A stretch of DNA of 64,000 nt, from assembly GCF_000970305.1 (NCBI RefSeq), contig NZ_CP009517.1, positions 3,720,001-3,784,000 of the forward strand, in the 5' to 3' direction. The position numbers and the translations under genes are program-made. The number at the start of each line of letters is the position of its first letter. Position 1 is the first letter of the stretch. This document shows, piece after piece, positions 1 through 64,000 of this stretch. Source of the stretch: Methanosarcina barkeri 3. Its GTDB lineage: Archaea; Halobacteriota; Methanosarcinia; Methanosarcinales; Methanosarcinaceae. The notes beneath the pieces are model-generated. The model was not told the DNA's origin. It searched no databases and was given only the letters and a program-made list of their open reading frames with translations.

Positions 1-107
1 ATTCCTTTAGAAATTCCGGCAGTCGCCGCAATTTTGGGAACCGAAGAAACTCCTTTCTGGATCTCTTCAAGTATCAGTTTCTTGTTTTCTAGTGCGTCGA
101 TTTTCAA
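1..107 (-). CDS. N-terminal fragment of a winged-helix-type regulator (runs off the left edge)
   Basis: Read on the minus strand, a TTG codon at 105-107 opens a frame that stays open to the window edge. It gives about 35 residues beginning MKIDALENKKLILEEI. The helix-rich sequence, with 'GVSSVPKIAATAGISKG', looks like the first helices of an archaeal winged-helix DNA-binding domain. No strong Shine-Dalgarno is visible, and the nearby ATG at 115-117 is out of frame. Only the start of the gene is present, so the family cannot be fixed. It diverges from the cas operon. Confidence 0.45.
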   Translation of the reverse strand, partial: MKIDALENKKLILEEIQKGVSSVPKIAATAGISKG

Positions 108-232
108 ATAAATACATAACGAGAAAATAATTACAGCTTATGAAGCAAATATTATTTTAAAGTCATATGGAGTTCTATAACACGCAAAATGGAGCAAATC
201 GCAAAGTGATTCGATCTGAGTATTACAATCAT

Positions 233-309
233 AGAAAACATGGAACGCACAGAAAAACCACGTTATTGCTACTTATTATTCTATGTCTTCCGTGCTTTCC
301 GTAGTTTTC
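233..309. repeat. Imperfect long inverted repeat (hairpin element)
   Basis: Arms at about 233-253 (GAAAACATGGAACGCACAG) and 287-309 (its imperfect complement, CTTCCGTGCTTTCCGTAG and onward) enclose about 33 bases. This could be a small non-autonomous element or a strong hairpin downstream of nothing obvious. It contains no open frame of note. Confidence 0.35.
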
Positions 310-495
310 AAAAAGTTCATTTCTAACATACTTTGGAATCAATGAACTGTAAACATGAGTACGTGATATACGACAATTTATTGACATGATATAGTTTGAC
401 AAATAAACCTATGAATATAAATAGATTGGATAATTATAACAGAGTAAACTCAGATCCATTATAATAAGGGTTGAAATATGTAAGAAATATGTGTA

Positions 496-545
496 GTGAG
501 CACCATCCATACATTAATGCTCAAAATCCATTAAAACAAGGATAG
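496..545 (+). repeat. Two decayed CRISPR-repeat fragments upstream of the cas operon
   Basis: The stretch GTGAGCACCATCCAT at about 497-511 matches the front of the array repeat. At 523-543 the string ATCCATTAAAACAAGGAT is an exact copy of the repeat's middle, preceded by TGCTCAAA instead of TGAGCAAG. Both are in the same orientation as the array 9 kb downstream. They do not end in the ATTGAAAC handle, so they probably are not processed like true repeats. They could be remnants of an older array or a repeat-like regulatory RNA. Confidence 0.7.
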
Positions 546-626
546 TTTTTTCATACGATATTTAAACAATATTTATTAGTGTACACAAATAAATGCATAT
601 CTTAATTAATATATTTCTTTGGATAG

Positions 627-640
627 GTATTTATATAAGC
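627..640 (+). promoter_or_regulatory. Candidate TATA box for the cas8-fragment/cas operon
   Basis: TATTTATATAAG lies about 65 bases before the GTG of the truncated cas8 copy and is the best archaeal TATA-like element before the operon. A motif around GGAAATATGTGTAA follows at about 683-697 and recurs in variant form at 483-497 and 1040-1055. The cas8 duplication therefore includes leader sequence. Confidence 0.35.
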
Positions 641-702
641 GTTTCTAATTTAATTTTGCATGATTGTCTTTTGTTTAATGTAGGAAATATGTGTAATAGA
701 AG

Positions 703-1038
703 GTGAATTATATAATAAAAGACCCTTTATCATTCATAGTTGAAAATCTTGCAAATAATGAGAATCATAAAAATATATTCCGTTTCAAGGTAACGTCTAT
801 CAAAGAAAATCTTGAATTAGAGGAGACTGAACATCAAGAATATTTAAAGGATAGAATCGTAATGTCTCTTTATAAGAGAAGATTATCTAATTATCAAGAT
901 ATTACCCCAAAGATGAAAGTTACAGAAATAAAAAAAACTGTAACATTTATAGATTTAGTTGTAAATAGACAAATATATATCTTCCTTAACACTCTTTTTT
1001 ATATAGTTATTTACATGGTTATTCACTATTTAATGTAA
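703..1038 (+). pseudogene. Truncated duplicate of the cas8b N-terminus with a hydrophobic tail
   Basis: Starting at GTG 703, the 111-residue product follows residues of about 22-96 of the full Cas8b just downstream, including shared EHQEY, YKR, DIT and VTEIKKT stretches. After VTEIKKT the similarity stops. The last 30 residues are strongly hydrophobic (FLNTLFYIVIYMVIHYLM) and look like a membrane segment. The upstream bases also resemble those before cas8, so this is a tandem duplication of the gene's 5' end that has diverged. It lacks the zinc-finger and C-terminal parts of Cas8. It could be dead, or a small membrane-tethered Cas8-N protein. Confidence 0.65.
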
Positions 1039-1056
1039 AAAGTATGTGCAAATGAT

Positions 1057-2931
1057 GTGAATAATATGATCGAAGCGATGAAAGAAATTGGTGAGTATGC
1101 GCTCGAAAAAGAAAACAAGGATTTAAATGATTTTGTATCAATTTTAGTTGAAAACCCAGCAAGCAATGAGACGTATAAGCATGTGCTCTGTATTAAGATA
1201 ACTTATAGTGATGGAAATTTTGAGTTTAAAGAAATCGAGCATCAGGAGTACTCAAAAGAAAAAATTGTAAAATACCTATATAAGAGAGGGTCCTCTAATG
1301 GCCCAGACATTACTCCTACTGCGCGAGTCACAGAAATCAAAAAAACATTCTCTAACAAGATTATAAGCTGGTTCTCAAAGCCTTTGAAAGAAGCAAAGCC
1401 TATATTAGACAGTGAAGAAGTCCAATTTTTAGAGCTTCTTGGAGATTGTATAAAGAAGAATGAAAAGAAAATACTCTTAGAGCTTGAACCTAAAATTAAT
1501 TCCATCGATGCAAAGGAAAATTCAATATTAACCTTAATTCTGGAAGAAAATGACTTCATTAGATATGTAGGAGATTTTGAAGCATTTCGTAAAATCCTTA
1601 AAAACAATGGGGCTTCTAAGTTTTACAGTAAATATAGTATTATTTCTAAAGCCGATGATAAACTATGTTCTGTTTGCAAAACACATAAAGAGGTTTATGG
1701 TTTTGTTACGCCTTATGAATTCTATACCGTAGATAAAAGAGGATTTGTTAGTGGAGGATTTGACCAAAGCAAGGCATGGAAAAATAATCCCGTTTGTCTT
1801 GAATGTGCCTTGAAAATTACAGCGGGAAAAGAATATATCGAAAAGTATATGTCTTTTGGTTTTTATGGATTCAATTTCCTCCTTATTCCTAAGCTGCTTA
1901 ATAATAGTACTAGCGAGAACCTTTTTGATATTTTTGAGAAATTCAATGAGAAAAAATTTGCATTTAATAAAGAATATAAAAATTTCTTACAGGATAATGA
2001 AAGCGATATCCTTGAAATTCTAAGTGAAGAGGATGATTATCTCAATTTCAATTTTCAATTTTATGAAAAATCCAATTCAGCATATCGAATTCTTTTGTAT
2101 ATAGAAGATGTTCTTCCTTCAAGGTTAAGAGAACTTTTCAGATCTAAAGAAATTGTTGACAAAAGGAAAATATTTAGAAATTATTATTTTAGTGATACTG
2201 AAGAGAAATCCATCCAATTCACATTAGGTAACGTAAGATGGTTCTTCCCGAATACTTTAGATGACCCCGATTTAGATAAGTATTTTTTAGAAATTACAAA
2301 CGGGATGTTTACAGGAGCATCAATTGATTATAATTTTTTGTTAAAGTATATTATGCGGCGTATTAGGAAAGATTTCAGGAGCGAAAACCCAACAAAATAT
2401 TCTCTATATCTGGGATTCCAAATGTTAGATTTTTTAAGTAACTTATGTTTGCTTGGAAATTATACAGGAGGTAAGTGTGTGAACTCTACGGATTTATCGA
2501 GTTTATTAAGTGACACGACGTTAAAGGAAAACGATGGCTATGAGGAGCGAACAAACATTATCTTTTCGGAATTTGAACATTTTTTCAATACTGATGCAAA
2601 GAAGGCTATTTTTTTAGAAGGTACACTTGCCCAGTATTTACTAAATATTCAGAAATTTCAGCGTGGAAGCACTCCTTTCAGAACTAAACTTCGAGGTCTG
2701 AGTTTTGACGAGCGTTATACGAAGAGAATCTTCCCTGAAATTATAAATAAACTTGAAGAGTATGATGCTAATTATTATAAAGAACTTGAGTACCTGATCG
2801 CAAAATACATGATTCAATCTGGGACTGGTTGGAAAATGTCAAACGATGAAATCAGTTTTTATTTTGTTTTAGGTATGAATCTGTCAAACCTTTTAAAGCC
2901 ACCTAAACCTGAAAAAGGAGACAAAAAATGA
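1057..2931 (+). CDS. cas8b: Type I-B Cascade large subunit Cas8b (TM1802/Csh1 family)
   Basis: A protein of 624 residues, the large subunit that recognises the PAM and helps load target DNA in type I-B interference. A CxxC pair at C204/C207 and a second at C247/C250 form the zinc-finger typical of Cas8b. The start is GTG 1057, with an in-frame ATG three codons later as an alternative. The stop overlaps the cas7 start as ATGA. The assignment rests on the zinc finger, length and position before cas7-cas5-cas3. Cas11b is often made from an internal start in such genes; I could not pick one out. Confidence 0.88.
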   Translation: MNNMIEAMKEIGEYALEKENKDLNDFVSILVENPASNETYKHVLCIKITYSDGNFEFKEIEHQEYSKEKIVKYLYKRGSSNGPDITPTARVTEIKKTFSNKIISWFSKPLKEAKPILDSEEVQFLELLGDCIKKNEKKILLELEPKINSIDAKENSILTLILEENDFIRYVGDFEAFRKILKNNGASKFYSKYSIISKADDKLCSVCKTHKEVYGFVTPYEFYTVDKRGFVSGGFDQSKAWKNNPVCLECALKITAGKEYIEKYMSFGFYGFNFLLIPKLLNNSTSENLFDIFEKFNEKKFAFNKEYKNFLQDNESDILEILSEEDDYLNFNFQFYEKSNSAYRILLYIEDVLPSRLRELFRSKEIVDKRKIFRNYYFSDTEEKSIQFTLGNVRWFFPNTLDDPDLDKYFLEITNGMFTGASIDYNFLLKYIMRRIRKDFRSENPTKYSLYLGFQMLDFLSNLCLLGNYTGGKCVNSTDLSSLLSDTTLKENDGYEERTNIIFSEFEHFFNTDAKKAIFLEGTLAQYLLNIQKFQRGSTPFRTKLRGLSFDERYTKRIFPEIINKLEEYDANYYKELEYLIAKYMIQSGTGWKMSNDEISFYFVLGMNLSNLLKPPKPEKGDKK

Positions 2932-3923
2932 CTGAAGTAAACAGAAGATCTGAAATTGTATTTTTGTATGATATTAAAGATGGAAATCCAAACGGAGATC
3001 CACTTGATGAAAACAAGCCACGTATTGACGAAGAGACCGGAATAAACCTTGTAACAGATGTCAGATTTAAGAGAACAATTCGTGATCATCTCTACAAATT
3101 TAAAGGGAAAGAAATTTTTGTTAGAGAAATTTCGGATGAAAACGGTTCTATTCAAGACGCAAAAATGAGGGCAAGAGATTTTTTGACAATTGACGAACCT
3201 CTTGATTCATTCGAAACTGGTAAAAGAGCCATTAATGAAAAACTCCTGGATGATTGTATTGACGTTCGTTTATTTGGAGGGACTGTTCCACTTGAACTTA
3301 AAGTCAAAAAGGGAAATAAAACTGAAACTAAAACTGAAACCGGATCAATAACTCACACTGGACCTGTACAGTTTAAGATTGGTAGATCAATGCACAAGGT
3401 ATTCACAAAACATTTCCGTGGAACAGGAGCTTTTGCTTCTAAGGAAGGAGCTACTCAAAAAACATTCCGTGAAGAGGATTTCTTACCTTATTCTTTGATA
3501 AATTTTTACGGAATTATTAATGAAAATGCGGCTAAGGACACGAAACTTTCGGAGAAAGATATAGATCTGCTTCTTGATGGAATGTGGAATGGAACTAAGA
3601 ACCTTATTTCCAGGTCAAAAGTCGGGCAGATTCCCCGCCTCCTGCTCAAAGTAAACTACAAAGAGGGAAATTATCATATTGGGGATCTGAACAACCTTTT
3701 CAGTCTTAAGTCTGAATTGATAGATGAAGAGATTCGGGATATCTCACAAGTAAGGATTGAAATCCAGAGACTGATTGATGTATTGGGTAAAAATAAAGAT
3801 AAAATTGAAAATGCCCAGATTTGCTCGGACGGGTCGATTACGTTTACATATGGTGGAGAAGAGATTGATCTCGAAAAAAGCCTTATGGAAGCCGGGATCA
3901 ATACTGAAACATTATCAATGTGA
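2928..3923 (+). CDS. cas7: Cas7 (Csh2/DevR-type) Cascade backbone subunit
   Basis: 331 residues. The N-terminal RSEIVFLYDIKDGNPNGDP is the hallmark of the Cas7/Csh2 family, whose RRM-like fold polymerises along the crRNA spacer. Later segments (VTDVRFKRTIRDHL; THTGPVQFKIGRSMH; FRGTGAFASKEG) also fit the family. ATG 2928 has a GGAG seven bases upstream and overlaps the cas8b stop, so translation is probably coupled. It is transcribed with cas8b and cas5. Confidence 0.93.
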   Translation: MTEVNRRSEIVFLYDIKDGNPNGDPLDENKPRIDEETGINLVTDVRFKRTIRDHLYKFKGKEIFVREISDENGSIQDAKMRARDFLTIDEPLDSFETGKRAINEKLLDDCIDVRLFGGTVPLELKVKKGNKTETKTETGSITHTGPVQFKIGRSMHKVFTKHFRGTGAFASKEGATQKTFREEDFLPYSLINFYGIINENAAKDTKLSEKDIDLLLDGMWNGTKNLISRSKVGQIPRLLLKVNYKEGNYHIGDLNNLFSLKSELIDEEIRDISQVRIEIQRLIDVLGKNKDKIENAQICSDGSITFTYGGEEIDLEKSLMEAGINTETLSM

Positions 3924-3932
3924 GCTAAGAAC

Positions 3933-4634
3933 ATGAAAGTATTAGTGTTCGATGTATGGGGAGAATTCGGTCATTTCCGAAAACACTATACTACAACTTC
4001 TCCCCTTACATATTCTATTCCTCCTAGAACGGCTATTGCGGGAATGATTGGTGCTATAGAAGGGTTTGGCAAAGATGAGTATCTGCAGTATTTTTCTAAA
4101 GAAAAAGCAAATATTACGGTAAAAATAAGTTCTCCTATCAAAAAGACCAGAATTGCAGAAAATTTAATCGACACCAAAATTGCTCCTTTAATGAGCAGAA
4201 TAAAGACCAGAACCCAGATAAGATTCGAAGTGTTGAAAGATGTAAAATATAGGGTTTATATTTCTCATTCCTCTGAAGAAGTATATAACAAACTTTACTC
4301 TATGTTAAAAGAACACAAATCAGTGTATACTCTGTGCCTCGGTCTGAGTGAACATATTGCCAATTATGAATTCATAGGAGAAATGGAAGCTGTCAGTGAA
4401 CTTTCAGATTCTGAAAGGGAAATCCATTCTGTAATTCCTGAAAAAGAGCTAATAAAAATCAGTTTTGAAGAAGGAAAAGAGTATTTTTCGGAGACTATTC
4501 CAATAGAAATGCTTCCAAATAGAGAAGTTATAGAATATGGCAAAGTCTTGTTCGAAAGAAATGCAAAATGCATCCTTGCAAGTGTAAATAGTCTCTGGAG
4601 ACTTGAGAATGGTGAAGGAATTATCTTCATGTGA
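3933..4634 (+). CDS. cas5: Cas5 (Cas5h/Cas5b) Cascade subunit
   Basis: 233 residues. The start, VFDVWGEFGHFRKHYTTTSPLTYSIPPRTAIAGMIGAI, is the conserved Cas5 N-terminus, including the hydrophobic 'PPRTAIAGMIGAI' helix after the first strand. Cas5 caps the 5' handle of the crRNA in Cascade. The gene starts 9 bases after the cas7 stop. Its last 26 bases overlap the beginning of cas3, if cas3 starts at ATG 4609. Confidence 0.92.
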   Translation: MKVLVFDVWGEFGHFRKHYTTTSPLTYSIPPRTAIAGMIGAIEGFGKDEYLQYFSKEKANITVKISSPIKKTRIAENLIDTKIAPLMSRIKTRTQIRFEVLKDVKYRVYISHSSEEVYNKLYSMLKEHKSVYTLCLGLSEHIANYEFIGEMEAVSELSDSEREIHSVIPEKELIKISFEEGKEYFSETIPIEMLPNREVIEYGKVLFERNAKCILASVNSLWRLENGEGIIFM

Positions 4635-7044
4635 TTTCCATCTTTATTCCCATCCCGAAAAAATATTATTTAAACACTTATCCAATGTAGGGAACAAATC
4701 TATCTCGACCAGTAAAGAGAAAAGTTTATCATTGGAAAAGTTTGGGATTGATGAAAATACTTTTTCTAAAATAACATTTCTTATAGGAGTTTGCCACGAT
4801 TTTGGGAAAGGCACGAAGTATTTTCAGAGATATCTCTTTGAGACTAATCCTTCTATACAGAGGAGCTTAAGAAATAAAAGAGAATATCATCATGGCCTGA
4901 TCTCAGCTATCTTTACCTATTACATATTAGAAAAATATGTAGGTTCACTTAAGGATAAAAATATTCTGGAATATATTCCTACCATAGGATATCTCATTGT
5001 AAAAAAGCATCATGGAAACTTAAAAAATGCTGAGGATGAAATACGAGAACTAATAGATGAAGACACTCTCGAAATTATTGATCTTCAAATAAAGTCATTA
5101 GATACAAGTGAATTAAAAGCAGTATATGAAAAGCTACTCGATGAGTATGGTATTCCTTTTGACATAGATACTTTTTGCAACGAGTACCGTTCCATCGCTA
5201 AAGAAATTTTAAAAAGTAAAAGAAAATTCATAAAATTGCTTAAAGAGGAGCAATTTACAGGCTATTATTTAATTACATTAACTCTTTACTCAATTCTTAT
5301 CAACTCTGATAAGATAGATGCGTCTTCTATTGATGTTTCCAGTGAAATAGAAATTTCACCTGAACTTGTGGATAAATACAAGGTAGAAAAAGGTTTCCAA
5401 AATAATGAAAGTACAATGAATAAAGTGCGTAACGAGATTTATAAGGAAGTTACAGAAAATATTGAGAATCTTGATCTTGATAAAAAAATATATTCAATAA
5501 GTGTCCCTACAGGTTCAGGAAAAACTCTCACATCACTTTCTTTTGCATTAAAATTGAAAGCAAGATTAAGAGAGGAAAAAAGAATCAAGGCGAAAATAAT
5601 TTATTCTTTACCTTTTTTGAGTATTATAGACCAGAATTATGACGTTTTTGAAGACGTTTTTAAAACAGTTGAGACCACAAATCTTTCTGAAGATGTACTA
5701 CTTAAACATCATCACCTAGCAGATATATTTTATAGAACTCAAGATGATGAAGAATTTGAAGGACTTAAAAGCTTATTTTTAATCGAGGGGTGGAACTCTG
5801 AGATAATCGTTACTACATTTGTCCAGTTTTTCCACACAATCGTGTCTAATAAAAATCGCTCACTCAGGAAATTTCATACAATTGCAAATTCGATTGTAAT
5901 ACTTGATGAGGTCCAGTCAATTCCTCATAAGTACTGGTTACTGTTAAAACAAGTCATTTCGGGTTTTGCAGAATATTTTAATACATACTTCATTTTTGTA
6001 ACAGCAACTCAACCTCTCATTTTTGATCCTGAAAAAGGAGAAATCGTTGAGCTGGTAAAAAATAAAGATACTTATTTTAGGGAATTTGATCGAGTTAAGC
6101 TGAAAATAACTCTGAATCCAATGAATTTGGATGAATTTAAGGGAATAATTGATTCAGAAGTCAAAGAGAAGATAGATAAGAATTTTTTATTTGTATTTAA
6201 CACTATAAAATCTTCTTTGGAGATATTCAACCATTTAAAAAGTTTAAAATTAGAAAATAGTGATTATTATTATCTTTCGACTAATATTATTCCAAAAGAA
6301 AGGCTTAAGAAAATTAAGGAAATTAAAGAAAAGTCGGAGAAAAGAAAAATTATTGTTAGCACTCAGCTTATAGAAGCTGGAGTAGATATCGATGTAGATA
6401 TTGTTTATAGGGATTTTGCTACAATTGATTCAATAAATCAGGTTTCAGGGCGATGTAACAGGAATTCTTCAAAAAGTTATCGAGGACAAGTAAATATTGT
6501 GGTTTTGAAAGATGAAAGGAAAGAGTTTCATCGATATATATATTCGAGTTTTCTCATCGACAAAACAAAAGAAGTATTGAAGGAATTTCCCTCAGAAATT
6601 TATGAAAAAGATCTTCTCTTTTTAAATAATAATTATTTCAGGAAAGTTAAAGATACTTCAAGTGAAGATGAGTCCAAAGAGCTACTCTCATACATAAATG
6701 AGCTTAAATTCAAAACTCTTACATCTGATTTCAGGTTAATAGATGACAAAACCGGATACGAAAAAATAGATGTGTTTGTAGAAAATGATACAGAAGCGGC
6801 TGAAATATGGAAAGAGTACACTGTAATGAAATCTCTTAAAAATCCACTGGATAGAAAAGAGAAATTCCTGTCCATCAGGAGAAAATTCAATGAATACATC
6901 ATCTCGGTGCCTAAAAAAGACTTTCCCTGTGAAGAACTAGAGGATCTTAACATAGGATATATTCCTTTAGAACAAATAAAGCATTATTATGATCCTGAAA
7001 CCGGTTTTGTTTTTGAATTAAAGTCCACAATGATGTGTGATTGA
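4609..7044 (+). CDS. cas3: Cas3 HD nuclease-helicase
   Basis: 811 residues from ATG 4609 (a TTG at 4603 and a GTG at 4612 are also in frame). The HD motif is H63-D64 in GVCHDFGKG. The helicase half shows Walker A PTGSGKT at about 300, a DEVQ box (VILDEVQSIP), VTATQP (motif III) and the GVDIDVD...QVSGRCNRN segment (motif VI). These are all the motifs of the single-strand-degrading effector recruited by type I Cascade. The 3' end abuts cas6. No frameshift or missing catalytic residue was seen, so interference should be functional. Confidence 0.93.
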   Translation: MVKELSSCDFHLYSHPEKILFKHLSNVGNKSISTSKEKSLSLEKFGIDENTFSKITFLIGVCHDFGKGTKYFQRYLFETNPSIQRSLRNKREYHHGLISAIFTYYILEKYVGSLKDKNILEYIPTIGYLIVKKHHGNLKNAEDEIRELIDEDTLEIIDLQIKSLDTSELKAVYEKLLDEYGIPFDIDTFCNEYRSIAKEILKSKRKFIKLLKEEQFTGYYLITLTLYSILINSDKIDASSIDVSSEIEISPELVDKYKVEKGFQNNESTMNKVRNEIYKEVTENIENLDLDKKIYSISVPTGSGKTLTSLSFALKLKARLREEKRIKAKIIYSLPFLSIIDQNYDVFEDVFKTVETTNLSEDVLLKHHHLADIFYRTQDDEEFEGLKSLFLIEGWNSEIIVTTFVQFFHTIVSNKNRSLRKFHTIANSIVILDEVQSIPHKYWLLLKQVISGFAEYFNTYFIFVTATQPLIFDPEKGEIVELVKNKDTYFREFDRVKLKITLNPMNLDEFKGIIDSEVKEKIDKNFLFVFNTIKSSLEIFNHLKSLKLENSDYYYLSTNIIPKERLKKIKEIKEKSEKRKIIVSTQLIEAGVDIDVDIVYRDFATIDSINQVSGRCNRNSSKSYRGQVNIVVLKDERKEFHRYIYSSFLIDKTKEVLKEFPSEIYEKDLLFLNNNYFRKVKDTSSEDESKELLSYINELKFKTLTSDFRLIDDKTGYEKIDVFVENDTEAAEIWKEYTVMKSLKNPLDRKEKFLSIRRKFNEYIISVPKKDFPCEELEDLNIGYIPLEQIKHYYDPETGFVFELKSTMMCD

Positions 7045-7045
7045 C

Positions 7046-7705
7046 ATGAAAGTCAAAACGCTAACTTTAACACTTGTTCCTGACCGAAAAGTAGGAACAA
7101 ACGCCTCAAAACTTCGGGGTTTTTTCGCAACCCGATTTAATGAATATACGCTTTTGCATCAACATAACTGTGATAAAGTAATCTATACGTATCCTTTAGT
7201 CCAATATAAAATTTTGAAAGGCATTCCTCTAGTTTTCGGGGTAAATGAGGGTGTAAAAGTTCTGCAGGAAATTTTCAATAAATATGAAAAAATAGAGCTA
7301 GGTGAATCCACATATGAAATCCTGGAAAAGAAAATATCCCTTAAAGAGCAGGATTTCGGTATTTCAGACAAATTCCATACATACAGCTTCGAAACTCCCT
7401 GGTTTGCCCTAAACCAAGAAAATTTTACTGACAAATACAAGAGGATGGACTCTACCACACAAAAAGAACTCCTTCGAAAAACTCTTGTTGGAAACATTCT
7501 TTCAATGTCCAAGTCTCTTGGTTATACTGTTCCTGAAAAAATCAAATGCGAGATAAATTTGTATCCAGGTAGCAGTAGAATGAAAGGAGTAAAAATTGCT
7601 ACTTTTAAAGGAAAATTCATGGTAAATTTCCTCATCCCCGACTATTTCGGTCTTGGAAAATCGGTATCTCGCGGTTTTGGAACGGTGAAAAGATGCAGCT
7701 TGTAA
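7046..7705 (+). CDS. cas6: Cas6 pre-crRNA endoribonuclease
   Basis: 219 residues. The double-RAMP layout ends in the family's glycine-rich loop, GLGKSVSRGFGTVKR. I chose ATG 7046, just after the cas3 stop; GTG 7037 would add three residues and overlap cas3. Cas6 cuts each repeat of the array transcript, leaving an 8-nt 5' handle, here expected to be AUUGAAAC. Histidines lie in the first 45 residues (LLHQHNCDK), but I cannot assign the catalytic one. Its last 13 bases overlap cas1. Confidence 0.88.
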   Translation: MKVKTLTLTLVPDRKVGTNASKLRGFFATRFNEYTLLHQHNCDKVIYTYPLVQYKILKGIPLVFGVNEGVKVLQEIFNKYEKIELGESTYEILEKKISLKEQDFGISDKFHTYSFETPWFALNQENFTDKYKRMDSTTQKELLRKTLVGNILSMSKSLGYTVPEKIKCEINLYPGSSRMKGVKIATFKGKFMVNFLIPDYFGLGKSVSRGFGTVKRCSL

Positions 7706-8664
7706 TCAACACCCACGGTTCATTTCTAAAAAAGCAGAACAACTGTTTCCTTGTAAAAGTTGACGACAAGACCTTTGAAGTTTCTGAAAAGAAAGTTGAC
7801 AGCATCCTGATTACAACTTCTGCAACTATAACAACCGATGCCATTAAATTTGCTGTGGAAAACAATATCGATATTGTTTTTCTGGACAATTTCGGAGACC
7901 CTTACGGCAGAGTCTGGCACTCAAAACTTGGAAGCACAACCTACATAAGAAGAAGGCAACTCGAAATTTCGGAAGAGCCTGAAGGGTTCAGGCTTGCAAA
8001 AAGCTGGATTGAACAGAAGATTGACAGCCAGATCTTTTTTTTGAAAGACCTCAAAAAGAACAGGCCTGACCAGAAGGACGAACTTGACGACTACATTTCC
8101 GGAATGGAAGACATGAAATCCCAGCTTGAGACTCTTGAAGGAAAACTTGACGAGATGCGGGGAAAAATCATGGGCCTTGAGGGAATGGCTTCTAGACACT
8201 ATTTTGAGGCTTTGAGTTTTCTTTTGCCTGACAGGTGGAAATTCAACGGCAGAAGCCGGAACCCTGCAAAGGATGAGTTCAACTGCCTTTTGAACTACGG
8301 ATATGGGGTTTTGTACTCAAAGGTGGAAAAAGCATGCATTATAGCAGGACTTGATCCTTATGTCGGCTTCAATCATACGGATGACTATAACAAAAAGTCA
8401 TTTGTGTTTGACCTTATTGAGATGTACCGCATCCACATTGACAGAACAGTTTTCAACCTTTTCTCGAAAAAGCAGGTTTCAGACAGCTTTTTTGATGAAA
8501 TCCCGAATGGGATGACTCTTAACAAAGAAGGTAAAGCTGTCCTCATCCAGGCTGTCAATGAAACTTTTGATAAAGAAATAAGCTACAAGGGAAGAAACAT
8601 AAAAATTGGAAATACAATCCAGTTTGACTGTCACAGGATTGCAAACAGCCTGATCGGGAAATAA
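7693..8664 (+). CDS. cas1: Cas1 spacer integrase
   Basis: 323 residues. The metal-binding triad can be placed as E163 (GLEGMASRHYF), H228 (GFNHTDD) and D240 (FVFDLIEMYR), at the usual spacing. The segment NPAKDEFNCLLNYGYGVLYSKV is the conserved helix of the catalytic domain. Cas1 with Cas2 integrates new spacers at the leader end. It starts inside the cas6 reading frame, so the processing and adaptation genes are tightly coupled here. Confidence 0.95.
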   Translation: MQLVINTHGSFLKKQNNCFLVKVDDKTFEVSEKKVDSILITTSATITTDAIKFAVENNIDIVFLDNFGDPYGRVWHSKLGSTTYIRRRQLEISEEPEGFRLAKSWIEQKIDSQIFFLKDLKKNRPDQKDELDDYISGMEDMKSQLETLEGKLDEMRGKIMGLEGMASRHYFEALSFLLPDRWKFNGRSRNPAKDEFNCLLNYGYGVLYSKVEKACIIAGLDPYVGFNHTDDYNKKSFVFDLIEMYRIHIDRTVFNLFSKKQVSDSFFDEIPNGMTLNKEGKAVLIQAVNETFDKEISYKGRNIKIGNTIQFDCHRIANSLIGK

Positions 8665-8724
8665 AACTTTCAACGCACTAATAATGGTGTAAGTCTGTGA
8701 AAAGGTAACTTAACGATTCGATAA

Positions 8725-9054
<330 letters not shown>

Positions 9055-9068
9055 GTTTTGAGGTAAAC

Positions 9069-9776
9069 ATGACTGATTCTGAGTGTACGGTAGGCGAGCA
9101 AAGAGTTGAAACAGACTGTGAAGGAAATATAGCTCCTGAAGATGATCCGGAGAATGAAGAAGAGGCATACCTTGAACCCGTTTCTGAAAACGATTCCGGA
9201 TCAATAATCCGAATTTCAGACGTTCTCGAATACCTTTACTGCTCCCGTTTTATCTACTATATGTATTGTCTTGATATTCCTCAGCATGAAGAGAAAAGGT
9301 TTAAAGTTATTAAAGGCCGTGAGGTCCATGAAACAAGGAAACTGACCAACAGGGATTACGTAAGGAAGAAACTTAACTGCATAAGGAAGGAGAGCGACGT
9401 CTTCATTGCTTCAAAACAATACCATATAAAAGGAATAGTTGATGAGGTACTTTTTCTTGAAGACGGTACTGCTGCTCCTCTTGAGTACAAATTCGCTGAG
9501 TATAAAGACAAGATTTTTAAAACCTATAAGTTTCAACTGGTTTTGCAGGCTCTTTTGATTAGGGAAAATTACAGTATTAAAGTAAACCGTGCTTACATTT
9601 GTTTTACCCGCAGTAACAGCCTTGTCAAAGAAATGGAAATTACTACTTCTGATTTCAAAAAGGCTGAGAAAATTATTGAGGAAATAATCGATATTGTTCA
9701 AAAAGGCTTATATCCCAAAACTACTAAATCTTCTAGAAAATGCGTAGATTGCTGTTACCGAAATATCTGCGTATGA
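9069..9776 (+). CDS. cas4: Cas4 exonuclease with acidic N-terminal extension
   Basis: 235 residues. The RecB-like core has C58 (YLYCSRFIYY), GREVHETR, an IVDEV aspartate, and the LEYKF glutamate-lysine pair. C225, C228/C229 and C234 at the end complete an iron-sulfur cluster. Cas4 trims pre-spacers and sets PAM orientation. Before the core there is a roughly 45-residue, very acidic extension (EDDPENEEEAYLEP) that most Cas4 proteins lack as far as I know. It is the last gene before the leader, a position more often held by cas2. Confidence 0.9.
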   Translation: MTDSECTVGEQRVETDCEGNIAPEDDPENEEEAYLEPVSENDSGSIIRISDVLEYLYCSRFIYYMYCLDIPQHEEKRFKVIKGREVHETRKLTNRDYVRKKLNCIRKESDVFIASKQYHIKGIVDEVLFLEDGTAAPLEYKFAEYKDKIFKTYKFQLVLQALLIRENYSIKVNRAYICFTRSNSLVKEMEITTSDFKKAEKIIEEIIDIVQKGLYPKTTKSSRKCVDCCYRNICV

Positions 9777-9888
9777 GAAATTTTTCTTGTATTTATAAAG
9801 GGTTTGATAATTTTCCAGCAAGAATTTTCGCCCCAAAAAAGGGCTTATTTCAGAGCTTTTCTGGGCAAATAGCGGAAATTTTTGCCCT
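9777..9888 (+). promoter_or_regulatory. CRISPR leader
   Basis: 112 bases between the cas4 stop and the first repeat. It contains a TATA-like TATTTATAAAGG near 9788-9799 and the near-palindromic CCCCAAAAAAGGG at about 9832-9844. GCAAATAGCGGAAATTTTTGC at 9866-9886 can also fold. The leader lies at the end with perfect repeats, while the degenerate repeat is at the far end, so transcription and spacer addition run on the + strand from here. Confidence 0.7.
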
Positions 9889-12800
9889 ATTCGTGAGCAA
9901 GATCCATTAAAACAAGGATTGAAACTACAGCCTGTACAATCAGAACTAGAAGCACATTCTGAATTCGTGAGCAAGATCCATTAAAACAAGGATTGAAACA
10001 TTTTAAGTTATCTGATGGAGCTAAAGAACTGATTAATTCGTGAGCAAGATCCATTAAAACAAGGATTGAAACTAATTTAGTTCTAGAAGAAGCAATTAAA
10101 AGAGGCAGATTCGTGAGCAAGATCCATTAAAACAAGGATTGAAACTTAAGGTATAGGTTTCTGTACCGATTGAGTGGTATTATTCGTGAGCAAGATCCAT
10201 TAAAACAAGGATTGAAACAGTTTTATCGTACCGTTGTCGTCTTTTAATCCGGATTCGTGAGCAAGATCCATTAAAACAAGGATTGAAACTTACTTTTATT
10301 TAGTTATGTAGCGGCTGCTGCTACGATTCGTGAGCAAGATCCATTAAAACAAGGATTGAAACTAATTGCAGCATCTTCAGTTGCAGTTGCCGAATAAATT
10401 CGTGAGCAAGATCCATTAAAACAAGGATTGAAACTCACCTTCAATCAATTATTAAGTAGTCAATCACTTATTCGTGAGCAAGATCCATTAAAACAAGGAT
10501 TGAAACATAACAGTTCCATATTTTGAGAATGTTGTGTGCCAGATTCGTGAGCAAGATCCATTAAAACAAGGATTGAAACCCTCTTATAGAGTTAAACGGT
10601 GGAGAGCATAGGATTATTCGTGAGCAAGATCCATTAAAACAAGGATTGAAACTTACTAACGGGCCTATAGAAATTCCATCAGGAAAATTCGTGAGCAAGA
10701 TCCATTAAAACAAGGATTGAAACCTCCGTAGTTGGAGATATAGTCGTATACCGTCATCGTGATTCGTGAGCAAGATCCATTAAAACAAGGATTGAAACAT
10801 TCCTGGTGGTGATCCCCTCTGCAAATGGTTATATTCGTGAGCAAGATCCATTAAAACAAGGATTGAAACCTATGTGTCTGACAGTAAGTAAATGTGAAAA
10901 AAATTATTCGTGAGCAAGATCCATTAAAACAAGGATTGAAACTCCCTTCAGAACGTGGTTCTCTCGCAGAGTTTTTGAATTCGTGAGCAAGATCCATTAA
11001 AACAAGGATTGAAACCGGAGATGTGCATACTTCCCTCTAACGTTTTTAATTATTCGTGAGCAAGATCCATTAAAACAAGGATTGAAACTAAAGTATGTGG
11101 CTGGCGACGGCACAGGTGATTATGAATTCGTGAGCAAGATCCATTAAAACAAGGATTGAAACCCCATCATCTTTCGTACTCGTTCCCTTTCATCTTCATT
11201 CGTGAGCAAGATCCATTAAAACAAGGATTGAAACAGCGCATTCTCTCCGGCAGTTTGCAGCATCGTAATATTCGTGAGCAAGATCCATTAAAACAAGGAT
11301 TGAAACTAACAAAGCCATTATAACCGCAACAGTAATGCCAAATTCGTGAGCAAGATCCATTAAAACAAGGATTGAAACAAGTACTGTTGAGCCACTACAC
11401 TTTGAATATGAAATATTCGTGAGCAAGATCCATTAAAACAAGGATTGAAACCATACTTTCTCGGCAAAGTAGTCTATACCAGTCTTTATTCGTGAGCAAG
11501 ATCCATTAAAACAAGGATTGAAACCCAAATATCTTTTTCTTGAATGCAAAAACCGAAATATTCGTGAGCAAGATCCATTAAAACAAGGATTGAAACAAAT
11601 ATATACAAGTTAATTACGAAGTATCTACTAAATTCGTGAGCAAGATCCATTAAAACAAGGATTGAAACATTTTAGCTATCAAGTCTTTTGTTTCAGATTC
11701 CTTACATTCGTGAGCAAGATCCATTAAAACAAGGATTGAAACAAATTTTTCACAGGTGTCAAAAAAGACGTAACAAATTCGTGAGCAAGATCCATTAAAA
11801 CAAGGATTGAAACCACAGACTATATAAACCATAGTTATCTACCATCCATATTCGTGAGCAAGATCCATTAAAACAAGGATTGAAACATCATCCTCTACTT
11901 GCTCAGTCTTTCTGCTGGTTTTATTCGTGAGCAAGATCCATTAAAACAAGGATTGAAACTTAAAATCGCAAAAGGTGCATCAAGAATCAAAGGCATTCGT
12001 GAGCAAGATCCATTAAAACAAGGATTGAAACTTAGATTCAATTTCATATCGAAAGTTAGAGAACGATTCGTGAGCAAGATCCATTAAAACAAGGATTGAA
12101 ACTGAATTATTCCCTGAAGAATTCGACTATCTAGAAGGAGATTCGTGAGCAAGATCCATTAAAACAAGGATTGAAACCACCAACCGCCTACAAGCTCTTC
12201 AGGGAGTACCATATTCGTGAGCAAGATCCATTAAAACAAGGATTGAAACCACAAGCGAAGCAGGCAATTCAACAACTGATTTCAATTCGTGAGCAAGATC
12301 CATTAAAACAAGGATTGAAACGTGATTGGGATACAACGTTAAAATTTCTTGAAACATTCGTGAGCAAGATCCATTAAAACAAGGATTGAAACAAAGAAAA
12401 TGAAATCAGAATAAAAGAGTTGAAGCATTCGTGAGCAAGATCCATTAAAACAAGGATTGAAACAATTTTGAGCGTTCTTTCATCACTCAACCTCTGAACA
12501 TATTCGTGAGCAAGATCCATTAAAACAAGGATTGAAACTATAATCATCTGACATTTTGCCTACTCCTTAAAAGAAATTCGTGAGCAAGATCCATTAAAAC
12601 AAGGATTGAAACTCAGGATAGCAGACTTGCAAGCTGTGCAAAGAATCATATTCGTGAGCAAGATCCATTAAAACAAGGATTGAAACATGAAAATCAGGAA
12701 GCCGGGGGTGTATATTCAGATGAATTCGTGAGCAAGATCCATTAAAACAAGGATTGAAACTTAAAAAAGCTAACGGTGCATCCAGAATAAAAGGGGTATT

Positions 12801-15800
12801 CGTGAGCAAGATCCATTAAAACAAGGATTGAAACTCCAATTAATAGCCCTCCGGTAAAACGGTTTTTGACCATTCGTGAGCAAGATCCATTAAAACAAGG
12901 ATTGAAACGTTCCGAGTGGTTCGGAGCCAGGGACTTACAGGAGTATTCGTGAGCAAGATCCATTAAAACAAGGATTGAAACTTTTGCAGGAAAACAAAAA
13001 TAATTTCTCTTTTTTATTATTCGTGAGCAAGATCCATTAAAACAAGGATTGAAACTTATTATCGTTGTATATATCATATGATTACGGACACATTCGTGAG
13101 CAAGATCCATTAAAACAAGGATTGAAACTGGAAGAGACGGGAGCTATACATCAACAATAGGTTAATTCGTGAGCAAGATCCATTAAAACAAGGATTGAAA
13201 CTCAAGTCTTTAGTTTGTGATTCCTTACACTTAATGAATTCGTGAGCAAGATCCATTAAAACAAGGATTGAAACATCACCTTCATATTATACTTATCAAT
13301 TGTAGATCCAATTCGTGAGCAAGATCCATTAAAACAAGGATTGAAACAGGTCTTGGAGATACTTATTTTCTGTTTCTGTAAATATTCGTGAGCAAGATCC
13401 ATTAAAACAAGGATTGAAACGACAACCGTGGGCTTCTTTAATTATTGAAGGATTAAATTCGTGAGCAAGATCCATTAAAACAAGGATTGAAACATGCTTA
13501 TTATGTATTGTAAAAGGGCGAGTGCCCAACGATTCGTGAGCAAGATCCATTAAAACAAGGATTGAAACCCATATGGAACCCACTTGATATAAAAATGAAA
13601 GATCCTATTCGTGAGCAAGATCCATTAAAACAAGGATTGAAACTAATGTTTTCACTAATTCTTCCAAATTGACGTCAGATTCGTGAGCAAGATCCATTAA
13701 AACAAGGATTGAAACTGCGCAGGAACTCAAAAAATACTCGACGGAAACGTTATTCGTGAGCAAGATCCATTAAAACAAGGATTGAAACCTGAATGGAAAA
13801 ATAGACTGGAAAAACTTAGCGAAAATTCGTGAGCAAGATCCATTAAAACAAGGATTGAAACAACATATAGTGCTTGACAAGACCAGCAAAGGCAAAGGAT
13901 TCGTGAGCAAGATCCATTAAAACAAGGATTGAAACTGTCTTCAGTCATGATTTATCTTCCTCGTAAGCTTCATTCGTGAGCAAGATCCATTAAAACAAGG
14001 ATTGAAACTCGAGTAGGATCTCCTCTGGATAATGCTCAGATACTCATTCGTGAGCAAGATCCATTAAAACAAGGATTGAAACATCAAATAATAGCAGAAT
14101 CAACAAAAGAAACACAAATTCGTGAGCAAGATCCATTAAAACAAGGATTGAAACCAGTCTATTTTTCATGCTCGTGCGAGAAGTGCTGACATTCGTGAGC
14201 AAGATCCATTAAAACAAGGATTGAAACACATTTTCAAGGAATATAATTTCGGGTCTTTTTTCTATTCGTGAGCAAGATCCATTAAAACAAGGATTGAAAC
14301 CAGCTTCCAATATCTCATCATCTGTTACAACTTATTCGTGAGCAAGATCCATTAAAACAAGGATTGAAACTTCGAATTACGGTAACTGACGCCAGCATTC
14401 AGGCTATTCGTGAGCAAGATCCATTAAAACAAGGATTGAAACTAGTTTTCTATCAATGGCAATATAACAGTCAACTCATTCGTGAGCAAGATCCATTAAA
14501 ACAAGGATTGAAACTCCATCGTTGTGACAACGAAATGATCAAGCTTTGTAATTCGTGAGCAAGATCCATTAAAACAAGGATTGAAACGATAAAGAAGGAA
14601 ACACGTGCATTTTAGCATATGCTATTCGTGAGCAAGATCCATTAAAACAAGGATTGAAACACTCGAATTCAACTGCACGTTCCGCATCGTAAAAATATTC
14701 GTGAGCAAGATCCATTAAAACAAGGATTGAAACTTCAATCGAATTTGATTCATCTGATAAGCTCTTTCCATTCGTGAGCAAGATCCATTAAAACAAGGAT
14801 TGAAACTCTGGATCTCTAAAGGTTGTAACGTCCATACCCCCGATTCGTGAGCAAGATCCATTAAAACAAGGATTGAAACTTTTTCATAATTCCTTTGAGA
14901 ATCTGCCCGTACACAATTCGTGAGCAAGATCCATTAAAACAAGGATTGAAACTCAAATGTAGTCAATAATACAATTCTTTCGTCTTATTCGTGAGCAAGA
15001 TCCATTAAAACAAGGATTGAAACAAAATAATAATATTACAAACGGTATGGGAATCAGGATTCGTGAGCAAGATCCATTAAAACAAGGATTGAAACGTAGA
15101 ATCAATTAACTTTCAGTTCAGGGGCCTCTATTCGTGAGCAAGATCCATTAAAACAAGGATTGAAACTAGTATAAATACATACCATATGCAGTATAAAATA
15201 TAAATTCGTGAGCAAGATCCATTAAAACAAGGATTGAAACTGGCAAGCTCTACCAGCAACAAAAATAATTAAAAAAATTCGTGAGCAAGATCCATTAAAA
15301 CAAGGATTGAAACGCGACTTAAGAAGCTCTTGCCCAATCTGGAAATTAAGATTCGTGAGCAAGATCCATTAAAACAAGGATTGAAACTTCGGTGAATATC
15401 CCAATATTGGGATTAATGCTTATGATTCGTGAGCAAGATCCATTAAAACAAGGATTGAAACTTCGGTGAATATCCCAATATTGGGATTAATGCTTATGAT
15501 TCGTGAGCAAGATCCATTAAAACAAGGATTGAAACTCAGTAAAATATATATCATGAATCTGCCCTGCCTGTAGTATTCGTGAGCAAGATCCATTAAAACA
15601 AGGATTGAAACAAATAGTAACATAAGAGGTTTGAAAACAATGAGCAAAATTCGTGAGCAAGATCCATTAAAACAAGGATTGAAACAGGAATCCACACCTT
15701 ACAAACTTCCTCCTCGATACTGTATTCGTGAGCAAGATCCATTAAAACAAGGATTGAAACCAGAGGAATTACTACAGAAATGGGGGTGGAACCAATGATT

Positions 15801-17068
15801 CGTGAGCAAGATCCATTAAAACAAGGATTGAAACCGGCAGGATCTTCAGCTATCATCTTAATATCTGCCATTCGTGAGCAAGATCCATTAAAACAAGGAT
15901 TGAAACTCTCCGTCTTCAACTAGATACAGGATATTTGCTTTAATTCGTGAGCAAGATCCATTAAAACAAGGATTGAAACCAGGTTATGCCGTCGTCTATA
16001 GCGGTGCAATGATCTATTCGTGAGCAAGATCCATTAAAACAAGGATTGAAACCATTTACTTTCTAATTTAGCCTTAAATTTTCCAAAATTCGTGAGCAAG
16101 ATCCATTAAAACAAGGATTGAAACTGAATCCTCTGAAAAATACAAAGTAACAGTCTTATTCGTGAGCAAGATCCATTAAAACAAGGATTGAAACCTCCTT
16201 ACTTCAATTGTTTTCAATCCTTCAACAATAAATTCGTGAGCAAGATCCATTAAAACAAGGATTGAAACTGAAAATCATCCCAAGTTCTAAGGTATGACTT
16301 TCCATTATTCGTGAGCAAGATCCATTAAAACAAGGATTGAAACACATCCCTGCTGATCCTCTACGTACTTCAGCCAGTCATTCGTGAGCAAGATCCATTA
16401 AAACAAGGATTGAAACTTATAAAGAGTTATTATCTAAAGGGCAAATCAATGATTCGTGAGCAAGATCCATTAAAACAAGGATTGAAACCTATGTATCAAA
16501 CAAACCTACTAGACGGTGATGTAATTCGTGAGCAAGATCCATTAAAACAAGGATTGAAACGTAATTCAGCTAGCATTTGTGCTAATCAACCTAACCGATT
16601 CGTGAGCAAGATCCATTAAAACAAGGATTGAAACTCTTATAGTGCTGGCTCTAGGTGTCTTATGTCTGATTCGTGAGCAAGATCCATTAAAACAAGGATT
16701 GAAACTATGGTCAAATAATAGAGTAACCGGTTTTGTTAGTATTCGTGAGCAAGATCCATTAAAACAAGGATTGAAACGGGGTTTTCGTGATAACTTGCCC
16801 GGAGAAAAGCATAATTCGTGAGCAAGATCCATTAAAACAAGGATTGAAACAAATTAAAGCTGTTCCAGTCATTGTATACCACCATATTCGTGAGCAAGAT
16901 CCATTAAAACAAGGATTGAAACTTCGATGCTGGGCTGATGTCAGCCAGGGTTAACCCCATATTCGTGAGCAAGATCCATTAAAACAAGGATTGAAACTTA
17001 TTTTCTTTTCCTTCTTCTATAGAAATTATGTATTCGTGAGCAAGATCCAATAAAACAAGGATTGAAAC
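9889..17068 (+). CRISPR. CRISPR array, 99 repeats of 37 nt, 98 spacers
   Basis: The repeat begins ATTCGTGAGCAAGATCC and ends AAAACAAGGATTGAAAC. I counted 99 copies by walking each start from 9889 to 17032. Repeat-to-repeat distances are 70-76 bases, so spacers are 33-39 nt. All copies looked identical except the last (17032-17068), which has CCAAT for CCATT. ATCC and GGAT within the repeat can pair as a short stem before the ATTGAAAC handle. Spacers 76 and 77 are identical; spacers 25/46 and 29/40 are related but not identical. Open frames read across the array are artefacts of the repeat. Confidence 0.98.
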
Positions 17069-17181
17069 AAATGAACGCATACTTACAAAGAATACTAACA
17101 AACCATTTTAGTAAATTCTATTAGAGTCGATCCTATGTTGAGTTAGATATGTTAATATTCTGTTATAACATATTATAATAT

Positions 17182-17433
17182 ATGTCTACTATAGCCATTG
17201 ACCCAGATGTAAAGGAATCACTTAAAGAATTTAAGATTACAGAAAACGAGTCTTATAATTCCATTATCAAACGGCTCATTGTTAAAGTTAAAGAAACTGC
17301 AGAGTATAAACCAATGTTCCCAAAAGAAGAGAACACCGAACGAAGAGAATCACATGTCAAAGATTTTGATGCATGGTTGGATAGGAAACTCATAGAAGAC
17401 AAAGAGATCTTAGACGCACTCGGAAGAAAGTGA
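17182..17433 (+). CDS. Antitoxin of a Doc-type toxin-antitoxin pair
   Basis: 83 residues. The N-terminus TIAIDPDVKESLKEFK...ESYNSIIKRLI resembles ribbon-helix-helix (or DUF7557-type) archaeal antitoxins. The charged C-terminal half (FDAWLDRKLIEDKEIL) would wrap the toxin. An AT-rich TATA-like run (ACATATTATAATAT) sits directly before ATG 17182, suggesting a leaderless or very short-leader transcript. The gene precedes the toxin by one base. Direct autoregulation is expected from the family but no operator was identified. Confidence 0.7.
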   Translation: MSTIAIDPDVKESLKEFKITENESYNSIIKRLIVKVKETAEYKPMFPKEENTERRESHVKDFDAWLDRKLIEDKEILDALGRK

Positions 17434-17434
17434 T

Positions 17435-17821
17435 ATGTTGATTAGCTTAATTGATGTCTTAAAAATTCATCAACGAGTGATTGACTATGACAAAGAGGAG
17501 AATCCTGACGATTATACGCCTGCAATTAGATCTCTTGCTACATTAGAGTTAATGTTTGAATATATGATAAAGGGAGCTAATACCGTTTTTCAAAATGCTG
17601 CAATTGTAGTTTATACCATTGTCTCAAGACATCCGTTTTTTAACGGAAATAAAAGAACGGGATACGAAGCAATGAATTTTGTTCTTGAGGATAGTGGGTA
17701 TACACTTACATCTACTCCACAAGAAACGATAGAATTTATAGTCAAGGTTGCAGCAACTGAAAACGAGATGAAGCCGGCTGAAATTGAAGAATGGATTATT
17801 AATCATACCATTAAACAATAA
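17435..17821 (+). CDS. doc: Doc/Fic-family toxin (death-on-curing)
   Basis: 128 residues with the Fic/Doc active-site motif HPFFNGNKRTG at about residues 68-78, containing the catalytic His and the phosphate-binding NGNKR loop. The length is that of Doc, whose known E. coli phage P1 member phosphorylates elongation factor Tu. It follows the antitoxin with a one-base gap. The pair lies between the last intact array repeat and two further degenerate repeats, that is, inside the old distal end of the array. The target in this organism is unknown. Confidence 0.88.
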   Translation: MLISLIDVLKIHQRVIDYDKEENPDDYTPAIRSLATLELMFEYMIKGANTVFQNAAIVVYTIVSRHPFFNGNKRTGYEAMNFVLEDSGYTLTSTPQETIEFIVKVAATENEMKPAEIEEWIINHTIKQ

Positions 17822-17913
17822 AAATTATTTTGTTAAGATGGAGGTTATCAAAAATAACCCAAAAGATTGTCTATTTTATTTACCAGTGTCTTTTCATGCC
17901 TGAATATGCTACT

Positions 17914-18080
17914 ATTCGTGAGCAAGATCCAATAAAAAAAGGATTGAAACAAGATACTAGCAAGTAGCGCTGAGGTGGAGAACTATTCGTGAGCAAGAGC
18001 CACTAAAAAAAGGATTGAAACTCTGAATCAAGTAGTTATATTGACGATGCTATACCACTTCGTGAGCAAAATCTACCAAT
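17914..18080 (+). CRISPR. Severed distal remnant of the CRISPR array
   Basis: Two 37-base repeats at 17914-17950 and 17985-18021 keep the ATTCGTGAGCAAGA start and GGATTGAAAC end but carry AAAAAAAGG instead of AAAACAAGG. The first shares the CCAAT variant with the final repeat of the main array. A third, badly decayed copy follows at 18059-18080 (TTCGTGAGCAAAATCTACC). Spacers of 34 and 37 bases separate them. The main array and this tail were probably continuous before the toxin-antitoxin genes moved in. Confidence 0.9.
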
Positions 18081-18260
18081 AGTTAAGTAATTATGAATAT
18101 TGTGGCCTTTTGTTTTTTCATGGATTATTAAGTATTAAGCAATTCACAGGAAAAAATCATAAAGTTAAAAAGTACTAAGGCCTTACATCTATTCTCAAAG
18201 AAGTAGTTCATACAGGACAATTTATGTTTAAATGCACAGACAAGCATTTTAATTGAATAG

Positions 18261-18911
18261 ATGGTGGTCGAAATTAAAGGACAGAACAAATTAACTAGTT
18301 TCGTATTTAAAGTTATCTGGATGGTTTCTGTTTTTAATTTATTACTTTCAGGCCTTTTTCTTTACATGGGAGAATATGTCTCAGGTAAAGAGATTTTAAG
18401 CGACTCTATCGGACCATCAAAAGATATCGATAACAAAGTCATACTTACTGAAAACGAAGTGGTGACCTTTGTGTTTAAAACAGAGGAACCGTACTCCAGC
18501 TCTGAACTGTTAAGAATCATCATAGTTGATCCAGGAAACATAGAGCATTCCTGGGAGAAAGATTTCTATGGATCCACAGTTGGCGGGTCACGAGGGACTG
18601 AAAGAGGAGCTAAAGATTACTTTTCATTTACGCCTGAAGTATCAGGGATGCATCACATAAAAATAAGTAACGCCGACTTCCAAACAGATGTTAAGCTGGT
18701 TTCTGGAATGGTAAATCCACATGAGCGACCTTTCCTCTTGACAACACTGTTCATATCTTTTCTGGTCATGTCAGCAGGTATTTTATCATTGAAGGATGGA
18801 TCAATCAAGGAGTTTATAAAGTCCAGACGTTTTTCGATTAACGGAATACTCAACTTTTGTATAGCCCTATCTATAAGCCTGGTTATAGTGTATAACGTGG
18901 TTGGTCTATGA
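18261..18911 (+). CDS. Membrane protein, function unknown
   Basis: 216 residues with three predicted hydrophobic helices: about 15-36 (VIWMVSVFNLLLSGLFLYMG), about 155-175 (FLLTTLFISFLVMSAGIL) and the C-terminus (ILNFCIALSISLVIVYNVVG). Between the first two lies a soluble region of about 110 residues, rich in strands, probably outside the cell. I do not recognise the family. The last 18 bases of the gene are repeated directly after the stop (CGTGGTTGGTCTATGA twice). Confidence 0.65.
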   Translation: MVVEIKGQNKLTSFVFKVIWMVSVFNLLLSGLFLYMGEYVSGKEILSDSIGPSKDIDNKVILTENEVVTFVFKTEEPYSSSELLRIIIVDPGNIEHSWEKDFYGSTVGGSRGTERGAKDYFSFTPEVSGMHHIKISNADFQTDVKLVSGMVNPHERPFLLTTLFISFLVMSAGILSLKDGSIKEFIKSRRFSINGILNFCIALSISLVIVYNVVGL

Positions 18912-19107
18912 TACGTGGTTGGTCTATGATGCATTTATATTTGGATAAAAGAAAGAGTGCTATTAAAATATTTTAACAGCGTAAGCGTGTTTCGATACGA
19001 ACTGGCAGAGCGCAAATGTCCCTCCAGGATTTACCGGAATAATGAGATTGGTTTCTTCCACTGTCCGCGAGCATACGATGGAAGGAATTACATAAAGAGT
19101 ACTTAAT

Positions 19108-19341
19108 TTGCAGCTGGAAAACAGTCAATTAAGCCGGAAAGAACAGCAATTGCCATACAGGGACATGCCAGCAGATAATGATAACTGTCGTCCGGTTGCC
19201 TTTGACACAAAAATAAGCTTTTACCTGGAGAACGAAAAATCTAGGTTTGAGTATATTCCAACGTATTATGATTTCGCTTCAGATAAACTTACAAGAACAT
19301 TATCTAAAGACCAGTATCCTGCTTTTGTTACGAAAGAGTGA
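19108..19341 (+). CDS. Hypothetical 77-residue protein
   Basis: An open frame from TTG 19108 encodes a polar product with no recognisable domain. No Shine-Dalgarno stands out. The preceding 200 bases also look like worn coding DNA without a long frame, so this may be the tail of a decayed gene. Listed mainly because nothing else explains 18.9-19.5 kb. Confidence 0.25.
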   Translation: MQLENSQLSRKEQQLPYRDMPADNDNCRPVAFDTKISFYLENEKSRFEYIPTYYDFASDKLTRTLSKDQYPAFVTKE

Positions 19342-19506
19342 TAAAATTGTAAATTTTCTTGAAATAGTACCGTTCCATATCGAAAATATTTTTATTAGAT
19401 AAGTTTAGAAACCTGGATAATAAATTGTTTCAAGTTATCATACACAGTTCAACCAGGAAATGGGTCCCAATTATATAGGAATTGAAATAAAATACTGAGT
19501 ATAGAT

Positions 19507-19551
19507 GTGGAGTGTAATATTGTGGAGTGTAATATTATGGAGTGTAATATT
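19507..19551 (+). repeat. Three 15-bp tandem repeats, each with a start codon and GGAG
   Basis: The unit RTGGAGTGTAATATT occurs at 19507, 19522 and 19537, directly followed by ATGGAAAATG at 19552. Because 15 is a multiple of three, the four starts (GTG, GTG, ATG, ATG) are all in frame with the decarboxylase-like gene. Each unit supplies a GGAG about 10 bases ahead of the next start. Confidence 0.8.
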
Positions 19552-20322
19552 ATGGAAAATGAAAGATATGAAAGAGGATGGTTGAAGTTAAAAGAAATCG
19601 ATGGGAAAGTAGGGGAAGAGATAGTTAAAAGTTTAGAGAGTATTTCTCCAGATTTGGGTAAATACATCATTGAGTTTTCTTTTGGGGATATTTATTCGAG
19701 GGAGAGTACCAGTTTAAAGCAAAAAGAAATTGCAGTTGTAGCTGCACTGACCGCAATGGGAAATGCCGCACCTCAATTAAATGTCCATATTAACGGGGCA
19801 TTAAACGTGGGCTGTTCTGTAGAAGAAATATTGGAAGTTATAATACAGATGTCAAGTTATAGCGGATTTCCAGGTTCACTAAATGCGATAAATGTACTGA
19901 AGGAGGTCATAAAAGATCGAAAAATAACTTTTGAACCTGTTAAAGAAGACAAAAACGGAGATAGATTTTCAATCGGACTTGAGATGCTATCACAGTTAGA
20001 AAAAAACCAGATGCAAATACTGAAGGAAAATCTGGATGATATAGCCCCGGACATGGTTGAATATATTATTGCATACGGTTATGGTGATGTTTACAGCAGG
20101 AAGAACTTGAGCTTGAAAATGAGGCAGATCGCTACAATAGCTGCACTTACAGCCATGGGTACTGCCAGGCCTCAGCTTGCTTTCCATATCAAAGCAGGTT
20201 TAAACATCGGATTAACAAAAGAAGAAATAATTGAAACTATAATCCTTATGTGCGTTTATGCCGGATTTCCTGCTGCATTAAACGGCATAAACACTGCAAA
20301 AGAGGTCTTCGCAAATCTTTAA
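19552..20322 (+). CDS. Carboxymuconolactone decarboxylase-like protein, two domains
   Basis: About 256 residues from ATG 19552. Two copies of the CMD domain follow one another: first 'EIAVVAALTAMGNAAPQL..HINGALNVG', then 'QIATIAALTAMGTARPQL..HIKAGLNIG', each ending in a YxGFP segment and a helix. The CxxC pair of AhpD-type peroxidase reductases is absent, so an antioxidant role is doubtful. Residues before 19552 (MECNI repeated) come from the tandem repeat and are probably not essential. Chemistry unknown. Confidence 0.82.
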   Translation: MENERYERGWLKLKEIDGKVGEEIVKSLESISPDLGKYIIEFSFGDIYSRESTSLKQKEIAVVAALTAMGNAAPQLNVHINGALNVGCSVEEILEVIIQMSSYSGFPGSLNAINVLKEVIKDRKITFEPVKEDKNGDRFSIGLEMLSQLEKNQMQILKENLDDIAPDMVEYIIAYGYGDVYSRKNLSLKMRQIATIAALTAMGTARPQLAFHIKAGLNIGLTKEEIIETIILMCVYAGFPAALNGINTAKEVFANL

Positions 20323-20344
20323 AATAGATTCAAGAATCATTTTT

Positions 20345-20377
20345 TCAGAGTCAAGAGCAAGATCCATTGAACCAGGA
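20345..20377 (+). repeat. Decayed CRISPR repeat, left of the RNB gene
   Basis: GAGCAAGATCCATT at 20355-20368 is an exact piece of the array repeat, followed by the altered GAACCAGGA. The eleven bases before it (TTCAGAGTCAA) resemble those before the copy at 22343 (TTCAGATCTAA). The two sites are therefore longer direct repeats flanking the RNB gene. Confidence 0.75.
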
Positions 20378-20406
20378 CGCTTCCCGTTACAGTCTTAAGA
20401 TCGGCA

Positions 20407-22182
20407 TTAATTCTCGGACACTAAAGTGTATATCATTTCTCTAGCCGCTAGCCGTTTGGCTCTCTGCTTTTTTCCTGCCTGTCCGGTGCTGGTCGAGGAG
20501 CCAAAGGTGCAGGTACAGGTGAAAATAGGTTTGCAGGTAGGTCCTTCAGCCTTAAACGAATAAGTCGGTAAGGGAAGTTTCTTTGCCTGACAATACTCCT
20601 GCAAGGCAAAAATCGGGTCTCTTGACGTATTAATCGTGACTTCGTCATTACTGGCCGGCGAATCTATAATCTTGGTCTTCAAGTTTGGAACTGGTAAGCC
20701 CAGGATAGTAGCTAGCAGGTCTACGGATGCCAGCTGAGTTGCTCCTTTCTTTGTCAAGTCTTCATATACAGCAGACCGGTACTCGATATTATTTACTCTG
20801 ATGGCACTTTGGGCAGTAAACACCGGTAAATTACCACGAATCGTATTAGTTACTTTGTATACTGGCATCTGCCAGCCCAGTATATTCTGCGCGATGTCGA
20901 AGATCGAGACTGCCTTGTGAGGCGCAGTTGCAATTTCCTCCAGCAATGCTCTTTTAAGTTCAGTCCATCTTTTGCCATAAGGGGCTTGCAATAGTACTAG
21001 CTCCGCACAAATGATCGGCAGCTTGCCAAGGCGTCTCCGGAATGCATCGCAGTAGGCCTCGGGACAGTCATCACCTTTGCGGATAAGGAATTTGGTGATG
21101 AGCTCGAAGTCTGTATCGCTCGCACTATCTATCCGATCTCCCAGGATGGCAGACTCAGCTTTTCTATATGCCTTTTCCTTCATGTACTCACTTTTAGCCT
21201 TGTCGTTTTCAAGGTGTATCAGGTTGATATGCGATGCAATTGCCAGAATCTCCTCTTTGGAATGGGGCAAGGGTTCGTTCTGGACGTGAGCCCGGATCTG
21301 TTGGTGATTCACAAGATCAGCATACCTTCGGATGGGTGAGGTAAAATGAGTATATGCACCCAGGTTCAGTCCGAAATGGCCCAGGATAACGGGGCCGTAT
21401 TCCGCTCTGCTAAGCATCATGTACGTGGTATGTCTGACAGCAGCTATGTTTACCTCGGGGATGACAGTTACGCTTTCGAGCAACTTCATTAAGTCCACTC
21501 GCTCAGGGGTGACACTTCGGGCTGTATGGTTACGGAAAAGGATAGGGATGTCATTTTTGACCGCGTACTCTGCTACGGCCATGTTAGCGAGAATCATCAG
21601 CTCCTGGATGATAACATAGCCGATGGTATCCTCCCTGCGTCTCAATTGTTTTATAGACCCTTCTTCATTTGTCACCAGCCCCCGCCCCAAATCATAGAAT
21701 GCCAGCGCTCCAAGATTGCGGCGCTGCGTTAAAAGGTCGTTCGCAAGCTGGCTTGCGAGCTTGATGAGAGCGTGCTGCGTGTGCTCGCTATCAGAGAGAA
21801 TGCGGGGGACATCAGAAAAAGATAGCCGGGCTTCGCTGATCATAACAGTCCGCAAAAGCCGTGTTTCGAGGATTGACAAATTCATGCCGAGGACAATATC
21901 CACGGCAAGAACATACTTCGACTCTTCCGGCCACAGGGAAAGCTTCTCGTCTGCAAGCCGTCGGGGTAACATCGGGCTATTGCCGTTTGCATAATATCTG
22001 GTCTCGATCCGAGACATTGCAAGCCGATCAAGCTCTGAATGCTTGGAAATTACCTTTGCGACATCCGTGATCATAACTACAACGTGCCAGCCGCCGTTTT
22101 CCGTGATTTCCACCCAGATTGCATCATCCATATCCCGGGTTGTCACGTCATCGATCGTAATACCTCTTAACATATCTGGCAT
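20407..22182 (-). CDS. RNB-domain ribonuclease with two C-terminal dsRNA-binding domains
   Basis: 591 residues from ATG 22182 (MPDMLRGITIDD); a frame open to 22260 adds a hydrophobic stretch unlike the family. The RNase II/R catalytic domain shows the Asp cluster DDVTTRDMDDA at 11-21 and THFTSPIRRYADLVNHQQ at 278-295. No cold-shock or S1 domain is seen. Instead residues of about 420-494 (FDIAQNILGW..PVYKV..LPVFTA..TKKGATQLAS) and 522-587 (ALQEYCQAKKLPLPTYSF..GPTCKPIFT..GKKQRAKRLAA) fit the double-stranded RNA-binding fold. Predicted 3'-5' exonuclease on structured RNA. It is bracketed by decayed CRISPR repeats. Confidence 0.85.
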   Translation of the reverse strand: MPDMLRGITIDDVTTRDMDDAIWVEITENGGWHVVVMITDVAKVISKHSELDRLAMSRIETRYYANGNSPMLPRRLADEKLSLWPEESKYVLAVDIVLGMNLSILETRLLRTVMISEARLSFSDVPRILSDSEHTQHALIKLASQLANDLLTQRRNLGALAFYDLGRGLVTNEEGSIKQLRRREDTIGYVIIQELMILANMAVAEYAVKNDIPILFRNHTARSVTPERVDLMKLLESVTVIPEVNIAAVRHTTYMMLSRAEYGPVILGHFGLNLGAYTHFTSPIRRYADLVNHQQIRAHVQNEPLPHSKEEILAIASHINLIHLENDKAKSEYMKEKAYRKAESAILGDRIDSASDTDFELITKFLIRKGDDCPEAYCDAFRRRLGKLPIICAELVLLQAPYGKRWTELKRALLEEIATAPHKAVSIFDIAQNILGWQMPVYKVTNTIRGNLPVFTAQSAIRVNNIEYRSAVYEDLTKKGATQLASVDLLATILGLPVPNLKTKIIDSPASNDEVTINTSRDPIFALQEYCQAKKLPLPTYSFKAEGPTCKPIFTCTCTFGSSTSTGQAGKKQRAKRLAAREMIYTLVSEN

Positions 22183-22331
22183 AGTACCACTTAGATGCAA
22201 AATTTGGTATACTTTCCTTATGTGTATATTTATTAGTAAAAAATAGTAAGAGATGCCCATATTTATAAGTCGTTATTTTGGCTGCGCTGAAGTGACGAAA
22301 AAAGAATTATTGTTCCATCGTGGCAAATAAT

Positions 22332-22372
22332 TTCAGATCTAAGAGCAAGATCCACTAAAACAAGGATTGAAA
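22332..22372 (+). repeat. Well-preserved CRISPR-repeat relic, right of the RNB gene
   Basis: From GAGCAAGATCCA at 22343 through AAAACAAGGATTGAAA at 22372 only one base differs from the array repeat (C for T). The first six repeat bases are replaced by TTCAGATCTAA, as in the copy at 20345. It is divergent to the RNB gene, about 160 bases from its start. Confidence 0.88.
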
Positions 22373-22595
22373 TGTTACTCCAATCTACAATTCCATTAAA
22401 GGTTCTCTAAAAAACTGTGAAACTTCAAAACTTCCCTCAATAAAGTTAATATACTGGTTACTGGCATTTTTATTCAAAATTAATTATTTTATGTGCGTCT
22501 TCATTTCCAGGCACAGAGTGGAAGGGGAACTTAATTCAGGTTCTTTTTATAACAACAAGAAATTAAAACTCTCACAAGCTTCAACAATAAAACGG

Positions 22596-22865
22596 ATGGG
22601 AAAAATGATAGAAAATATTTGGATAATTATTCCGAATATAATAGCGTCGTACATGGTCATGGTCAATAAAGCGTTCTATGCCAACATGATTTACTGCTTT
22701 GGTTACCTTTTATTCATCTGGCATAACTATAACTCAGGTGACAGCTCACAAATGATTTATTTCACAATTTTAGAAGTAATGTCAATCGTTGGGGTTTTCT
22801 TATATCTATATACCACCAGAAAAGCAGCTGGAATTAATGACAAGAAGAACAGCAGTAACGGCTGA
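22596..22865 (+). CDS. Small membrane protein, unknown
   Basis: 89 residues from ATG 22596 (ATG 22605 is also possible). Three hydrophobic segments (IWIIIPNIIASYMVMV; FYANMIYCFGYLLFIW; MIYFTILEVMSIVGVFLYLY) suggest a three-helix membrane protein with a charged tail. The frame is open to 22491, but the upstream part is polar and lacks a good ribosome site. No family recognised. Confidence 0.5.
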   Translation: MGKMIENIWIIIPNIIASYMVMVNKAFYANMIYCFGYLLFIWHNYNSGDSSQMIYFTILEVMSIVGVFLYLYTTRKAAGINDKKNSSNG

Positions 22866-22924
22866 ACCAGGGCCAGGTAAAAGTAATGCAGCAGCCTGTT
22901 TCTCTCGCTGTATAAACAACAGAT

Positions 22925-23050
22925 GTGAAAAAAGTTAAAAAGTTAAAAGCGGGCAAAAATAATTAAAAAGATGAAGGGGTAAAAAAGTTAAAAAGGTTAA
23001 AAGTTAAAAATTGGTAAAAATAATTAAAAATAATTAAAAATTCACTCAAA
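22925..23050. repeat. Low-complexity AT-rich repeats
   Basis: Short units GTTAAAA and AATAATTAAAA recur irregularly through this stretch, just before the UbiA-family gene. It probably contains that gene's promoter, but individual elements cannot be separated from the repeats. Confidence 0.5.
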
Positions 23051-23080
23051 AATTAAAGCATTCCTTACTTATAGTACTTT

Positions 23081-23932
23081 ATGCTTAGACCGAAAATCCT
23101 TGGGCTGTTCCGCTTATTCCGTTTTGAACTGCCATTTACTGCAGGAGTATGCGTAATACTAGGCGAATTACTGGCATTAGGTGCACTTCCTACCACAACC
23201 GAAATTATACTGGGGTTTCTAAGTATTTTTTTTATTTCGGCTGCGTCTCTCATCCTGAACGATTATTTTGATCTCGAAATTGACAAAATAAACGCTCCAG
23301 AAAGACCACTGCCAGCAGGACTTGTTACTGAACGAGAGGTCATTTTACTCTCCGTTATTGTGGCAGTGCTTGGATTTATTACAGGCTACCTGATTAGCTT
23401 AGAGGCTTTACTGGTAATTATTCCGGTCTGGGCAGTGGGTTTTCTTTACAACTGGAAGTTCAAAAAGGCCGGTCTTATTGGAAATCTTATGGTCAGCTTT
23501 TCGGTCGGTATGACTTTTATTTTTGGTGGTATAGCAGTAAACAAACCATTTGAAACAATAGTCTGGTTTTTCGCAGTCATATTAATGCTTACGGACTTAG
23601 GAGAAGAGATTGCGGCAGACGCTATGGATATTGAAGGCGACCGTCAGGCAGGGTCCCGTTCCTTAGCTCTGGCAGTTGGTTGTGAAAATGCATTGAAAAT
23701 CAGCGGCGCAATTTTCTTACTGGTAGTTGCTGCAAGCAGTTTGCCGTTTTTGTTAGGATGGTTAGAGTGGATTTATCTGTTTCCCATTTTACTGATGGAT
23801 TTGGTAATTCTATACTCAACAGGTAAATTATTAGACTTGAAAACAGTAAATCGGCGAATTTATATCCGCTGGATATACCTGACTGGATTGGTCGCATTTT
23901 TAATTTTCATAATCATTCGGATGGTCAGGTGA
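23081..23932 (+). CDS. UbiA-family prenyltransferase
   Basis: 283 residues, eight to nine membrane helices. The two Asp-rich catalytic motifs are clear: NDYFDLEIDKINAPERPLPAG and DAMDIEGDRQAGSRS. The first is close to that of digeranylgeranylglyceryl phosphate synthase, which attaches the second isoprenoid chain in archaeal lipids. Other archaeal UbiA enzymes share the motif, so the acceptor is uncertain. ATG 23081 agrees with the usual N-terminus (FRLFRFELPFTAG). It stands alone among accessory genes. Confidence 0.85.
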   Translation: MLRPKILGLFRLFRFELPFTAGVCVILGELLALGALPTTTEIILGFLSIFFISAASLILNDYFDLEIDKINAPERPLPAGLVTEREVILLSVIVAVLGFITGYLISLEALLVIIPVWAVGFLYNWKFKKAGLIGNLMVSFSVGMTFIFGGIAVNKPFETIVWFFAVILMLTDLGEEIAADAMDIEGDRQAGSRSLALAVGCENALKISGAIFLLVVAASSLPFLLGWLEWIYLFPILLMDLVILYSTGKLLDLKTVNRRIYIRWIYLTGLVAFLIFIIIRMVR

Positions 23933-24100
23933 ATGTATGATGTCAGTTTGATCGATTCTGATCTTCAAATACCACAAAGAAGAAAAGAGAAGAAAAGAAA
24001 GGAAAAAAGAAGGGAAAGAGAGATTTTGAGACAAAAATACGAATCTTCTGCTCCCATATTTTCAATTTTCCTAATTATTCTCATAAAACGTTTAGCCTTC
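23933..24100. other. Purine-rich gap between convergent genes
   Basis: AAGAAAAGA-type purine repeats at about 23979-24025 separate the UbiA-family gene from the convergent lipoprotein gene. No hairpin with a clear T-run was found. Confidence 0.4.
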
Positions 24101-25225
24101 TTAAAGGTCAGTCCATCCAAGAGTTTTCATATTATCAGATTCGTTTGCTTTTACTTTCGCCACGTAATAAGTTCCATCCGGGGAATTGGAAAGGCTACCA
24201 CCATCTATTCTATTTACCTCATTTAATTCAATATTATATACAGTTCCGTAGTAGGCAATAATCAGTTCTGACTGAGTTGGTGCCTTAATAAACTGAATAT
24301 TTCCTCCTTCATACCATTTATTCCAGGGTGCCTTTTCTTCAGTTATTTTGTATTTCATTTCTACAAGTTTTCCTTCTGCAGATGCTTCAGTAGTATTATT
24401 CATATCATTCGCATCAGTTTCTTTGGGAATAGGTTGCTGGGAAAGTTCATCCCACTCACCGTCGATAACAGCAGATGTTACATTTTTCTCAGAGACAATT
24501 ATCTCGATTTTGTGTGGAGTAATAACCTGAATTGTCATCTGGCCGGTCCTATTTCCGTAACCACCCTGTCTGCTCGTAAATGTATAGGTAAGGAAATGCT
24601 GTTCAGGTATTGTCTCAAGAATTGTGTGGTTTTCAAGCTTCAGGTCAAAGCCATCATAACTATAAGTTGGTGCATTTTCTACCCAGTTTCTGCCTATCCT
24701 TTCAGCCTCTTGTGGGGAAGTTGAAAGGGCATATGCTCTAAGTTCAAGCAATTTCGAATCAATTTCTTGCAGTCGTTCAGGCATATAATCAGAAAAATAA
24801 GGGTCTACCTTCACTGTTTTTGATTTATTTCCCTCGATCAGACTGATTTCAAGCGTTCCTACATCCGTAACTATAGGCTGCCCTGCCTGAGGAGTATAGC
24901 TATCATTCATCTCAAGGAATTTGTTATTCTCAAATAAAGTGATAAGTTCTTTAAAAGCAGTCTCATTGAAGGGCTTTTCATATTTTTTCGTGAAATTTCC
25001 TTCAGTATCAGATGTGGTAAATACAACTGCTGTGCTATTTACAGTTAGTTCTTGCATCTGCATTTCCGGAAGAGTAAACCCTCCATACGTTTTATGAATT
25101 ATAGTTGCATCTTTTACAGTCGCATCTTCTGCAGTTGCACCTTTAGAAATCTGAGACGGTTTTTCAGTACATCCAGCTACAAAAATTAACAACAATACAA
25201 GCAATATGACAACTACTTTCGTAAT
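24101..25225 (-). CDS. Secreted lipoprotein, function unknown; apparent ATT start
   Basis: About 374 residues if read from ATT 25225. That start gives a proper lipoprotein signal, (M)TKVVVILLVLLLIFVAGC, with a charged n-region and a VAGC lipobox. The first ATG/GTG/TTG in frame (TTG 25204) would drop the charged residue. An excellent ribosome site, AGGAGGGGG at 25239-25231, lies five bases before the ATT, and an in-frame TAG overlaps it, so the start cannot be further upstream. The mature part is soluble with no recognised domain; W-x-E, NAPTYSYDG and QGGYGNRTGQ are its notable motifs. It should be anchored to the outer face of the membrane. Confidence 0.72.
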   Translation of the reverse strand: MTKVVVILLVLLLIFVAGCTEKPSQISKGATAEDATVKDATIIHKTYGGFTLPEMQMQELTVNSTAVVFTTSDTEGNFTKKYEKPFNETAFKELITLFENNKFLEMNDSYTPQAGQPIVTDVGTLEISLIEGNKSKTVKVDPYFSDYMPERLQEIDSKLLELRAYALSTSPQEAERIGRNWVENAPTYSYDGFDLKLENHTILETIPEQHFLTYTFTSRQGGYGNRTGQMTIQVITPHKIEIIVSEKNVTSAVIDGEWDELSQQPIPKETDANDMNNTTEASAEGKLVEMKYKITEEKAPWNKWYEGGNIQFIKAPTQSELIIAYYGTVYNIELNEVNRIDGGSLSNSPDGTYYVAKVKANESDNMKTLGWTDL

Positions 25226-25736
25226 CAGAACCCCCTCCTATTTTGATACTTTAAAACTGTACATTCAGAACCTAACTTTCGGAATGCAAACTCATCCTAA
25301 AGTCAATAAGCAAGCTCATCCCAAAGCCAATAATACAAGCTTATCCTAAAGACAATTTCACTTTATATTATAAAAGTCACATAGCTGTCTCAGTTATAAG
25401 AAACTCTATACACTATTTGGAATTTGAGTACTTAAGATTCAAGCACCTTAAAACTCAATTCTTAATTTTGGGATTAGCTTACTATAATATTATCATATTT
25501 TTTTGAATTAATTTCTTTTGTTTACCGGAATACCGGAAATAATCTTAAATTCACTTTTTTATGTTCAACTTACGAATTCAATTGGTCATGCGTTAGTAGA
25601 CCGTTGGTATTAAATTAGTCTACGGCGGTTTCGAATTTTTTGGCTATGACTTCTGATTTTTTACTAACCTTAAACGTCATTGTAACTTTTCTGATTTCAG
25701 AATGAGTAGACGACATCGCAGAAACAGTGAGTAAGA
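25226..25736. other. Non-coding AT-rich region with a 24-bp triplicated unit
   Basis: At about 25286-25358 the unit CAAGCTCATCCYAAAGYCAAT occurs three times in a row with small changes. The remainder holds the lipoprotein promoter region and no supported gene. Confidence 0.55.
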
Positions 25737-25957
25737 CCAATGTTGAAAAACCAATGTTGAAAAAACCAATGTTGAAAAAACCAATGTTGAAAAAACCAAT
25801 GTTGAAAAATCAATATTAAAAAACCAATATTGAAAAGACCAGTATTGAAAAGACCAGTATTGAAAAGACCAGTATTGAAAAGACCAGTATTGAAAAGACC
25901 AGTATTGAAAAGACCAGTATTGAAAAGACCAGTATTGAAAAGACCAGTATTGAAAAT
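25737..25957. repeat. 15-bp tandem repeat tract, about 15 units
   Basis: Five units of CCAATGTTGAAAAAA are followed by two transitional units and eight of CCAGTATTGAAAAGA. Sequence homogeneity within each block shows recent expansion. Apparent open frames here are by-products of the period being a multiple of three. Confidence 0.95.
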
Positions 25958-26000
25958 TGATATAACAGTTTAAGTGAAGTCCAGAATAGACGATTAACGG

Positions 26001-26035
26001 GTTCGTCAGCAAAATTTACTAAGAAAAGTAGAAAC
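26001..26035 (+). repeat. Decayed CRISPR repeat
   Basis: Beginning GTTCGTCAGCAAAAT and ending AAAAGTAGAAAC, it matches the array repeat at about 26 of 37 positions with a two-base deletion. The spacing and order of matching blocks are kept, including both ends. It sits between two tandem-repeat tracts. Confidence 0.6.
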
Positions 26036-26043
26036 AAAATACA

Positions 26044-26155
26044 GTTACAAAAATGAATTAGTTACAAAAATGAATTAGTTACAAAAATGAATTAGTTACA
26101 AAAATGAATTAGTTACAAAAATGAATTAGTTACAAAAATGAATTAGTTACAAAAA
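26044..26155. repeat. 17-bp tandem repeat, 6.6 units
   Basis: Perfect copies of GTTACAAAAATGAATTA start at 26044, 26061, 26078, 26095, 26112 and 26129. A partial seventh copy runs into an A-tract. No gene overlaps it. Confidence 0.97.
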
Positions 26156-26245
26156 AAAAGAAAGGTAGAAGCGTTTTATAAAAAACACTCCTATGTTGTG
26201 ACATGACCCTGGCAGGAATAAAATTTTATTCCGGCTACTTGGATC

Positions 26246-26644
26246 TTATTCCGTAGTTACTCCATCGAATTCAGCTTCATTGGCCTCGGCTTCTTCTTTC
26301 GTCGCACGCACGATTCCATCCTTGTGGTGCGCCGGTGAATAGATTGTATAGAGTTTCAGTTCCTCCGTTTCCGAGGTATTGATGACATTGTGCTGCGCGC
26401 CAGCCGGCACAATCACAGCAACGCCGTCACTTAGCTCATATTCATTACCGTCAATTATGCACTTCCCCTTCCCCTGTTCAAAGCGGAAAAACTGGTCATT
26501 TTCCTCATGCACTTCCATCCCGATCTCTTCTCCGGGCTTGAGACTCATAAGTACCAGCTGGCTGTGCTTTGCGGTATACAGTACCTTGCGGAAATTGCCA
26601 TTTTCCAGAGTGGCTTCTTCAATATTTATAGAAAATCCTTTCAT
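26246..26644 (-). CDS. Cupin-domain protein
   Basis: 132 residues from ATG 26644. The cupin metal site can be read as GMEVHEENDQFFRFEQGKG (motif 1) and VPAGAQHNVINTS (motif 2). Small single-domain cupins of this type are common; their substrate is usually not known from sequence. GC content is higher than in the surrounding DNA (GGCCTCGGC, CGCGCCAGCCGGC), which may point to more recent arrival. The C-terminal tail is Glu/Ala-rich. Confidence 0.85.
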   Translation of the reverse strand: MKGFSINIEEATLENGNFRKVLYTAKHSQLVLMSLKPGEEIGMEVHEENDQFFRFEQGKGKCIIDGNEYELSDGVAVIVPAGAQHNVINTSETEELKLYTIYSPAHHKDGIVRATKEEAEANEAEFDGVTTE

Positions 26645-26765
26645 ATATTTTCATTTATAGTTATTTGTATATAAGATTATTTGAGAACAAGATATACCAA
26701 ATATCTACCTTGAAAAAGATTAAAAATGCTAATTATTTAATTTCAACCTAAGTTATAAATTTAAG

Positions 26766-26801
26766 TTCCTGAACATGGTTCATTAAAACAGATATTAAAA
26801 C
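26766..26801 (+). repeat. Decayed CRISPR repeat
   Basis: TTCCTGAACATGG then TTCATTAAAACA and ATTAAAAC: 27 of 36 bases agree with the array repeat without a gap, including an intact CATTAAAACA block. Same orientation as the array. Confidence 0.65.
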
Positions 26802-27192
26802 AAATAATCAGCTTCATGATTTAAATAGGAATGTATAATACTAAGTGAAAGAGAACTAAAGAACAGAACATAACAATCTCTAATTTTATCTCAAAAGATT
26901 AATATACATGTAAACACTATTTTTATATATTTCACTTTATTTTAATGCCTTGAGTTTTTACTATTTAAAGTGTGAAAAGCGTTTGATTTGATTTTTTAAC
27001 GATAACTAATATTCATAACTCATAATTTAAACTTATAATTTAAACTCAAAATTTAAACTCAAAATCTAAACTTATAACTTGAGCTCATAATTTAAAAAAT
27101 TATAAATTTAAAACTTCTGTGTCTGCAACCTAAAAAGATTGCACAAGTCAAAATCTTTAAAAAAGGAAGCGAGGATTTTGTAAACTCAAAAA
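26802..27192. other. Non-coding region with 13-bp repeats
   Basis: At about 27018-27095 six units like ACTCATAATTTAA or ACTTATAATTTAA follow each other. No other element is supported; the promoter of the next gene should lie here. Confidence 0.5.
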
Positions 27193-27534
27193 ATGAAAGA
27201 TTTCATAAGAAAATTTAATGTCTGTATTGAAAGGAGTAAAGACAATCAGGCTTATTCGGACTTTAAAGAAGGAGTTAATAAAGGCCTGGATATAGCCAAA
27301 TACACTTTCGAAGATAATCTGGAAAAACTCCCTCTTTCCGACCTGGAAGAAGATCCGGCTGAAAAGATAAAAAACCTCGAGAATAATTTTAACCAGCTTT
27401 TGGACGGAATTTCCATATCAAAAAAGCCGAACTGCTCGGAGCAGCGTCTGGACGGAGTGTATACCGGATTCGAGAAATCTAAAAGAGTATTTAAAGATTT
27501 CATAACCGAATCATTTTCCCTGGAGAACACATGA
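27193..27534 (+). CDS. Hypothetical helical protein; a decayed relative lies 2 kb downstream
   Basis: 113 residues, charged and mostly helical, with a single internal motif EDPAEKIKNLENNFNQLLDG. ATG 27193 follows AGGAAGCGAGG at about 27165-27175. A worn copy of its C-terminal half is present at 29511-29669, which supports this being a real gene family. No function can be assigned; there is no signal peptide or membrane segment. Confidence 0.55.
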   Translation: MKDFIRKFNVCIERSKDNQAYSDFKEGVNKGLDIAKYTFEDNLEKLPLSDLEEDPAEKIKNLENNFNQLLDGISISKKPNCSEQRLDGVYTGFEKSKRVFKDFITESFSLENT

Positions 27535-28890
27535 AAATATTATTACTTTAATTTTATTACTTTAATTAAGTTCAGGAACTCTAGGAGCTCTATATCTTTG
27601 AGGGAATTTAAAGTTCTATTTCTTTTTTATTAAACTTAAAACCTCGATTTTTTTGTTGTTAAGTTTAAAACCTTTACTTATTTTTATTGAGCTTTAGACT
27701 TGTATTTCTTTTTTATTAAAATTTAAACCTATATTTTTATTAGTTTAAAATTCCTATATTATAATTGGACATAAAAACGCTTACTTTTAAGACTATTACT
27801 GTCTTTTTAACTTCAGCACTGTAATATACCAAAAAATAATAAACAGAGGATTATTGATAGACAGAAGTCACACAGAAAGCAGAGATAGTGATAACATGTT
27901 GACCAGAAAACTCAGTAATTGGAGAAGGTAAACAGTCCATGATAAGAGAAGGAACTGAACTTAGGGAGGAACTTGAGTAGAAAGAATAGGGAACTTTAAA
28001 CTCGCGCTCGATCAGCCGAAACGGCGGTTTATTGCAGATGGAAGGCATTACACTCACCATCGCCTGCTAACACAAAACAAGAAAATCGGGATTAAGATTC
28101 TCAGAAGACGATTATATACAGAATTTGCACCCTGCCGGAAAGAAAAAATAATCTGAGAAAATAAGAAGATTCGAGAGCGGAAACCATTAACTTGAAACTA
28201 AAACAATTTTTTCTGAAATGTCTCGGCTGGCGGTGCAATTGTTAAAACAGGTTTAAAATTCTTAAAGATCGAAACGTACCGAAAATGTTAAAAAGGATGT
28301 TACATAATCGGTTTTTAATAACATATGAAGGCAAATAGGAGCAACTAAAACGTCACCGATTGAAATACAAACCTCAGTATGTGCATTGTTGTTTATGTCT
28401 ATCTGTGTAGCAACTTTGTTCTTCAGCTGTAAGCTTTTTGCCTGGAGACATTCAAATTATAGCAAAGTTAACAAATTCATGAAATTAATAAAATATAATA
28501 AAGTATAAGAAAAAATAAAATAGAATTTTTATGTTTTATAGCTGGTTTTATCCGGTTTTAATTCTTACCATTTTTTTATTTTCTTTACTATTTCATTCTC
28601 TGGATCCTATCTGTTTCATTTTTATATCATATCCGAGTTTGCGTATTTTGCCAGATTTAACATGTTATTCAGAGAATTCAACAGTTGAACTTCCTGTTTG
28701 CAAACGATATCCATAAAAATAGAAATAGAAACTATTTTAGGAAAGTATAGAGGATAATTGTGAGGGTTGGAGAGAAAATCAATTATACAAAATATTGCAA
28801 GCTAAACAAAATGGGTATATAAAATGAATTATATAAATTTCTACGCACAATTTAGACGAATGTGAATTTTTTCATTCAGAGGGGGAAATT
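27535..28890. other. Long AT-rich non-coding stretch
   Basis: The first 220 bases contain loosely repeated T-rich units around TTTTTTATTAAACTTAAAACC. At 28169-28190 ATTCGAGAGCGGAAACCATTAA resembles the front of the CRISPR repeat (17 of 22) but the second half is lost. A short GC-richer island at about 28005-28060 may be a gene remnant. A 61-codon frame at 28531 encodes hydrophobic residues and is not convincing. Confidence 0.4.
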
Positions 28891-29199
28891 ATGAACCAGA
28901 AAGAAGACAAAACAACGTTCGGTGTCTGTCCAAACTGCGGAAAGCCATTCAGGATAGAATCTACAGGCGGTGGGGAAGAATGGCGTTATTGTGCAGAAGT
29001 TTGCATAAACCCTGCAGCAATACCAACAGGAGCCAGGCTGCAGCCCGATCAGGCTACATTGCGTTACATAGATGGGAATATGAATGAATATATGAGAGAC
29101 GAATATGTGAAGATTCACGGCATTGATCCTCTGCCCATCTGGAGAGCAATGGAGAAATGGCGTGAAGAGCAGATAAGTAAGTGGAAAGTGAAAACTTAA
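28891..29199 (+). CDS. Small zinc-ribbon protein
   Basis: 102 residues. CPNCGKPF at 13-20 and two further cysteines (YCAEVC) make one zinc site; the rest is polar with two Trp-rich helices at the end (IWRAMEKWREEQISKW). GAGGGGG lies eight bases before ATG 28891. No relation to neighbours is evident. Could be a nucleic-acid-binding or chaperone-like microprotein. Confidence 0.65.
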   Translation: MNQKEDKTTFGVCPNCGKPFRIESTGGGEEWRYCAEVCINPAAIPTGARLQPDQATLRYIDGNMNEYMRDEYVKIHGIDPLPIWRAMEKWREEQISKWKVKT

Positions 29200-29510
29200 T
29201 ATATATCATCCACTTTTCACAGTAAAATTTTAGATTTCATGAGTTTTCTTGTTGTCGATTTTCTATATAACATAGATTTATCGAACTTTTTTGCAGGAGG
29301 TAAAAGCAACTATATGGTGTACTTAGAAACCAAAAACGATATTATTCAATTTTCACAAAATGTCGTTAAAGGTTCAAATTATTTGCATTTGTTCTAAAAA
29401 CGCTATCATGAAAAAATGTTGATTTTCGAAAAAAATACTGCAGAGTGTAGGATTGATTATAGAAGGGTTAAAACTTATTTCTACTGACTCAAACAGCTTT
29501 TTTCATTTTT
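29200..29510. other. Non-coding stretch before the decayed gene
   Basis: AT-rich sequence with a good ribosome-site-like GCAGGAGG at 29294 but no open frame after it. It may be the worn 5' half of the pseudogene that follows. Confidence 0.3.
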
Positions 29511-29669
29511 AAAGATGACTCAAAAGAAGATCAGAATGCAAAGATAAAGAGCTTACAGAACAGATTTGATCTCCTTCTAGACACAGTTGTTGTCGAAAAA
29601 CCACTTTATACCAGAGGCCACTTGGACGGAATAAATGAAGAGGTTGAAAAATCTAGAAATTATTTATAA
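29511..29669 (+). pseudogene. Decayed copy of the 27193-27534 gene
   Basis: The frame ending in TAA 29667-29669 reads EDQNAKIKSLQNRFDLLLD...LDGINEEVEKSRNYL. This parallels EDPAEKIKNLENNFNQLLD...LDGVYTGFEKSKRVF in the intact gene. An in-frame stop at 29469 and the lack of a start codon mean only the C-terminal half survives. Confidence 0.65.
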
Positions 29670-29741
29670 AGTTATAAAAGGTTTTATGTAGACGGGACAA
29701 AGCATAAAAACACTATTTTTTAGAAATAAATACTTTTAATA

Positions 29742-29915
29742 TTATTTATTGTCGTTTAAAGCTACTCCTCTTATTTCTAACAGCTCAGATAATCTATTTA
29801 ATGCATATTTTTTTTCGTTTATCGTAATCTGTAATTTGTTAACTTCGGCTTCTAACTGCGCGATCTCAATTTTTAACTGTAATATTTGCTCTTTAATAAG
29901 ATCATTACTTTGCAT
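29742..29915 (-). CDS. Small coiled-coil protein
   Basis: 57 residues from ATG 29915; a longer frame to 29996 adds an unlikely aromatic segment. The sequence is one long heptad-like helix (ILQLKIEIAQLEAEVNKLQITINEKKYALNRLSELLE). Such microproteins usually dimerise, but nothing more can be said. Ribosome site weak. Confidence 0.4.
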   Translation of the reverse strand: MQSNDLIKEQILQLKIEIAQLEAEVNKLQITINEKKYALNRLSELLEIRGVALNDNK

Positions 29916-29996
29916 TATATCCGCCCAATAACTATATGTGAACCCCTTAACTAAACCGATATCGCTTATGTGAAGAGTATATGTATAAGTCGACAC

Positions 29997-30064
29997 TATG
30001 CGTAAATAAATGCTACGTGTAAATCAATGCTATATATAGATCAATGTTATGTATAAATCAATAC
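29997..30064. repeat. 17-bp tandem repeat, four units
   Basis: Units at 29997, 30014, 30031 and 30048 follow the pattern TAYGTRTAAATCAATGC with one to four changes each. They lie upstream of the minus-strand coiled-coil gene and may overlap its promoter. Confidence 0.8.
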
Positions 30065-30671
30065 GTTTTCATTTTTTAGATATTTACTTAATTATTTACC
30101 ACTGATAACGTACAAACTGTCATTATTGGTCTCTTTGCCTGCGAGTAGTACAATTCAAAAGTCTTTGTAGATAATATAAAACAGATGACTCTCTGGATAG
30201 AAGCTAAGACAATCTTCCACCACATTCCGCACTCCAATTATATTCTATATTCTTTATTCCTTTTAATACTACTATTAACAATATGCATTGACTGCAGGCT
30301 AAGAAATATGCTTTTTAACGGATAGATATATGTACTATTCGAAAGCAAAGTTCACTAAAATATAAATTAAGACACCTTAATCAAGAGCAGGCTGCATCAT
30401 TTATTGAAAATAATTGAAAAGAAAGTTATTAAGAAGACATTGAAGCCGTTCAACTAAAAAGACATTGAAACCGTACTGCAAAGAAAAACACTTGTTTCGA
30501 GATTATTATTCAAAAGGCAGATCCAGTGCAATAGGGACTGCAAAACCCTGCTGCTTGCTGACGTATGATGGTGAAATCTACGTCCAGTATTGTCAAAGTA
30601 AAAGTAATCTGAAGATTTAAACAAAGATGGATTTACCGGTTTGAAAGCCCTATAACAGACGGAGTAAAAAA
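30065..30671. other. Non-coding region with a relic repeat; precedes the permease gene
   Basis: Contains the relic at 30337-30373 and a near-duplicate of AAGACATTGAARCCGT at about 30434 and 30459. No gene is supported here. The permease promoter is expected within the last 150 bases but no strong TATA box stands out. Confidence 0.4.
30337..30373 (+). repeat. Decayed full-length CRISPR repeat, the farthest from the array
   Basis: Exactly 37 bases, starting ATTCGAAAGCAAAG and ending AAATTAAGAC. 25 of 37 positions agree with the array repeat with no gap, and ten of the twelve differences are transitions, as expected from decay by point mutation. It lies 13 kb beyond the last intact repeat. Confidence 0.6.
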
Positions 30672-32915
30672 ATGGCATCAGTTGAAACGACTGAGAGGTT
30701 GGGATGTAGCCTTGGTTTTATCTCAACTTTCACAATTGGTACCGGCACTATGATTGGAGCCGGGATATTTGTTCTTCCTGGAATTGCTTTAGCAGATGCG
30801 GGCTCCGGAGCAATAATTTCTTTTCTGCTTGGTGGGCTTATTTCAATAGCCACCGCCATCAGCATGTCAGAACTTGCAACCGGAATGCCTCTGGCAGGCG
30901 GCAGCTATTACTATATCAGCAGAACGATGGGAGCTGCACTTGGTGCAGTAATAGGTCTTGGATCCTGGCTGGCTTTAATCTTCAAGGGTACATTTGCACT
31001 TATCGGTCTTGCAGAATACTCTCAGATCTTCTATCCCCTACCTCTATACTTAGTAGCAGCTGCAACCGGCGTGATCCTGCTAGTAATTAACTATCGTGGA
31101 GCAAAAAGTAGCGGATCACTGCAGAACTTTATCGTGATCTTTTTGCTGGTAATCCTGGCTTTCTTCATAGCCCGAGTATCTTTTATGGTTAACCCGGCTA
31201 ACTTTTCATCTGCCACATCTTATGGTGCTACCTCGATAATCACAACAGCAGGAGTTGTTTTCATATCCTATCTCGGGCTTGCAGAAGCTGCCGCAGTGTC
31301 TGAGGAAGTTAAAAACCCATCAAAGAACCTGCCACTGGCATTTATCTCTTCAGCCATTGTAGTAACCTTATTCTACGTTGGCATAATGGCAGTGGTTGTA
31401 GGATTCTCTAACCTTCAAGGAATCGTGACATCAGTTACTCCCCTTGCTGATATTGCAGGTCTGATGGCAGGAGAATCCGGAAGAATAGTAATAGGACTGG
31501 GTGCGCTGCTTGCTACCCTTTCCACAGCCAACGGCGCTATATTATCGTCTTCCAGGTTTCCTTTTGCCATGAGCAGAGATGCACTTATGCCTGAATGGTT
31601 CGTTCTCATCCATCAAAAGTTTGAAACTCCTCATAATGCTATACTGGTAACAGGAACAGTAATGGTCTTGTTTTTGTTCCTGTTCGACATAGAGGAGCTT
31701 GCAAGATTGGGTGGAGCTTTTAATATTTTGATATTTATCCTGCTAAATATGGCAGTGATAATCCTCAGAAAAAGAACCCTGCCAGGATATGAACCCACTT
31801 TTCGCGACCCTTTTTTCCCCTATACACAGATTTTCGGAATAGTCGGGAGCATAGTACTTCTTCCCATGCTTGGTGGATTACCTCTTCTCTTCACAGTAAT
31901 GATGATTTTTGCCGGGATTGGCTGGTACTCATTCTACGGAAGGGGCAAAGCCGTCCCGGAGTATAACTTATTTGACCTGCTGGAGAATACTGTAGAAAAG
32001 AAGGAGATTGAGCCTGTCTCCCTGGTTAAAGTGCTCGTGCCGATTTCCAACCCGAAACATGAGCGTGATCTCTTGAAACTGGCAGACTTTATGGGAAGCG
32101 AGATAATTTGCCTCCATGTTATTGAGGTACCGGATCAAACAAACTTAAAGTTAGCTCAGGAAGCATATCATGAGAAAAAGATAGAAATGGACTGCCGTTT
32201 CAAAGAAGAATTTGAGAGTTATCCTGCAATTCTCGGACATAAAAGAGAATATATTGCTGCCTTTGACCACAGCATATCAAACTCAATTCTGGAGCAGGCT
32301 GAAATTGAGCAGGCAGACGTGATTATTATGGGATGGCACGAACCAAAGAGATTCGAGTACTCACATGATGTTACAAACCAGGTTCTCCTATCCTCAAAAA
32401 GTCCAATAGCGTTATTAAAGGGACACCTACCTGACAGCATAAACAAAATCCTTGTAGGGTATAACGGTAAAGAAAACTCGGTCTATGGCCTTTATCTCGC
32501 AGAAAAACTGGCTATAAACACAGGTGCCGGAGTAGAAATTATCAGTATCATTAGCCCTGATGAAGCCCAGGAAAAAAGGCAGAAAATTACTGACGAACTT
32601 GAGAGTCTCGTTGAGAAAATAACTTCTATACCTGTTAGTTTCATAGTACTTGAGAAATATTCCATCGAAGATGCTCTACTGGAGGCCTCAAACAACAATG
32701 ATCTAATAATCATTGGAGACTCAAGTGAAAGATTTAAGATTTCTTTACTTGGGACTCTATCGCAGAGAATTGCCAGGCATTCTAAGAAACCTATAGTGAT
32801 AGTCAAGAAACCAAAACCAATCTCAAGAGAAAGTTTTAACTATCTGGTTAAAAAACCTGCCCGTAGAATATATGCAAGTCTCAGGGGGAAAAAAGGTCAA
32901 AACAAACTTGGATAA
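30672..32915 (+). CDS. APC-family amino acid permease with two C-terminal UspA domains
   Basis: 747 residues. The first 430 make a twelve-helix APC transporter with GTGTMIGAGIFVLPG as the substrate-binding first helix and EEVKNPSKNLP between helices. From about residue 450 two universal-stress-protein domains follow, the first from VKVLVPISNPKHERD and the second from INKILVGYNGKENSVYG, which ends with the IARHSKKPIVIVKK core. The soluble domains probably sense nucleotide or cell state and gate uptake. ATG 30672 has GGAG eight bases upstream. It is monocistronic. Confidence 0.88.
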   Translation: MASVETTERLGCSLGFISTFTIGTGTMIGAGIFVLPGIALADAGSGAIISFLLGGLISIATAISMSELATGMPLAGGSYYYISRTMGAALGAVIGLGSWLALIFKGTFALIGLAEYSQIFYPLPLYLVAAATGVILLVINYRGAKSSGSLQNFIVIFLLVILAFFIARVSFMVNPANFSSATSYGATSIITTAGVVFISYLGLAEAAAVSEEVKNPSKNLPLAFISSAIVVTLFYVGIMAVVVGFSNLQGIVTSVTPLADIAGLMAGESGRIVIGLGALLATLSTANGAILSSSRFPFAMSRDALMPEWFVLIHQKFETPHNAILVTGTVMVLFLFLFDIEELARLGGAFNILIFILLNMAVIILRKRTLPGYEPTFRDPFFPYTQIFGIVGSIVLLPMLGGLPLLFTVMMIFAGIGWYSFYGRGKAVPEYNLFDLLENTVEKKEIEPVSLVKVLVPISNPKHERDLLKLADFMGSEIICLHVIEVPDQTNLKLAQEAYHEKKIEMDCRFKEEFESYPAILGHKREYIAAFDHSISNSILEQAEIEQADVIIMGWHEPKRFEYSHDVTNQVLLSSKSPIALLKGHLPDSINKILVGYNGKENSVYGLYLAEKLAINTGAGVEIISIISPDEAQEKRQKITDELESLVEKITSIPVSFIVLEKYSIEDALLEASNNNDLIIIGDSSERFKISLLGTLSQRIARHSKKPIVIVKKPKPISRESFNYLVKKPARRIYASLRGKKGQNKLG

Positions 32916-33359
32916 ATCAAAAGCATCTTGGTTTAAAAGAACTCAGTTCAGGCCCGGCCCATAAGGTGAGATAAACCTGCACAACGGTTTCGGATAAAAC
33001 CACTCAAGGAGATGCACGTGTTTCGTTCTCTTGTCAGTGTGCCAATTTTTCTTTAAAATTAGAAATCCTAATAAATTGATAATTTGAGAATCCAATAGCA
33101 AGAGAACTAAACCTGTTCAGCATACAAAAATTTGACTTTGAATTTACAGGAAATTTGTGACACTGCCTCTTTCCCTTCCGCCTCAAAAGTTTGGAATTTT
33201 AGTTACAAAGTAGAGTTATATATAGAAGGTCAATATAAGATTAGTATAACATTATAGGCAAAAGCTTATAAAAACAACTAAATGCGAGTATTAATCAGCT
33301 CTTATTTTTTTAAGTGTGGTGTCCAGATGGACAATGCACATTTGAGAGGGGGAGAACTT
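32916..33359. other. Non-coding gap
   Basis: Nothing convincing: no gene-length frame and no clear hairpin with a T-run. TATATATAGAAGG at about 33217-33229 may be the TATA box of the next gene. Confidence 0.4.
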
Positions 33360-33683
33360 ATGTCAGTTAAAATTAAATGGCAAATTTTTGAAGCCGAGAC
33401 CCAGAGCGATGGTACCTGGAATTCGAACAGCCCTGCACTTGCAGAGCTGCTCAACGCTATAGCAAGCCCGGACAAAATTAAGGAACCTGTTCCGGACATT
33501 GAGCACGCTATGGCTCATCTGGCTATCAAAGGGCTGCCGTATTTCAAAATAACTGAAACCACTTCAGGAAATACCAGAGTGAATAATAGCATTAAAAAGT
33601 CTTCAAGAACCATATATGCTAATATGAACTCGCAGGTAAAATCCAGTAAAAACAAGAAGTTTGTGTGTTCAGTCAAACCGTAA
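33360..33683 (+). CDS. Hypothetical protein
   Basis: 107 residues from ATG 33360, chosen because GAGAGGGGGAG ends six bases before it; the frame itself opens at 33282. The first 65 residues look folded (IKWQIFEAETQSDGTW..LAELLNAI), the last 35 are basic and Ser/Asn-rich. No domain recognised. Confidence 0.55.
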   Translation: MSVKIKWQIFEAETQSDGTWNSNSPALAELLNAIASPDKIKEPVPDIEHAMAHLAIKGLPYFKITETTSGNTRVNNSIKKSSRTIYANMNSQVKSSKNKKFVCSVKP

Positions 33684-34035
33684 TTTGAAAGAAATGCATT
33701 ATTTTCATTGCACTTCTGTAAATTTATAGCATGGGAAAAACAAAACAATATAATCTTTATATAAAATTATACTATTTTTATTTTATTTAACTATATGACA
33801 TATGTTTTATATTTTAGTTTTTCGTAACTTTATCCTATGCTGTTTTAGTGAGAGACAACGATAGCTAACAGGTAGTAGATTCCTGATTCACTCGTTGAAA
33901 TCTACTTAAGGCCCTGTTAACATGGATCCCAGAAGAGTACCACAGCTATCTTCACTAGCTGTCTTGCTGATAAGGATAGAACATTCGTGAAAAATGACTG
34001 AAAAGATAAACAGATATAACTTCGAAAATCAAATC
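33684..34035. other. Non-coding gap
   Basis: AT-rich. The fragment ATTCGTGAAAAATGACTGAAAAG at 33983 faintly recalls the CRISPR repeat but is too weak to call. Nothing else seen. Confidence 0.35.
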
Positions 34036-34263
34036 TTATTTTTTTACCCAGTTTCCTTTAGAATCCTTCTCATATACTTTCTTAACTGCACTCCAGGCAA
34101 CTTTGTGTGCAGCTTCCTCTCTTGTAGTGTCTCCACGTCGTTCGGAAGGCTCTTTATACTCTTCCCAGGCACTATTGAAAGCTTCCCTGTAAATGTCCTG
34201 TCCGTGCTCCGGCAAATTTTCCCTAACCGTTTTCGGTAGTTCGGAATTTGATTTATATGACAT
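34036..34263 (-). CDS. ChaB-family protein
   Basis: 75 residues that match the ChaB fold almost end to end: LPKTVRENLPEHGQDIYREAFNSAWEEY, then the EEAAHKVAWSAVKKVYEK helix. E. coli ChaB is named as a cation-transport regulator, but the biochemical role in archaea is not known. ATG 34263 with nearby GGGGA on the minus strand. Single gene. Confidence 0.88.
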   Translation of the reverse strand: MSYKSNSELPKTVRENLPEHGQDIYREAFNSAWEEYKEPSERRGDTTREEAAHKVAWSAVKKVYEKDSKGNWVKK

Positions 34264-34519
34264 TTATTCCCCACTTAATTATAGGAAATTCTTTTTTAAA
34301 AAGATTTTGTATAAACCGGACTGAATCAGTATGCCTTTACTGTGAATAGAATAACGAGTGTCCTCCTGTCAGCAGGATAATCTGCTTGAGGATAACTGTG
34401 TTGTTGCTTAACTTTTAAAGGCCTGGAATTAATACAACAAGTTAGAGGACAAAAAACAAGAGAAAACATACATTTTAAATATTTGGATAAAGTATTTACT
34501 ATGGTGGGAAAAAGTAAAA
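34264..34519. other. Non-coding gap
   Basis: No gene. AGTATTTACTATGGTGGG before the microprotein could be promoter sequence. Confidence 0.3.
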
Positions 34520-34660
34520 ATGAATATACTATCCCTTATAATAAATACTAAATGCAAATACCGCGCTTCTTGCCCTAATTTTCAGAAAGGAGGCAAATAT
34601 TGCGAAGGATTGGATTACTGTAAGTGTGGATTGTTTTTAAAAAGGAAAAGAGGAATTTAA
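34520..34660 (+). CDS. Cys-rich 46-residue microprotein
   Basis: ATG 34520 to TAA 34660 encodes a product with five cysteines (12, 18, 28, 34, 36) in the order C-x5-CP..YC..YCKC and a basic tail (LKRKRGI). The spacing resembles small zinc- or iron-sulfur-binding microproteins that occur widely in methanogens. No strong ribosome site; a leaderless mRNA is possible. It is shorter than usual annotation cut-offs. Confidence 0.5.
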   Translation: MNILSLIINTKCKYRASCPNFQKGGKYCEGLDYCKCGLFLKRKRGI

Positions 34661-34982
34661 ACTTTTTCAGTTTTATTCTTACAATTCTGGTTCTGTCGTT
34701 GTGCAATATCTCAAACATTTCAGATATGGGAGTTTACAGCTTATAAGCCTGGATTTCTTTATAAACCTGGATTTCTTTATAAGCCTGGATTTCTACTAAG
34801 TTATTGTCACAAACAATAGTAAAAGTTATAGCTTAAAAGTTTGTACATTTAAGCTTTTTCTAAAAAGTACATAGCTTACAAATTTATACATGCAAATCTA
34901 TAGTTATAGACCTGCAGATACAAATTAAACCTTATTTACACTGCATATAATTTCAGTCATACTAATCCAGGAAATTGGCAAA
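34661..34982. other. Non-coding gap with an 18-bp triplication
   Basis: The unit TTATAARCCTGGATTTCT occurs three times without gaps at 34741-34794. The rest is AT-rich and leads into the lipoprotein gene. Confidence 0.6.
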
Positions 34983-35849
34983 GTGATCAGGGTGAAGTTT
35001 TTCAAGTTATTAAGTTTCCTTCTTCTTTTTGCATTTGCTTCCGGATGTGTATATCCTGCCGCTACGGATGAAGTTCCTGTTTCAGGTCTGAACTCAGAAA
35101 ATCTGATCAAGGATTTACAGAATACAACACCCAATGGAATGGATAATCCTTTGTCTGCTGATATAGTATCTGGGGAACAAAACAAGAAAGAGGAAAACGA
35201 GAGCTCTGTATACCTGACAAACTCTACTTCTCCTGATATACCAGAAGTTCCGACTTATCGTGAAGAAAAAACAAACGTTGTCTATCCTAGAGAGTACAGG
35301 CGATTGTCCATGAATTTTCAGAGAGGTATTGGGTTAGGAAATGAGAAAATCGCCTCCGAAGTCTTCAATATAACTGGAAAGACCTCAGGATACAATATTA
35401 AAGATGCTTGTAATGTTTTTGATTACGTGAACCAGCGTTGGGAGTACCGCGATGAAAAAGGTGAATTTTTCTTCGATGCGTCTCAGACTATAAATGAAGG
35501 ATATAAAGGAGACTGTGATGACTATTCCATAGTTATATCTGCCCTTTTAAAAAATATGGGGCTCAATACAAGGGTCGTTACTGTAACAAACGAAAGCTAC
35601 GGGCATGCCTATCCTGAACTTTATATAGGGAATAACCAGGAAACTGCATCCGAAATTCTCAGATATGTACAGAGTAGATATTACTATGCTGAAAATATCT
35701 GTTACTCAGGTAGAGAACTTAAAGACGGAAAGCTTCAGTACTGGTTAAACTTTGACTGGAGCGGGTCAAATGGATACAGGCACCCTGGAGGCATATATTT
35801 TAAAGGAGCAGAGGTAATTTACTATCCTGAAGGACTGATTGAGTTCTGA
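34983..35849 (+). CDS. Transglutaminase-like lipoprotein
   Basis: 288 residues. A signal peptide ends in the lipobox FASGC with C22 as lipidation site. After a 70-residue low-complexity linker comes a transglutaminase-like core with C178 in GYKGDCDDYS, H208 in SYGHAYPEL and a later Asp in LNFDWSGS, the Cys-His-Asp arrangement of the papain-like fold. Members act as peptidases or cross-linkers on cell-surface proteins; which applies here is unknown. The start is GTG 34983, or GTG 34992. Confidence 0.82.
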   Translation: MIRVKFFKLLSFLLLFAFASGCVYPAATDEVPVSGLNSENLIKDLQNTTPNGMDNPLSADIVSGEQNKKEENESSVYLTNSTSPDIPEVPTYREEKTNVVYPREYRRLSMNFQRGIGLGNEKIASEVFNITGKTSGYNIKDACNVFDYVNQRWEYRDEKGEFFFDASQTINEGYKGDCDDYSIVISALLKNMGLNTRVVTVTNESYGHAYPELYIGNNQETASEILRYVQSRYYYAENICYSGRELKDGKLQYWLNFDWSGSNGYRHPGGIYFKGAEVIYYPEGLIEF

Positions 35850-36014
35850 AATAAGTTATAAAAATGTGTTAATGTCTTTTTTTCTTTATAAAACCAAGTC
35901 CTGAAACTAAGTTTTTATGATTAACTTTATATTCGCATACTCCTACCCTCTTTTAGTAAAAGAAAACTCGGGTATGATTACACATTGAAAAGAAACTATT
36001 AAGAGGGGAGTTTC

Positions 36015-36434
36015 ATGGAGATGAGCGATTACAGCGAATTCGTGAGAGGAGATAGAGTACGGGCTAATACGCCTCCTGAAATCAATCAGGCAATTGATAT
36101 CGAAATAGCTGCAACAGTACGGTTCTATGCAAGCAAAACAAATTATGAAATAAACAAAAAAATTAAAGAACTAGATTTTGAATGGGACATCGAGCGCTAT
36201 CTCGAAGCAAATGCAGCTATATTTACCTTTATAGGAACTGTTCTGGGCTTTAAAAAGAGTCGAAAATGGCTTATTCTGCCTCTAATAGTCTCTATTTTCC
36301 TGTTTCAACATGCAGTGCAGGGATGGTGTCCCCCTGTATCCGTATTCAGACGGCTTGGCATACGCACAAGACGGGAAATAGAAATGGAAAAATATGCACT
36401 TAAAGCTTTACGTGAAGATTTTATGAGCTCTTAG
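36015..36434 (+). CDS. DUF2892/YgaP-type membrane protein
   Basis: 139 residues. Two hydrophobic segments around residues 68-80 and 88-103 flank a GFKKSRKW turn, and the following WCPPVSVFRRLGIRTRREIEMEKYALKALR is typical of DUF2892 proteins. The N-terminal 60 residues are soluble. GAGGGGAG lies seven bases before ATG 36015. In bacteria such domains are sometimes fused to rhodanese; here it stands alone. Confidence 0.72.
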   Translation: MEMSDYSEFVRGDRVRANTPPEINQAIDIEIAATVRFYASKTNYEINKKIKELDFEWDIERYLEANAAIFTFIGTVLGFKKSRKWLILPLIVSIFLFQHAVQGWCPPVSVFRRLGIRTRREIEMEKYALKALREDFMSS

Positions 36435-37175
36435 ATAATATAGCAATATGGATAGTGAAAAGAAGGTTATACTGAGAGTAGAAATATATAATAGCTGAAC
36501 TAAATGTCCAGTTTATTTTTTGTAACTGCTCAACCTACTCAAAATAAGTTGTTCACTACTTTGGATTACAAATCAAAGTTGATTGTCAACTAATGAAAAA
36601 TGAAAAAATAGCCAGTAGAAGAAGTTAAAGAAAAATTCTTAATTTGCTCATTGAGTTTCAATAGCACAGTTATTAATACTGTTGTATCCAAGTTAAACAG
36701 TTACAAAAATAAAATATTTCCGACATTTACAAATTTTTAAAAATAACGTTATTAATCGTATAAAGGTAACATTTGTATAAATTTTTTATTTTTTAGATAA
36801 TGAGATACTTTTCCCACATATTTAAAAAAAAGACACTATTTTTGAAACAAAATTAGTAAATTAATTAAATATATTTTTTGAAATAAATTAGTATATTTAT
36901 TTATTCAGTTTTTTTAAAACAAAATATATTATATACCAAAGTATATAAAGAAGTTATACCATAGTACAGTTTGCCGTTATGGGTTTATGATATTAAAAAG
37001 AAAACAAATACTGTAGAGTTTGAAAAATGTGGAGCTTTATCTTATTGGATTTTTTTAATTACGGCAGTTAAATGCCAGTACAATTAATGCTAAAGTATGC
37101 CAATCCTATAAGAGAAAAAAATCTCCACTCTAATTCGCATATCTGTATAAACCCAGACATGGATGGTGAATAAAA
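36435..37175. promoter_or_regulatory. Upstream region of the gas-vesicle genes
   Basis: 740 bases, very AT-rich, with TATATACCAAAGTATATAAAG at about 36931-36951 as the best TATA-like stretch. The near-palindrome GGCAGTTAAATGCC at 37063-37076 is about 100 bases before gvpA1 and recurs in similar form at 42963. No gene is supported here. Confidence 0.5.
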
Positions 37176-37406
37176 ATGGTTTCACAGAGTCCAGACAGTT
37201 CCAGCCTGGCAGAAGTGCTTGACAGGATTCTTGACAAAGGTATAGTTGTTGACGTATGGGCAAGAGTTTCACTTGTCGGTATTGAAATCCTGGCAATTGA
37301 AGCAAGAGTAGTTGTCGCATCTGTTGACACTTTCCTGCACTATGCAGAAGAGATCACAAAAATTGAAATCGCTGCAAAAGAAGAAAAACCAGCTATTGCA
37401 GCATAA
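37176..37406 (+). CDS. gvpA: Gas vesicle structural protein GvpA, copy 1
   Basis: 76 residues with the conserved GvpA core [30 protein letters not shown] followed by [15 protein letters not shown]. GvpA polymerises into the ribbed protein wall of the gas vesicle. This first copy differs from the others at two silent sites (AAAATTG, ATCGCT). Its upstream DNA also differs, since the others follow a gvpA copy. Alanine-rich C-terminus (EEKPAIAA). Confidence 0.96.
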
Positions 37407-37443
37407 TTTCATAAAAACAGAATAAAAATTGGAAGTGATAACA

Positions 37444-37674
37444 ATGGTTTCACAGAGTCCAGACAGTTCCAGCCTGGCAGAAGTGCTTGACAGGATTCTT
37501 GACAAAGGTATAGTTGTTGACGTATGGGCAAGAGTTTCACTTGTCGGTATTGAAATCCTGGCAATTGAAGCAAGAGTAGTTGTTGCATCTGTTGACACTT
37601 TCCTGCACTATGCAGAAGAGATTACAAAAATCGAAATTGCTGCAAAAGAAGAAAAACCAGCTATTGCAGCATAA
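37444..37674 (+). CDS. gvpA: GvpA, copy 2
   Basis: Protein identical to copy 1. The start is ATG 37444, with GGAAGTGATAAC upstream; the in-frame ATG at 37429 belongs to the repeated spacer. Copy 2 carries GTTGCA and GAGATTAC, the same silent variants as copy 4. Gene plus spacer form a unit of exactly 268 bases. Confidence 0.96.
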
Positions 37675-37711
37675 TTTCATAAAAACAGAATAAAAATTGG
37701 AAGTGATAACA

Positions 37712-37942
37712 ATGGTTTCACAGAGTCCAGACAGTTCCAGCCTGGCAGAAGTGCTTGACAGGATTCTTGACAAAGGTATAGTTGTTGACGTATGGGCAAG
37801 AGTTTCACTTGTCGGTATTGAAATCCTGGCAATTGAAGCAAGAGTAGTTGTCGCATCTGTTGACACTTTCCTGCACTATGCAGAAGAGATCACAAAAATC
37901 GAAATTGCTGCAAAAGAAGAAAAACCAGCTATTGCAGCATAA
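37712..37942 (+). CDS. gvpA: GvpA, copy 3
   Basis: Protein identical to copy 1. The silent variants GTCGCA and GAGATCAC match copy 1, while the AAAATCGAAATTGC end matches copies 2 and 4. It starts 268 bases after copy 2. Confidence 0.96.
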
Positions 37943-37979
37943 TTTCATAAAAACAGAATAAAAATTGGAAGTGATAACA

Positions 37980-38210
37980 ATGGTTTCACAGAGTCCAGAC
38001 AGTTCCAGCCTGGCAGAAGTGCTTGACAGGATTCTTGACAAAGGTATAGTTGTTGACGTATGGGCAAGAGTTTCACTTGTCGGTATTGAAATCCTGGCAA
38101 TTGAAGCAAGAGTAGTTGTTGCATCTGTTGACACTTTCCTGCACTATGCAGAAGAGATTACAAAAATCGAAATTGCTGCAAAAGAAGAAAAACCAGCTAT
38201 TGCAGCATAA
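37980..38210 (+). CDS. gvpA: GvpA, copy 4
   Basis: Protein identical to the other three, with the silent variants of copy 2. The repeat unit ends shortly after its stop (TTTCGTAAAAACA versus TTTCATAAAAACA). This is the last structural copy; the accessory genes follow after a gap. Confidence 0.96.
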
Positions 38211-38692
38211 TTTCGTAAAAACAAAGTAAAAAGGCTGTATTAAAACTCGGTTTGTTTTGATAATTGGATAATATATTATTGTCTTAAACTCAGGAAGGCA
38301 GTTATTCCGAATTTAAGACATAATGACCTAGTAAAGTGGGTTATTCCAGTTACAAAATCAAACTTAGTTTTGATACAACCTGCTTATATTAGATTTGGAT
38401 TGCTATGACTTAGTTCCGAAATCTAGTGATAAACGTAAACCAAGAATACTAGATTTCTAAACCGAATACAAATTGTTGAACGTCTATAAATAGATATCTA
38501 GAGATGTTGAACATTAAGATCAATTAAAGTAATAGTCCATCATGAAAATTTAACTTCCTACTTAAAAGATAAAACTTGCTAGATTTCTGGAAATAAGTCA
38601 ATTATATATAAAAATTTGATAAAATAAAAACGTTTCTGCAAAATGTAGAAACGAGATAGAGAAAAGGTATGTGTAAAAAGGAGGTCAAAAAT
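38211..38692. other. Gap after gvpA with a hairpin before the next gene
   Basis: CGTTTCT at 38631-38637 and AGAAACG at 38647-38653 form a 7-bp stem with a 9-base loop, some 40 bases before the small coiled-coil gene. It could be an operator or part of the mRNA leader. The rest holds no supported gene. Confidence 0.45.
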
Positions 38693-38908
38693 ATGCCCAA
38701 AAGCGTTGCTGATCTAAATAAAGACATAAGTGCTAAGGCACTGGAAATGGAAGAGGGGGTATCAAAGTTCAATTCCGCAGTAATGCAGCTTCAGGCGGAA
38801 AATCAGGAAAAAGCCATGCAGATTCAGTCTGGAGTCGCAGAAATTAGATCAGGGGTAGATGAAGAGATAAAAAATATCAATCTCTATACTAAAGAATTCT
38901 ATGGATAA
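38693..38908 (+). CDS. Small helical protein in the gas-vesicle cluster
   Basis: 71 residues from ATG 38693, chosen because AAGGAGGT ends eight bases before it; the frame opens at 38669. The whole sequence is a polar helix with heptad-like spacing (ISAKALEMEEGVSKFNSAVM; VAEIRSGVDEEIKNI). It lies between gvpA and gvpN, where other organisms have gvpC, whose product is an amphipathic helix that stiffens the wall. It shows no clear GvpC repeats, so any such role is speculation. Confidence 0.65.
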   Translation: MPKSVADLNKDISAKALEMEEGVSKFNSAVMQLQAENQEKAMQIQSGVAEIRSGVDEEIKNINLYTKEFYG

Positions 38909-39659
38909 TGGAATGAAAGCAATTCTAAAAAGAATAAAAATACATTTGTAATCGGTTAGGACTCAAGCCAAAATAACAGACTTAATGACTTCCCCCAAAC
39001 GCGCCATATTGAGAAATATTGGAACGAGTTGATAATTAAGGATCATTGAGGAGGTTATTTGTGATAGGCCCTTAAGGAGTTTATCAACTCCATAGTAAAT
39101 ACTCAAATTAAAGTATATTCTTTAGATTTGGTAGCGAACATTCTAAATACAAATGTATTTTTATTGCACTGTAAAAGAGTTATTTAACTCTTTTACTTGT
39201 GTTATTATTATAGATCTGCATTTCATAAATCTGCAGTTCATAGGTTTGCAGTTCATAGATTTGCATTTTCTTATCTGCGTTTCCGTGATATAACTTATTA
39301 TTTCACACCAAACTAAAGAGGATACAAAATCACAATCTGGTACTTCACACCATTACAAAAAAATTAGGAAAGACATGTAGCTCTTTGCTATTTTACATAG
39401 TGATAACTGCTGTGTAGACAAGATATAACTCTATAAGAAAAATCGTCCTCATAAACCGATATAGAAACGGAGTTTTTGAAACTTTAAATTAATAATACGT
39501 AAGTTACTCACTGAAGTATACGTAAATTACTCAATGAGGTCCATTAAGCATCGAATTTATGCTCATCTGATACGAATTCCGATAATTTTTGCCTTTGAAG
39601 ACAAACAATATCCAACACAAAACAAATCTCGAGGACTATGACTAAAAGAGGAAAGAAAA
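38909..39659. other. Gap before gvpN with a terminator-like palindrome and direct repeats
   Basis: A perfect 12-bp palindrome with a TT loop lies at 39171-39196 (GTAAAAGAGTTA and its complement) and can end transcription of the upstream gene. At about 39215-39268 the unit TTTGCAGTTCATARA recurs. Two copies of TACGTAARTTACTCAMTGA at 39496 and 39519, 23 bases apart, are candidate activator sites for gvpN. Confidence 0.5.
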
Positions 39660-40763
39660 ATGGTATATAAAGCGACGCATCAGAGAATAATAAGGGGTAA
39701 ACCTATTCACAAAACCTTAGAGGAAACAAAACAGGAATCAGTTACTGGCGACCTGAAAAATATAAAGGAACCATTTCAGTCCAGTGCTAACTTAAAAAAT
39801 AATTGTAAAGAACAAAAGTATCTGGTTCCTGAGATGGAGTGTTTTATCAACAGTTCTGAAATCCAAGAATTAAGTGAAAGAATAAAAATATGGGTAAAAG
39901 CCGGATACCCTGTACATTTGATTGGTCCTACAGGTTGTGGAAAAACAAGTCTTGCTGTACATATTGCAAAAGAACTTGGACGTCCTGTCGTATGGATTAA
40001 CGGAGATGAGTCTCTTACGACAAAAGATCTCATAGGTGGATATGCTCAGATCAAGCAGGAGTCGATAAGGGACAATTATATTCATAATGTACTAAAAAGT
40101 TCAGATGTCATAAAACCTGAGTGGACTGACAATCCTCTGGCTATTGCATGCAAGTACGGATATACTCTCATATATAACGAATTTTCCAGGGCAAAACCAT
40201 TTGCAAATAACGTTTTACTCTCGGTTTTTGAAGAAGGGATACTTGAACTACCTTCCCGGTTTGGTGAAGAAAAATACATAAAAGTACATCCGGATTTCAG
40301 GGCAATTCTGACAAGTAATTCGGTTGAGTACGCAGGTGTTCATGTTCCTCAGGATGCTTTGCTGGATCGAATGGTAGGCATATATATGGACTACTATAGT
40401 TTTGAAACTGAAGTTCAGATAGTGAAAGGTCATACAGGCATATCTGAGAAAGAATCTGAAAAAATAGTATCTGCCATCCGAAAAATAAGAGATCAGACTA
40501 ATGAAGCTCAGAAACCTGGAATCAGGTCTGGCATTATGGTTGGAAAAGCTGTGAAAAATTTGAATGGTAACGTAAAAGACTACTTTGAACAGCTATTCGT
40601 CGATGTAATTGCAACAAAAACAAGTTCCAATGCTGAACTGCTGAAGAAAAAGAAACTTGTAATTGACGTCATATCAGAGCTGAACTCTGAAAATACAGGT
40701 TCTAATGCTGAACCATATAGGAAAGAGAAGCCTGTAAATAAAGCAGTGTTAAAGACTGCGTAA
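39660..40763 (+). CDS. gvpN: Gas vesicle AAA+ ATPase GvpN
   Basis: 367 residues. The MoxR-type AAA+ core has Walker A GPTGCGKT at 89-96, a Walker-B-like TLIYNEFSRAKPFANNVLLS and FRAILTSNSVEYAGVH as sensor region. GvpN is needed for gas vesicles to grow to full size. The protein has an 80-residue N-terminal extension and a polar C-terminal tail of about 50 residues with a repeated SSNAELLKKKK / GSNAEPYRKEK motif. ATG 39660 has GAGGAAAG upstream. Confidence 0.93.
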   Translation: MVYKATHQRIIRGKPIHKTLEETKQESVTGDLKNIKEPFQSSANLKNNCKEQKYLVPEMECFINSSEIQELSERIKIWVKAGYPVHLIGPTGCGKTSLAVHIAKELGRPVVWINGDESLTTKDLIGGYAQIKQESIRDNYIHNVLKSSDVIKPEWTDNPLAIACKYGYTLIYNEFSRAKPFANNVLLSVFEEGILELPSRFGEEKYIKVHPDFRAILTSNSVEYAGVHVPQDALLDRMVGIYMDYYSFETEVQIVKGHTGISEKESEKIVSAIRKIRDQTNEAQKPGIRSGIMVGKAVKNLNGNVKDYFEQLFVDVIATKTSSNAELLKKKKLVIDVISELNSENTGSNAEPYRKEKPVNKAVLKTA

Positions 40764-40988
40764 GTATTCAAAATACACTTGCGGATTAATCAAAATTGCG
40801 CTGGCGTATCTCTATGCAAGCAATAGATCACATTAACGCCACCGCAGTATGTTTCATGAAATTGGATAATAACTTAAACTTTGTTAGTTTCAGCAAAATT
40901 TCGCAAATGAAAGAGTGGATAAGTAAGAGTAAGTGTAGAATAACTGTCCCTATAAATGCGAAATTTAAAAGGAATTTGGAGAGTTTTT

Positions 40989-41339
40989 ATGGAATTAAAA
41001 TCTGGGAAAAAAATCAGAGGCAAAGAAAAAGGGGAAGAAATGAACTCTAATGTAAAAGAAAACCAAACCAGGACAATTTCATTAATTGAAGACCTTGATA
41101 AAGCAATTTTCGTGATTGAAAAAATTACTCGAAAGAAAGCGGAAGGAGTAGTAAGTGTATCCAGAGAAGAAGATATCACAAAATTCATAGTTGAGGTCCT
41201 TGAAAGAAAATCAATTCCCGATACACAGGATATACTGAGTATCTACGAAATGAACTTTAACTCAAGTATGGAGATTATGGACTATAATAAAATAGGGATG
41301 CGACGTAGATCTGACATGTTCGTACAAGAAGAGGACTAA
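40989..41339 (+). CDS. gvpO: Gas vesicle protein GvpO
   Basis: 116 residues from ATG 40989, preceded by GGAGAG; ATG 41040 with GGGGAAG is an alternative. The core TISLIEDLDKAIFVIEKITRKKAEGVVSVSREED...DTQDILSIYEM matches the GvpO family, found in archaeal and actinobacterial clusters. Its role is regulatory or in assembly. It follows gvpN, as in haloarchaea. The N-terminal 25 residues are very basic. Confidence 0.85.
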   Translation: MELKSGKKIRGKEKGEEMNSNVKENQTRTISLIEDLDKAIFVIEKITRKKAEGVVSVSREEDITKFIVEVLERKSIPDTQDILSIYEMNFNSSMEIMDYNKIGMRRRSDMFVQEED

Positions 41340-41661
41340 AGATCAAAATATAATATATCTCGTTGGTTAACGATCTCATGCACAGCTTTGAATGTTGAAT
41401 ATATTTTTAATGTAATTTATAACGCTAATTTAGAGAAGAACATTCACTGGAAGCTCTGCATATTATTAACCGAACACGTATGGGTATATAATGCTTGTTC
41501 TTATTGAAAGCAAGTCCATGTAAGTAATTAAATTCTTGATGCGTTTAATAAATTTCGATATTACTTCAAACCTACGTAAAAACGATTCGATAAGTATAGC
41601 AAATGAAGTTTTGAATTGATATTTAATGTAAACTGCTTTGCGAAGTTGGGAAGGGTATTCG
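41340..41661. other. Gap before gvpF
   Basis: AT-rich, no gene. GTATGGGTATATAATGC at about 41479-41495 is a possible TATA box for gvpF. Confidence 0.35.
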
Positions 41662-42321
41662 ATGAAGCTCGCGCCTGAAAATAGTAAGTATGTCTATTGC
41701 ATAATCAAATCCCAAGAGGAAACTATAAGTTTTGGTAATATAGGTTTTCAGGGACACGAGGTATATACACTGGACTGCATTGATTTTTGTCCTGTTGTAA
41801 GCGATGAGCCATTTAAAAAGTATGAAATAGATAACGAAGAGGAAATAAATATTCATCAAAATGTAGTCAAGGAAGTAATGAAAGATTATAGCATTATCCC
41901 GGTAGCATACGGAATGGGATTCAAGAATAAAAAACTAATACAAGTCTCCATGCGTGCAGGAAAAAAAGCTATTAAAAAATCTTTTACACTGGTGGATAAT
42001 AAGGTAGAACTCGGGATAAAAATATTTTTACCAAAGGATACTGAAATAGACAATGAAAAGAGAGAACAATGTAAAACTGAATCAACTGTAAACTTTGAGA
42101 AAATAGCTTCTCAATCGAAGAGTCTTAACCTTTTTAGCCCCCGCCTTTTGATGAATACTACTTATCTTGTAGATAAGGAGAACATTCAAATTTTCTCAGA
42201 TGAAGTTGAGAAACTTAAACTCAAGTATAGTGATTATAAATTTCAATATAGCGGACCCTGGCCACCATATAATTTTGTAGATATACATATATTATCAAAT
42301 AAGAAGGGTGGCTTCAGGTAA
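41662..42321 (+). CDS. gvpF: Gas vesicle protein GvpF (GvpF/L family)
   Basis: 219 residues from ATG 41662, after GGGAAGGG; the frame opens at TTG 41638. The family starts with SKYVYCIIKSQEE and ends with the conserved FQYSGPWPPYNFVDIHI, as seen also in GvpL below. GvpF contacts GvpA during assembly. The variable middle is Lys-rich. Its stop overlaps the gvpG start (TAATG). Confidence 0.9.
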   Translation: MKLAPENSKYVYCIIKSQEETISFGNIGFQGHEVYTLDCIDFCPVVSDEPFKKYEIDNEEEINIHQNVVKEVMKDYSIIPVAYGMGFKNKKLIQVSMRAGKKAIKKSFTLVDNKVELGIKIFLPKDTEIDNEKREQCKTESTVNFEKIASQSKSLNLFSPRLLMNTTYLVDKENIQIFSDEVEKLKLKYSDYKFQYSGPWPPYNFVDIHILSNKKGGFR

Positions 42322-42602
42322 TGTTTGTCTTTGATGATATTCTTTTGAGAATGATAGGAATTTCAATTCCTGGACTCGATTTCATTTCAAACATAGAAGC
42401 AATAAGGGACTTTGCTTACAGGGAACTTTACAACGTGGATAAAATTAAAAACAAAATCAAGGAAAATCAACTGCTTTACGAATTTGATGAGATCTCAACA
42501 GAAGAATATGAAGAAAAAAAAAGCGAGCTCATGAAACAATTGAAATTTGCAGAAAGAGCTTTGGAGACGAATCTTAATGTCAGAACCGACATCTTTTCCT
42601 GA
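42321..42602 (+). CDS. gvpG: Gas vesicle protein GvpG
   Basis: 93 residues: VFDDILLRMIGISIPGLDFI then two long helices (YNVDKIKNKIKENQLLYEFDEISTEEYEEKKSELMKQL), the standard GvpG layout. It is an assembly factor. Start overlaps gvpF and its end overlaps the next gene, so the three are co-translated. Confidence 0.9.
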   Translation: MFVFDDILLRMIGISIPGLDFISNIEAIRDFAYRELYNVDKIKNKIKENQLLYEFDEISTEEYEEKKSELMKQLKFAERALETNLNVRTDIFS

Positions 42603-42885
42603 TAAGTTCTCGAAGAAAGGAGCGGAAAAAAATTCAAAACCTACAAAAGCCAAAGAGAAATCTTTTGGGTTGTACAAATTTCTTAAATTACTTGAAGAAA
42701 TGGATAATCAAGGTATAACTCAAAAGTCCGGATCAGGCAAAATCGATGGGCCTTTCAGCTCAAAAGCTGAATATAATTACAATATAACTATTGATACACA
42801 CTCAAGTGATTTTCACACTCTGAAAAGTCACTCCAACCTTTTAACCAAAAACCCAGTGAAACGCCATCGTAAGAAGCGAATATAA
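42577..42885 (+). CDS. Basic protein in gvpH/gvpI position, unassigned
   Basis: 102 residues, basic, ending KRHRKKRI. It starts inside gvpG at ATG 42577. Its middle, FLKLLEEMDNQGI...SSKAEYNYNITIDT, parallels the part of GvpH before the Hsp20 domain (RIIKVLEKTSPEF...SSKPVVSYGLSIRP), but no Hsp20 domain follows. It could be a cut-down GvpH or a counterpart of the basic haloarchaeal GvpI. Neither is proven. Confidence 0.65.
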   Translation: MSEPTSFPDKFSKKGAEKNSKPTKAKEKSFGLYKFLKLLEEMDNQGITQKSGSGKIDGPFSSKAEYNYNITIDTHSSDFHTLKSHSNLLTKNPVKRHRKKRI

Positions 42886-42962
42886 GCATTTTTTATTTAG
42901 TTAAGTGGCTACGATGTGTGCTAACTGAAGGCCTTTCAATATGTTCTGTAGTTTTGGTCAAT

Positions 42963-42976
42963 GGCGGTTAACTGCC
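42963..42976. promoter_or_regulatory. Near-palindrome shared with the gvpA promoter region
   Basis: GGCGGTTAACTGCC closely matches GGCAGTTAAATGCC at 37063-37076. It is followed by two copies of GGACTCGTACTAAGCA at 42980 and 43007. The gap of 245 bases before gvpJ suggests a separate promoter controlled together with gvpA. Confidence 0.5.
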
Positions 42977-43130
42977 AATAGGACTCGTACTAAGCACAAT
43001 TTAATGGGACTCGTACTAAGCATAAATTGAAAAATTCATCTGTCAAAAAGTTAACCGAATGAGCACTCAGTTCCACCGCGTAAATAATAGAGTTATTAAA
43101 AAATTTTATAAGTCGTCGAAGAGGTAAACT

Positions 43131-43544
43131 ATGAGCGGAAACAGTAATGCAAGTGTTGTAAGAGAATCCGCGGGACTTGTGGATGTAATAGATCGAGTTT
43201 TGGATAAAGGACTTGTACTTAATGCTGATATTTCGGTATCCATCGCGGGAACTGAGCTTCTTGGAATAAAAATTACAGCTACCCTGGCATCCTTTGAAAC
43301 CGCAGCAAAATATGGACTTGAGTTTCCTTCGGGAACAAATCTTGATGCTCCGGCCTGGAAGAAAACAGATATAAATTATGCAAATTGTCCTGAGTGTGGA
43401 AATCGTAGAGAAGAAAAGCTCTTAATCGAAAAAGGATGCCCCATTTGCGGATGGACAAGCCCGCTTTCCAAGAAAAAACATGCAATAATCCCTGCAAGTT
43501 ACATAGAACTCGATCAGGATGGAAACTACATTCCTGAGAAATAA
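43131..43544 (+). CDS. gvpJ: GvpJ-like GvpA-family protein with C-terminal zinc ribbon
   Basis: 137 residues. Residues 14-62 follow the GvpA core (GLVDVIDRVLDKGLVLNADISVSIAGTELLGIKI), as in the minor wall proteins GvpJ and GvpM. Unusually, CPECG at C86/C89 and CPICG at C103/C106 form a rubredoxin-like zinc ribbon, followed by a short tail. GvpJ is thought to form the vesicle tip. Naming it J and the later relative M follows gene order and is not certain. A separate promoter region precedes it. Confidence 0.82.
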   Translation: MSGNSNASVVRESAGLVDVIDRVLDKGLVLNADISVSIAGTELLGIKITATLASFETAAKYGLEFPSGTNLDAPAWKKTDINYANCPECGNRREEKLLIEKGCPICGWTSPLSKKKHAIIPASYIELDQDGNYIPEK

Positions 43545-43634
43545 AATTAGCTGTAATAGGTATTGCTGTCAGTTTATTACTTTATAAATTACCTTCTATA
43601 GGAGTGGCAACCCGATTAATTGGAGGGATCAATC

Positions 43635-44291
43635 ATGAGCAATGATGATGAGATAAATGAAAATGAGAAAGAAACAAAAACTGACATAAAAAAAGAAGAC
43701 CTGGAAAAAAAAGTCCAATACTTAGAAAATAAAATCAAAGAACTTGAACAGAGAGTAGAAGAACGCAGAACTACAGATTATGAACATGCTAGCTTTGTAG
43801 GAGATATTGTAGGATCAATTCCAGGCTTCAGCAGAATCATAAAAGTTCTCGAAAAGACCTCTCCAGAATTTAGGCAGAAAATTACTGAGACAGATATGGA
43901 AATAAAACATAGGCTTGAAACTGGATGGAGTAGTAAACCAGTAGTAAGCTATGGACTGTCGATCAGACCTCTGTCTACAAGAAACAAATCTTCTAATGTT
44001 CCAGGTACAGTTTCAAGAGAAAGGAAAAAAGTAATGTTAGAGGGTTCAGAGCCGGCGGAACCTATTTTTGATGTGTTTGAAAAACAGGACTTTGTTTATG
44101 TAATAGCTCAAATTCCCGATGTAGAGGAGCAAGATATAAACATAGAAATTCAGGATGACGTGCTGGATATTTCTGCAGGTATTTACAGTAAAAAGATTTC
44201 ATTGCCATGTATGTCGGGGTCAATTGAAGAAAAAAGCTACAAAAATGGTGTACTTCAGCTGAAGATAAAAAGGGAAAAAAATGTCAATTAA
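43635..44291 (+). CDS. gvpH: Gas vesicle protein GvpH, Hsp20-type
   Basis: 218 residues from ATG 43635 with GGAGGG upstream. An N-terminal coiled coil (LEKKVQYLENKIKELEQRVEE) is followed by the segment VVSYGLSIRPLS and a C-terminal Hsp20/alpha-crystallin domain (EPIFDVFEKQDFVYVIAQIPDVEEQDINIEI..VLDISA). GvpH acts as a chaperone for GvpA in haloarchaea. Its last 11 bases overlap gvpK. Confidence 0.87.
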   Translation: MSNDDEINENEKETKTDIKKEDLEKKVQYLENKIKELEQRVEERRTTDYEHASFVGDIVGSIPGFSRIIKVLEKTSPEFRQKITETDMEIKHRLETGWSSKPVVSYGLSIRPLSTRNKSSNVPGTVSRERKKVMLEGSEPAEPIFDVFEKQDFVYVIAQIPDVEEQDINIEIQDDVLDISAGIYSKKISLPCMSGSIEEKSYKNGVLQLKIKREKNVN

Positions 44292-44655
44292 TATTGATGA
44301 AAACAATTTAAAAAAAGGATTATTGGGTCTTGTTGTAGCCCTTGTTGAGATTATCCAGGACTTACTTGAGAAACAGGCATTGTTGAGAATAGAAAATGGA
44401 TCTTTGAGTGACGAAGAGGTTGAAAGACTCGGAGAAGCCCTTTTTGATCTTCAAGAAGCACTTGAAGCCATAAAAATTGATAACGAGCTTGAAGATTGTG
44501 TTTATTCTGTGCGAGAAGGATTGGATAAGGTAGTAGATCAGGTAATTGATAAATTTTTGAACCCAACAAGGTGGATTGAGGAAGCTGATAAAAATGAAAG
44601 AAATAACACAGGAGAGTTGCCTATATCTCTACTCAATTGTGAACACAGCCGCTGA
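44281..44655 (+). CDS. gvpK: Gas vesicle protein GvpK
   Basis: 124 residues. INIDENNLKKGLLGLVVALVEIIQDLLEKQALLRIENGSLSDEEVERLGEAL is the highly conserved GvpK signature. It is required for vesicle formation, precise role unknown. The start overlaps gvpH and the last 62 bases overlap gvpL, one of the longest overlaps in the window. Confidence 0.93.
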   Translation: MSINIDENNLKKGLLGLVVALVEIIQDLLEKQALLRIENGSLSDEEVERLGEALFDLQEALEAIKIDNELEDCVYSVREGLDKVVDQVIDKFLNPTRWIEEADKNERNNTGELPISLLNCEHSR

Positions 44656-45394
44656 ACAAAATCTGGGGCCTATTGGGATTAATGACAATTCTGTGTACAC
44701 AATTGTTTATGGAGATATTGCTACAGCTGTACATTTCTCAGAGACGAAACCCGAACCGGCAAAGGATGAACAACAGGCAAAAGAGTGGATATTTTCTCAT
44801 AATTATGCAATTGATAAGCTCACTGAAAAATTCAATACCGTCCTCCCGTTTTCTTTCGGGTGTGTAGCACAAGGAAACGATGAAACCATAAGATCCTGGA
44901 TGCAGAAGAACTATGATTCTTTTAAAAGTGAGCTTGAAAGACTGAGTGATACTGCAGAATATTTAGTTCAAATCTTCTATGATCCAAAAGTACTTGCTGA
45001 AAAAGTCCTCAAAGAGAATCCTGATCTTCAAGCATTGAATGCAAAAATAGACGGAGGATCCAAGGGAAAAAACTACATCCTTAAAAAACAGTTTGATGTC
45101 CGGCGGGACCACGCCATAATGAACGAGCTTTCGAAACTTGGAACCGAGTTTGGGAACGCTATATATGAGAATACAATGGAGATGATTCATGAAGAAAAAA
45201 GTTTCCATGTTCCGGAAAAATATAAGGGCAAAAAATCTGTGATTACACTTTCCTGTCTTGTTTCCAATAGAAATGTTGAAAATTTAGGACATGTACTTGA
45301 TCAAGTAAATCAACGCGAAGGTTTTACAGTCAGATTTACGGGACCATGGGCACCGTTTAGTTTTGTTGATCTTAAAAGGGATTTTCAAACATGA
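44594..45394 (+). CDS. gvpL: Gas vesicle protein GvpL (GvpF/L family)
   Basis: 266 residues from ATG 44594 (the frame opens at 44576). It starts ESCLYLYSIVNTA, has the family block VLPFSFGCVAQGNDE and ends with VRFTGPWAPFSFVDL, closely similar to the GvpF end. The middle is a helical region with KNYILKKQFDVRRDHAI. It is the second F/L paralogue of the cluster and probably a scaffold that binds several Gvp proteins. Confidence 0.92.
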   Translation: MKEITQESCLYLYSIVNTAAEQNLGPIGINDNSVYTIVYGDIATAVHFSETKPEPAKDEQQAKEWIFSHNYAIDKLTEKFNTVLPFSFGCVAQGNDETIRSWMQKNYDSFKSELERLSDTAEYLVQIFYDPKVLAEKVLKENPDLQALNAKIDGGSKGKNYILKKQFDVRRDHAIMNELSKLGTEFGNAIYENTMEMIHEEKSFHVPEKYKGKKSVITLSCLVSNRNVENLGHVLDQVNQREGFTVRFTGPWAPFSFVDLKRDFQT

Positions 45395-45936
45395 TACCGG
45401 AACGTGAAGGGGACTCCTTGGTAGAACTTCTTGATAGGTTACTTAATAAAGGGCTTGTTCTTAACGCTGATGTTCTTATTTCAGTTGGAGGCATACCTCT
45501 AATAGGCTTGAGTCTCAGACTTTTAGCTGCTGGAATTGAAACAATGCTTGAGTATGGGCTTTTTGAACAATTCGACAAGGATACAAGAGCCTGGGAACTT
45601 GAGCATAGAATAAACAAGCCAGCTCTTATGTCGGAAGAAGAAGTTATGCTGAGATTTTACGGTTCTTATTCTCATAACCAGAGTAAAAACTGGAACTACT
45701 GTTTTATATATTTAACAAACTACAGAATTTTTGGATGGAATAAAAGTGTTAATAAAATCTTATATGAAATGCCGCTAAAAAAGATACTGGAAATTACTGT
45801 TGTTACAAACATTCACGAGGAAAAAGAAAGGGAAGAAATATGTGTCAAAGCTAATGATGACAGTTTTCTCTACGTCCACAGCCAAAATATAAATGAAATT
45901 TATTGCAAACTTATAAAAGAAGTTCACTGCATATAA
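45391..45936 (+). CDS. gvpM: GvpM-like GvpA-family protein fused to a PH/GRAM-like domain
   Basis: 181 residues. The first 65 follow the GvpA core (SLVELLDRLLNKGLVLNADVLISVGGIPLIGLSLRLL). After a linker, residues of about 85-180 read as a strand-rich domain ending in a helix: EEVMLRFYGSY..CFIYLTNYRIFGWNK..YEMPLKKILEITVV..NINEIYCKLIKEV. The 'YLTNYRIFG' turn and 'PLKKILEI' strand are the pattern of PH/GRAM domains. Ordinary GvpM ends soon after the core. ATGA overlap with gvpL. It is the last gene of the operon. Confidence 0.85.
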   Translation: MIPEREGDSLVELLDRLLNKGLVLNADVLISVGGIPLIGLSLRLLAAGIETMLEYGLFEQFDKDTRAWELEHRINKPALMSEEEVMLRFYGSYSHNQSKNWNYCFIYLTNYRIFGWNKSVNKILYEMPLKKILEITVVTNIHEEKEREEICVKANDDSFLYVHSQNINEIYCKLIKEVHCI

Positions 45937-45995
45937 CTTGGCTGATTAAAGTGTGCTGACACACCATTTTGCAATTAATAGGTAAACAGTGTAGA

Positions 45996-46020
45996 ATATT
46001 TTGGGAGATCTCCAAAATAT
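45996..46020. terminator. Hairpin after gvpM
   Basis: ATATTTTGG and CCAAAATAT pair around GAGATCT, which is itself self-complementary. It lies 60 bases after the gvpM stop. There is no T-run, so it may stabilise the mRNA end or bind a regulator instead. Confidence 0.5.
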
Positions 46021-46198
46021 AATTGAAGTTGTGTAAATTTATAGACTAAGTGGCTTAGAAATAATAAAATAAGAAAATTAATTATCTGGTTTATTTTTAT
46101 AATATGTTATGTGTGTTAATATCTTAATATGTTTTTATTAATTTTTATTATTGTTAGATAATAATCCTTGTTAATAATTTAAGTTCATAGAAGTTGTT

Positions 46199-46220
46199 AT
46201 ATATTAGATGTCTAATATAT
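46199..46220. promoter_or_regulatory. Perfect 22-bp palindrome upstream of the PadR-like gene
   Basis: ATATATTAGA and TCTAATATAT flank TG. A palindrome of this size is typical for a dimeric winged-helix repressor. It is 240 bases before the PadR-like gene, somewhat far for a simple autoregulatory operator. Confidence 0.4.
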
Positions 46221-46459
46221 TTGAACGATAACTATGGATTAATGTGATTTTATGAGTCCTTAGTGACATCAATTGTTGAACTAAGAATGGAAGTTTTAAG
46301 CTCATTGCATTTCAAAAACACATACATTAGTCAATTTGGATTTAAAGCTGATAAATAAGAATTGTTAGACGTAACAAGCTCATCCCAAAGCTTGATAACA
46401 ATTTATATTTAAAATTAAAAGAGTGTGCCACAATTATGCCTTCCAACCCAGGTGAAACA

Positions 46460-46837
46460 ATGAATCTTGAAAATGATAACTATGTAGTTCAACCTACAGG
46501 ATCGCCTGCACATAACTGTTACGTGCAGGAACTTATAAAGAGACATCTTGACATAGCAGTACTTTGCGTGATCAGGAACAATTCGATGTCAGGGCAGGAT
46601 ATTGCAAAAGAGATTTTCTATAAGCACCAGGTTTATGTGTCTCCAAGCGCGATATATTCCTTATTATACTCTTTAAAAAATCAAGATATACTTGAGATAG
46701 ATACGGTAAAAGGTGACCTGAGAACTAAGTGTTATGTTCCCACTGAAAAAGGAAAACAGATAATCACTAAACAGCTCCAAGAGTTTAGAGAAGCTCTCAC
46801 GTATTTTCTACTACAAATAAATAAGAATTTGCCTTAA
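46460..46837 (+). CDS. PadR-like winged-helix regulator
   Basis: 125 residues from ATG 46460, after AGGTGA (ATG 46436 also in frame). KRHLDIAVLCVIRNNSMSGQDIAKEIFYKHQVYVSPSAIYSLLYSLKNQDILEI.. is the PadR-type winged helix with its recognition helix SPSAIYSLLYSL. The closing helix (ITKQLQEFREALTYFLLQI) should mediate dimerisation. Lying just after the gas-vesicle genes it may control them, which would replace the haloarchaeal GvpD/GvpE pair, absent here. That link is inference. Confidence 0.75.
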   Translation: MNLENDNYVVQPTGSPAHNCYVQELIKRHLDIAVLCVIRNNSMSGQDIAKEIFYKHQVYVSPSAIYSLLYSLKNQDILEIDTVKGDLRTKCYVPTEKGKQIITKQLQEFREALTYFLLQINKNLP

Positions 46838-46988
46838 AATCAAACAATTTTTGAAATGACAACTCGGATCATTTTAAGCAATTTATAATTTTAAAAAACT
46901 AGATTAAATATTTGAAACTATATAATTTTTTGGAATCTTGCCGTAATTTACGTAAAGATTCCTGTAAAACAATAAATTGGGCGGGAAC

Positions 46989-47579
46989 ATGAGAAAACTT
47001 GTATATTTAAGGATTGTCCATACCTCTGCAGATATGGGAACTCTAAGTGAAGAACTAGTGCAGATTGCTATTTCTAAAATTGGCAAGGAAAAATGGGAAG
47101 AGAACCAGAAGCTTATTGAAAAATTCTGGGATGAACTTGAAAAAGAAATCTTTCAGCTTAATCTCGATTTTAAGCAGACAAGAATTTATCAGGACGGCTT
47201 GCCATGTGAAGGAGAAATAGGAATGAAAATCATTCATAGTACGGCAGAACTCGGAAGCAAGAATTATCAGATTATCGAGAAATTGGTAGTAAAGGGAGCA
47301 AAGGTTGTTGCCACTGAAAGTCCTCAGCTTCTTATTGAAGAACGTAATCTATTGCTTGAGACCCTAAACAGTTCTTCCACTGCAGAAAAAGAAGAAGCAA
47401 AAAAGAAATATGATTCAAAAAAAGACATTTTGCTCGAACAAAGAGATGCATATATAGCTTCAAGGATAAACAATACTCTGGAAGATGGAAAAACTGGAAT
47501 TTTATTTATAGGGGCTGAACATAACGTGATTCCAAAATTAGCCCATGATATTGAAGTTCTTGATCTGGTAAAGCATTAA
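46989..47579 (+). CDS. Conserved-looking protein, function unknown
   Basis: 196 residues from ATG 46989 (the frame opens at TTG 46977). LRIVHTSADMGTLSEELVQ at the start and ILLEQRDAYIASRINNTLEDGKTGILFIGAEHNV at the end stand out. The last segment recalls the 'RD.yia..I' plus 'GaaH' pair of TraB/EreA-like proteins, but the first half does not, so I leave it unassigned. Soluble, no signal peptide. Confidence 0.6.
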   Translation: MRKLVYLRIVHTSADMGTLSEELVQIAISKIGKEKWEENQKLIEKFWDELEKEIFQLNLDFKQTRIYQDGLPCEGEIGMKIIHSTAELGSKNYQIIEKLVVKGAKVVATESPQLLIEERNLLLETLNSSSTAEKEEAKKKYDSKKDILLEQRDAYIASRINNTLEDGKTGILFIGAEHNVIPKLAHDIEVLDLVKH

Positions 47580-47781
47580 AAAATTGTAAGATCAAAGATA
47601 AGAATTTTGCATTACCACTACTCTAAACCCAAGTGTTTCTTTTTGGCTTCCTACTCCCGAGATCTGATCGTGCTCTGAACTCTCCTCTTCTAGTTTTAGT
47701 CTTAGATATAATTATATAATACAGCTCATAATTTAATTCTGCCAAATGATGTTTATTTTTTAAGCTTTAGGGGGAGTTGAA

Positions 47782-48222
47782 ACGACTACTGGCGTACGAA
47801 ATCTTGACAATAGTATAGACTTAACCAATGTATGGCTCAGGGATATTCTGAGCCAGTTGAAATGGCAGAGCAAAGAAAGTGCATATCAGGCATTAAGAGG
47901 TACACTGCACGCAATCAGAGACCGGCTTCCGGTGGAGGAAGCGGTTGATCTTGCTTCACAGCTGCCCCTTATGATAAAAGGAGTGTATTATGACGGCTGG
48001 ACTCTCAGGGATAAACCCGAGAAGTTCAAAAAAGAGGAATTTGCAAGAAGGGTGCATGCGCAGTTTGAATTCGATGATAATGTAAACCCGGCCGAAGTTA
48101 TTCGAGCTGTCCTGCGGGTCATGTACAGGCACATGGGCGAAGGAGAAATTCGGGATGTAAAATTCAATATGCCAAAAGAAATTCAGGAATGGTTTCCAGA
48201 AGAAATCGCGCCGAAAGGATGA
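47782..48222 (+). CDS. DUF2267 protein; apparent ACG start
   Basis: 146 residues if counted from ACG 47782. The DUF2267 body WLRDILSQLKWQSKESAYQALRGTLHAIRDRLPVEEAVDLASQLP..YYDGW is clear. The first ATG/GTG/TTG in frame is TTG 47857, which would remove the first helix (LTNVWLRDILSQ) that the family possesses. AGGGGGAG at 47769-47776 lies five bases before the ACG, and an in-frame TAA at 47761 blocks anything longer. DUF2267 proteins are small helical proteins of unknown function. Confidence 0.72.
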   Translation, partial: TTTGVRNLDNSIDLTNVWLRDILSQLKWQSKESAYQALRGTLHAIRDRLPVEEAVDLASQLPLMIKGVYYDGWTLRDKPEKFKKEEFARRVHAQFEFDDNVNPAEVIRAVLRVMYRHMGEGEIRDVKFNMPKEIQEWFPEEIAPKG

Positions 48223-48786
48223 AAACGTAGAAATCCAAACTAAATTTTATTAAAATTTCAACTTTTTAGAGTTCTTCAACCTTATACCTGTTTAATGTTT
48301 CTCTTCTTTCGTCTAATGCTTGTAAAAATACCTTTTTTCAGACATATAAAACAGCCGTTAGATATTGTTTTCTCAAAATTGAAAGTATACGGCTTTTTAT
48401 GAGCCGCTATTGTCGCTTGTCCTCACAGTATCAGACCGTGCGTATCCATCTACTTTTAACACATTTGTTTAATATTTATTTTTAGAGTTTAGATACATTA
48501 ATATGATTAAAACTAGGAAATGATATTCCGATTAATGCGAAAAATTAATATATTAATATAAGGAAATACCCTGCTGGTGAAATAAAATACAGGGCTCTAT
48601 TAGACGGATAAGATAGGCCTTGAGGATAGTAATTATAAAAAATCGGTCTTAAAAAAGTTTCAATTATATCTATTATATCTTATTGTCCTTTCAACCTGTC
48701 TTACTAAAATAACAAAAACCATACGATCACGCATATCGCTGACCGCCTATTATTAAAGCCCGATGGAAAATGAAGGAGTCTATTGA
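48223..48786. promoter_or_regulatory. amt-glnK promoter region
   Basis: GGAA-ATGATA-TTCC at 48516-48529 fits the GGAA-N6-TTCC operator of the methanogen nitrogen repressor NrpR. ATTAATATATTAATATAAGG at about 48545-48564 follows as TATA region, leaving an mRNA leader of some 200 bases. The leader contains a possible hairpin near 48566-48600 (CCCTG..CAGGG). No gene is present. Confidence 0.7.
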
Positions 48787-50400
48787 ATGCGGAAAAAAAT
48801 AAACTGGTTATTTGTTAGTTTTTTTGTACTATTTAGTTTAGTCGCTGCTTTTCCGGCTGTAGTACTGGCAGACCAGCAGGCAGACCCTACAGGAGCTAAT
48901 ACCGATTATTCCAGCTATGTAACGTCAAGCACCGGAGGTGCACCTTCTTTAGCAGACGTGACCAGTGCTGTAGGACATAGCAGCGTAGCCATAAATATTA
49001 TGTGGACCTTGCTCGCAGGTTTTCTGGTAATGTTCATGCAGGCCGGGTTTGCAATGGTTGAAACTGGTTTCGTCCGTGTGAAGAATGTCGCACATACAAT
49101 GGCTATGAATTTCTTTGTGTATCCACTAGGTATGCTAGGATTCTTCCTCACGGGTTTTGCAATTATGTTCGGAGGTATTGGTCCACTGGCCACTTTGGGC
49201 GGCTATACAGGACTTAACCATGAGTTCTCGATTACTCTTTTAGGGCATCAGTTCGGGCTCTTCGGAATGACAGGATTTGGGCTAATAGGCACTTATGATG
49301 TAGGCGTATTCGCTTTATTCTTATTCCAGATGGTCTTCATGGATACGACCGCAACGATTCCTACCGGAGCGCTTGCAGAGCGCTGGAAGTTCCTGTCGTT
49401 CTGTTTCATGGGATTTGCTATTGGTGCCTTTATATATCCACTCTTCGGCAACTGGGTGTGGGGCGGAGGCTGGCTGTCACAGCTTGGAGTTAATTTCGGC
49501 CTGGGTCACGGCCACGTGGACTTTGCAGGCTCATCGGTAGTGCACATGACCGGAGGAGTTATCGGTCTCGTAGGTGCATGGTTAATCGGACCGCGCATAG
49601 GCAAGTATAACAAAGACGGTTCGATTAATGCAATACCCGGTCACAGTATTCCTATGGCCATAGTCGGCACCTTCATCCTGGCTTTCGGATGGTTCGGTTT
49701 CAATGCTGGCTCAACCATGGCAGGTGAGGATCTTAGACTAGCTGTTGTAGCCACAAACACTATGTTGGCTTCAGCTACCGGTGCTGTAGCGGCTACGGCA
49801 TGGATGTGGGCCGTCCGCACGAAAAAGCCGGATCCGGGTATGGCATGTAACGGTATGCTAGCAGGACTTGTAGCTATTACTGCACCCTGTGCGTTCGTCA
49901 ACCAGATCAGTGCCGCGGTCATTGGCCTTGTTTCGGGTGTTCTTGTAGTCGAATCAGTCTTCTTCGTTGAGAAAAAGTTGAAAATCGATGACCCTGTCGG
50001 TGCGGTCTCTGTACACATGGTCAACGGTGCATGGGGATGTCTCGCTCTGGGCCTGTTTGCGGATGGCAGTTATGGCGCTGGCTGGAATGGCGTGCCTGGA
50101 ACAGTTACCGGTTTGCTGTACGGCCAACCTCTACAGTTCATAGCAGAATTCATCGGTGTGGCTACCAACTTTATTGTAGTTGGCGGACTGGCATTTATCA
50201 TCTACAAGGTGATCAACATGATCACGCCAATGCGTGTGAGCACCGAGGTCGAGATAGGAGGTCTTGACGTACCCGAGGTGGGATGCCCTGGTTATGTTGG
50301 TGACATTCCTGAAACTGGAATGGATAAAAGCCCTGAACCGAGTCACATACGTGATCCGATAGTAGTGGCGGCTGAGACTAAAAAGGAGAGGGTCACATGA
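48787..50400 (+). CDS. amt: Ammonium transporter Amt
   Basis: 537 residues. A cleavable signal peptide (about 29 residues, ending VVLA) precedes eleven helices. Family landmarks are GFAMVETGFVRVKN, DTTATIPTGALAERWK, the DFAGSSVVHMTGGVIGL histidine, FGWFGFNAGS and SVHMVNGAWG, carrying the paired pore histidines. It imports ammonium under nitrogen limitation. AAGGAG precedes ATG 48787. The cytoplasmic tail after helix 11 is about 50 residues, the site where GlnK plugs the pore. The stop overlaps the glnK start. Confidence 0.95.
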   Translation: MRKKINWLFVSFFVLFSLVAAFPAVVLADQQADPTGANTDYSSYVTSSTGGAPSLADVTSAVGHSSVAINIMWTLLAGFLVMFMQAGFAMVETGFVRVKNVAHTMAMNFFVYPLGMLGFFLTGFAIMFGGIGPLATLGGYTGLNHEFSITLLGHQFGLFGMTGFGLIGTYDVGVFALFLFQMVFMDTTATIPTGALAERWKFLSFCFMGFAIGAFIYPLFGNWVWGGGWLSQLGVNFGLGHGHVDFAGSSVVHMTGGVIGLVGAWLIGPRIGKYNKDGSINAIPGHSIPMAIVGTFILAFGWFGFNAGSTMAGEDLRLAVVATNTMLASATGAVAATAWMWAVRTKKPDPGMACNGMLAGLVAITAPCAFVNQISAAVIGLVSGVLVVESVFFVEKKLKIDDPVGAVSVHMVNGAWGCLALGLFADGSYGAGWNGVPGTVTGLLYGQPLQFIAEFIGVATNFIVVGGLAFIIYKVINMITPMRVSTEVEIGGLDVPEVGCPGYVGDIPETGMDKSPEPSHIRDPIVVAAETKKERVT

Positions 50401-50735
50401 AGAAAATAGAAGCAGTTGTCCGGCCCACAAAACTTGAAGAAGTGAAAGCCTCGCTTGAAGATGCCGGTTTCAGCAGCCTCACTATTGTTGACGTAAAAGG
50501 ACGCGGACAGCAAAAAGGTGTTATCCAGCAATGGAGAGGGCAGGAGTATCGAGTTGACACTTTGCCGAAGTTAAAGGTCGAGCTAATTGTAAATGATGAA
50601 GATGCGGATAAGGCCATCGATATTATCGTTAGTTCCGCCAGGACCGGAAACATTGGAGATGGTAAAATCTTTGTCTTACCCGTAGAAAAGGTAGTTAGGA
50701 TAAGAACAGGTGAAAGAGATGGAAAGGCCGTTTAA
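50397..50735 (+). CDS. glnK: PII signal protein GlnK
   Basis: 112 residues. MKKIEAVVRPTKLEEVKASLEDAGFSSLTIVDVKGRGQQKG is the PII start; the T-loop (QQKGVIQQWRGQEYRVD) includes the tyrosine uridylylated in bacteria. The B-loop TGNIGDGKIFVLPVEKVVRIRTGE binds ATP/2-oxoglutarate. It blocks Amt when ammonium is ample. Co-transcribed with amt (ATGA overlap). Confidence 0.96.
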   Translation: MKKIEAVVRPTKLEEVKASLEDAGFSSLTIVDVKGRGQQKGVIQQWRGQEYRVDTLPKLKVELIVNDEDADKAIDIIVSSARTGNIGDGKIFVLPVEKVVRIRTGERDGKAV

Positions 50736-50742
50736 GGCCTTT
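50723..50742 (+). terminator. Hairpin overlapping the glnK stop
   Basis: AAAGGCC and GGCCTTT form a perfect 7-bp stem with a GTTTAA loop that contains part of the TAA stop codon. CTTATAAATTTCC follows. Confidence 0.6.
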
Positions 50743-50743
50743 C

Positions 50744-50852
50744 TTATAAATTTCCTGGTAAACAGAAGCTAATTATAAATTTCCTATACACAGAAGCTAA
50801 TTATAAATTTCCCATACACAGAAGCTATTTATAATTTCCCATACACAGGAAG
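50744..50852. repeat. 28-bp tandem repeat, four units, between convergent genes
   Basis: The unit TTATAAATTTCC followed by TATACACAGAAGCTAA repeats four times with small changes. It fills the gap between glnK and the convergent ATPase gene. Confidence 0.85.
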
Positions 50853-50881
50853 TTCAGTAAACCGATGTAATAAACAAATTC

Positions 50882-52819
50882 TCAGTCTTTGGGACTATAC
50901 GTAATTAGTCTCGCTGAGTTCATTATCACTGGAATTGATGAAAGTTCGTGCAGCAGCGCCCCTGTTACGGGTGTAAGTATGCCAGGTATAGTCAATATAA
51001 CTGCCATAGAGAGGACACTAAGCGAGAACACAACGTTTTGCCAGATAGTACTTATTGCCTTCTTGGACACGCTTATAAGGTATGGAATTTTTAAAAGGTC
51101 ATCAGATAATAGTCCAACTTCTGCTGTTTCTATTGCCACATCCGTTCCGGTAAGTCCCATAGCTATTCCTACATCAGCTGTGACAAGTGCCGGACCATCA
51201 TTAACACCATCACCTACGAAGATAATTTTATGACCTTCAGACTGTAGACGTTTCACAATTTTGACTTTTTCCTGGGGCATTACCTCGGCATATATATCAT
51301 TTATACCAAGAGTTTTAGCTGTCTGTTCCGCAACTACTTTGCTGTCACCTGTAACCATTATTGTCTTTATTCCAAGCCTATGAAGGCTCTCTATGGACTT
51401 TTTTGACTCAGGCCTGATTTTGTCCTCAAACATTAGTAGTCCGGCGATTTCGTTATCAATTCCCATTATGACTACGTTACGGCCCAGTTGAGATTGTTTT
51501 TTAATGCTTTCTTCAGCTTCATGAGAAATTGATAAATTAAGTTCAGATGCTTGTTTCAGACGGCCTATAAAGATATTTTTTCCTCTGGTTTTAATTTTTA
51601 TACCTGCTCCTGATATGGATTCAAATGATTCTGGATCCGGGATTAAGAACCCTTTCTCTTCAGCAGTTTTGACAACAGCTTTTCCAAGAGGGTGCTCGCT
51701 GAATTTCTCTGCGATAGCAGCCAATAACAATAAGTCTTCATCTTTATTGTTGTTCAATGCTATGATACCGGCAAGTTTTGGTTCACCATGAGTAAGTGTC
51801 CCGGTCTTATCGAAAATAACGGTATCTATCTTCGCCATAGACTCTATCGTAGCTCCTTTTTTAATAAGATTGCCTCTTAATGCCGCGTTACCAACCGAAG
51901 CAACAAGTGCTGTAGGTGTAGCGAGTACCATCACGCATGGACAAAACACTATTAGCATAGTAATTGCTCGTGTCAGGTCTCCACTCCACCACCATAGCAG
52001 GATGCCTAAGATAATTGCAGTAGGTGTGTAAAATTTAGCATGGTTATTCAAGAGCCTTTCTACGTTTGGTTTCTGAGTCTGGGCTTCCTCAATCAAACGA
52101 TGGATTTGCCCAAGGGTCGTTTCATTTCCGACTTTAGTTGCCAATATTTCCATTGCACCTACTTCATTAAGACTGCCTGCAAAAACATTGTCTCCTTCTT
52201 GTTTATCGACTGGCAAACTTTCTCCGGTAATAACAGCCTGATTTACTGAAGCAGTGCCCGAAACAACAGTGCCGTCAACAGCAACACGTTCTCCGGACTT
52301 AACCAGAATCGTGTCCCCTACTTTAACTTCCTCAAGAGGTACTACAATATCATGTCCGTCACGTCTGACTGTGACTCTATCAGGCAGTAATTTCGCCAGG
52401 GATTCGAGTGCCTTTCCTGCTCTCGCAGAGACAAACTCCTCCAGCATGCCTCCAAGAAGCAAAAGTACGGCTACGACTGCAGCAGCTGAATACTGTCCGA
52501 TTGCAATAGCAGCAATTGTTGCGATAGTAACCGGGATATCAGCAGTAAAGTCTCTTTCTTTAATTCCCTGGTAGGCAGACCACCATATAAACGATGATCC
52601 TACCAGTGCAGATAATAAATATAACCAGTTGCCTTCGCCTGAGTTATTTCCTTCTGACAGCATATTCTGCGGATACATAACTATCGCTATTATAAGCAAG
52701 ACCCCGCTTGCTACAGTAAATAACGTTCCAGGCTCAAGTAAAAAATCCTGATAACGAGTAGCTAGGATACGAATGCTGCTCCAAAAACCTGTAGTACGAC
52801 TGTAAGTGTTATCCGTCAT
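50882..52819 (-). CDS. P1B-type metal-transporting ATPase
   Basis: 645 residues. Actuator TGES (VITGESLPVD), phosphorylation site DKTGTLTHGE, the HP motif SEHPLGKAV and hinge GDGVNDGPALVTADVGIAMG are intact. CPC in IVFCPCVMVLATP marks a P1B heavy-metal pump. The last helix has HELSSIPVIMNSARL rather than the MSS of copper pumps, so the metal is not settled. No N-terminal metal-binding (HMA) domain is present. No metal regulator lies nearby. Confidence 0.9.
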   Translation of the reverse strand: MTDNTYSRTTGFWSSIRILATRYQDFLLEPGTLFTVASGVLLIIAIVMYPQNMLSEGNNSGEGNWLYLLSALVGSSFIWWSAYQGIKERDFTADIPVTIATIAAIAIGQYSAAAVVAVLLLLGGMLEEFVSARAGKALESLAKLLPDRVTVRRDGHDIVVPLEEVKVGDTILVKSGERVAVDGTVVSGTASVNQAVITGESLPVDKQEGDNVFAGSLNEVGAMEILATKVGNETTLGQIHRLIEEAQTQKPNVERLLNNHAKFYTPTAIILGILLWWWSGDLTRAITMLIVFCPCVMVLATPTALVASVGNAALRGNLIKKGATIESMAKIDTVIFDKTGTLTHGEPKLAGIIALNNNKDEDLLLLAAIAEKFSEHPLGKAVVKTAEEKGFLIPDPESFESISGAGIKIKTRGKNIFIGRLKQASELNLSISHEAEESIKKQSQLGRNVVIMGIDNEIAGLLMFEDKIRPESKKSIESLHRLGIKTIMVTGDSKVVAEQTAKTLGINDIYAEVMPQEKVKIVKRLQSEGHKIIFVGDGVNDGPALVTADVGIAMGLTGTDVAIETAEVGLLSDDLLKIPYLISVSKKAISTIWQNVVFSLSVLSMAVILTIPGILTPVTGALLHELSSIPVIMNSARLITYSPKD

Positions 52820-53300
52820 ATTATCTACCCAAATAAAATAAAATTTTAGATGCTAAAATCTATAAAGGTTAATAACATAAAACTATTGCTATTTATTACG
52901 AAATAATAAAATTAGGTTTAATTGTAAGAAACAAAAGTTGTGCTGATGAAAATATCTCTAAAGCAGCTAAAGGAACTCGACTGAAACAACAACTTTAGCT
53001 CCAGGGCAAATAACACGTACCAAAATTAAAAATAAAAATCTAAAACCAACCAGCTAAATTTACATTACAATACTAATTTATTATATTAAGTATTATATAA
53101 ATTTACTATATTAATTACTATATAAATTTATTATATTAATTTACTACAACTGTATTATGCCCGGATCTATCAAAACTTTCTCCCGCTGTTCCTTTTCAAA
53201 AGGATTATATCATATAAATCCTAACTATGTTAAACTCTTCATTATTACAAATCCGAATGATTGTGTTAAACCTGAACAGATAAAGATTGAGGTTTTAAAA
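52820..53300. other. Divergent promoter region with AT-rich repeats
   Basis: At about 53076-53145 the unit AATTTATTATATTAAKTACTATATA repeats about two and a half times and supplies several TATA-like boxes for the cfb genes. An open frame from 53157 leads into cfbA, but its first 48 codons look non-coding. Confidence 0.5.
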
Positions 53301-53693
53301 ATGACAGAAAAACTCGGAATTCTGGCTATAGGCCATGGGAGCAAGCTGCCTTACAATAAGGAAGTAGTCACTCAGATCGCAGATTATATCGCACGGAAAC
53401 ACTCGGATGTCGTTGTCAGAGCCGGCTTTATGGAAAACAGTGAGCCAACTCTTGAAGAAGCAATTGAAGGCTTTTCAGGCACCGGCGTGACAAAAGTTGC
53501 AGCAGTACCGGTTTTCCTGGCGTCTGGAGTTCATATTACAAAAGACATTCCGAAACTCCTGGGTCTGGATGAAAATGGCTGCGGTACAATGGAAATTGAC
53601 GGAAAAGCCATACCTCTGTGCTATGCAGATCCTCTCGGGGCCGATGAGCTTATCGCTGACCTTGTATTCAAGAGGGTTCAGGAAGCCCTTTAA
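53301..53693 (+). CDS. cfbA: Sirohydrochlorin nickelochelatase CfbA
   Basis: 130 residues, the size of the short archaeal CbiX-type chelatases. The two metal-handling histidines are in [12 protein letters not shown] and [13 protein letters not shown] 53301 was chosen over the longer frame since [10 protein letters not shown] then sits at the N-terminus as in the family. It inserts Ni(2+) into sirohydrochlorin, the first step from sirohydrochlorin to F430. The other four pathway genes follow on the same strand. Confidence 0.92.
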
Positions 53694-53719
53694 ATTCATA
53701 CAAGAGGTCCGGTTTTATC

Positions 53720-55306
53720 ATGGACCTGTATCGGAAGAAGGTCGCCGTGCTCGACCTGACCCACGGCGGCATTCCTATAGCAAAAAGCCTTGCAGCCGCG
53801 GGAAATGAAGTAAGCGGAATCGATGTATACGGAACAGTCAAGCCTGAAATACTGCTTGAACTGGAGGAGAAGTATGGGATACACTGCTCAAAAACTCCTC
53901 TTCCGGTCTCCGAATTTGATCTCCTGGTCGCACCTGTGCACCTTGATCCTGCCTACACGATGCTTACAGAAGCCAGGGAACAGGGAAAAGATATCTTTTC
54001 GCACCATGAAATCGCCGGAGAAATTCTAAAAGGCGATTCAAGGCTTTCAGGCATAAAAACGGTGGAGGTCACCGGCGTAAAAGCAAAAACAAGTACTGCA
54101 TCCCTCCTGGCCCATATGCTCTCCAGGAAGTTCGAAGTAGTACTGCATACTTCACGAGGGCTCGAATATTGGAAAGAGGGTTCTGCTTCTCTGATTTATA
54201 AGGGCCTGAGCATAACTCCAGGAAGTATTCTGGTTGCAGTTGAAAAAGCTTTTGAGGCCGGAATCAGGCCTAATTTTTTTATATTCGAAATCTCGATAGG
54301 AGGCACAGGTACTGCTGATCTGGGGATTCTTACAACCCTTACCCCGGACTACGGGATTGCGAATAATACAGCCCTTGCAAGCGAAGCAAAGCTCCAGCTT
54401 GTAAAGCACGCAAAACCAGGAAGTACCCTTCTAATAAATGCAGGAGCCAAAAAAGCCCTTCAAGCTGCAAAAAAGGATAACATAAAAGTTATAACCTTCA
54501 AAGACCCATTCGGTAACCAGCTTTCCGAAATTCCAGGCCAAATAGTTGACTTTGTGCTGGAAACCGGACCCGGGACTTCAGCCCTATCAGTTCCCTCAGA
54601 GTTTGTAATATCTTCAGGCTTACCAGGGCCAGATAGACTATCAGGGTCAACCGATCTATCAGGGCCAATTGATCTATCGAGCTCAGCCAACCTATCAGGT
54701 TTATTGATGCAAACCAACTCAACCGAGCTCCAGGCTTCGCCTACAGCTTCAGGTTCTTGTATTCGCTTTTTGCATAGGGGAAAGGAAATTTTATCAGCAT
54801 CCCTGCGTCCAGGATATAATGTGTCGGCTTACAGGACTGCTTTTGTCGCAGCATCGGCAGCCGCCCTCGAATTTGGAATCGAACCTGAGGCTGTGATAGC
54901 GGTAATTGAAGGATTCGGAGGACTTTCAGGCAGGATGCAGGAAAAGGAAATGAACGGCATTTCCCTGATAGATAATTCCAATTCCGGCATGGATATCATC
55001 TCGGCCGAAAAAGCCCTTGATTACGCTCTTCTTAAGAAAAAGGATGAAAAAAAGGAGAATATTATTCTTGTGCTGGGCGAAGAAGCCTCTCAGGTATGTG
55101 AAGGGCTGCCTCCTGAACTCGTGCAGGGCTTTGTGAATAAATTCGGTACAAAGTGCAAACAGGTTATCCTGGTAGGAGAAAGGATGAAAGCAGTCAATGG
55201 GAAAAACATTTCATATGCACGGAGTCTTCCAGAAGGGCTTTCAAAAGCCTTGAAATTTGCAGGAGGCGAAGATATAATACTTTCTTCGGTAAAATGCTTC
55301 CGTTAA
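53720..55306 (+). CDS. cfbE: Mur-ligase-like F430 biosynthesis enzyme CfbE
   Basis: 528 residues. The N-terminal domain ([31 protein letters not shown]) is Rossmann-like, followed by the ATP loop [18 protein letters not shown] and the Mur central and C-terminal domains ([19 protein letters not shown]). CfbE closes the six-membered carbocyclic ring of F430 with ATP. Residues of about 296-336 form an unusual Ser/Leu/Gly/Pro/Asp repeat ([15 protein letters not shown]) that looks like an expanded insertion. It starts 26 bases after cfbA. Confidence 0.9.
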
Positions 55307-55708
55307 GGATTTCTTTTATACGCGGTCTTTTCACTGAAGAATTGTTGAAGAATTACCGGAGAGTAAGGGAATTACCATAGAAGTTCTACCTGAAATAAAA
55401 GTCGTCTGAAAGAAAAATCGTCCGAAAGAAAAATCGTCTGAAAGAAAAATCTCGGATACGATTTTATTAACTCAAACAGACTAAACTCAGGCTTCAGTCC
55501 TTTCGCCGAAATTTTTATGATAGAGTTTTATACAGGCTCTTCCAATCTGTATTCGTTTCCATTACTCGCTTTAATTTCAACTAATCGTGTTTCCCAATCC
55601 TATTGCGATACAGGTGGTAGTTCATATCCTGAGGACACGGGAACTTTCAGGGAAATACATTCTACCATTCTTATCAATATCCCTATTATCCAAATAAGAG
55701 GATTTGTC
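55307..55708. other. Gap between cfbE and cfbD
   Basis: Holds a 16-bp repeat (CGTCTGAAAGAAAAAT and variants, three to four units at about 55402-55450). TTTTTATGATAGAGTTTTATAC near 55513 may provide a new promoter. An open frame starting 55517 joins cfbD but reads as non-coding. Confidence 0.5.
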
Positions 55709-56821
55709 ATGGCTGAAAAAGAGATTTCAATCATTCATCCCCGCCCAAGCTCCATTGTTGCGGCTCTTTATACTCTGAGAGATTTAAATGTTGATGTCGC
55801 TATCTTGCATGGGCCTCCCGGATGTTCCTTTAAACATGCAAGGCTGCTCGAAGAAGACGGTATACATGTGGTTACCACAGGCCTCGATGAAAACGGTTTC
55901 GTTTTCGGAGGGCATGACAGGCTTGTACAACTTATCAACAAGTCGGTTGAGCTTTTTAACCCTAAAGTTATCGGTGTTGTAGGAACCTGCGCCAGTATGA
56001 TTATAGGAGAGGAGATGCATGACGCCGTGCTAGAGGCAAATCCTGATGTTCCTGTAATCGAGGTTGAGGTGCACGCAGGCTATCATAATAACACAAAAGG
56101 AGTACTCTTTGCTCTGGAATCCGCACTCGATGCAGGGATTATTGATCATGCAGAGTTCGAGCGTCAGAAATACCTTCTTGAAAAAGCTACGGAAGTGGAA
56201 AAAAAGTTCGGAGCTGCAAGCAAAGAATATCTTGCCCCTTCACGTGGGGATGTAAAATACAAAGCCGCACAGCATGTAATTCAACTCCTCAAGGAAGGCA
56301 AAAAGGGTCTTGTCATCATGAATGCCAAAAAAGAAACCGGCTACATGTTTGCAGACATTACCCTTGCAGTCAATGAAGTTGCAGCAGCTCTCGGAAAAAA
56401 AGAAAACCTTATCAATATGGCAAATATCGACACAGAACTCGGACTTCCCAGAGTAAGGCAGCATGCCGAGTATATAATGAGAGACTTAAAAGCACATGGA
56501 GTTGAGGTGCATGAGATTATTGGCGGCATGGACGAGTACCCGATTGCAGGCGAAAAGGTCAGCGAATTAATAAAAGAAAAATACAGTGACTTTGATTTTG
56601 CAGTCATTACGGGTGTCCCGCACGCAATCCCTATGGAGCACATAAAGGACATGGAGCTCATTTCAGTCACTAACGGCCCGAGACAGGTTCTCCCCTTAAA
56701 AGAGATGGGTCATAAGTATGTGCTGGTAGAAATTGACCTTCACCCGAAAACGCTTGGAGTCAGTGAGATTGTAGAATCCGAGTTTGGAGCTACCTTAAGG
56801 GAAGTTGCAAAGGAAGACTGA
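55709..56821 (+). CDS. cfbD: F430 reductive cyclase subunit CfbD (NifD-like)
   Basis: 370 residues from ATG 55709 ([15 protein letters not shown]), preceded by [44 protein letters not shown] and [12 protein letters not shown] carry the cysteines that hold the iron-sulfur cluster between subunits. With CfbC it reduces Ni-sirohydrochlorin a,c-diamide and cyclises it, like a simplified nitrogenase. Upstream in-frame codons look non-coding. cfbC follows 37 bases later. Confidence 0.94.
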
Positions 56822-56858
56822 GAAGGAAGAGCCGGGATAAAATCAGGAGGAAGATCCT

Positions 56859-57656
56859 TTGAAAAACCAGAAGATCATAGCGATCTACGGAAAAGGCGGC
56901 ATAGGTAAATCGAGTACGGCTTCAAATGTTGCCGCCGCCTGCGCCGAGGCAGGAAAGAAAGTCATGATTATAGGCTGCGATCCTAAAAGCGACTCATCAA
57001 TCACCCTGCTTGGAGGCAAGAGAATTCCAACAATTCTCGACCTCCTGCGTGCGGGTGTGGACGTAAAGAAAGAAGATGTGGTCTTTGAAGGGTATGCAGG
57101 CGTCAAATGCGTGGAAGCAGGCGGTCCCGAACCGGGTATAGGATGTGCGGGGCGAGGAATTATTGTTGCCATCCAGAAACTGAAAAGCATTTCAGGAGAT
57201 CTCTTAAAAGAGCAGGATTTGATCATTTACGATGTGCCCGGAGACATCGTCTGCGGAGGGTTTGTTGCTCCTGTCAGGAAAGGGTTCGTAAATGAAGCTT
57301 ATGTCCTGACTTCAGGAGAGTACATGCCCCTTTATGCAGCAAACAATATCTGCAAAGGCTTATCGAAGATAGGAATGCCGCTTAGCGGGGTAATTTGCAA
57401 TTCAAGAAATGTGAGCAGGGAAGAGGAGATCGTTTCGAAATTTTCGGAGGAGATAGGCAACCAGCTTATGGCTTTTATCCCGAAGAGGCAGGCAGTTCAG
57501 GACTGTGAAAGGGAAGGTTACTCTGTAATGGAAAAAGCACCCGAATCTGATATTGCAGAAATCTACCGCAAGCTTGGGAAAGCGATCCTTGAAAACGAAA
57601 AAAGAGTTACGGCCGATTCCCTAAGTGATGAGCGGTTGAGGGAATTGACAAAATAA
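56859..57656 (+). CDS. cfbC: F430 reductive cyclase ATPase CfbC (NifH-like)
   Basis: 265 residues from TTG 56859, with GGAGGAAG as ribosome site. [18 protein letters not shown] is the NifH P-loop, CDPKSDSS follows, and the cluster cysteines lie in GIGCAGRGI and [11 protein letters not shown]. It delivers electrons to CfbD at the cost of ATP. True nifH genes are longer and lie with nifD/nifK; the setting here excludes nitrogenase. Confidence 0.95.
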
Positions 57657-57702
57657 GTTAGAGTAGCAATAGTTAACTAAACACATCAGGGGTATCGAAA
57701 AA

Positions 57703-59190
57703 ATGCTCAATAATAAGCAATCCGCAGCAGGGAACATTCCCAGAATTCTTATTTCTGCAGACCGTTCGTCCTCAGGCAAGACTACAATCTCTATGGGCCT
57801 GATGGCCGTTCTAGTTTCAAGGGGATATAAAGTCCAGCCCTTTAAGGTCGCTCTGGACTATATAGATCCGAGTTATCATACTGAAATAACTGGCAGACCC
57901 TGCCGGAACCTTGACAGCTATCTTATGGATGAGAACGGGATTCTGGATGTCTATACTCATGCCTGCGAAGCCGGCGAGAAGGCGGATATCGCGATTATTG
58001 AAGGAGTTCGCGGGCTTTACGAAGGTTTTGAAAGCTTAAGCGACCTTGGAAGCACTGCCCAGATTGCAAAGATCCTTAAATGCCCAGTAATCTTTGTAAT
58101 CAATGCCCGTAGCATTACTCGTTCGAGTGCTGCCCTTGTCAACGGATACAGGAACTTCGACCCTGATGTGGAAATTGCAGGGGTTATCCTTAATAATATA
58201 GGAAGCCTCCGCCATGCCGAAAAAGCAAAAGAGGCAATAGAACACTATACAAGCATTCCGGTTATCGGAATTGTTCCAAGAGACCCCGCTATGCAGATTT
58301 CCATGCGCCACCTCGGGCTTATGCCAGCTCTCGAAGGCCGAAGACGGCTTGGGGACGGAGGTTTTGAAGCCCGTCTTCACGGCATTGAAGAAATCATAAA
58401 TAAAGGAATTGACGTAGACCGCTTTATGGAAATCGCAAAAAGCGCAAAGCCTCTGAAAAGCCCTGATAATAGTGTTTTTTCTTCGGTCTCCGGTGCCGGT
58501 ATACCAAAGCCAAAGATAGGAGTAGCTCTTGATGAGGCTTTCAATTTTTACTATCGTGATAACATCGATCTCCTGAAACTTACAGGTGCAGAAATCGTTT
58601 ACTTTAGCCCTGTTAGAGACAACTCACTTCCCGAGGTTGACGGGCTCTATATAGGGGGCGGTTATCCCGAACTCTTTGCAGCCGAACTTGAAGCTAATGA
58701 GTCCATGCGCCGGGATATAAAAAAGGCATCTATTGCAGGCATGCCTATTTATGCCGAGTGCGGAGGGCTTATGTACCTTACGGAAAAAATAAGCACAGGT
58801 ATTCCCGGAAAAGGCACCTATCACGATGCCTCAATGCCGGAGTCTACATATTCAATGGTAGGGGCCCTTCCAGGGCATACTATTATGGGACAGACAAGAG
58901 TGGTCAGCTACAATATAGGAACCCTTAACAAGGACTGCATTCTTGGGAAAAAAGGCAACAGCTTCAAGGGACATGAATTCCACCATTCTGAAATAAGGGA
59001 AATTCCTGAGGATGCCGAATTTGCAATAACTCTGTCAAGAGGTACAGGCATAACGAACGGCATGGATGGACTTATTTCTGAAAATACTCTGGGCTCTTAT
59101 GCCCACCTGCACGGAGTTGCGTACAGGGAACTTGCAAGTTCACTTGTAGAGGCTGCAAGAAAGTTTCAGGAATCCAGGATTCTTCTGTGA
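57703..59190 (+). CDS. cfbB: Ni-sirohydrochlorin a,c-diamide synthase CfbB (CbiA-like)
   Basis: 495 residues. The N-terminal ATP domain has ISADRSSSGKTTISMGLMAVL and DYIDPSYHTEITGRPCRNLD; the C-terminal glutaminase has YIGGGYPELFA and the catalytic cysteine in YAECGGLMYL. It amidates the a and c side chains, the step after CfbA. It is related to cobyrinate diamide synthase CbiA, but its place among cfb genes favours F430. Last gene of the group. Confidence 0.94.
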   Translation: MLNNKQSAAGNIPRILISADRSSSGKTTISMGLMAVLVSRGYKVQPFKVALDYIDPSYHTEITGRPCRNLDSYLMDENGILDVYTHACEAGEKADIAIIEGVRGLYEGFESLSDLGSTAQIAKILKCPVIFVINARSITRSSAALVNGYRNFDPDVEIAGVILNNIGSLRHAEKAKEAIEHYTSIPVIGIVPRDPAMQISMRHLGLMPALEGRRRLGDGGFEARLHGIEEIINKGIDVDRFMEIAKSAKPLKSPDNSVFSSVSGAGIPKPKIGVALDEAFNFYYRDNIDLLKLTGAEIVYFSPVRDNSLPEVDGLYIGGGYPELFAAELEANESMRRDIKKASIAGMPIYAECGGLMYLTEKISTGIPGKGTYHDASMPESTYSMVGALPGHTIMGQTRVVSYNIGTLNKDCILGKKGNSFKGHEFHHSEIREIPEDAEFAITLSRGTGITNGMDGLISENTLGSYAHLHGVAYRELASSLVEAARKFQESRILL

Positions 59191-59667
59191 TGCGTGTAGG
59201 CTCCTTCCTTAGTGCATGCAAACATTACCTTTTATATGCAGGTCGAAAAAGCAATATTATATTAATTGATTATAACAACTTAGATTACAATAGATAAGAC
59301 TGCAATATAGATAAGACTGCAATCGATCAAATTACAATAAATTAGATTACAATAGGTAGACTGTAACAGATCGAATTACAATAGATAGACTGTAACAGAT
59401 CGAATTACAATAGATTGAATTACAATAGATTGAATTACAATAGATTGAATTACAATAGACCGGATTACAATAAATAAAAATCACGACAAACAGGATTATA
59501 AGAAATTATTTTAATAATAAGTTTATTTTAACAATAAATTTATTTTAATGATAAATTATTTTATGGAAGTCTAGATCAAGAGAAATTACGCTATAGCAAA
59601 TTTGACTACAGCAAGCCAGATTGGTAAAGAACTTATTTTCGTTTCATTTTCTTTTCAGGTGAATCTA
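59191..59667. other. Repeat-rich gap before endA
   Basis: From about 59281 to 59478 the 15-bp unit TAGATTGAATTACAA and variants recurs about a dozen times. From about 59505 to 59565 a second unit, TTTATTTTAACAATAAA, occurs three times. No gene. The frame open from 59602 joins endA. Confidence 0.75.
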
Positions 59668-60720
59668 TTGAAAACACAACTTAAAGGAGACCGGGTCCTT
59701 GCCGGAAAGGAAGCGGTAGCCGAGCTTTATAAAAATGGTTACTTCGGGCGCCCTAAAGGGGACGGGCTTGAGCTCTCACTTGTAGAAGCTGCTTTTCTCC
59801 TGTCCAGAGGAAAACTCGAAATTGAACTCGAAGGCACACTGCTCGATTTCAGAGCTTTTTTCGAACAGGCTTCTTTGAGGCAGCCGAATTTTGAGCTGAA
59901 ATATATAGTATATAAGGACCTTAAAGAGAGGGGGTATTATGTCCAGCCATCAGCTACGGATTTCAGGGTATATCCAAGAGGCAGCCACCCTGGTAAAAGT
60001 GCAGCAAAAATTTTTGTGCACGTCCAGTCTGAGAGGCAGCTCCTTCCCGTAAAACTCCTTCAGGACTCGGTTGCCTCGGCAGAGAACGTACACAAGCAAT
60101 TTATCCTTGCTGTGGTGGATGAAGAAAGTGACCTTACCTTCTATGAAGTTAAAACCGCAGTTTCTAAAGGAGAAATGCCTGAACCGTATCCTGCCGTCAA
60201 AAGCGATTCCACTTTCCTGGAGGACAGGGTAATAGCCTGGGATGCTCAGGCTTCGGAAACTCTTTATAAGAGGGGCTTTTACGGGAAAATGCTGGACTCT
60301 GAAAGACTACAGCTTTCCCTTGTTGAATCCCTTTACCTCTTTTCCGGAGGTGTGATAACAGTTCGGGACAGGAAAGGTAAAGTGTTTTCGTTTGACGAGT
60401 TTATCGAGAAAGCCTCGGAGATTGAGAGCTCTTTCTTGAGAAAGTACAATGTATATAAAAATCTCAGGAATTCAGGAAATGTAGTCAAAACCGGTTTTAA
60501 ATTCGGAACGAATTTCAGGGTATATAGAAAGGTCGAGTCAATAGAGAGAATTTCCCATTCGGAATATCTTGTAAATGCTATTCCTGAGGATTTTGAGTTC
60601 AGGCTTTCGGTTATGTCAGGAGCTGTCAGGCTTGCAAACAGCGTTAGGAAAACAATGCTTTTTGCGGTTGAGCAAGGGGAGGAAATCGAATATCTTGACA
60701 TCAGCCGGACGAAAATGTGA
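59668..60720 (+). CDS. endA: tRNA-splicing endonuclease EndA, tandem-domain form
   Basis: 350 residues from TTG 59668 (CAGGTGA upstream). Two copies of the fold are fused: LAGKEAVAELYKNGYFGRP..SLVEAAFLLSRG and DAQASETLYKRGFYGKM..SLVESLYLFSGG, each followed by a nuclease-like half. Only the second keeps the active-site Tyr (FRVYRK), His (ISHSEYLV) and Lys (VRKTMLFA). This is the homodimeric alpha-2 form typical of many euryarchaea. It cuts introns from pre-tRNA at bulge-helix-bulge sites. Confidence 0.93.
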   Translation: MKTQLKGDRVLAGKEAVAELYKNGYFGRPKGDGLELSLVEAAFLLSRGKLEIELEGTLLDFRAFFEQASLRQPNFELKYIVYKDLKERGYYVQPSATDFRVYPRGSHPGKSAAKIFVHVQSERQLLPVKLLQDSVASAENVHKQFILAVVDEESDLTFYEVKTAVSKGEMPEPYPAVKSDSTFLEDRVIAWDAQASETLYKRGFYGKMLDSERLQLSLVESLYLFSGGVITVRDRKGKVFSFDEFIEKASEIESSFLRKYNVYKNLRNSGNVVKTGFKFGTNFRVYRKVESIERISHSEYLVNAIPEDFEFRLSVMSGAVRLANSVRKTMLFAVEQGEEIEYLDISRTKM

Positions 60721-60743
60721 GATTCTTGTCAAGGGTGAAGTAT

Positions 60744-61139
60744 ATGTGGGATATTATTGCAGTAGACATCTCTGGCAGGCACAGGATCAAAGGAGGCTAC
60801 TATATGGTATGTGCGGCAGCAGCGCTTACGATTTCGGCGAACCATATCGAAAAAGTCAAGCAGATAAAAATCCTTCCCCTCTGGCAAAAAAGAGCTCCCA
60901 GCCTGCTGGACGTCGTACAGCTAATCGAAGACACAGCTGACCAGCTTTCCTTTGAGGGTACGATTGTGGCAGAAAAGGGAGACATGTATAATAAACCCAA
61001 ATGGGTGACCGAAAGTATGTTTTCCAGGGCTTTTAAGTATCAGGAATCAATTGCCGAGAGACAATCGATCGAACTCGTGCACCATATTTCCCTGAGCGCC
61101 CGTAATTTACTGATAAAAGAACTTGAAATCGAGGCGTAA
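60744..61139 (+). CDS. DUF2209-type archaeal protein
   Basis: 131 residues from ATG 60744 (AAGGGTGA upstream; the frame opens at 60717 inside endA). WDIIAVDISGRHRIKGGYYMVCAAAAL suggests an RNase-H-like first strand with an Asp. SFEGTIVAEKGDMYNKPKWVTESMF follows. The name DUF2209 is from memory and the function unknown. It lies between endA and hflX, so an RNA-linked role is conceivable. Confidence 0.65.
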   Translation: MWDIIAVDISGRHRIKGGYYMVCAAAALTISANHIEKVKQIKILPLWQKRAPSLLDVVQLIEDTADQLSFEGTIVAEKGDMYNKPKWVTESMFSRAFKYQESIAERQSIELVHHISLSARNLLIKELEIEA

Positions 61140-61141
61140 AA

Positions 61142-62446
61142 ATTTCAGCTGAACAGAAATCCAATAAAGGATCCGGTAACGGAAACAGAGTAATTCTCGT
61201 TAAAAGAACAATTCCCAATTCGGACCCTGAACGTGAAGAATATCTCTTTCAGGAGTTCAGAGAACTTGCAAAGGCTGCAGGTTACCTGCCAGTTGGTGAG
61301 CTTAAGCAAACCAGATATCCAGATTCGAAATATCAACTAGGTAAAGGGAAAATAGAGGAACTTGCCGAACTTGTCAGGAGTACGGGTGCAGAGAAAGTAA
61401 TTTTCTATAACAGGCTCTCTACAACCCAGCTCTTCAATATCTCGGAAATCTGCGGATGCCATATTATCGATAAGTTCCAGCTCATTCTTGAGATCTTTGC
61501 AAAAAGGGCAACCACCCACCGCTCAAAACTTCAGGTCGAACTGGCAAGATTGAGATATGAAGTGCCCAGAGCAAGAGCTGTTGTTTCTCTCCTTAAAAAG
61601 GAGGAGAGGGCAGGCTTCATGGGGCTTGGAGACTACGAGGATTCTTATGAACAGGACCTGAAGAAGAGGATAACAAGGATTCAGAATGAACTCGAATCTG
61701 CAGAAAAAGACGATGAATCTTTGAGAGCTTTAAGGCATAGAAAAGGTTTTTCCTTAATTTCCCTTGCAGGATATACAAACGCCGGAAAAAGCACGCTTTT
61801 TAACGCAATTGTAAATGAAAGCGTTGAGGCAAAGAACATGCTTTTTACAACGCTTGTGCCTATGACCCGAGCTCTGGACCTGGGAGGACGAAAAGCTCTT
61901 TTAACCGATACCGTGGGATTTATAGAGGATCTTCCTCACTGGCTGGTTGATGCCTTCAAGTCTACCCTTGATGAGATTTTTCTTTCGGACCTTATACTCC
62001 TTGTAGTGGACGCAAGCGAAAAACCCGAAACAATCCTTCAGAAACTATCAACATCTCACGATACTCTCTGGGACCGAATACAGGGAGTTCCCATTATTAC
62101 CGTACTTAATAAAGCAGATCTGGTTGATGAATCCGAATTTGACGCCATTATGGAACATGTAGGGTATATGGCCCCGAACCCGGTCTTTGTCTCTGCAAAA
62201 AAAGGCACCGGGATGGATGCTCTAAAAGCCGAGATAATGAAACACCTGCCTCCCTGGTGTTTTTGCTCTCTTTCTCTTCCGAATTCGGAAAAAGGGATGT
62301 CAATACTCTCCTGGCTGTATGAAGAAGGAATCGTGCATAGAGTTGAATTTGGACAACAGATTCTTGTAGATTATGAAGCCAGAACAGAGATAATTAACCG
62401 TGCACATGCTCTCCTTGAACCTCAGGAAGCTCAAAGAAGTGAATGA
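61142..62446 (+). CDS. hflX: GTPase HflX; apparent ATT start
   Basis: 434 residues if read from ATT 61142. The HflX N-domain is complete: VILVKRTIPNSDPEREE.., LGKGKIEELAELVRSTGAEKVIFYNRLSTTQLFNISE, CHIIDKFQLILEIFAKRA. Then come the coiled helices and the G-domain (AGYTNAGKSTLFNAIV, DTVGFIEDLP, NKADL). No ATG, GTG or TTG occurs in frame before TTG 61550, which would delete 136 residues. GAGG at 61131-61134 lies seven bases before the ATT; an in-frame TGA at 61124 rules out anything longer. HflX splits ribosomes under stress. Confidence 0.88.
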   Translation: MSAEQKSNKGSGNGNRVILVKRTIPNSDPEREEYLFQEFRELAKAAGYLPVGELKQTRYPDSKYQLGKGKIEELAELVRSTGAEKVIFYNRLSTTQLFNISEICGCHIIDKFQLILEIFAKRATTHRSKLQVELARLRYEVPRARAVVSLLKKEERAGFMGLGDYEDSYEQDLKKRITRIQNELESAEKDDESLRALRHRKGFSLISLAGYTNAGKSTLFNAIVNESVEAKNMLFTTLVPMTRALDLGGRKALLTDTVGFIEDLPHWLVDAFKSTLDEIFLSDLILLVVDASEKPETILQKLSTSHDTLWDRIQGVPIITVLNKADLVDESEFDAIMEHVGYMAPNPVFVSAKKGTGMDALKAEIMKHLPPWCFCSLSLPNSEKGMSILSWLYEEGIVHRVEFGQQILVDYEARTEIINRAHALLEPQEAQRSE

Positions 62447-62485
62447 TCCTGGTTAGATGTTCCTAAAAAGCCTGAATTTCGAGTC

Positions 62486-62509
62486 CAAACTTTTTTGAGA
62501 AAAAGTTTG
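62486..62509 (+). terminator. Hairpin downstream of hflX
   Basis: CAAACTTTTT and AAAAAGTTTG pair perfectly around TGAG, 40 bases after the hflX stop. Confidence 0.6.
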
Positions 62510-62526
62510 ATCAAAAAGCAGGTCTT

Positions 62527-62796
62527 TTAGAAACATCGGACTACAAATTTTTTCAAAAATTTGGATAAAATATGTCTAATATTTTTGTTTCGAGATGTAT
62601 ACATTTCCTTACTTTTCTGAATAATATAAAGCTTTTTTAATATTAAGAAAACTACCGGAATATTGACAGAGTGTTTTTCAATATCGGTTTCTAAGAGAGT
62701 TTTTCGTATAGTCCGAATACTGTTCGCATATATACGAAAGGTACTTATATCCACGAGTTGTTTGTACGTATGCGAACGGGTATCTACTGAAACCAT
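62527..62796 (-). CDS. Doubtful 89-residue basic protein
   Basis: A frame on the minus strand starts at ATG 62796 and has AGGAGG five bases upstream, an excellent ribosome site. The product is basic and shows no domain. However, it runs through three TTCG..CGAA-type elements that look like regulatory sites, so it may be a leader peptide or chance. Confidence 0.3.
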   Translation of the reverse strand: MVSVDTRSHTYKQLVDISTFRIYANSIRTIRKTLLETDIEKHSVNIPVVFLILKKLYIIQKSKEMYTSRNKNIRHILSKFLKKFVVRCF

Positions 62797-62919
62797 CAGA
62801 CCCTCCTAATATCCTAAACTACACCCCTAAAACCAGATTTTTGCTATGTTTCTGCCCGTTCGCAGTTCCTCTTGATTTTCATTTTATTTTTAAGATATTT
62901 TTGTTCGTATATGAGCGAA
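62703..62919. promoter_or_regulatory. Repeated TTCG-N7/8-CGAA sites
   Basis: TTCGTATAGTCCGAA at 62703-62717, TTCGCATATATACGAA at 62723-62738 and TTCGTATATGAGCGAA at 62904-62919 share their ends and an ATA-rich centre; GTACGTATGCGAA at 62764-62776 is a weaker copy. The last one precedes AAATTATAATAAACTCGG, a TATA-like region for the PHP gene, suggesting an operator family. Confidence 0.5.
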
Positions 62920-63032
62920 TTTTTTTGTAAATTATAATAAACTCGGTTACCGATAGATTCTTGCCTCAAAATTCATATGATAGATTCCTGCTTCAAAATT
63001 TATATAAATCCATTTCTCATTCTTCTATTAGC

Positions 63033-63707
63033 ATGAAATTCGATCTGCACGTACATTCCGAGCATTCAAAAGATAGCAGCTCAAGTCATGACGATATTCT
63101 TGAAGCTGCAAGTAAAAAAGGACTTGACGGACTTGCTATTTGTGACCACGACACTGTGGAAGGCGGTCTTGCCTGTCAAAAAAGAGCCCTGGAACTTGGC
63201 CTTGAGCTTACGGTTATTCCAGGTGTGGAGGTTAGTTCTTCGAAGGGGCATATCCTTGTTCTCGGAATCAACCAGAATATCGAGCCTCTTCTAAGTCCGG
63301 AAGAAACGATAAAGAGAGCTAGAAAACTCGGAGGCACGGTTATTATTCCTCACCCCTTCAAGCGCAGTTCTCATGGGATAGGAAGCTTCGAAGGGCTTGA
63401 TATTGATGCCGCTGAGGTTTTCAATTCCCGCTGCCTTTTTAATAGAGCCAACCGAAAAGCCGCAGCCGAGGCAAAAAGGCTTGGAATCCCTGGCGTTGCA
63501 GGAAGCGATTCTCATATTCCCGAAATGGTGGGCCAGGCGTACACCGAAATCGACGCGCAGGAAAATACCCTTGAAGCCGTACTAGAAGCCATCAGGGAAG
63601 GAAAAGTTTCTCCTGCAGGAAAAAACACGCCCATGTCTATTATTCTTAAACAAATGTCAGGTAGTGCCATACGAAAAATCAAGAAAAAATTATTTCGTAA
63701 AGCATGA
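63033..63707 (+). CDS. PHP-domain phosphoesterase
   Basis: 224 residues from ATG 63033; the frame opens at TTG 62961. The metal-site motifs of the PHP family appear in order: KFDLHVHSEHSKDSSSS, ICDHDTVEGG, IPGVEVSS, IPHPFKRSSHG and GSDSHIPEMVG. Likely a metal-dependent phosphoesterase acting on a nucleotide or sugar phosphate. It resembles the TrpH/YciV type in length, but the substrate is not evident. A short basic tail (IRKIKKKLFRKA) ends it. Confidence 0.88.
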   Translation: MKFDLHVHSEHSKDSSSSHDDILEAASKKGLDGLAICDHDTVEGGLACQKRALELGLELTVIPGVEVSSSKGHILVLGINQNIEPLLSPEETIKRARKLGGTVIIPHPFKRSSHGIGSFEGLDIDAAEVFNSRCLFNRANRKAAAEAKRLGIPGVAGSDSHIPEMVGQAYTEIDAQENTLEAVLEAIREGKVSPAGKNTPMSIILKQMSGSAIRKIKKKLFRKA

Positions 63708-64000
63708 GTCGCTCAAAAAAACTTTAGTATGCTGTGAAGTCTTAGCAGGACTGCAATTTACTTACGATTGCTTATTTTTTAGTGTCGTATTTTTCTATGA
63801 TTAGCAAGCATAAGGAAAATTTCTTCTATTCTTCATATATATCTCCCAGGCATATGCATATAAGTTAAGCAGCAATCAAAGTTTAGGTTTATTAGTTGCA
63901 AGATCAGATTAATCTAACCGAAGTAGCTGAAAATTGCTGTGAAACGCCATATTCAAAGGTTTAAAACGTCAAGTAGTATGGTAGATATACAAAATCCAGA
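63708..64000. other. Non-coding right end
   Basis: No gene, tRNA or clear hairpin recognised. CATATATATCTCCC at about 63834 could be a TATA box of a gene beyond the edge. Confidence 0.4.

Follow-up and report, generated by a model that had tools for sequence, protein, structure and literature searches.

The window, a stretch of 64,000 nucleotides, is part of a single-contig 4.56-Mb Methanosarcina genome (C1:3720001-3784000) and holds a type I-B cas operon followed by a CRISPR array whose tail contains a toxin–antitoxin (TA) gene pair (Table 1). The last of the 99 repeats of the main array has CCAAT in place of CCATT and is the sole variant among them. An 845-bp gap separates it from the first tail repeat, which carries the same CCAAT and one more change, and the antitoxin and Doc open reading frames lie inside this gap, one base apart. 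The remaining spacers of this array measure 33-39 nt. The second tail repeat, with three changes, has the CCACT form that also occurs in the solitary repeat at 22337 and in the second array of the genome, at 200-205 kb. No repeat-like match on the opposite strand was found in any tail examined, and the reversed-sequence control likewise gave zero. The first-pass annotation had described a TA module lodged inside the array tail, and its coordinates and parts proved correct; the observation is real and larger in extent than first noted.

Table 1 Features of the cas locus, the array and the array tail, in window coordinates
Feature	Position	Strand	Basis or remark
Type I-B cas operon: cas8b (TM1802/Csh1), cas7 (Csh2), cas5, cas3, cas6b, cas1, cas2, cas4	1057..9776	+	Pfam and NCBIfam matches
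Main CRISPR array, 99 repeats of 37 nt	9889..17068	+	98 identical, last with CCAAT
Last main-array repeat, CCAAT variant, upstream boundary of module	17032..17068	+	
TTATAA-CATA-TTATAA palindrome, probable TATA box and operator of module	17163..17178	+	Kept in 12/12 copies
Antitoxin gene, 83 aa, DUF7557/VapB-like	17182..17433	+	PF24434 above cut-off; dN/dS
Doc toxin gene, 128 aa, motif HPFFNGNKRTG	17435..17821	+	TIGR01550; 12 intact genes of the family in the genus
First tail repeat past toxin, downstream boundary of module	17914..17950	+	2 mismatches to consensus, CCAAT
Second tail repeat, CCACT form	17985..18021	+	3 mismatches
Decayed third tail repeat, 5' part only	18059..18081 (start approximate)	+	TTCGTGAGCAAAATCTACCAAT
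Gene without assignment, between module and fossil repeat	18261-18911		
Carboxymuconolactone-decarboxylase-family gene, between module and fossil repeat	19507-20322		
Fossil of ancestral terminal repeat, beside nuclease-gene flank	~20347..20370	+	Alignment with terminal repeat and trailer of G003, G008, G012, G020, G028
RNB-domain nuclease gene; 3' flank marks the probable ancestral array end	20407..22260	-	Pfam RNB and dsrm; trailer alignment
Solitary repeat past nuclease gene	22337..22373	+	6 mismatches

The antitoxin matches DUF7557 (PF24434) with 29.5 bits against a cut-off of 25 and VAPB_antitox with 27.2, slightly below the cut-off of 27.9; the Pfam and NCBIfam profile search gave no Phd/YefM-family match for it. 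The toxin scores 121 bits for TIGR01550 (cut-off 38.65) and 41.9 for Pfam Fic (cut-off 24). Its catalytic motif, HPFFNGNKRTG, with the histidine and NKR, is present here and in nine further copies of the family. In G013 and G011a the catalytic His is replaced, by Asn and Arg, respectively, and the toxins of these two are therefore probably inactive. The structure model of Doc is weak (mean pLDDT 53), and the Doc sequence matches solved Doc and FICD chains; a PDB search with the likewise weak antitoxin model returned no significant match. PADLOC gave weak matches only.

All 12 copies of the gene pair have the antitoxin-first order of type II systems, with both genes in the same direction and 1-2 bases apart. 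The palindrome directly 5' of the ATG is retained with small changes in each of them, and farther 5' there is no conservation between clades. This element suggests that the module has its own promoter and operator, subject to autorepression by the antitoxin. Antitoxin dN/dS ranges from 0.00 to 0.33 and is mostly below 0.13; taken together, the two genes are mostly below 0.3. The highest value, 0.44, comes from the closest Doc pair, which has few changes, and Doc stays under 0.5 in every pair computed. Judged by these ratios, purifying selection is acting on both genes in most comparisons.

We searched 31 Methanosarcina species genomes, one per species and several of them split into many contigs, with TIGR01550. 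The search returned 12 intact Doc genes, all of one family and 62-100% identical to the query, and additionally two broken or short Doc fragments. Ten of the 12 intact copies, in nine genomes (this one and eight other species), are flanked on both sides by CRISPR repeats of a single family, and each of these copies is oriented along the array strand. Some loci were picked for containing Doc, so the fair count is ten of 12 copies and not a frequency of Doc among inserts, and the array-located copies should not be counted as ten separate events. In G006, two copies of the module with identical coding sequence are each bounded by repeats. The first-pass annotation had named, as the finding that would count against it, a module located elsewhere in relatives with an uninterrupted array devoid of the tail repeats. 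This is not the general picture, and only one or two of the 12 copies are away from arrays. One is a G011 copy with no detectable repeat remnant, in a genome whose other copy is in an array; the other, in G025, has a possible reverse-strand remnant, a 21-nt match on the opposite strand ~45 bp downstream that beats 100 of 100 shuffles. The genome studied here has four further DUF7557 matches, at 0.94, 2.41, 2.49 and 4.52 Mb, all of them far from both arrays, which serves as a partial control.

For Doc homologs (~40%) in other genera of the family, the loci examined, 2-3 kb long, were free of CRISPR repeats. Among possible carriers, plasmids gave best matches of at most ~41% identity over about half of the protein, and IMG/VR gave one distant match (32%). 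No literature describing a TA pair inside a Methanosarcina CRISPR array was found, which is weak evidence because subscription journals were mostly uncovered.

The state of the locus without the module is preserved in relatives. In G003 and G012, the array continues without interruption to a terminal repeat directly adjoining the 3' flank of the RNB-nuclease gene, and G020, G008, and G028 likewise have a repeat followed by this trailer sequence. In the window, alignment places the fossil repeat immediately before the nuclease-gene flank, and in G020 the module sits between the array and that terminal repeat. These alignments are most simply explained by an ancestral array that extended as far as the nuclease gene, within whose former bounds the module and the two genes between it and the fossil repeat now lie. 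The first-pass annotation had proposed that the module entered the array and had advised looking for empty sites in related strains; the sites in G003 and G012 and the recurrence across the genus uphold its insertion into an array that was once longer. It had also argued from the shared CCAAT that the two flanking repeats were once neighbors. The variant is indeed shared, but the argument drawn from it is weak, because the flanking repeats of M. spelaei (G028) are likewise identical (0 differences) and share a private variant of their own, while they differ from their counterparts here at 2 and 3 positions, so that flanking repeats may be homogenized per genome. The pair in the window has 1 difference, and 2 to 8 were counted in the other pairs compared. 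The shared CCAAT would be explained equally well by gene conversion between the two flanking repeats, and the insertion claim rests on the empty sites, the better evidence, rather than on this variant.

The module also appears to have been exchanged between species. Among the genome studied here (G000), G004, and G030, its synonymous divergence is 0.05-0.10, against 0.30-0.46 for the neighboring ubiA and 0.48 for cas4; among G006, G013, and G020, it is 0.18-0.35, against 0.62-1.61 for cas4. Fisher tests on synonymous changes gave p values of 6e-6 to 7e-10 for the module versus ubiA and cas4, and weaker ones versus rnr (0.02) and mcrA (0.007, 0.0003, and 0.14). The mcrA tree places G013 with the other side of the genus, the deepest fork being weakly supported, whereas the module tree places it with G006, G008, and G020 (99/98). 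Genomes of one module clade share the sequence downstream of Doc as far as the next repeat, and past it they differ. Since the module is less diverged than ubiA and cas4 and the sequences past the flanking repeats differ, these data suggest transfer of the module by recombination in the repeats. Lineage-specific deletions between repeats could explain the differing neighbors, but they would not account for the lower divergence. Neither an excised nor a circular form of the module was seen.

The cas genes that accompany the module are of several kinds. The I-B Csh2/TM1802 effector of this genome has close Cas7 relatives in G030, G006, and G011; G020 encodes a more distant Csh2/TM1802 pair, G004 has Cst1/Cst2, G013 has Cst2, and G008 has the type I-D Csc2/Csc3. 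In M. spelaei the cas genes, with a divergent Csh2, are on a different contig from the module, and in G011 cas genes and module are also on separate contigs. Because the loci carry I-B (Csh or Cst) or I-D effectors, the module is a companion of the array tail rather than of one Cascade type. In G004, G008, G013, G020, and G030, the orthologous locus combines one repeat family, and in several cases the same downstream genes, with different effectors (I-B Csh, I-B Cst, and I-D), an arrangement that would fit effector swapping beside a conserved repeat family.

Other features of these loci deserve mention. The main-locus tails (L031-L053, for example L036, L050, and L033) are patchworks in which decayed single repeats, all in one orientation, are interspersed with ordinary genes over 10-15 kb. 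An insert between array and tail repeat in G023 (L043, 5092-5803) carries a DUF2683 gene, possibly another antitoxin. In G006 (L034, 9265-10770), and in a matching insert of G008, an opposite-strand gene pair lies between repeats; one of the genes has a very weak ParE-toxin match (E 0.06), and the pair is a possible second TA type of the tails. At the other end of our locus, a truncated duplicate of the Cas8b N-terminus (703-1038, ~50% identical over residues 18-99) lies directly upstream of cas8b. In the same region (440-1057), degenerate repeats at ~447-477 and ~513-549 flank a pseudo-spacer, ATGTAAGAAATATGTGTAG..., of which 17 of the first 18 nt match just upstream of the open reading frame at 703, and which resembles the cas8b start region. 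This element is possibly a crRNA-like autoregulator of the cas operon. We considered it as a guide for the module and rejected it, as its pseudo-spacer by eye resembles the cas8b start region instead and the element is missing in seven relatives. Spacers were likewise rejected as CreTA-type guides, five arrays compared with the module giving nothing above shuffled spacers.

The explanation that we favor, with a probability of about 0.6, is that the module is a self-sufficient type II TA operon, served by a conserved palindromic promoter of its own and by a protein antitoxin, and that this operon (Doc with a DUF7557/VapB-like partner) colonized the old end of the main Methanosarcina array as a repeat-bounded cassette that maintains itself by addiction. 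CRISPR repeats would be the recombination targets for entry of the cassette, its movement between species, and its duplication. Transcription would be leaderless, from the module's own promoter, and the labile antitoxin would both neutralize Doc and repress this promoter. P1 Doc acts on a translation factor, and by analogy the stable Doc enzyme of the module would probably modify one as well. If the module were lost through recombination of its flanking repeats, the toxin would be left without its antitoxin; if the array tail were protected as well, this would be a side effect that does not depend on Cascade. The replaced histidines of G013 and G011a count against the cassette explanation, as does the weaker divergence excess relative to mcrA and rnr.

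That the module recurs among the CRISPR repeats of nine species, each time along the array strand and with differing Cas types nearby, could also mean that it was selected for punishing deletion of the array or its tail, as a Cas-independent analog in effect of CreTA; the first-pass annotation had raised a similar idea, namely that the toxin could punish deletion of the CRISPR locus. We regard this as unlikely, even though the direct repeats on either side make deletions across the module easy. The module is absent from at least five CRISPR loci in the genus (G003, G012, G007, G018, and G023), many losses of newer spacers would leave it untouched because it lies at the old end, the catalytic His is substituted in two of the array copies, and the same tails also house non-toxin genes. 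That an ordinary type II pair travels between species as a repeat-bounded cassette and acts as a Cas-independent guardian, stabilizing any array it enters against repeat-mediated deletion, seems to us just as doubtful. The non-toxin genes (GNAT, cupin, UbiA, RNB-nuclease, and IS-like genes between decayed tail repeats) raise another possibility, namely that array tails tolerate inserts and that the pair is one of many caught genes with no effect on the array; the probably inactive toxin of two copies would agree with this. Such a passenger role is rather improbable, given that ten of 12 Doc copies are in tails, that the other four of the five DUF7557 antitoxins of this genome are far from both arrays, and that the coding sequences are under purifying selection.

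The location in a CRISPR locus and the degenerate repeats upstream of cas8b in this genome could recall a CreTA-like arrangement, with the toxin repressed by Cascade under guidance of a crRNA-like RNA. We consider this very improbable: the spacers of five arrays matched the module promoter no better than shuffled ones did, the pair has its own promoter and a conserved protein antitoxin gene one base upstream of the toxin, effector types vary, and the element upstream of cas8b is not shared by the seven relatives. The least credible account is that Cas1-Cas2 integrated the module as a giant spacer, duplicating one repeat on either side, since the near-identity of the flanking repeats here and in M. 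spelaei, with private variants, is accounted for by gene conversion and is not found in the other pairs, every other spacer here is of ordinary length (33-39 nt), and the module occupies the old end of the array rather than the side of the leader.

CRISPR loci carry a cost and are readily lost, which raises the question of what retains them. The answer offered by CreTA is an RNA pair tied to Cascade. A classical protein TA pair found repeatedly between CRISPR repeats within one genus, with empty and filled sites and varied Cas types, would be a simple, testable system for addiction-stabilized tails; it would also suggest that CRISPR repeats serve as recombination sites for gene cassettes.

Compared with Phd-Doc of bacteriophage P1, the module, known here from sequence, shares a Doc-family toxin with an HxFxxxNKR-type motif and a small antitoxin gene directly upstream in one operon, but its antitoxin is DUF7557/VapB-like and not Phd, and it is chromosomal and placed between CRISPR repeats. 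Superintegron cassette arrays contain TA cassettes, and the likeness lies in small gene cassettes, including TA pairs, between the repeats of a long array, except that CRISPR repeats would serve general recombination only. In CreTA of Haloarcula hispanica, toxin and antitoxin are both RNAs, and the antitoxin needs Cas6 and Cascade (PMC12737573). The first-pass annotation had set the module apart from CreTA in its parts, and rightly so: the toxin is not a small RNA but a Doc-family protein of 128 aa, the antitoxin is a protein rather than a crRNA-like RNA with a spacer partly matching the toxin promoter, and the pair has its own palindromic promoter, resides in the array tail, and accompanies several effector types. 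What the two have in common is a TA element within a CRISPR locus that could make the loss of CRISPR DNA costly.
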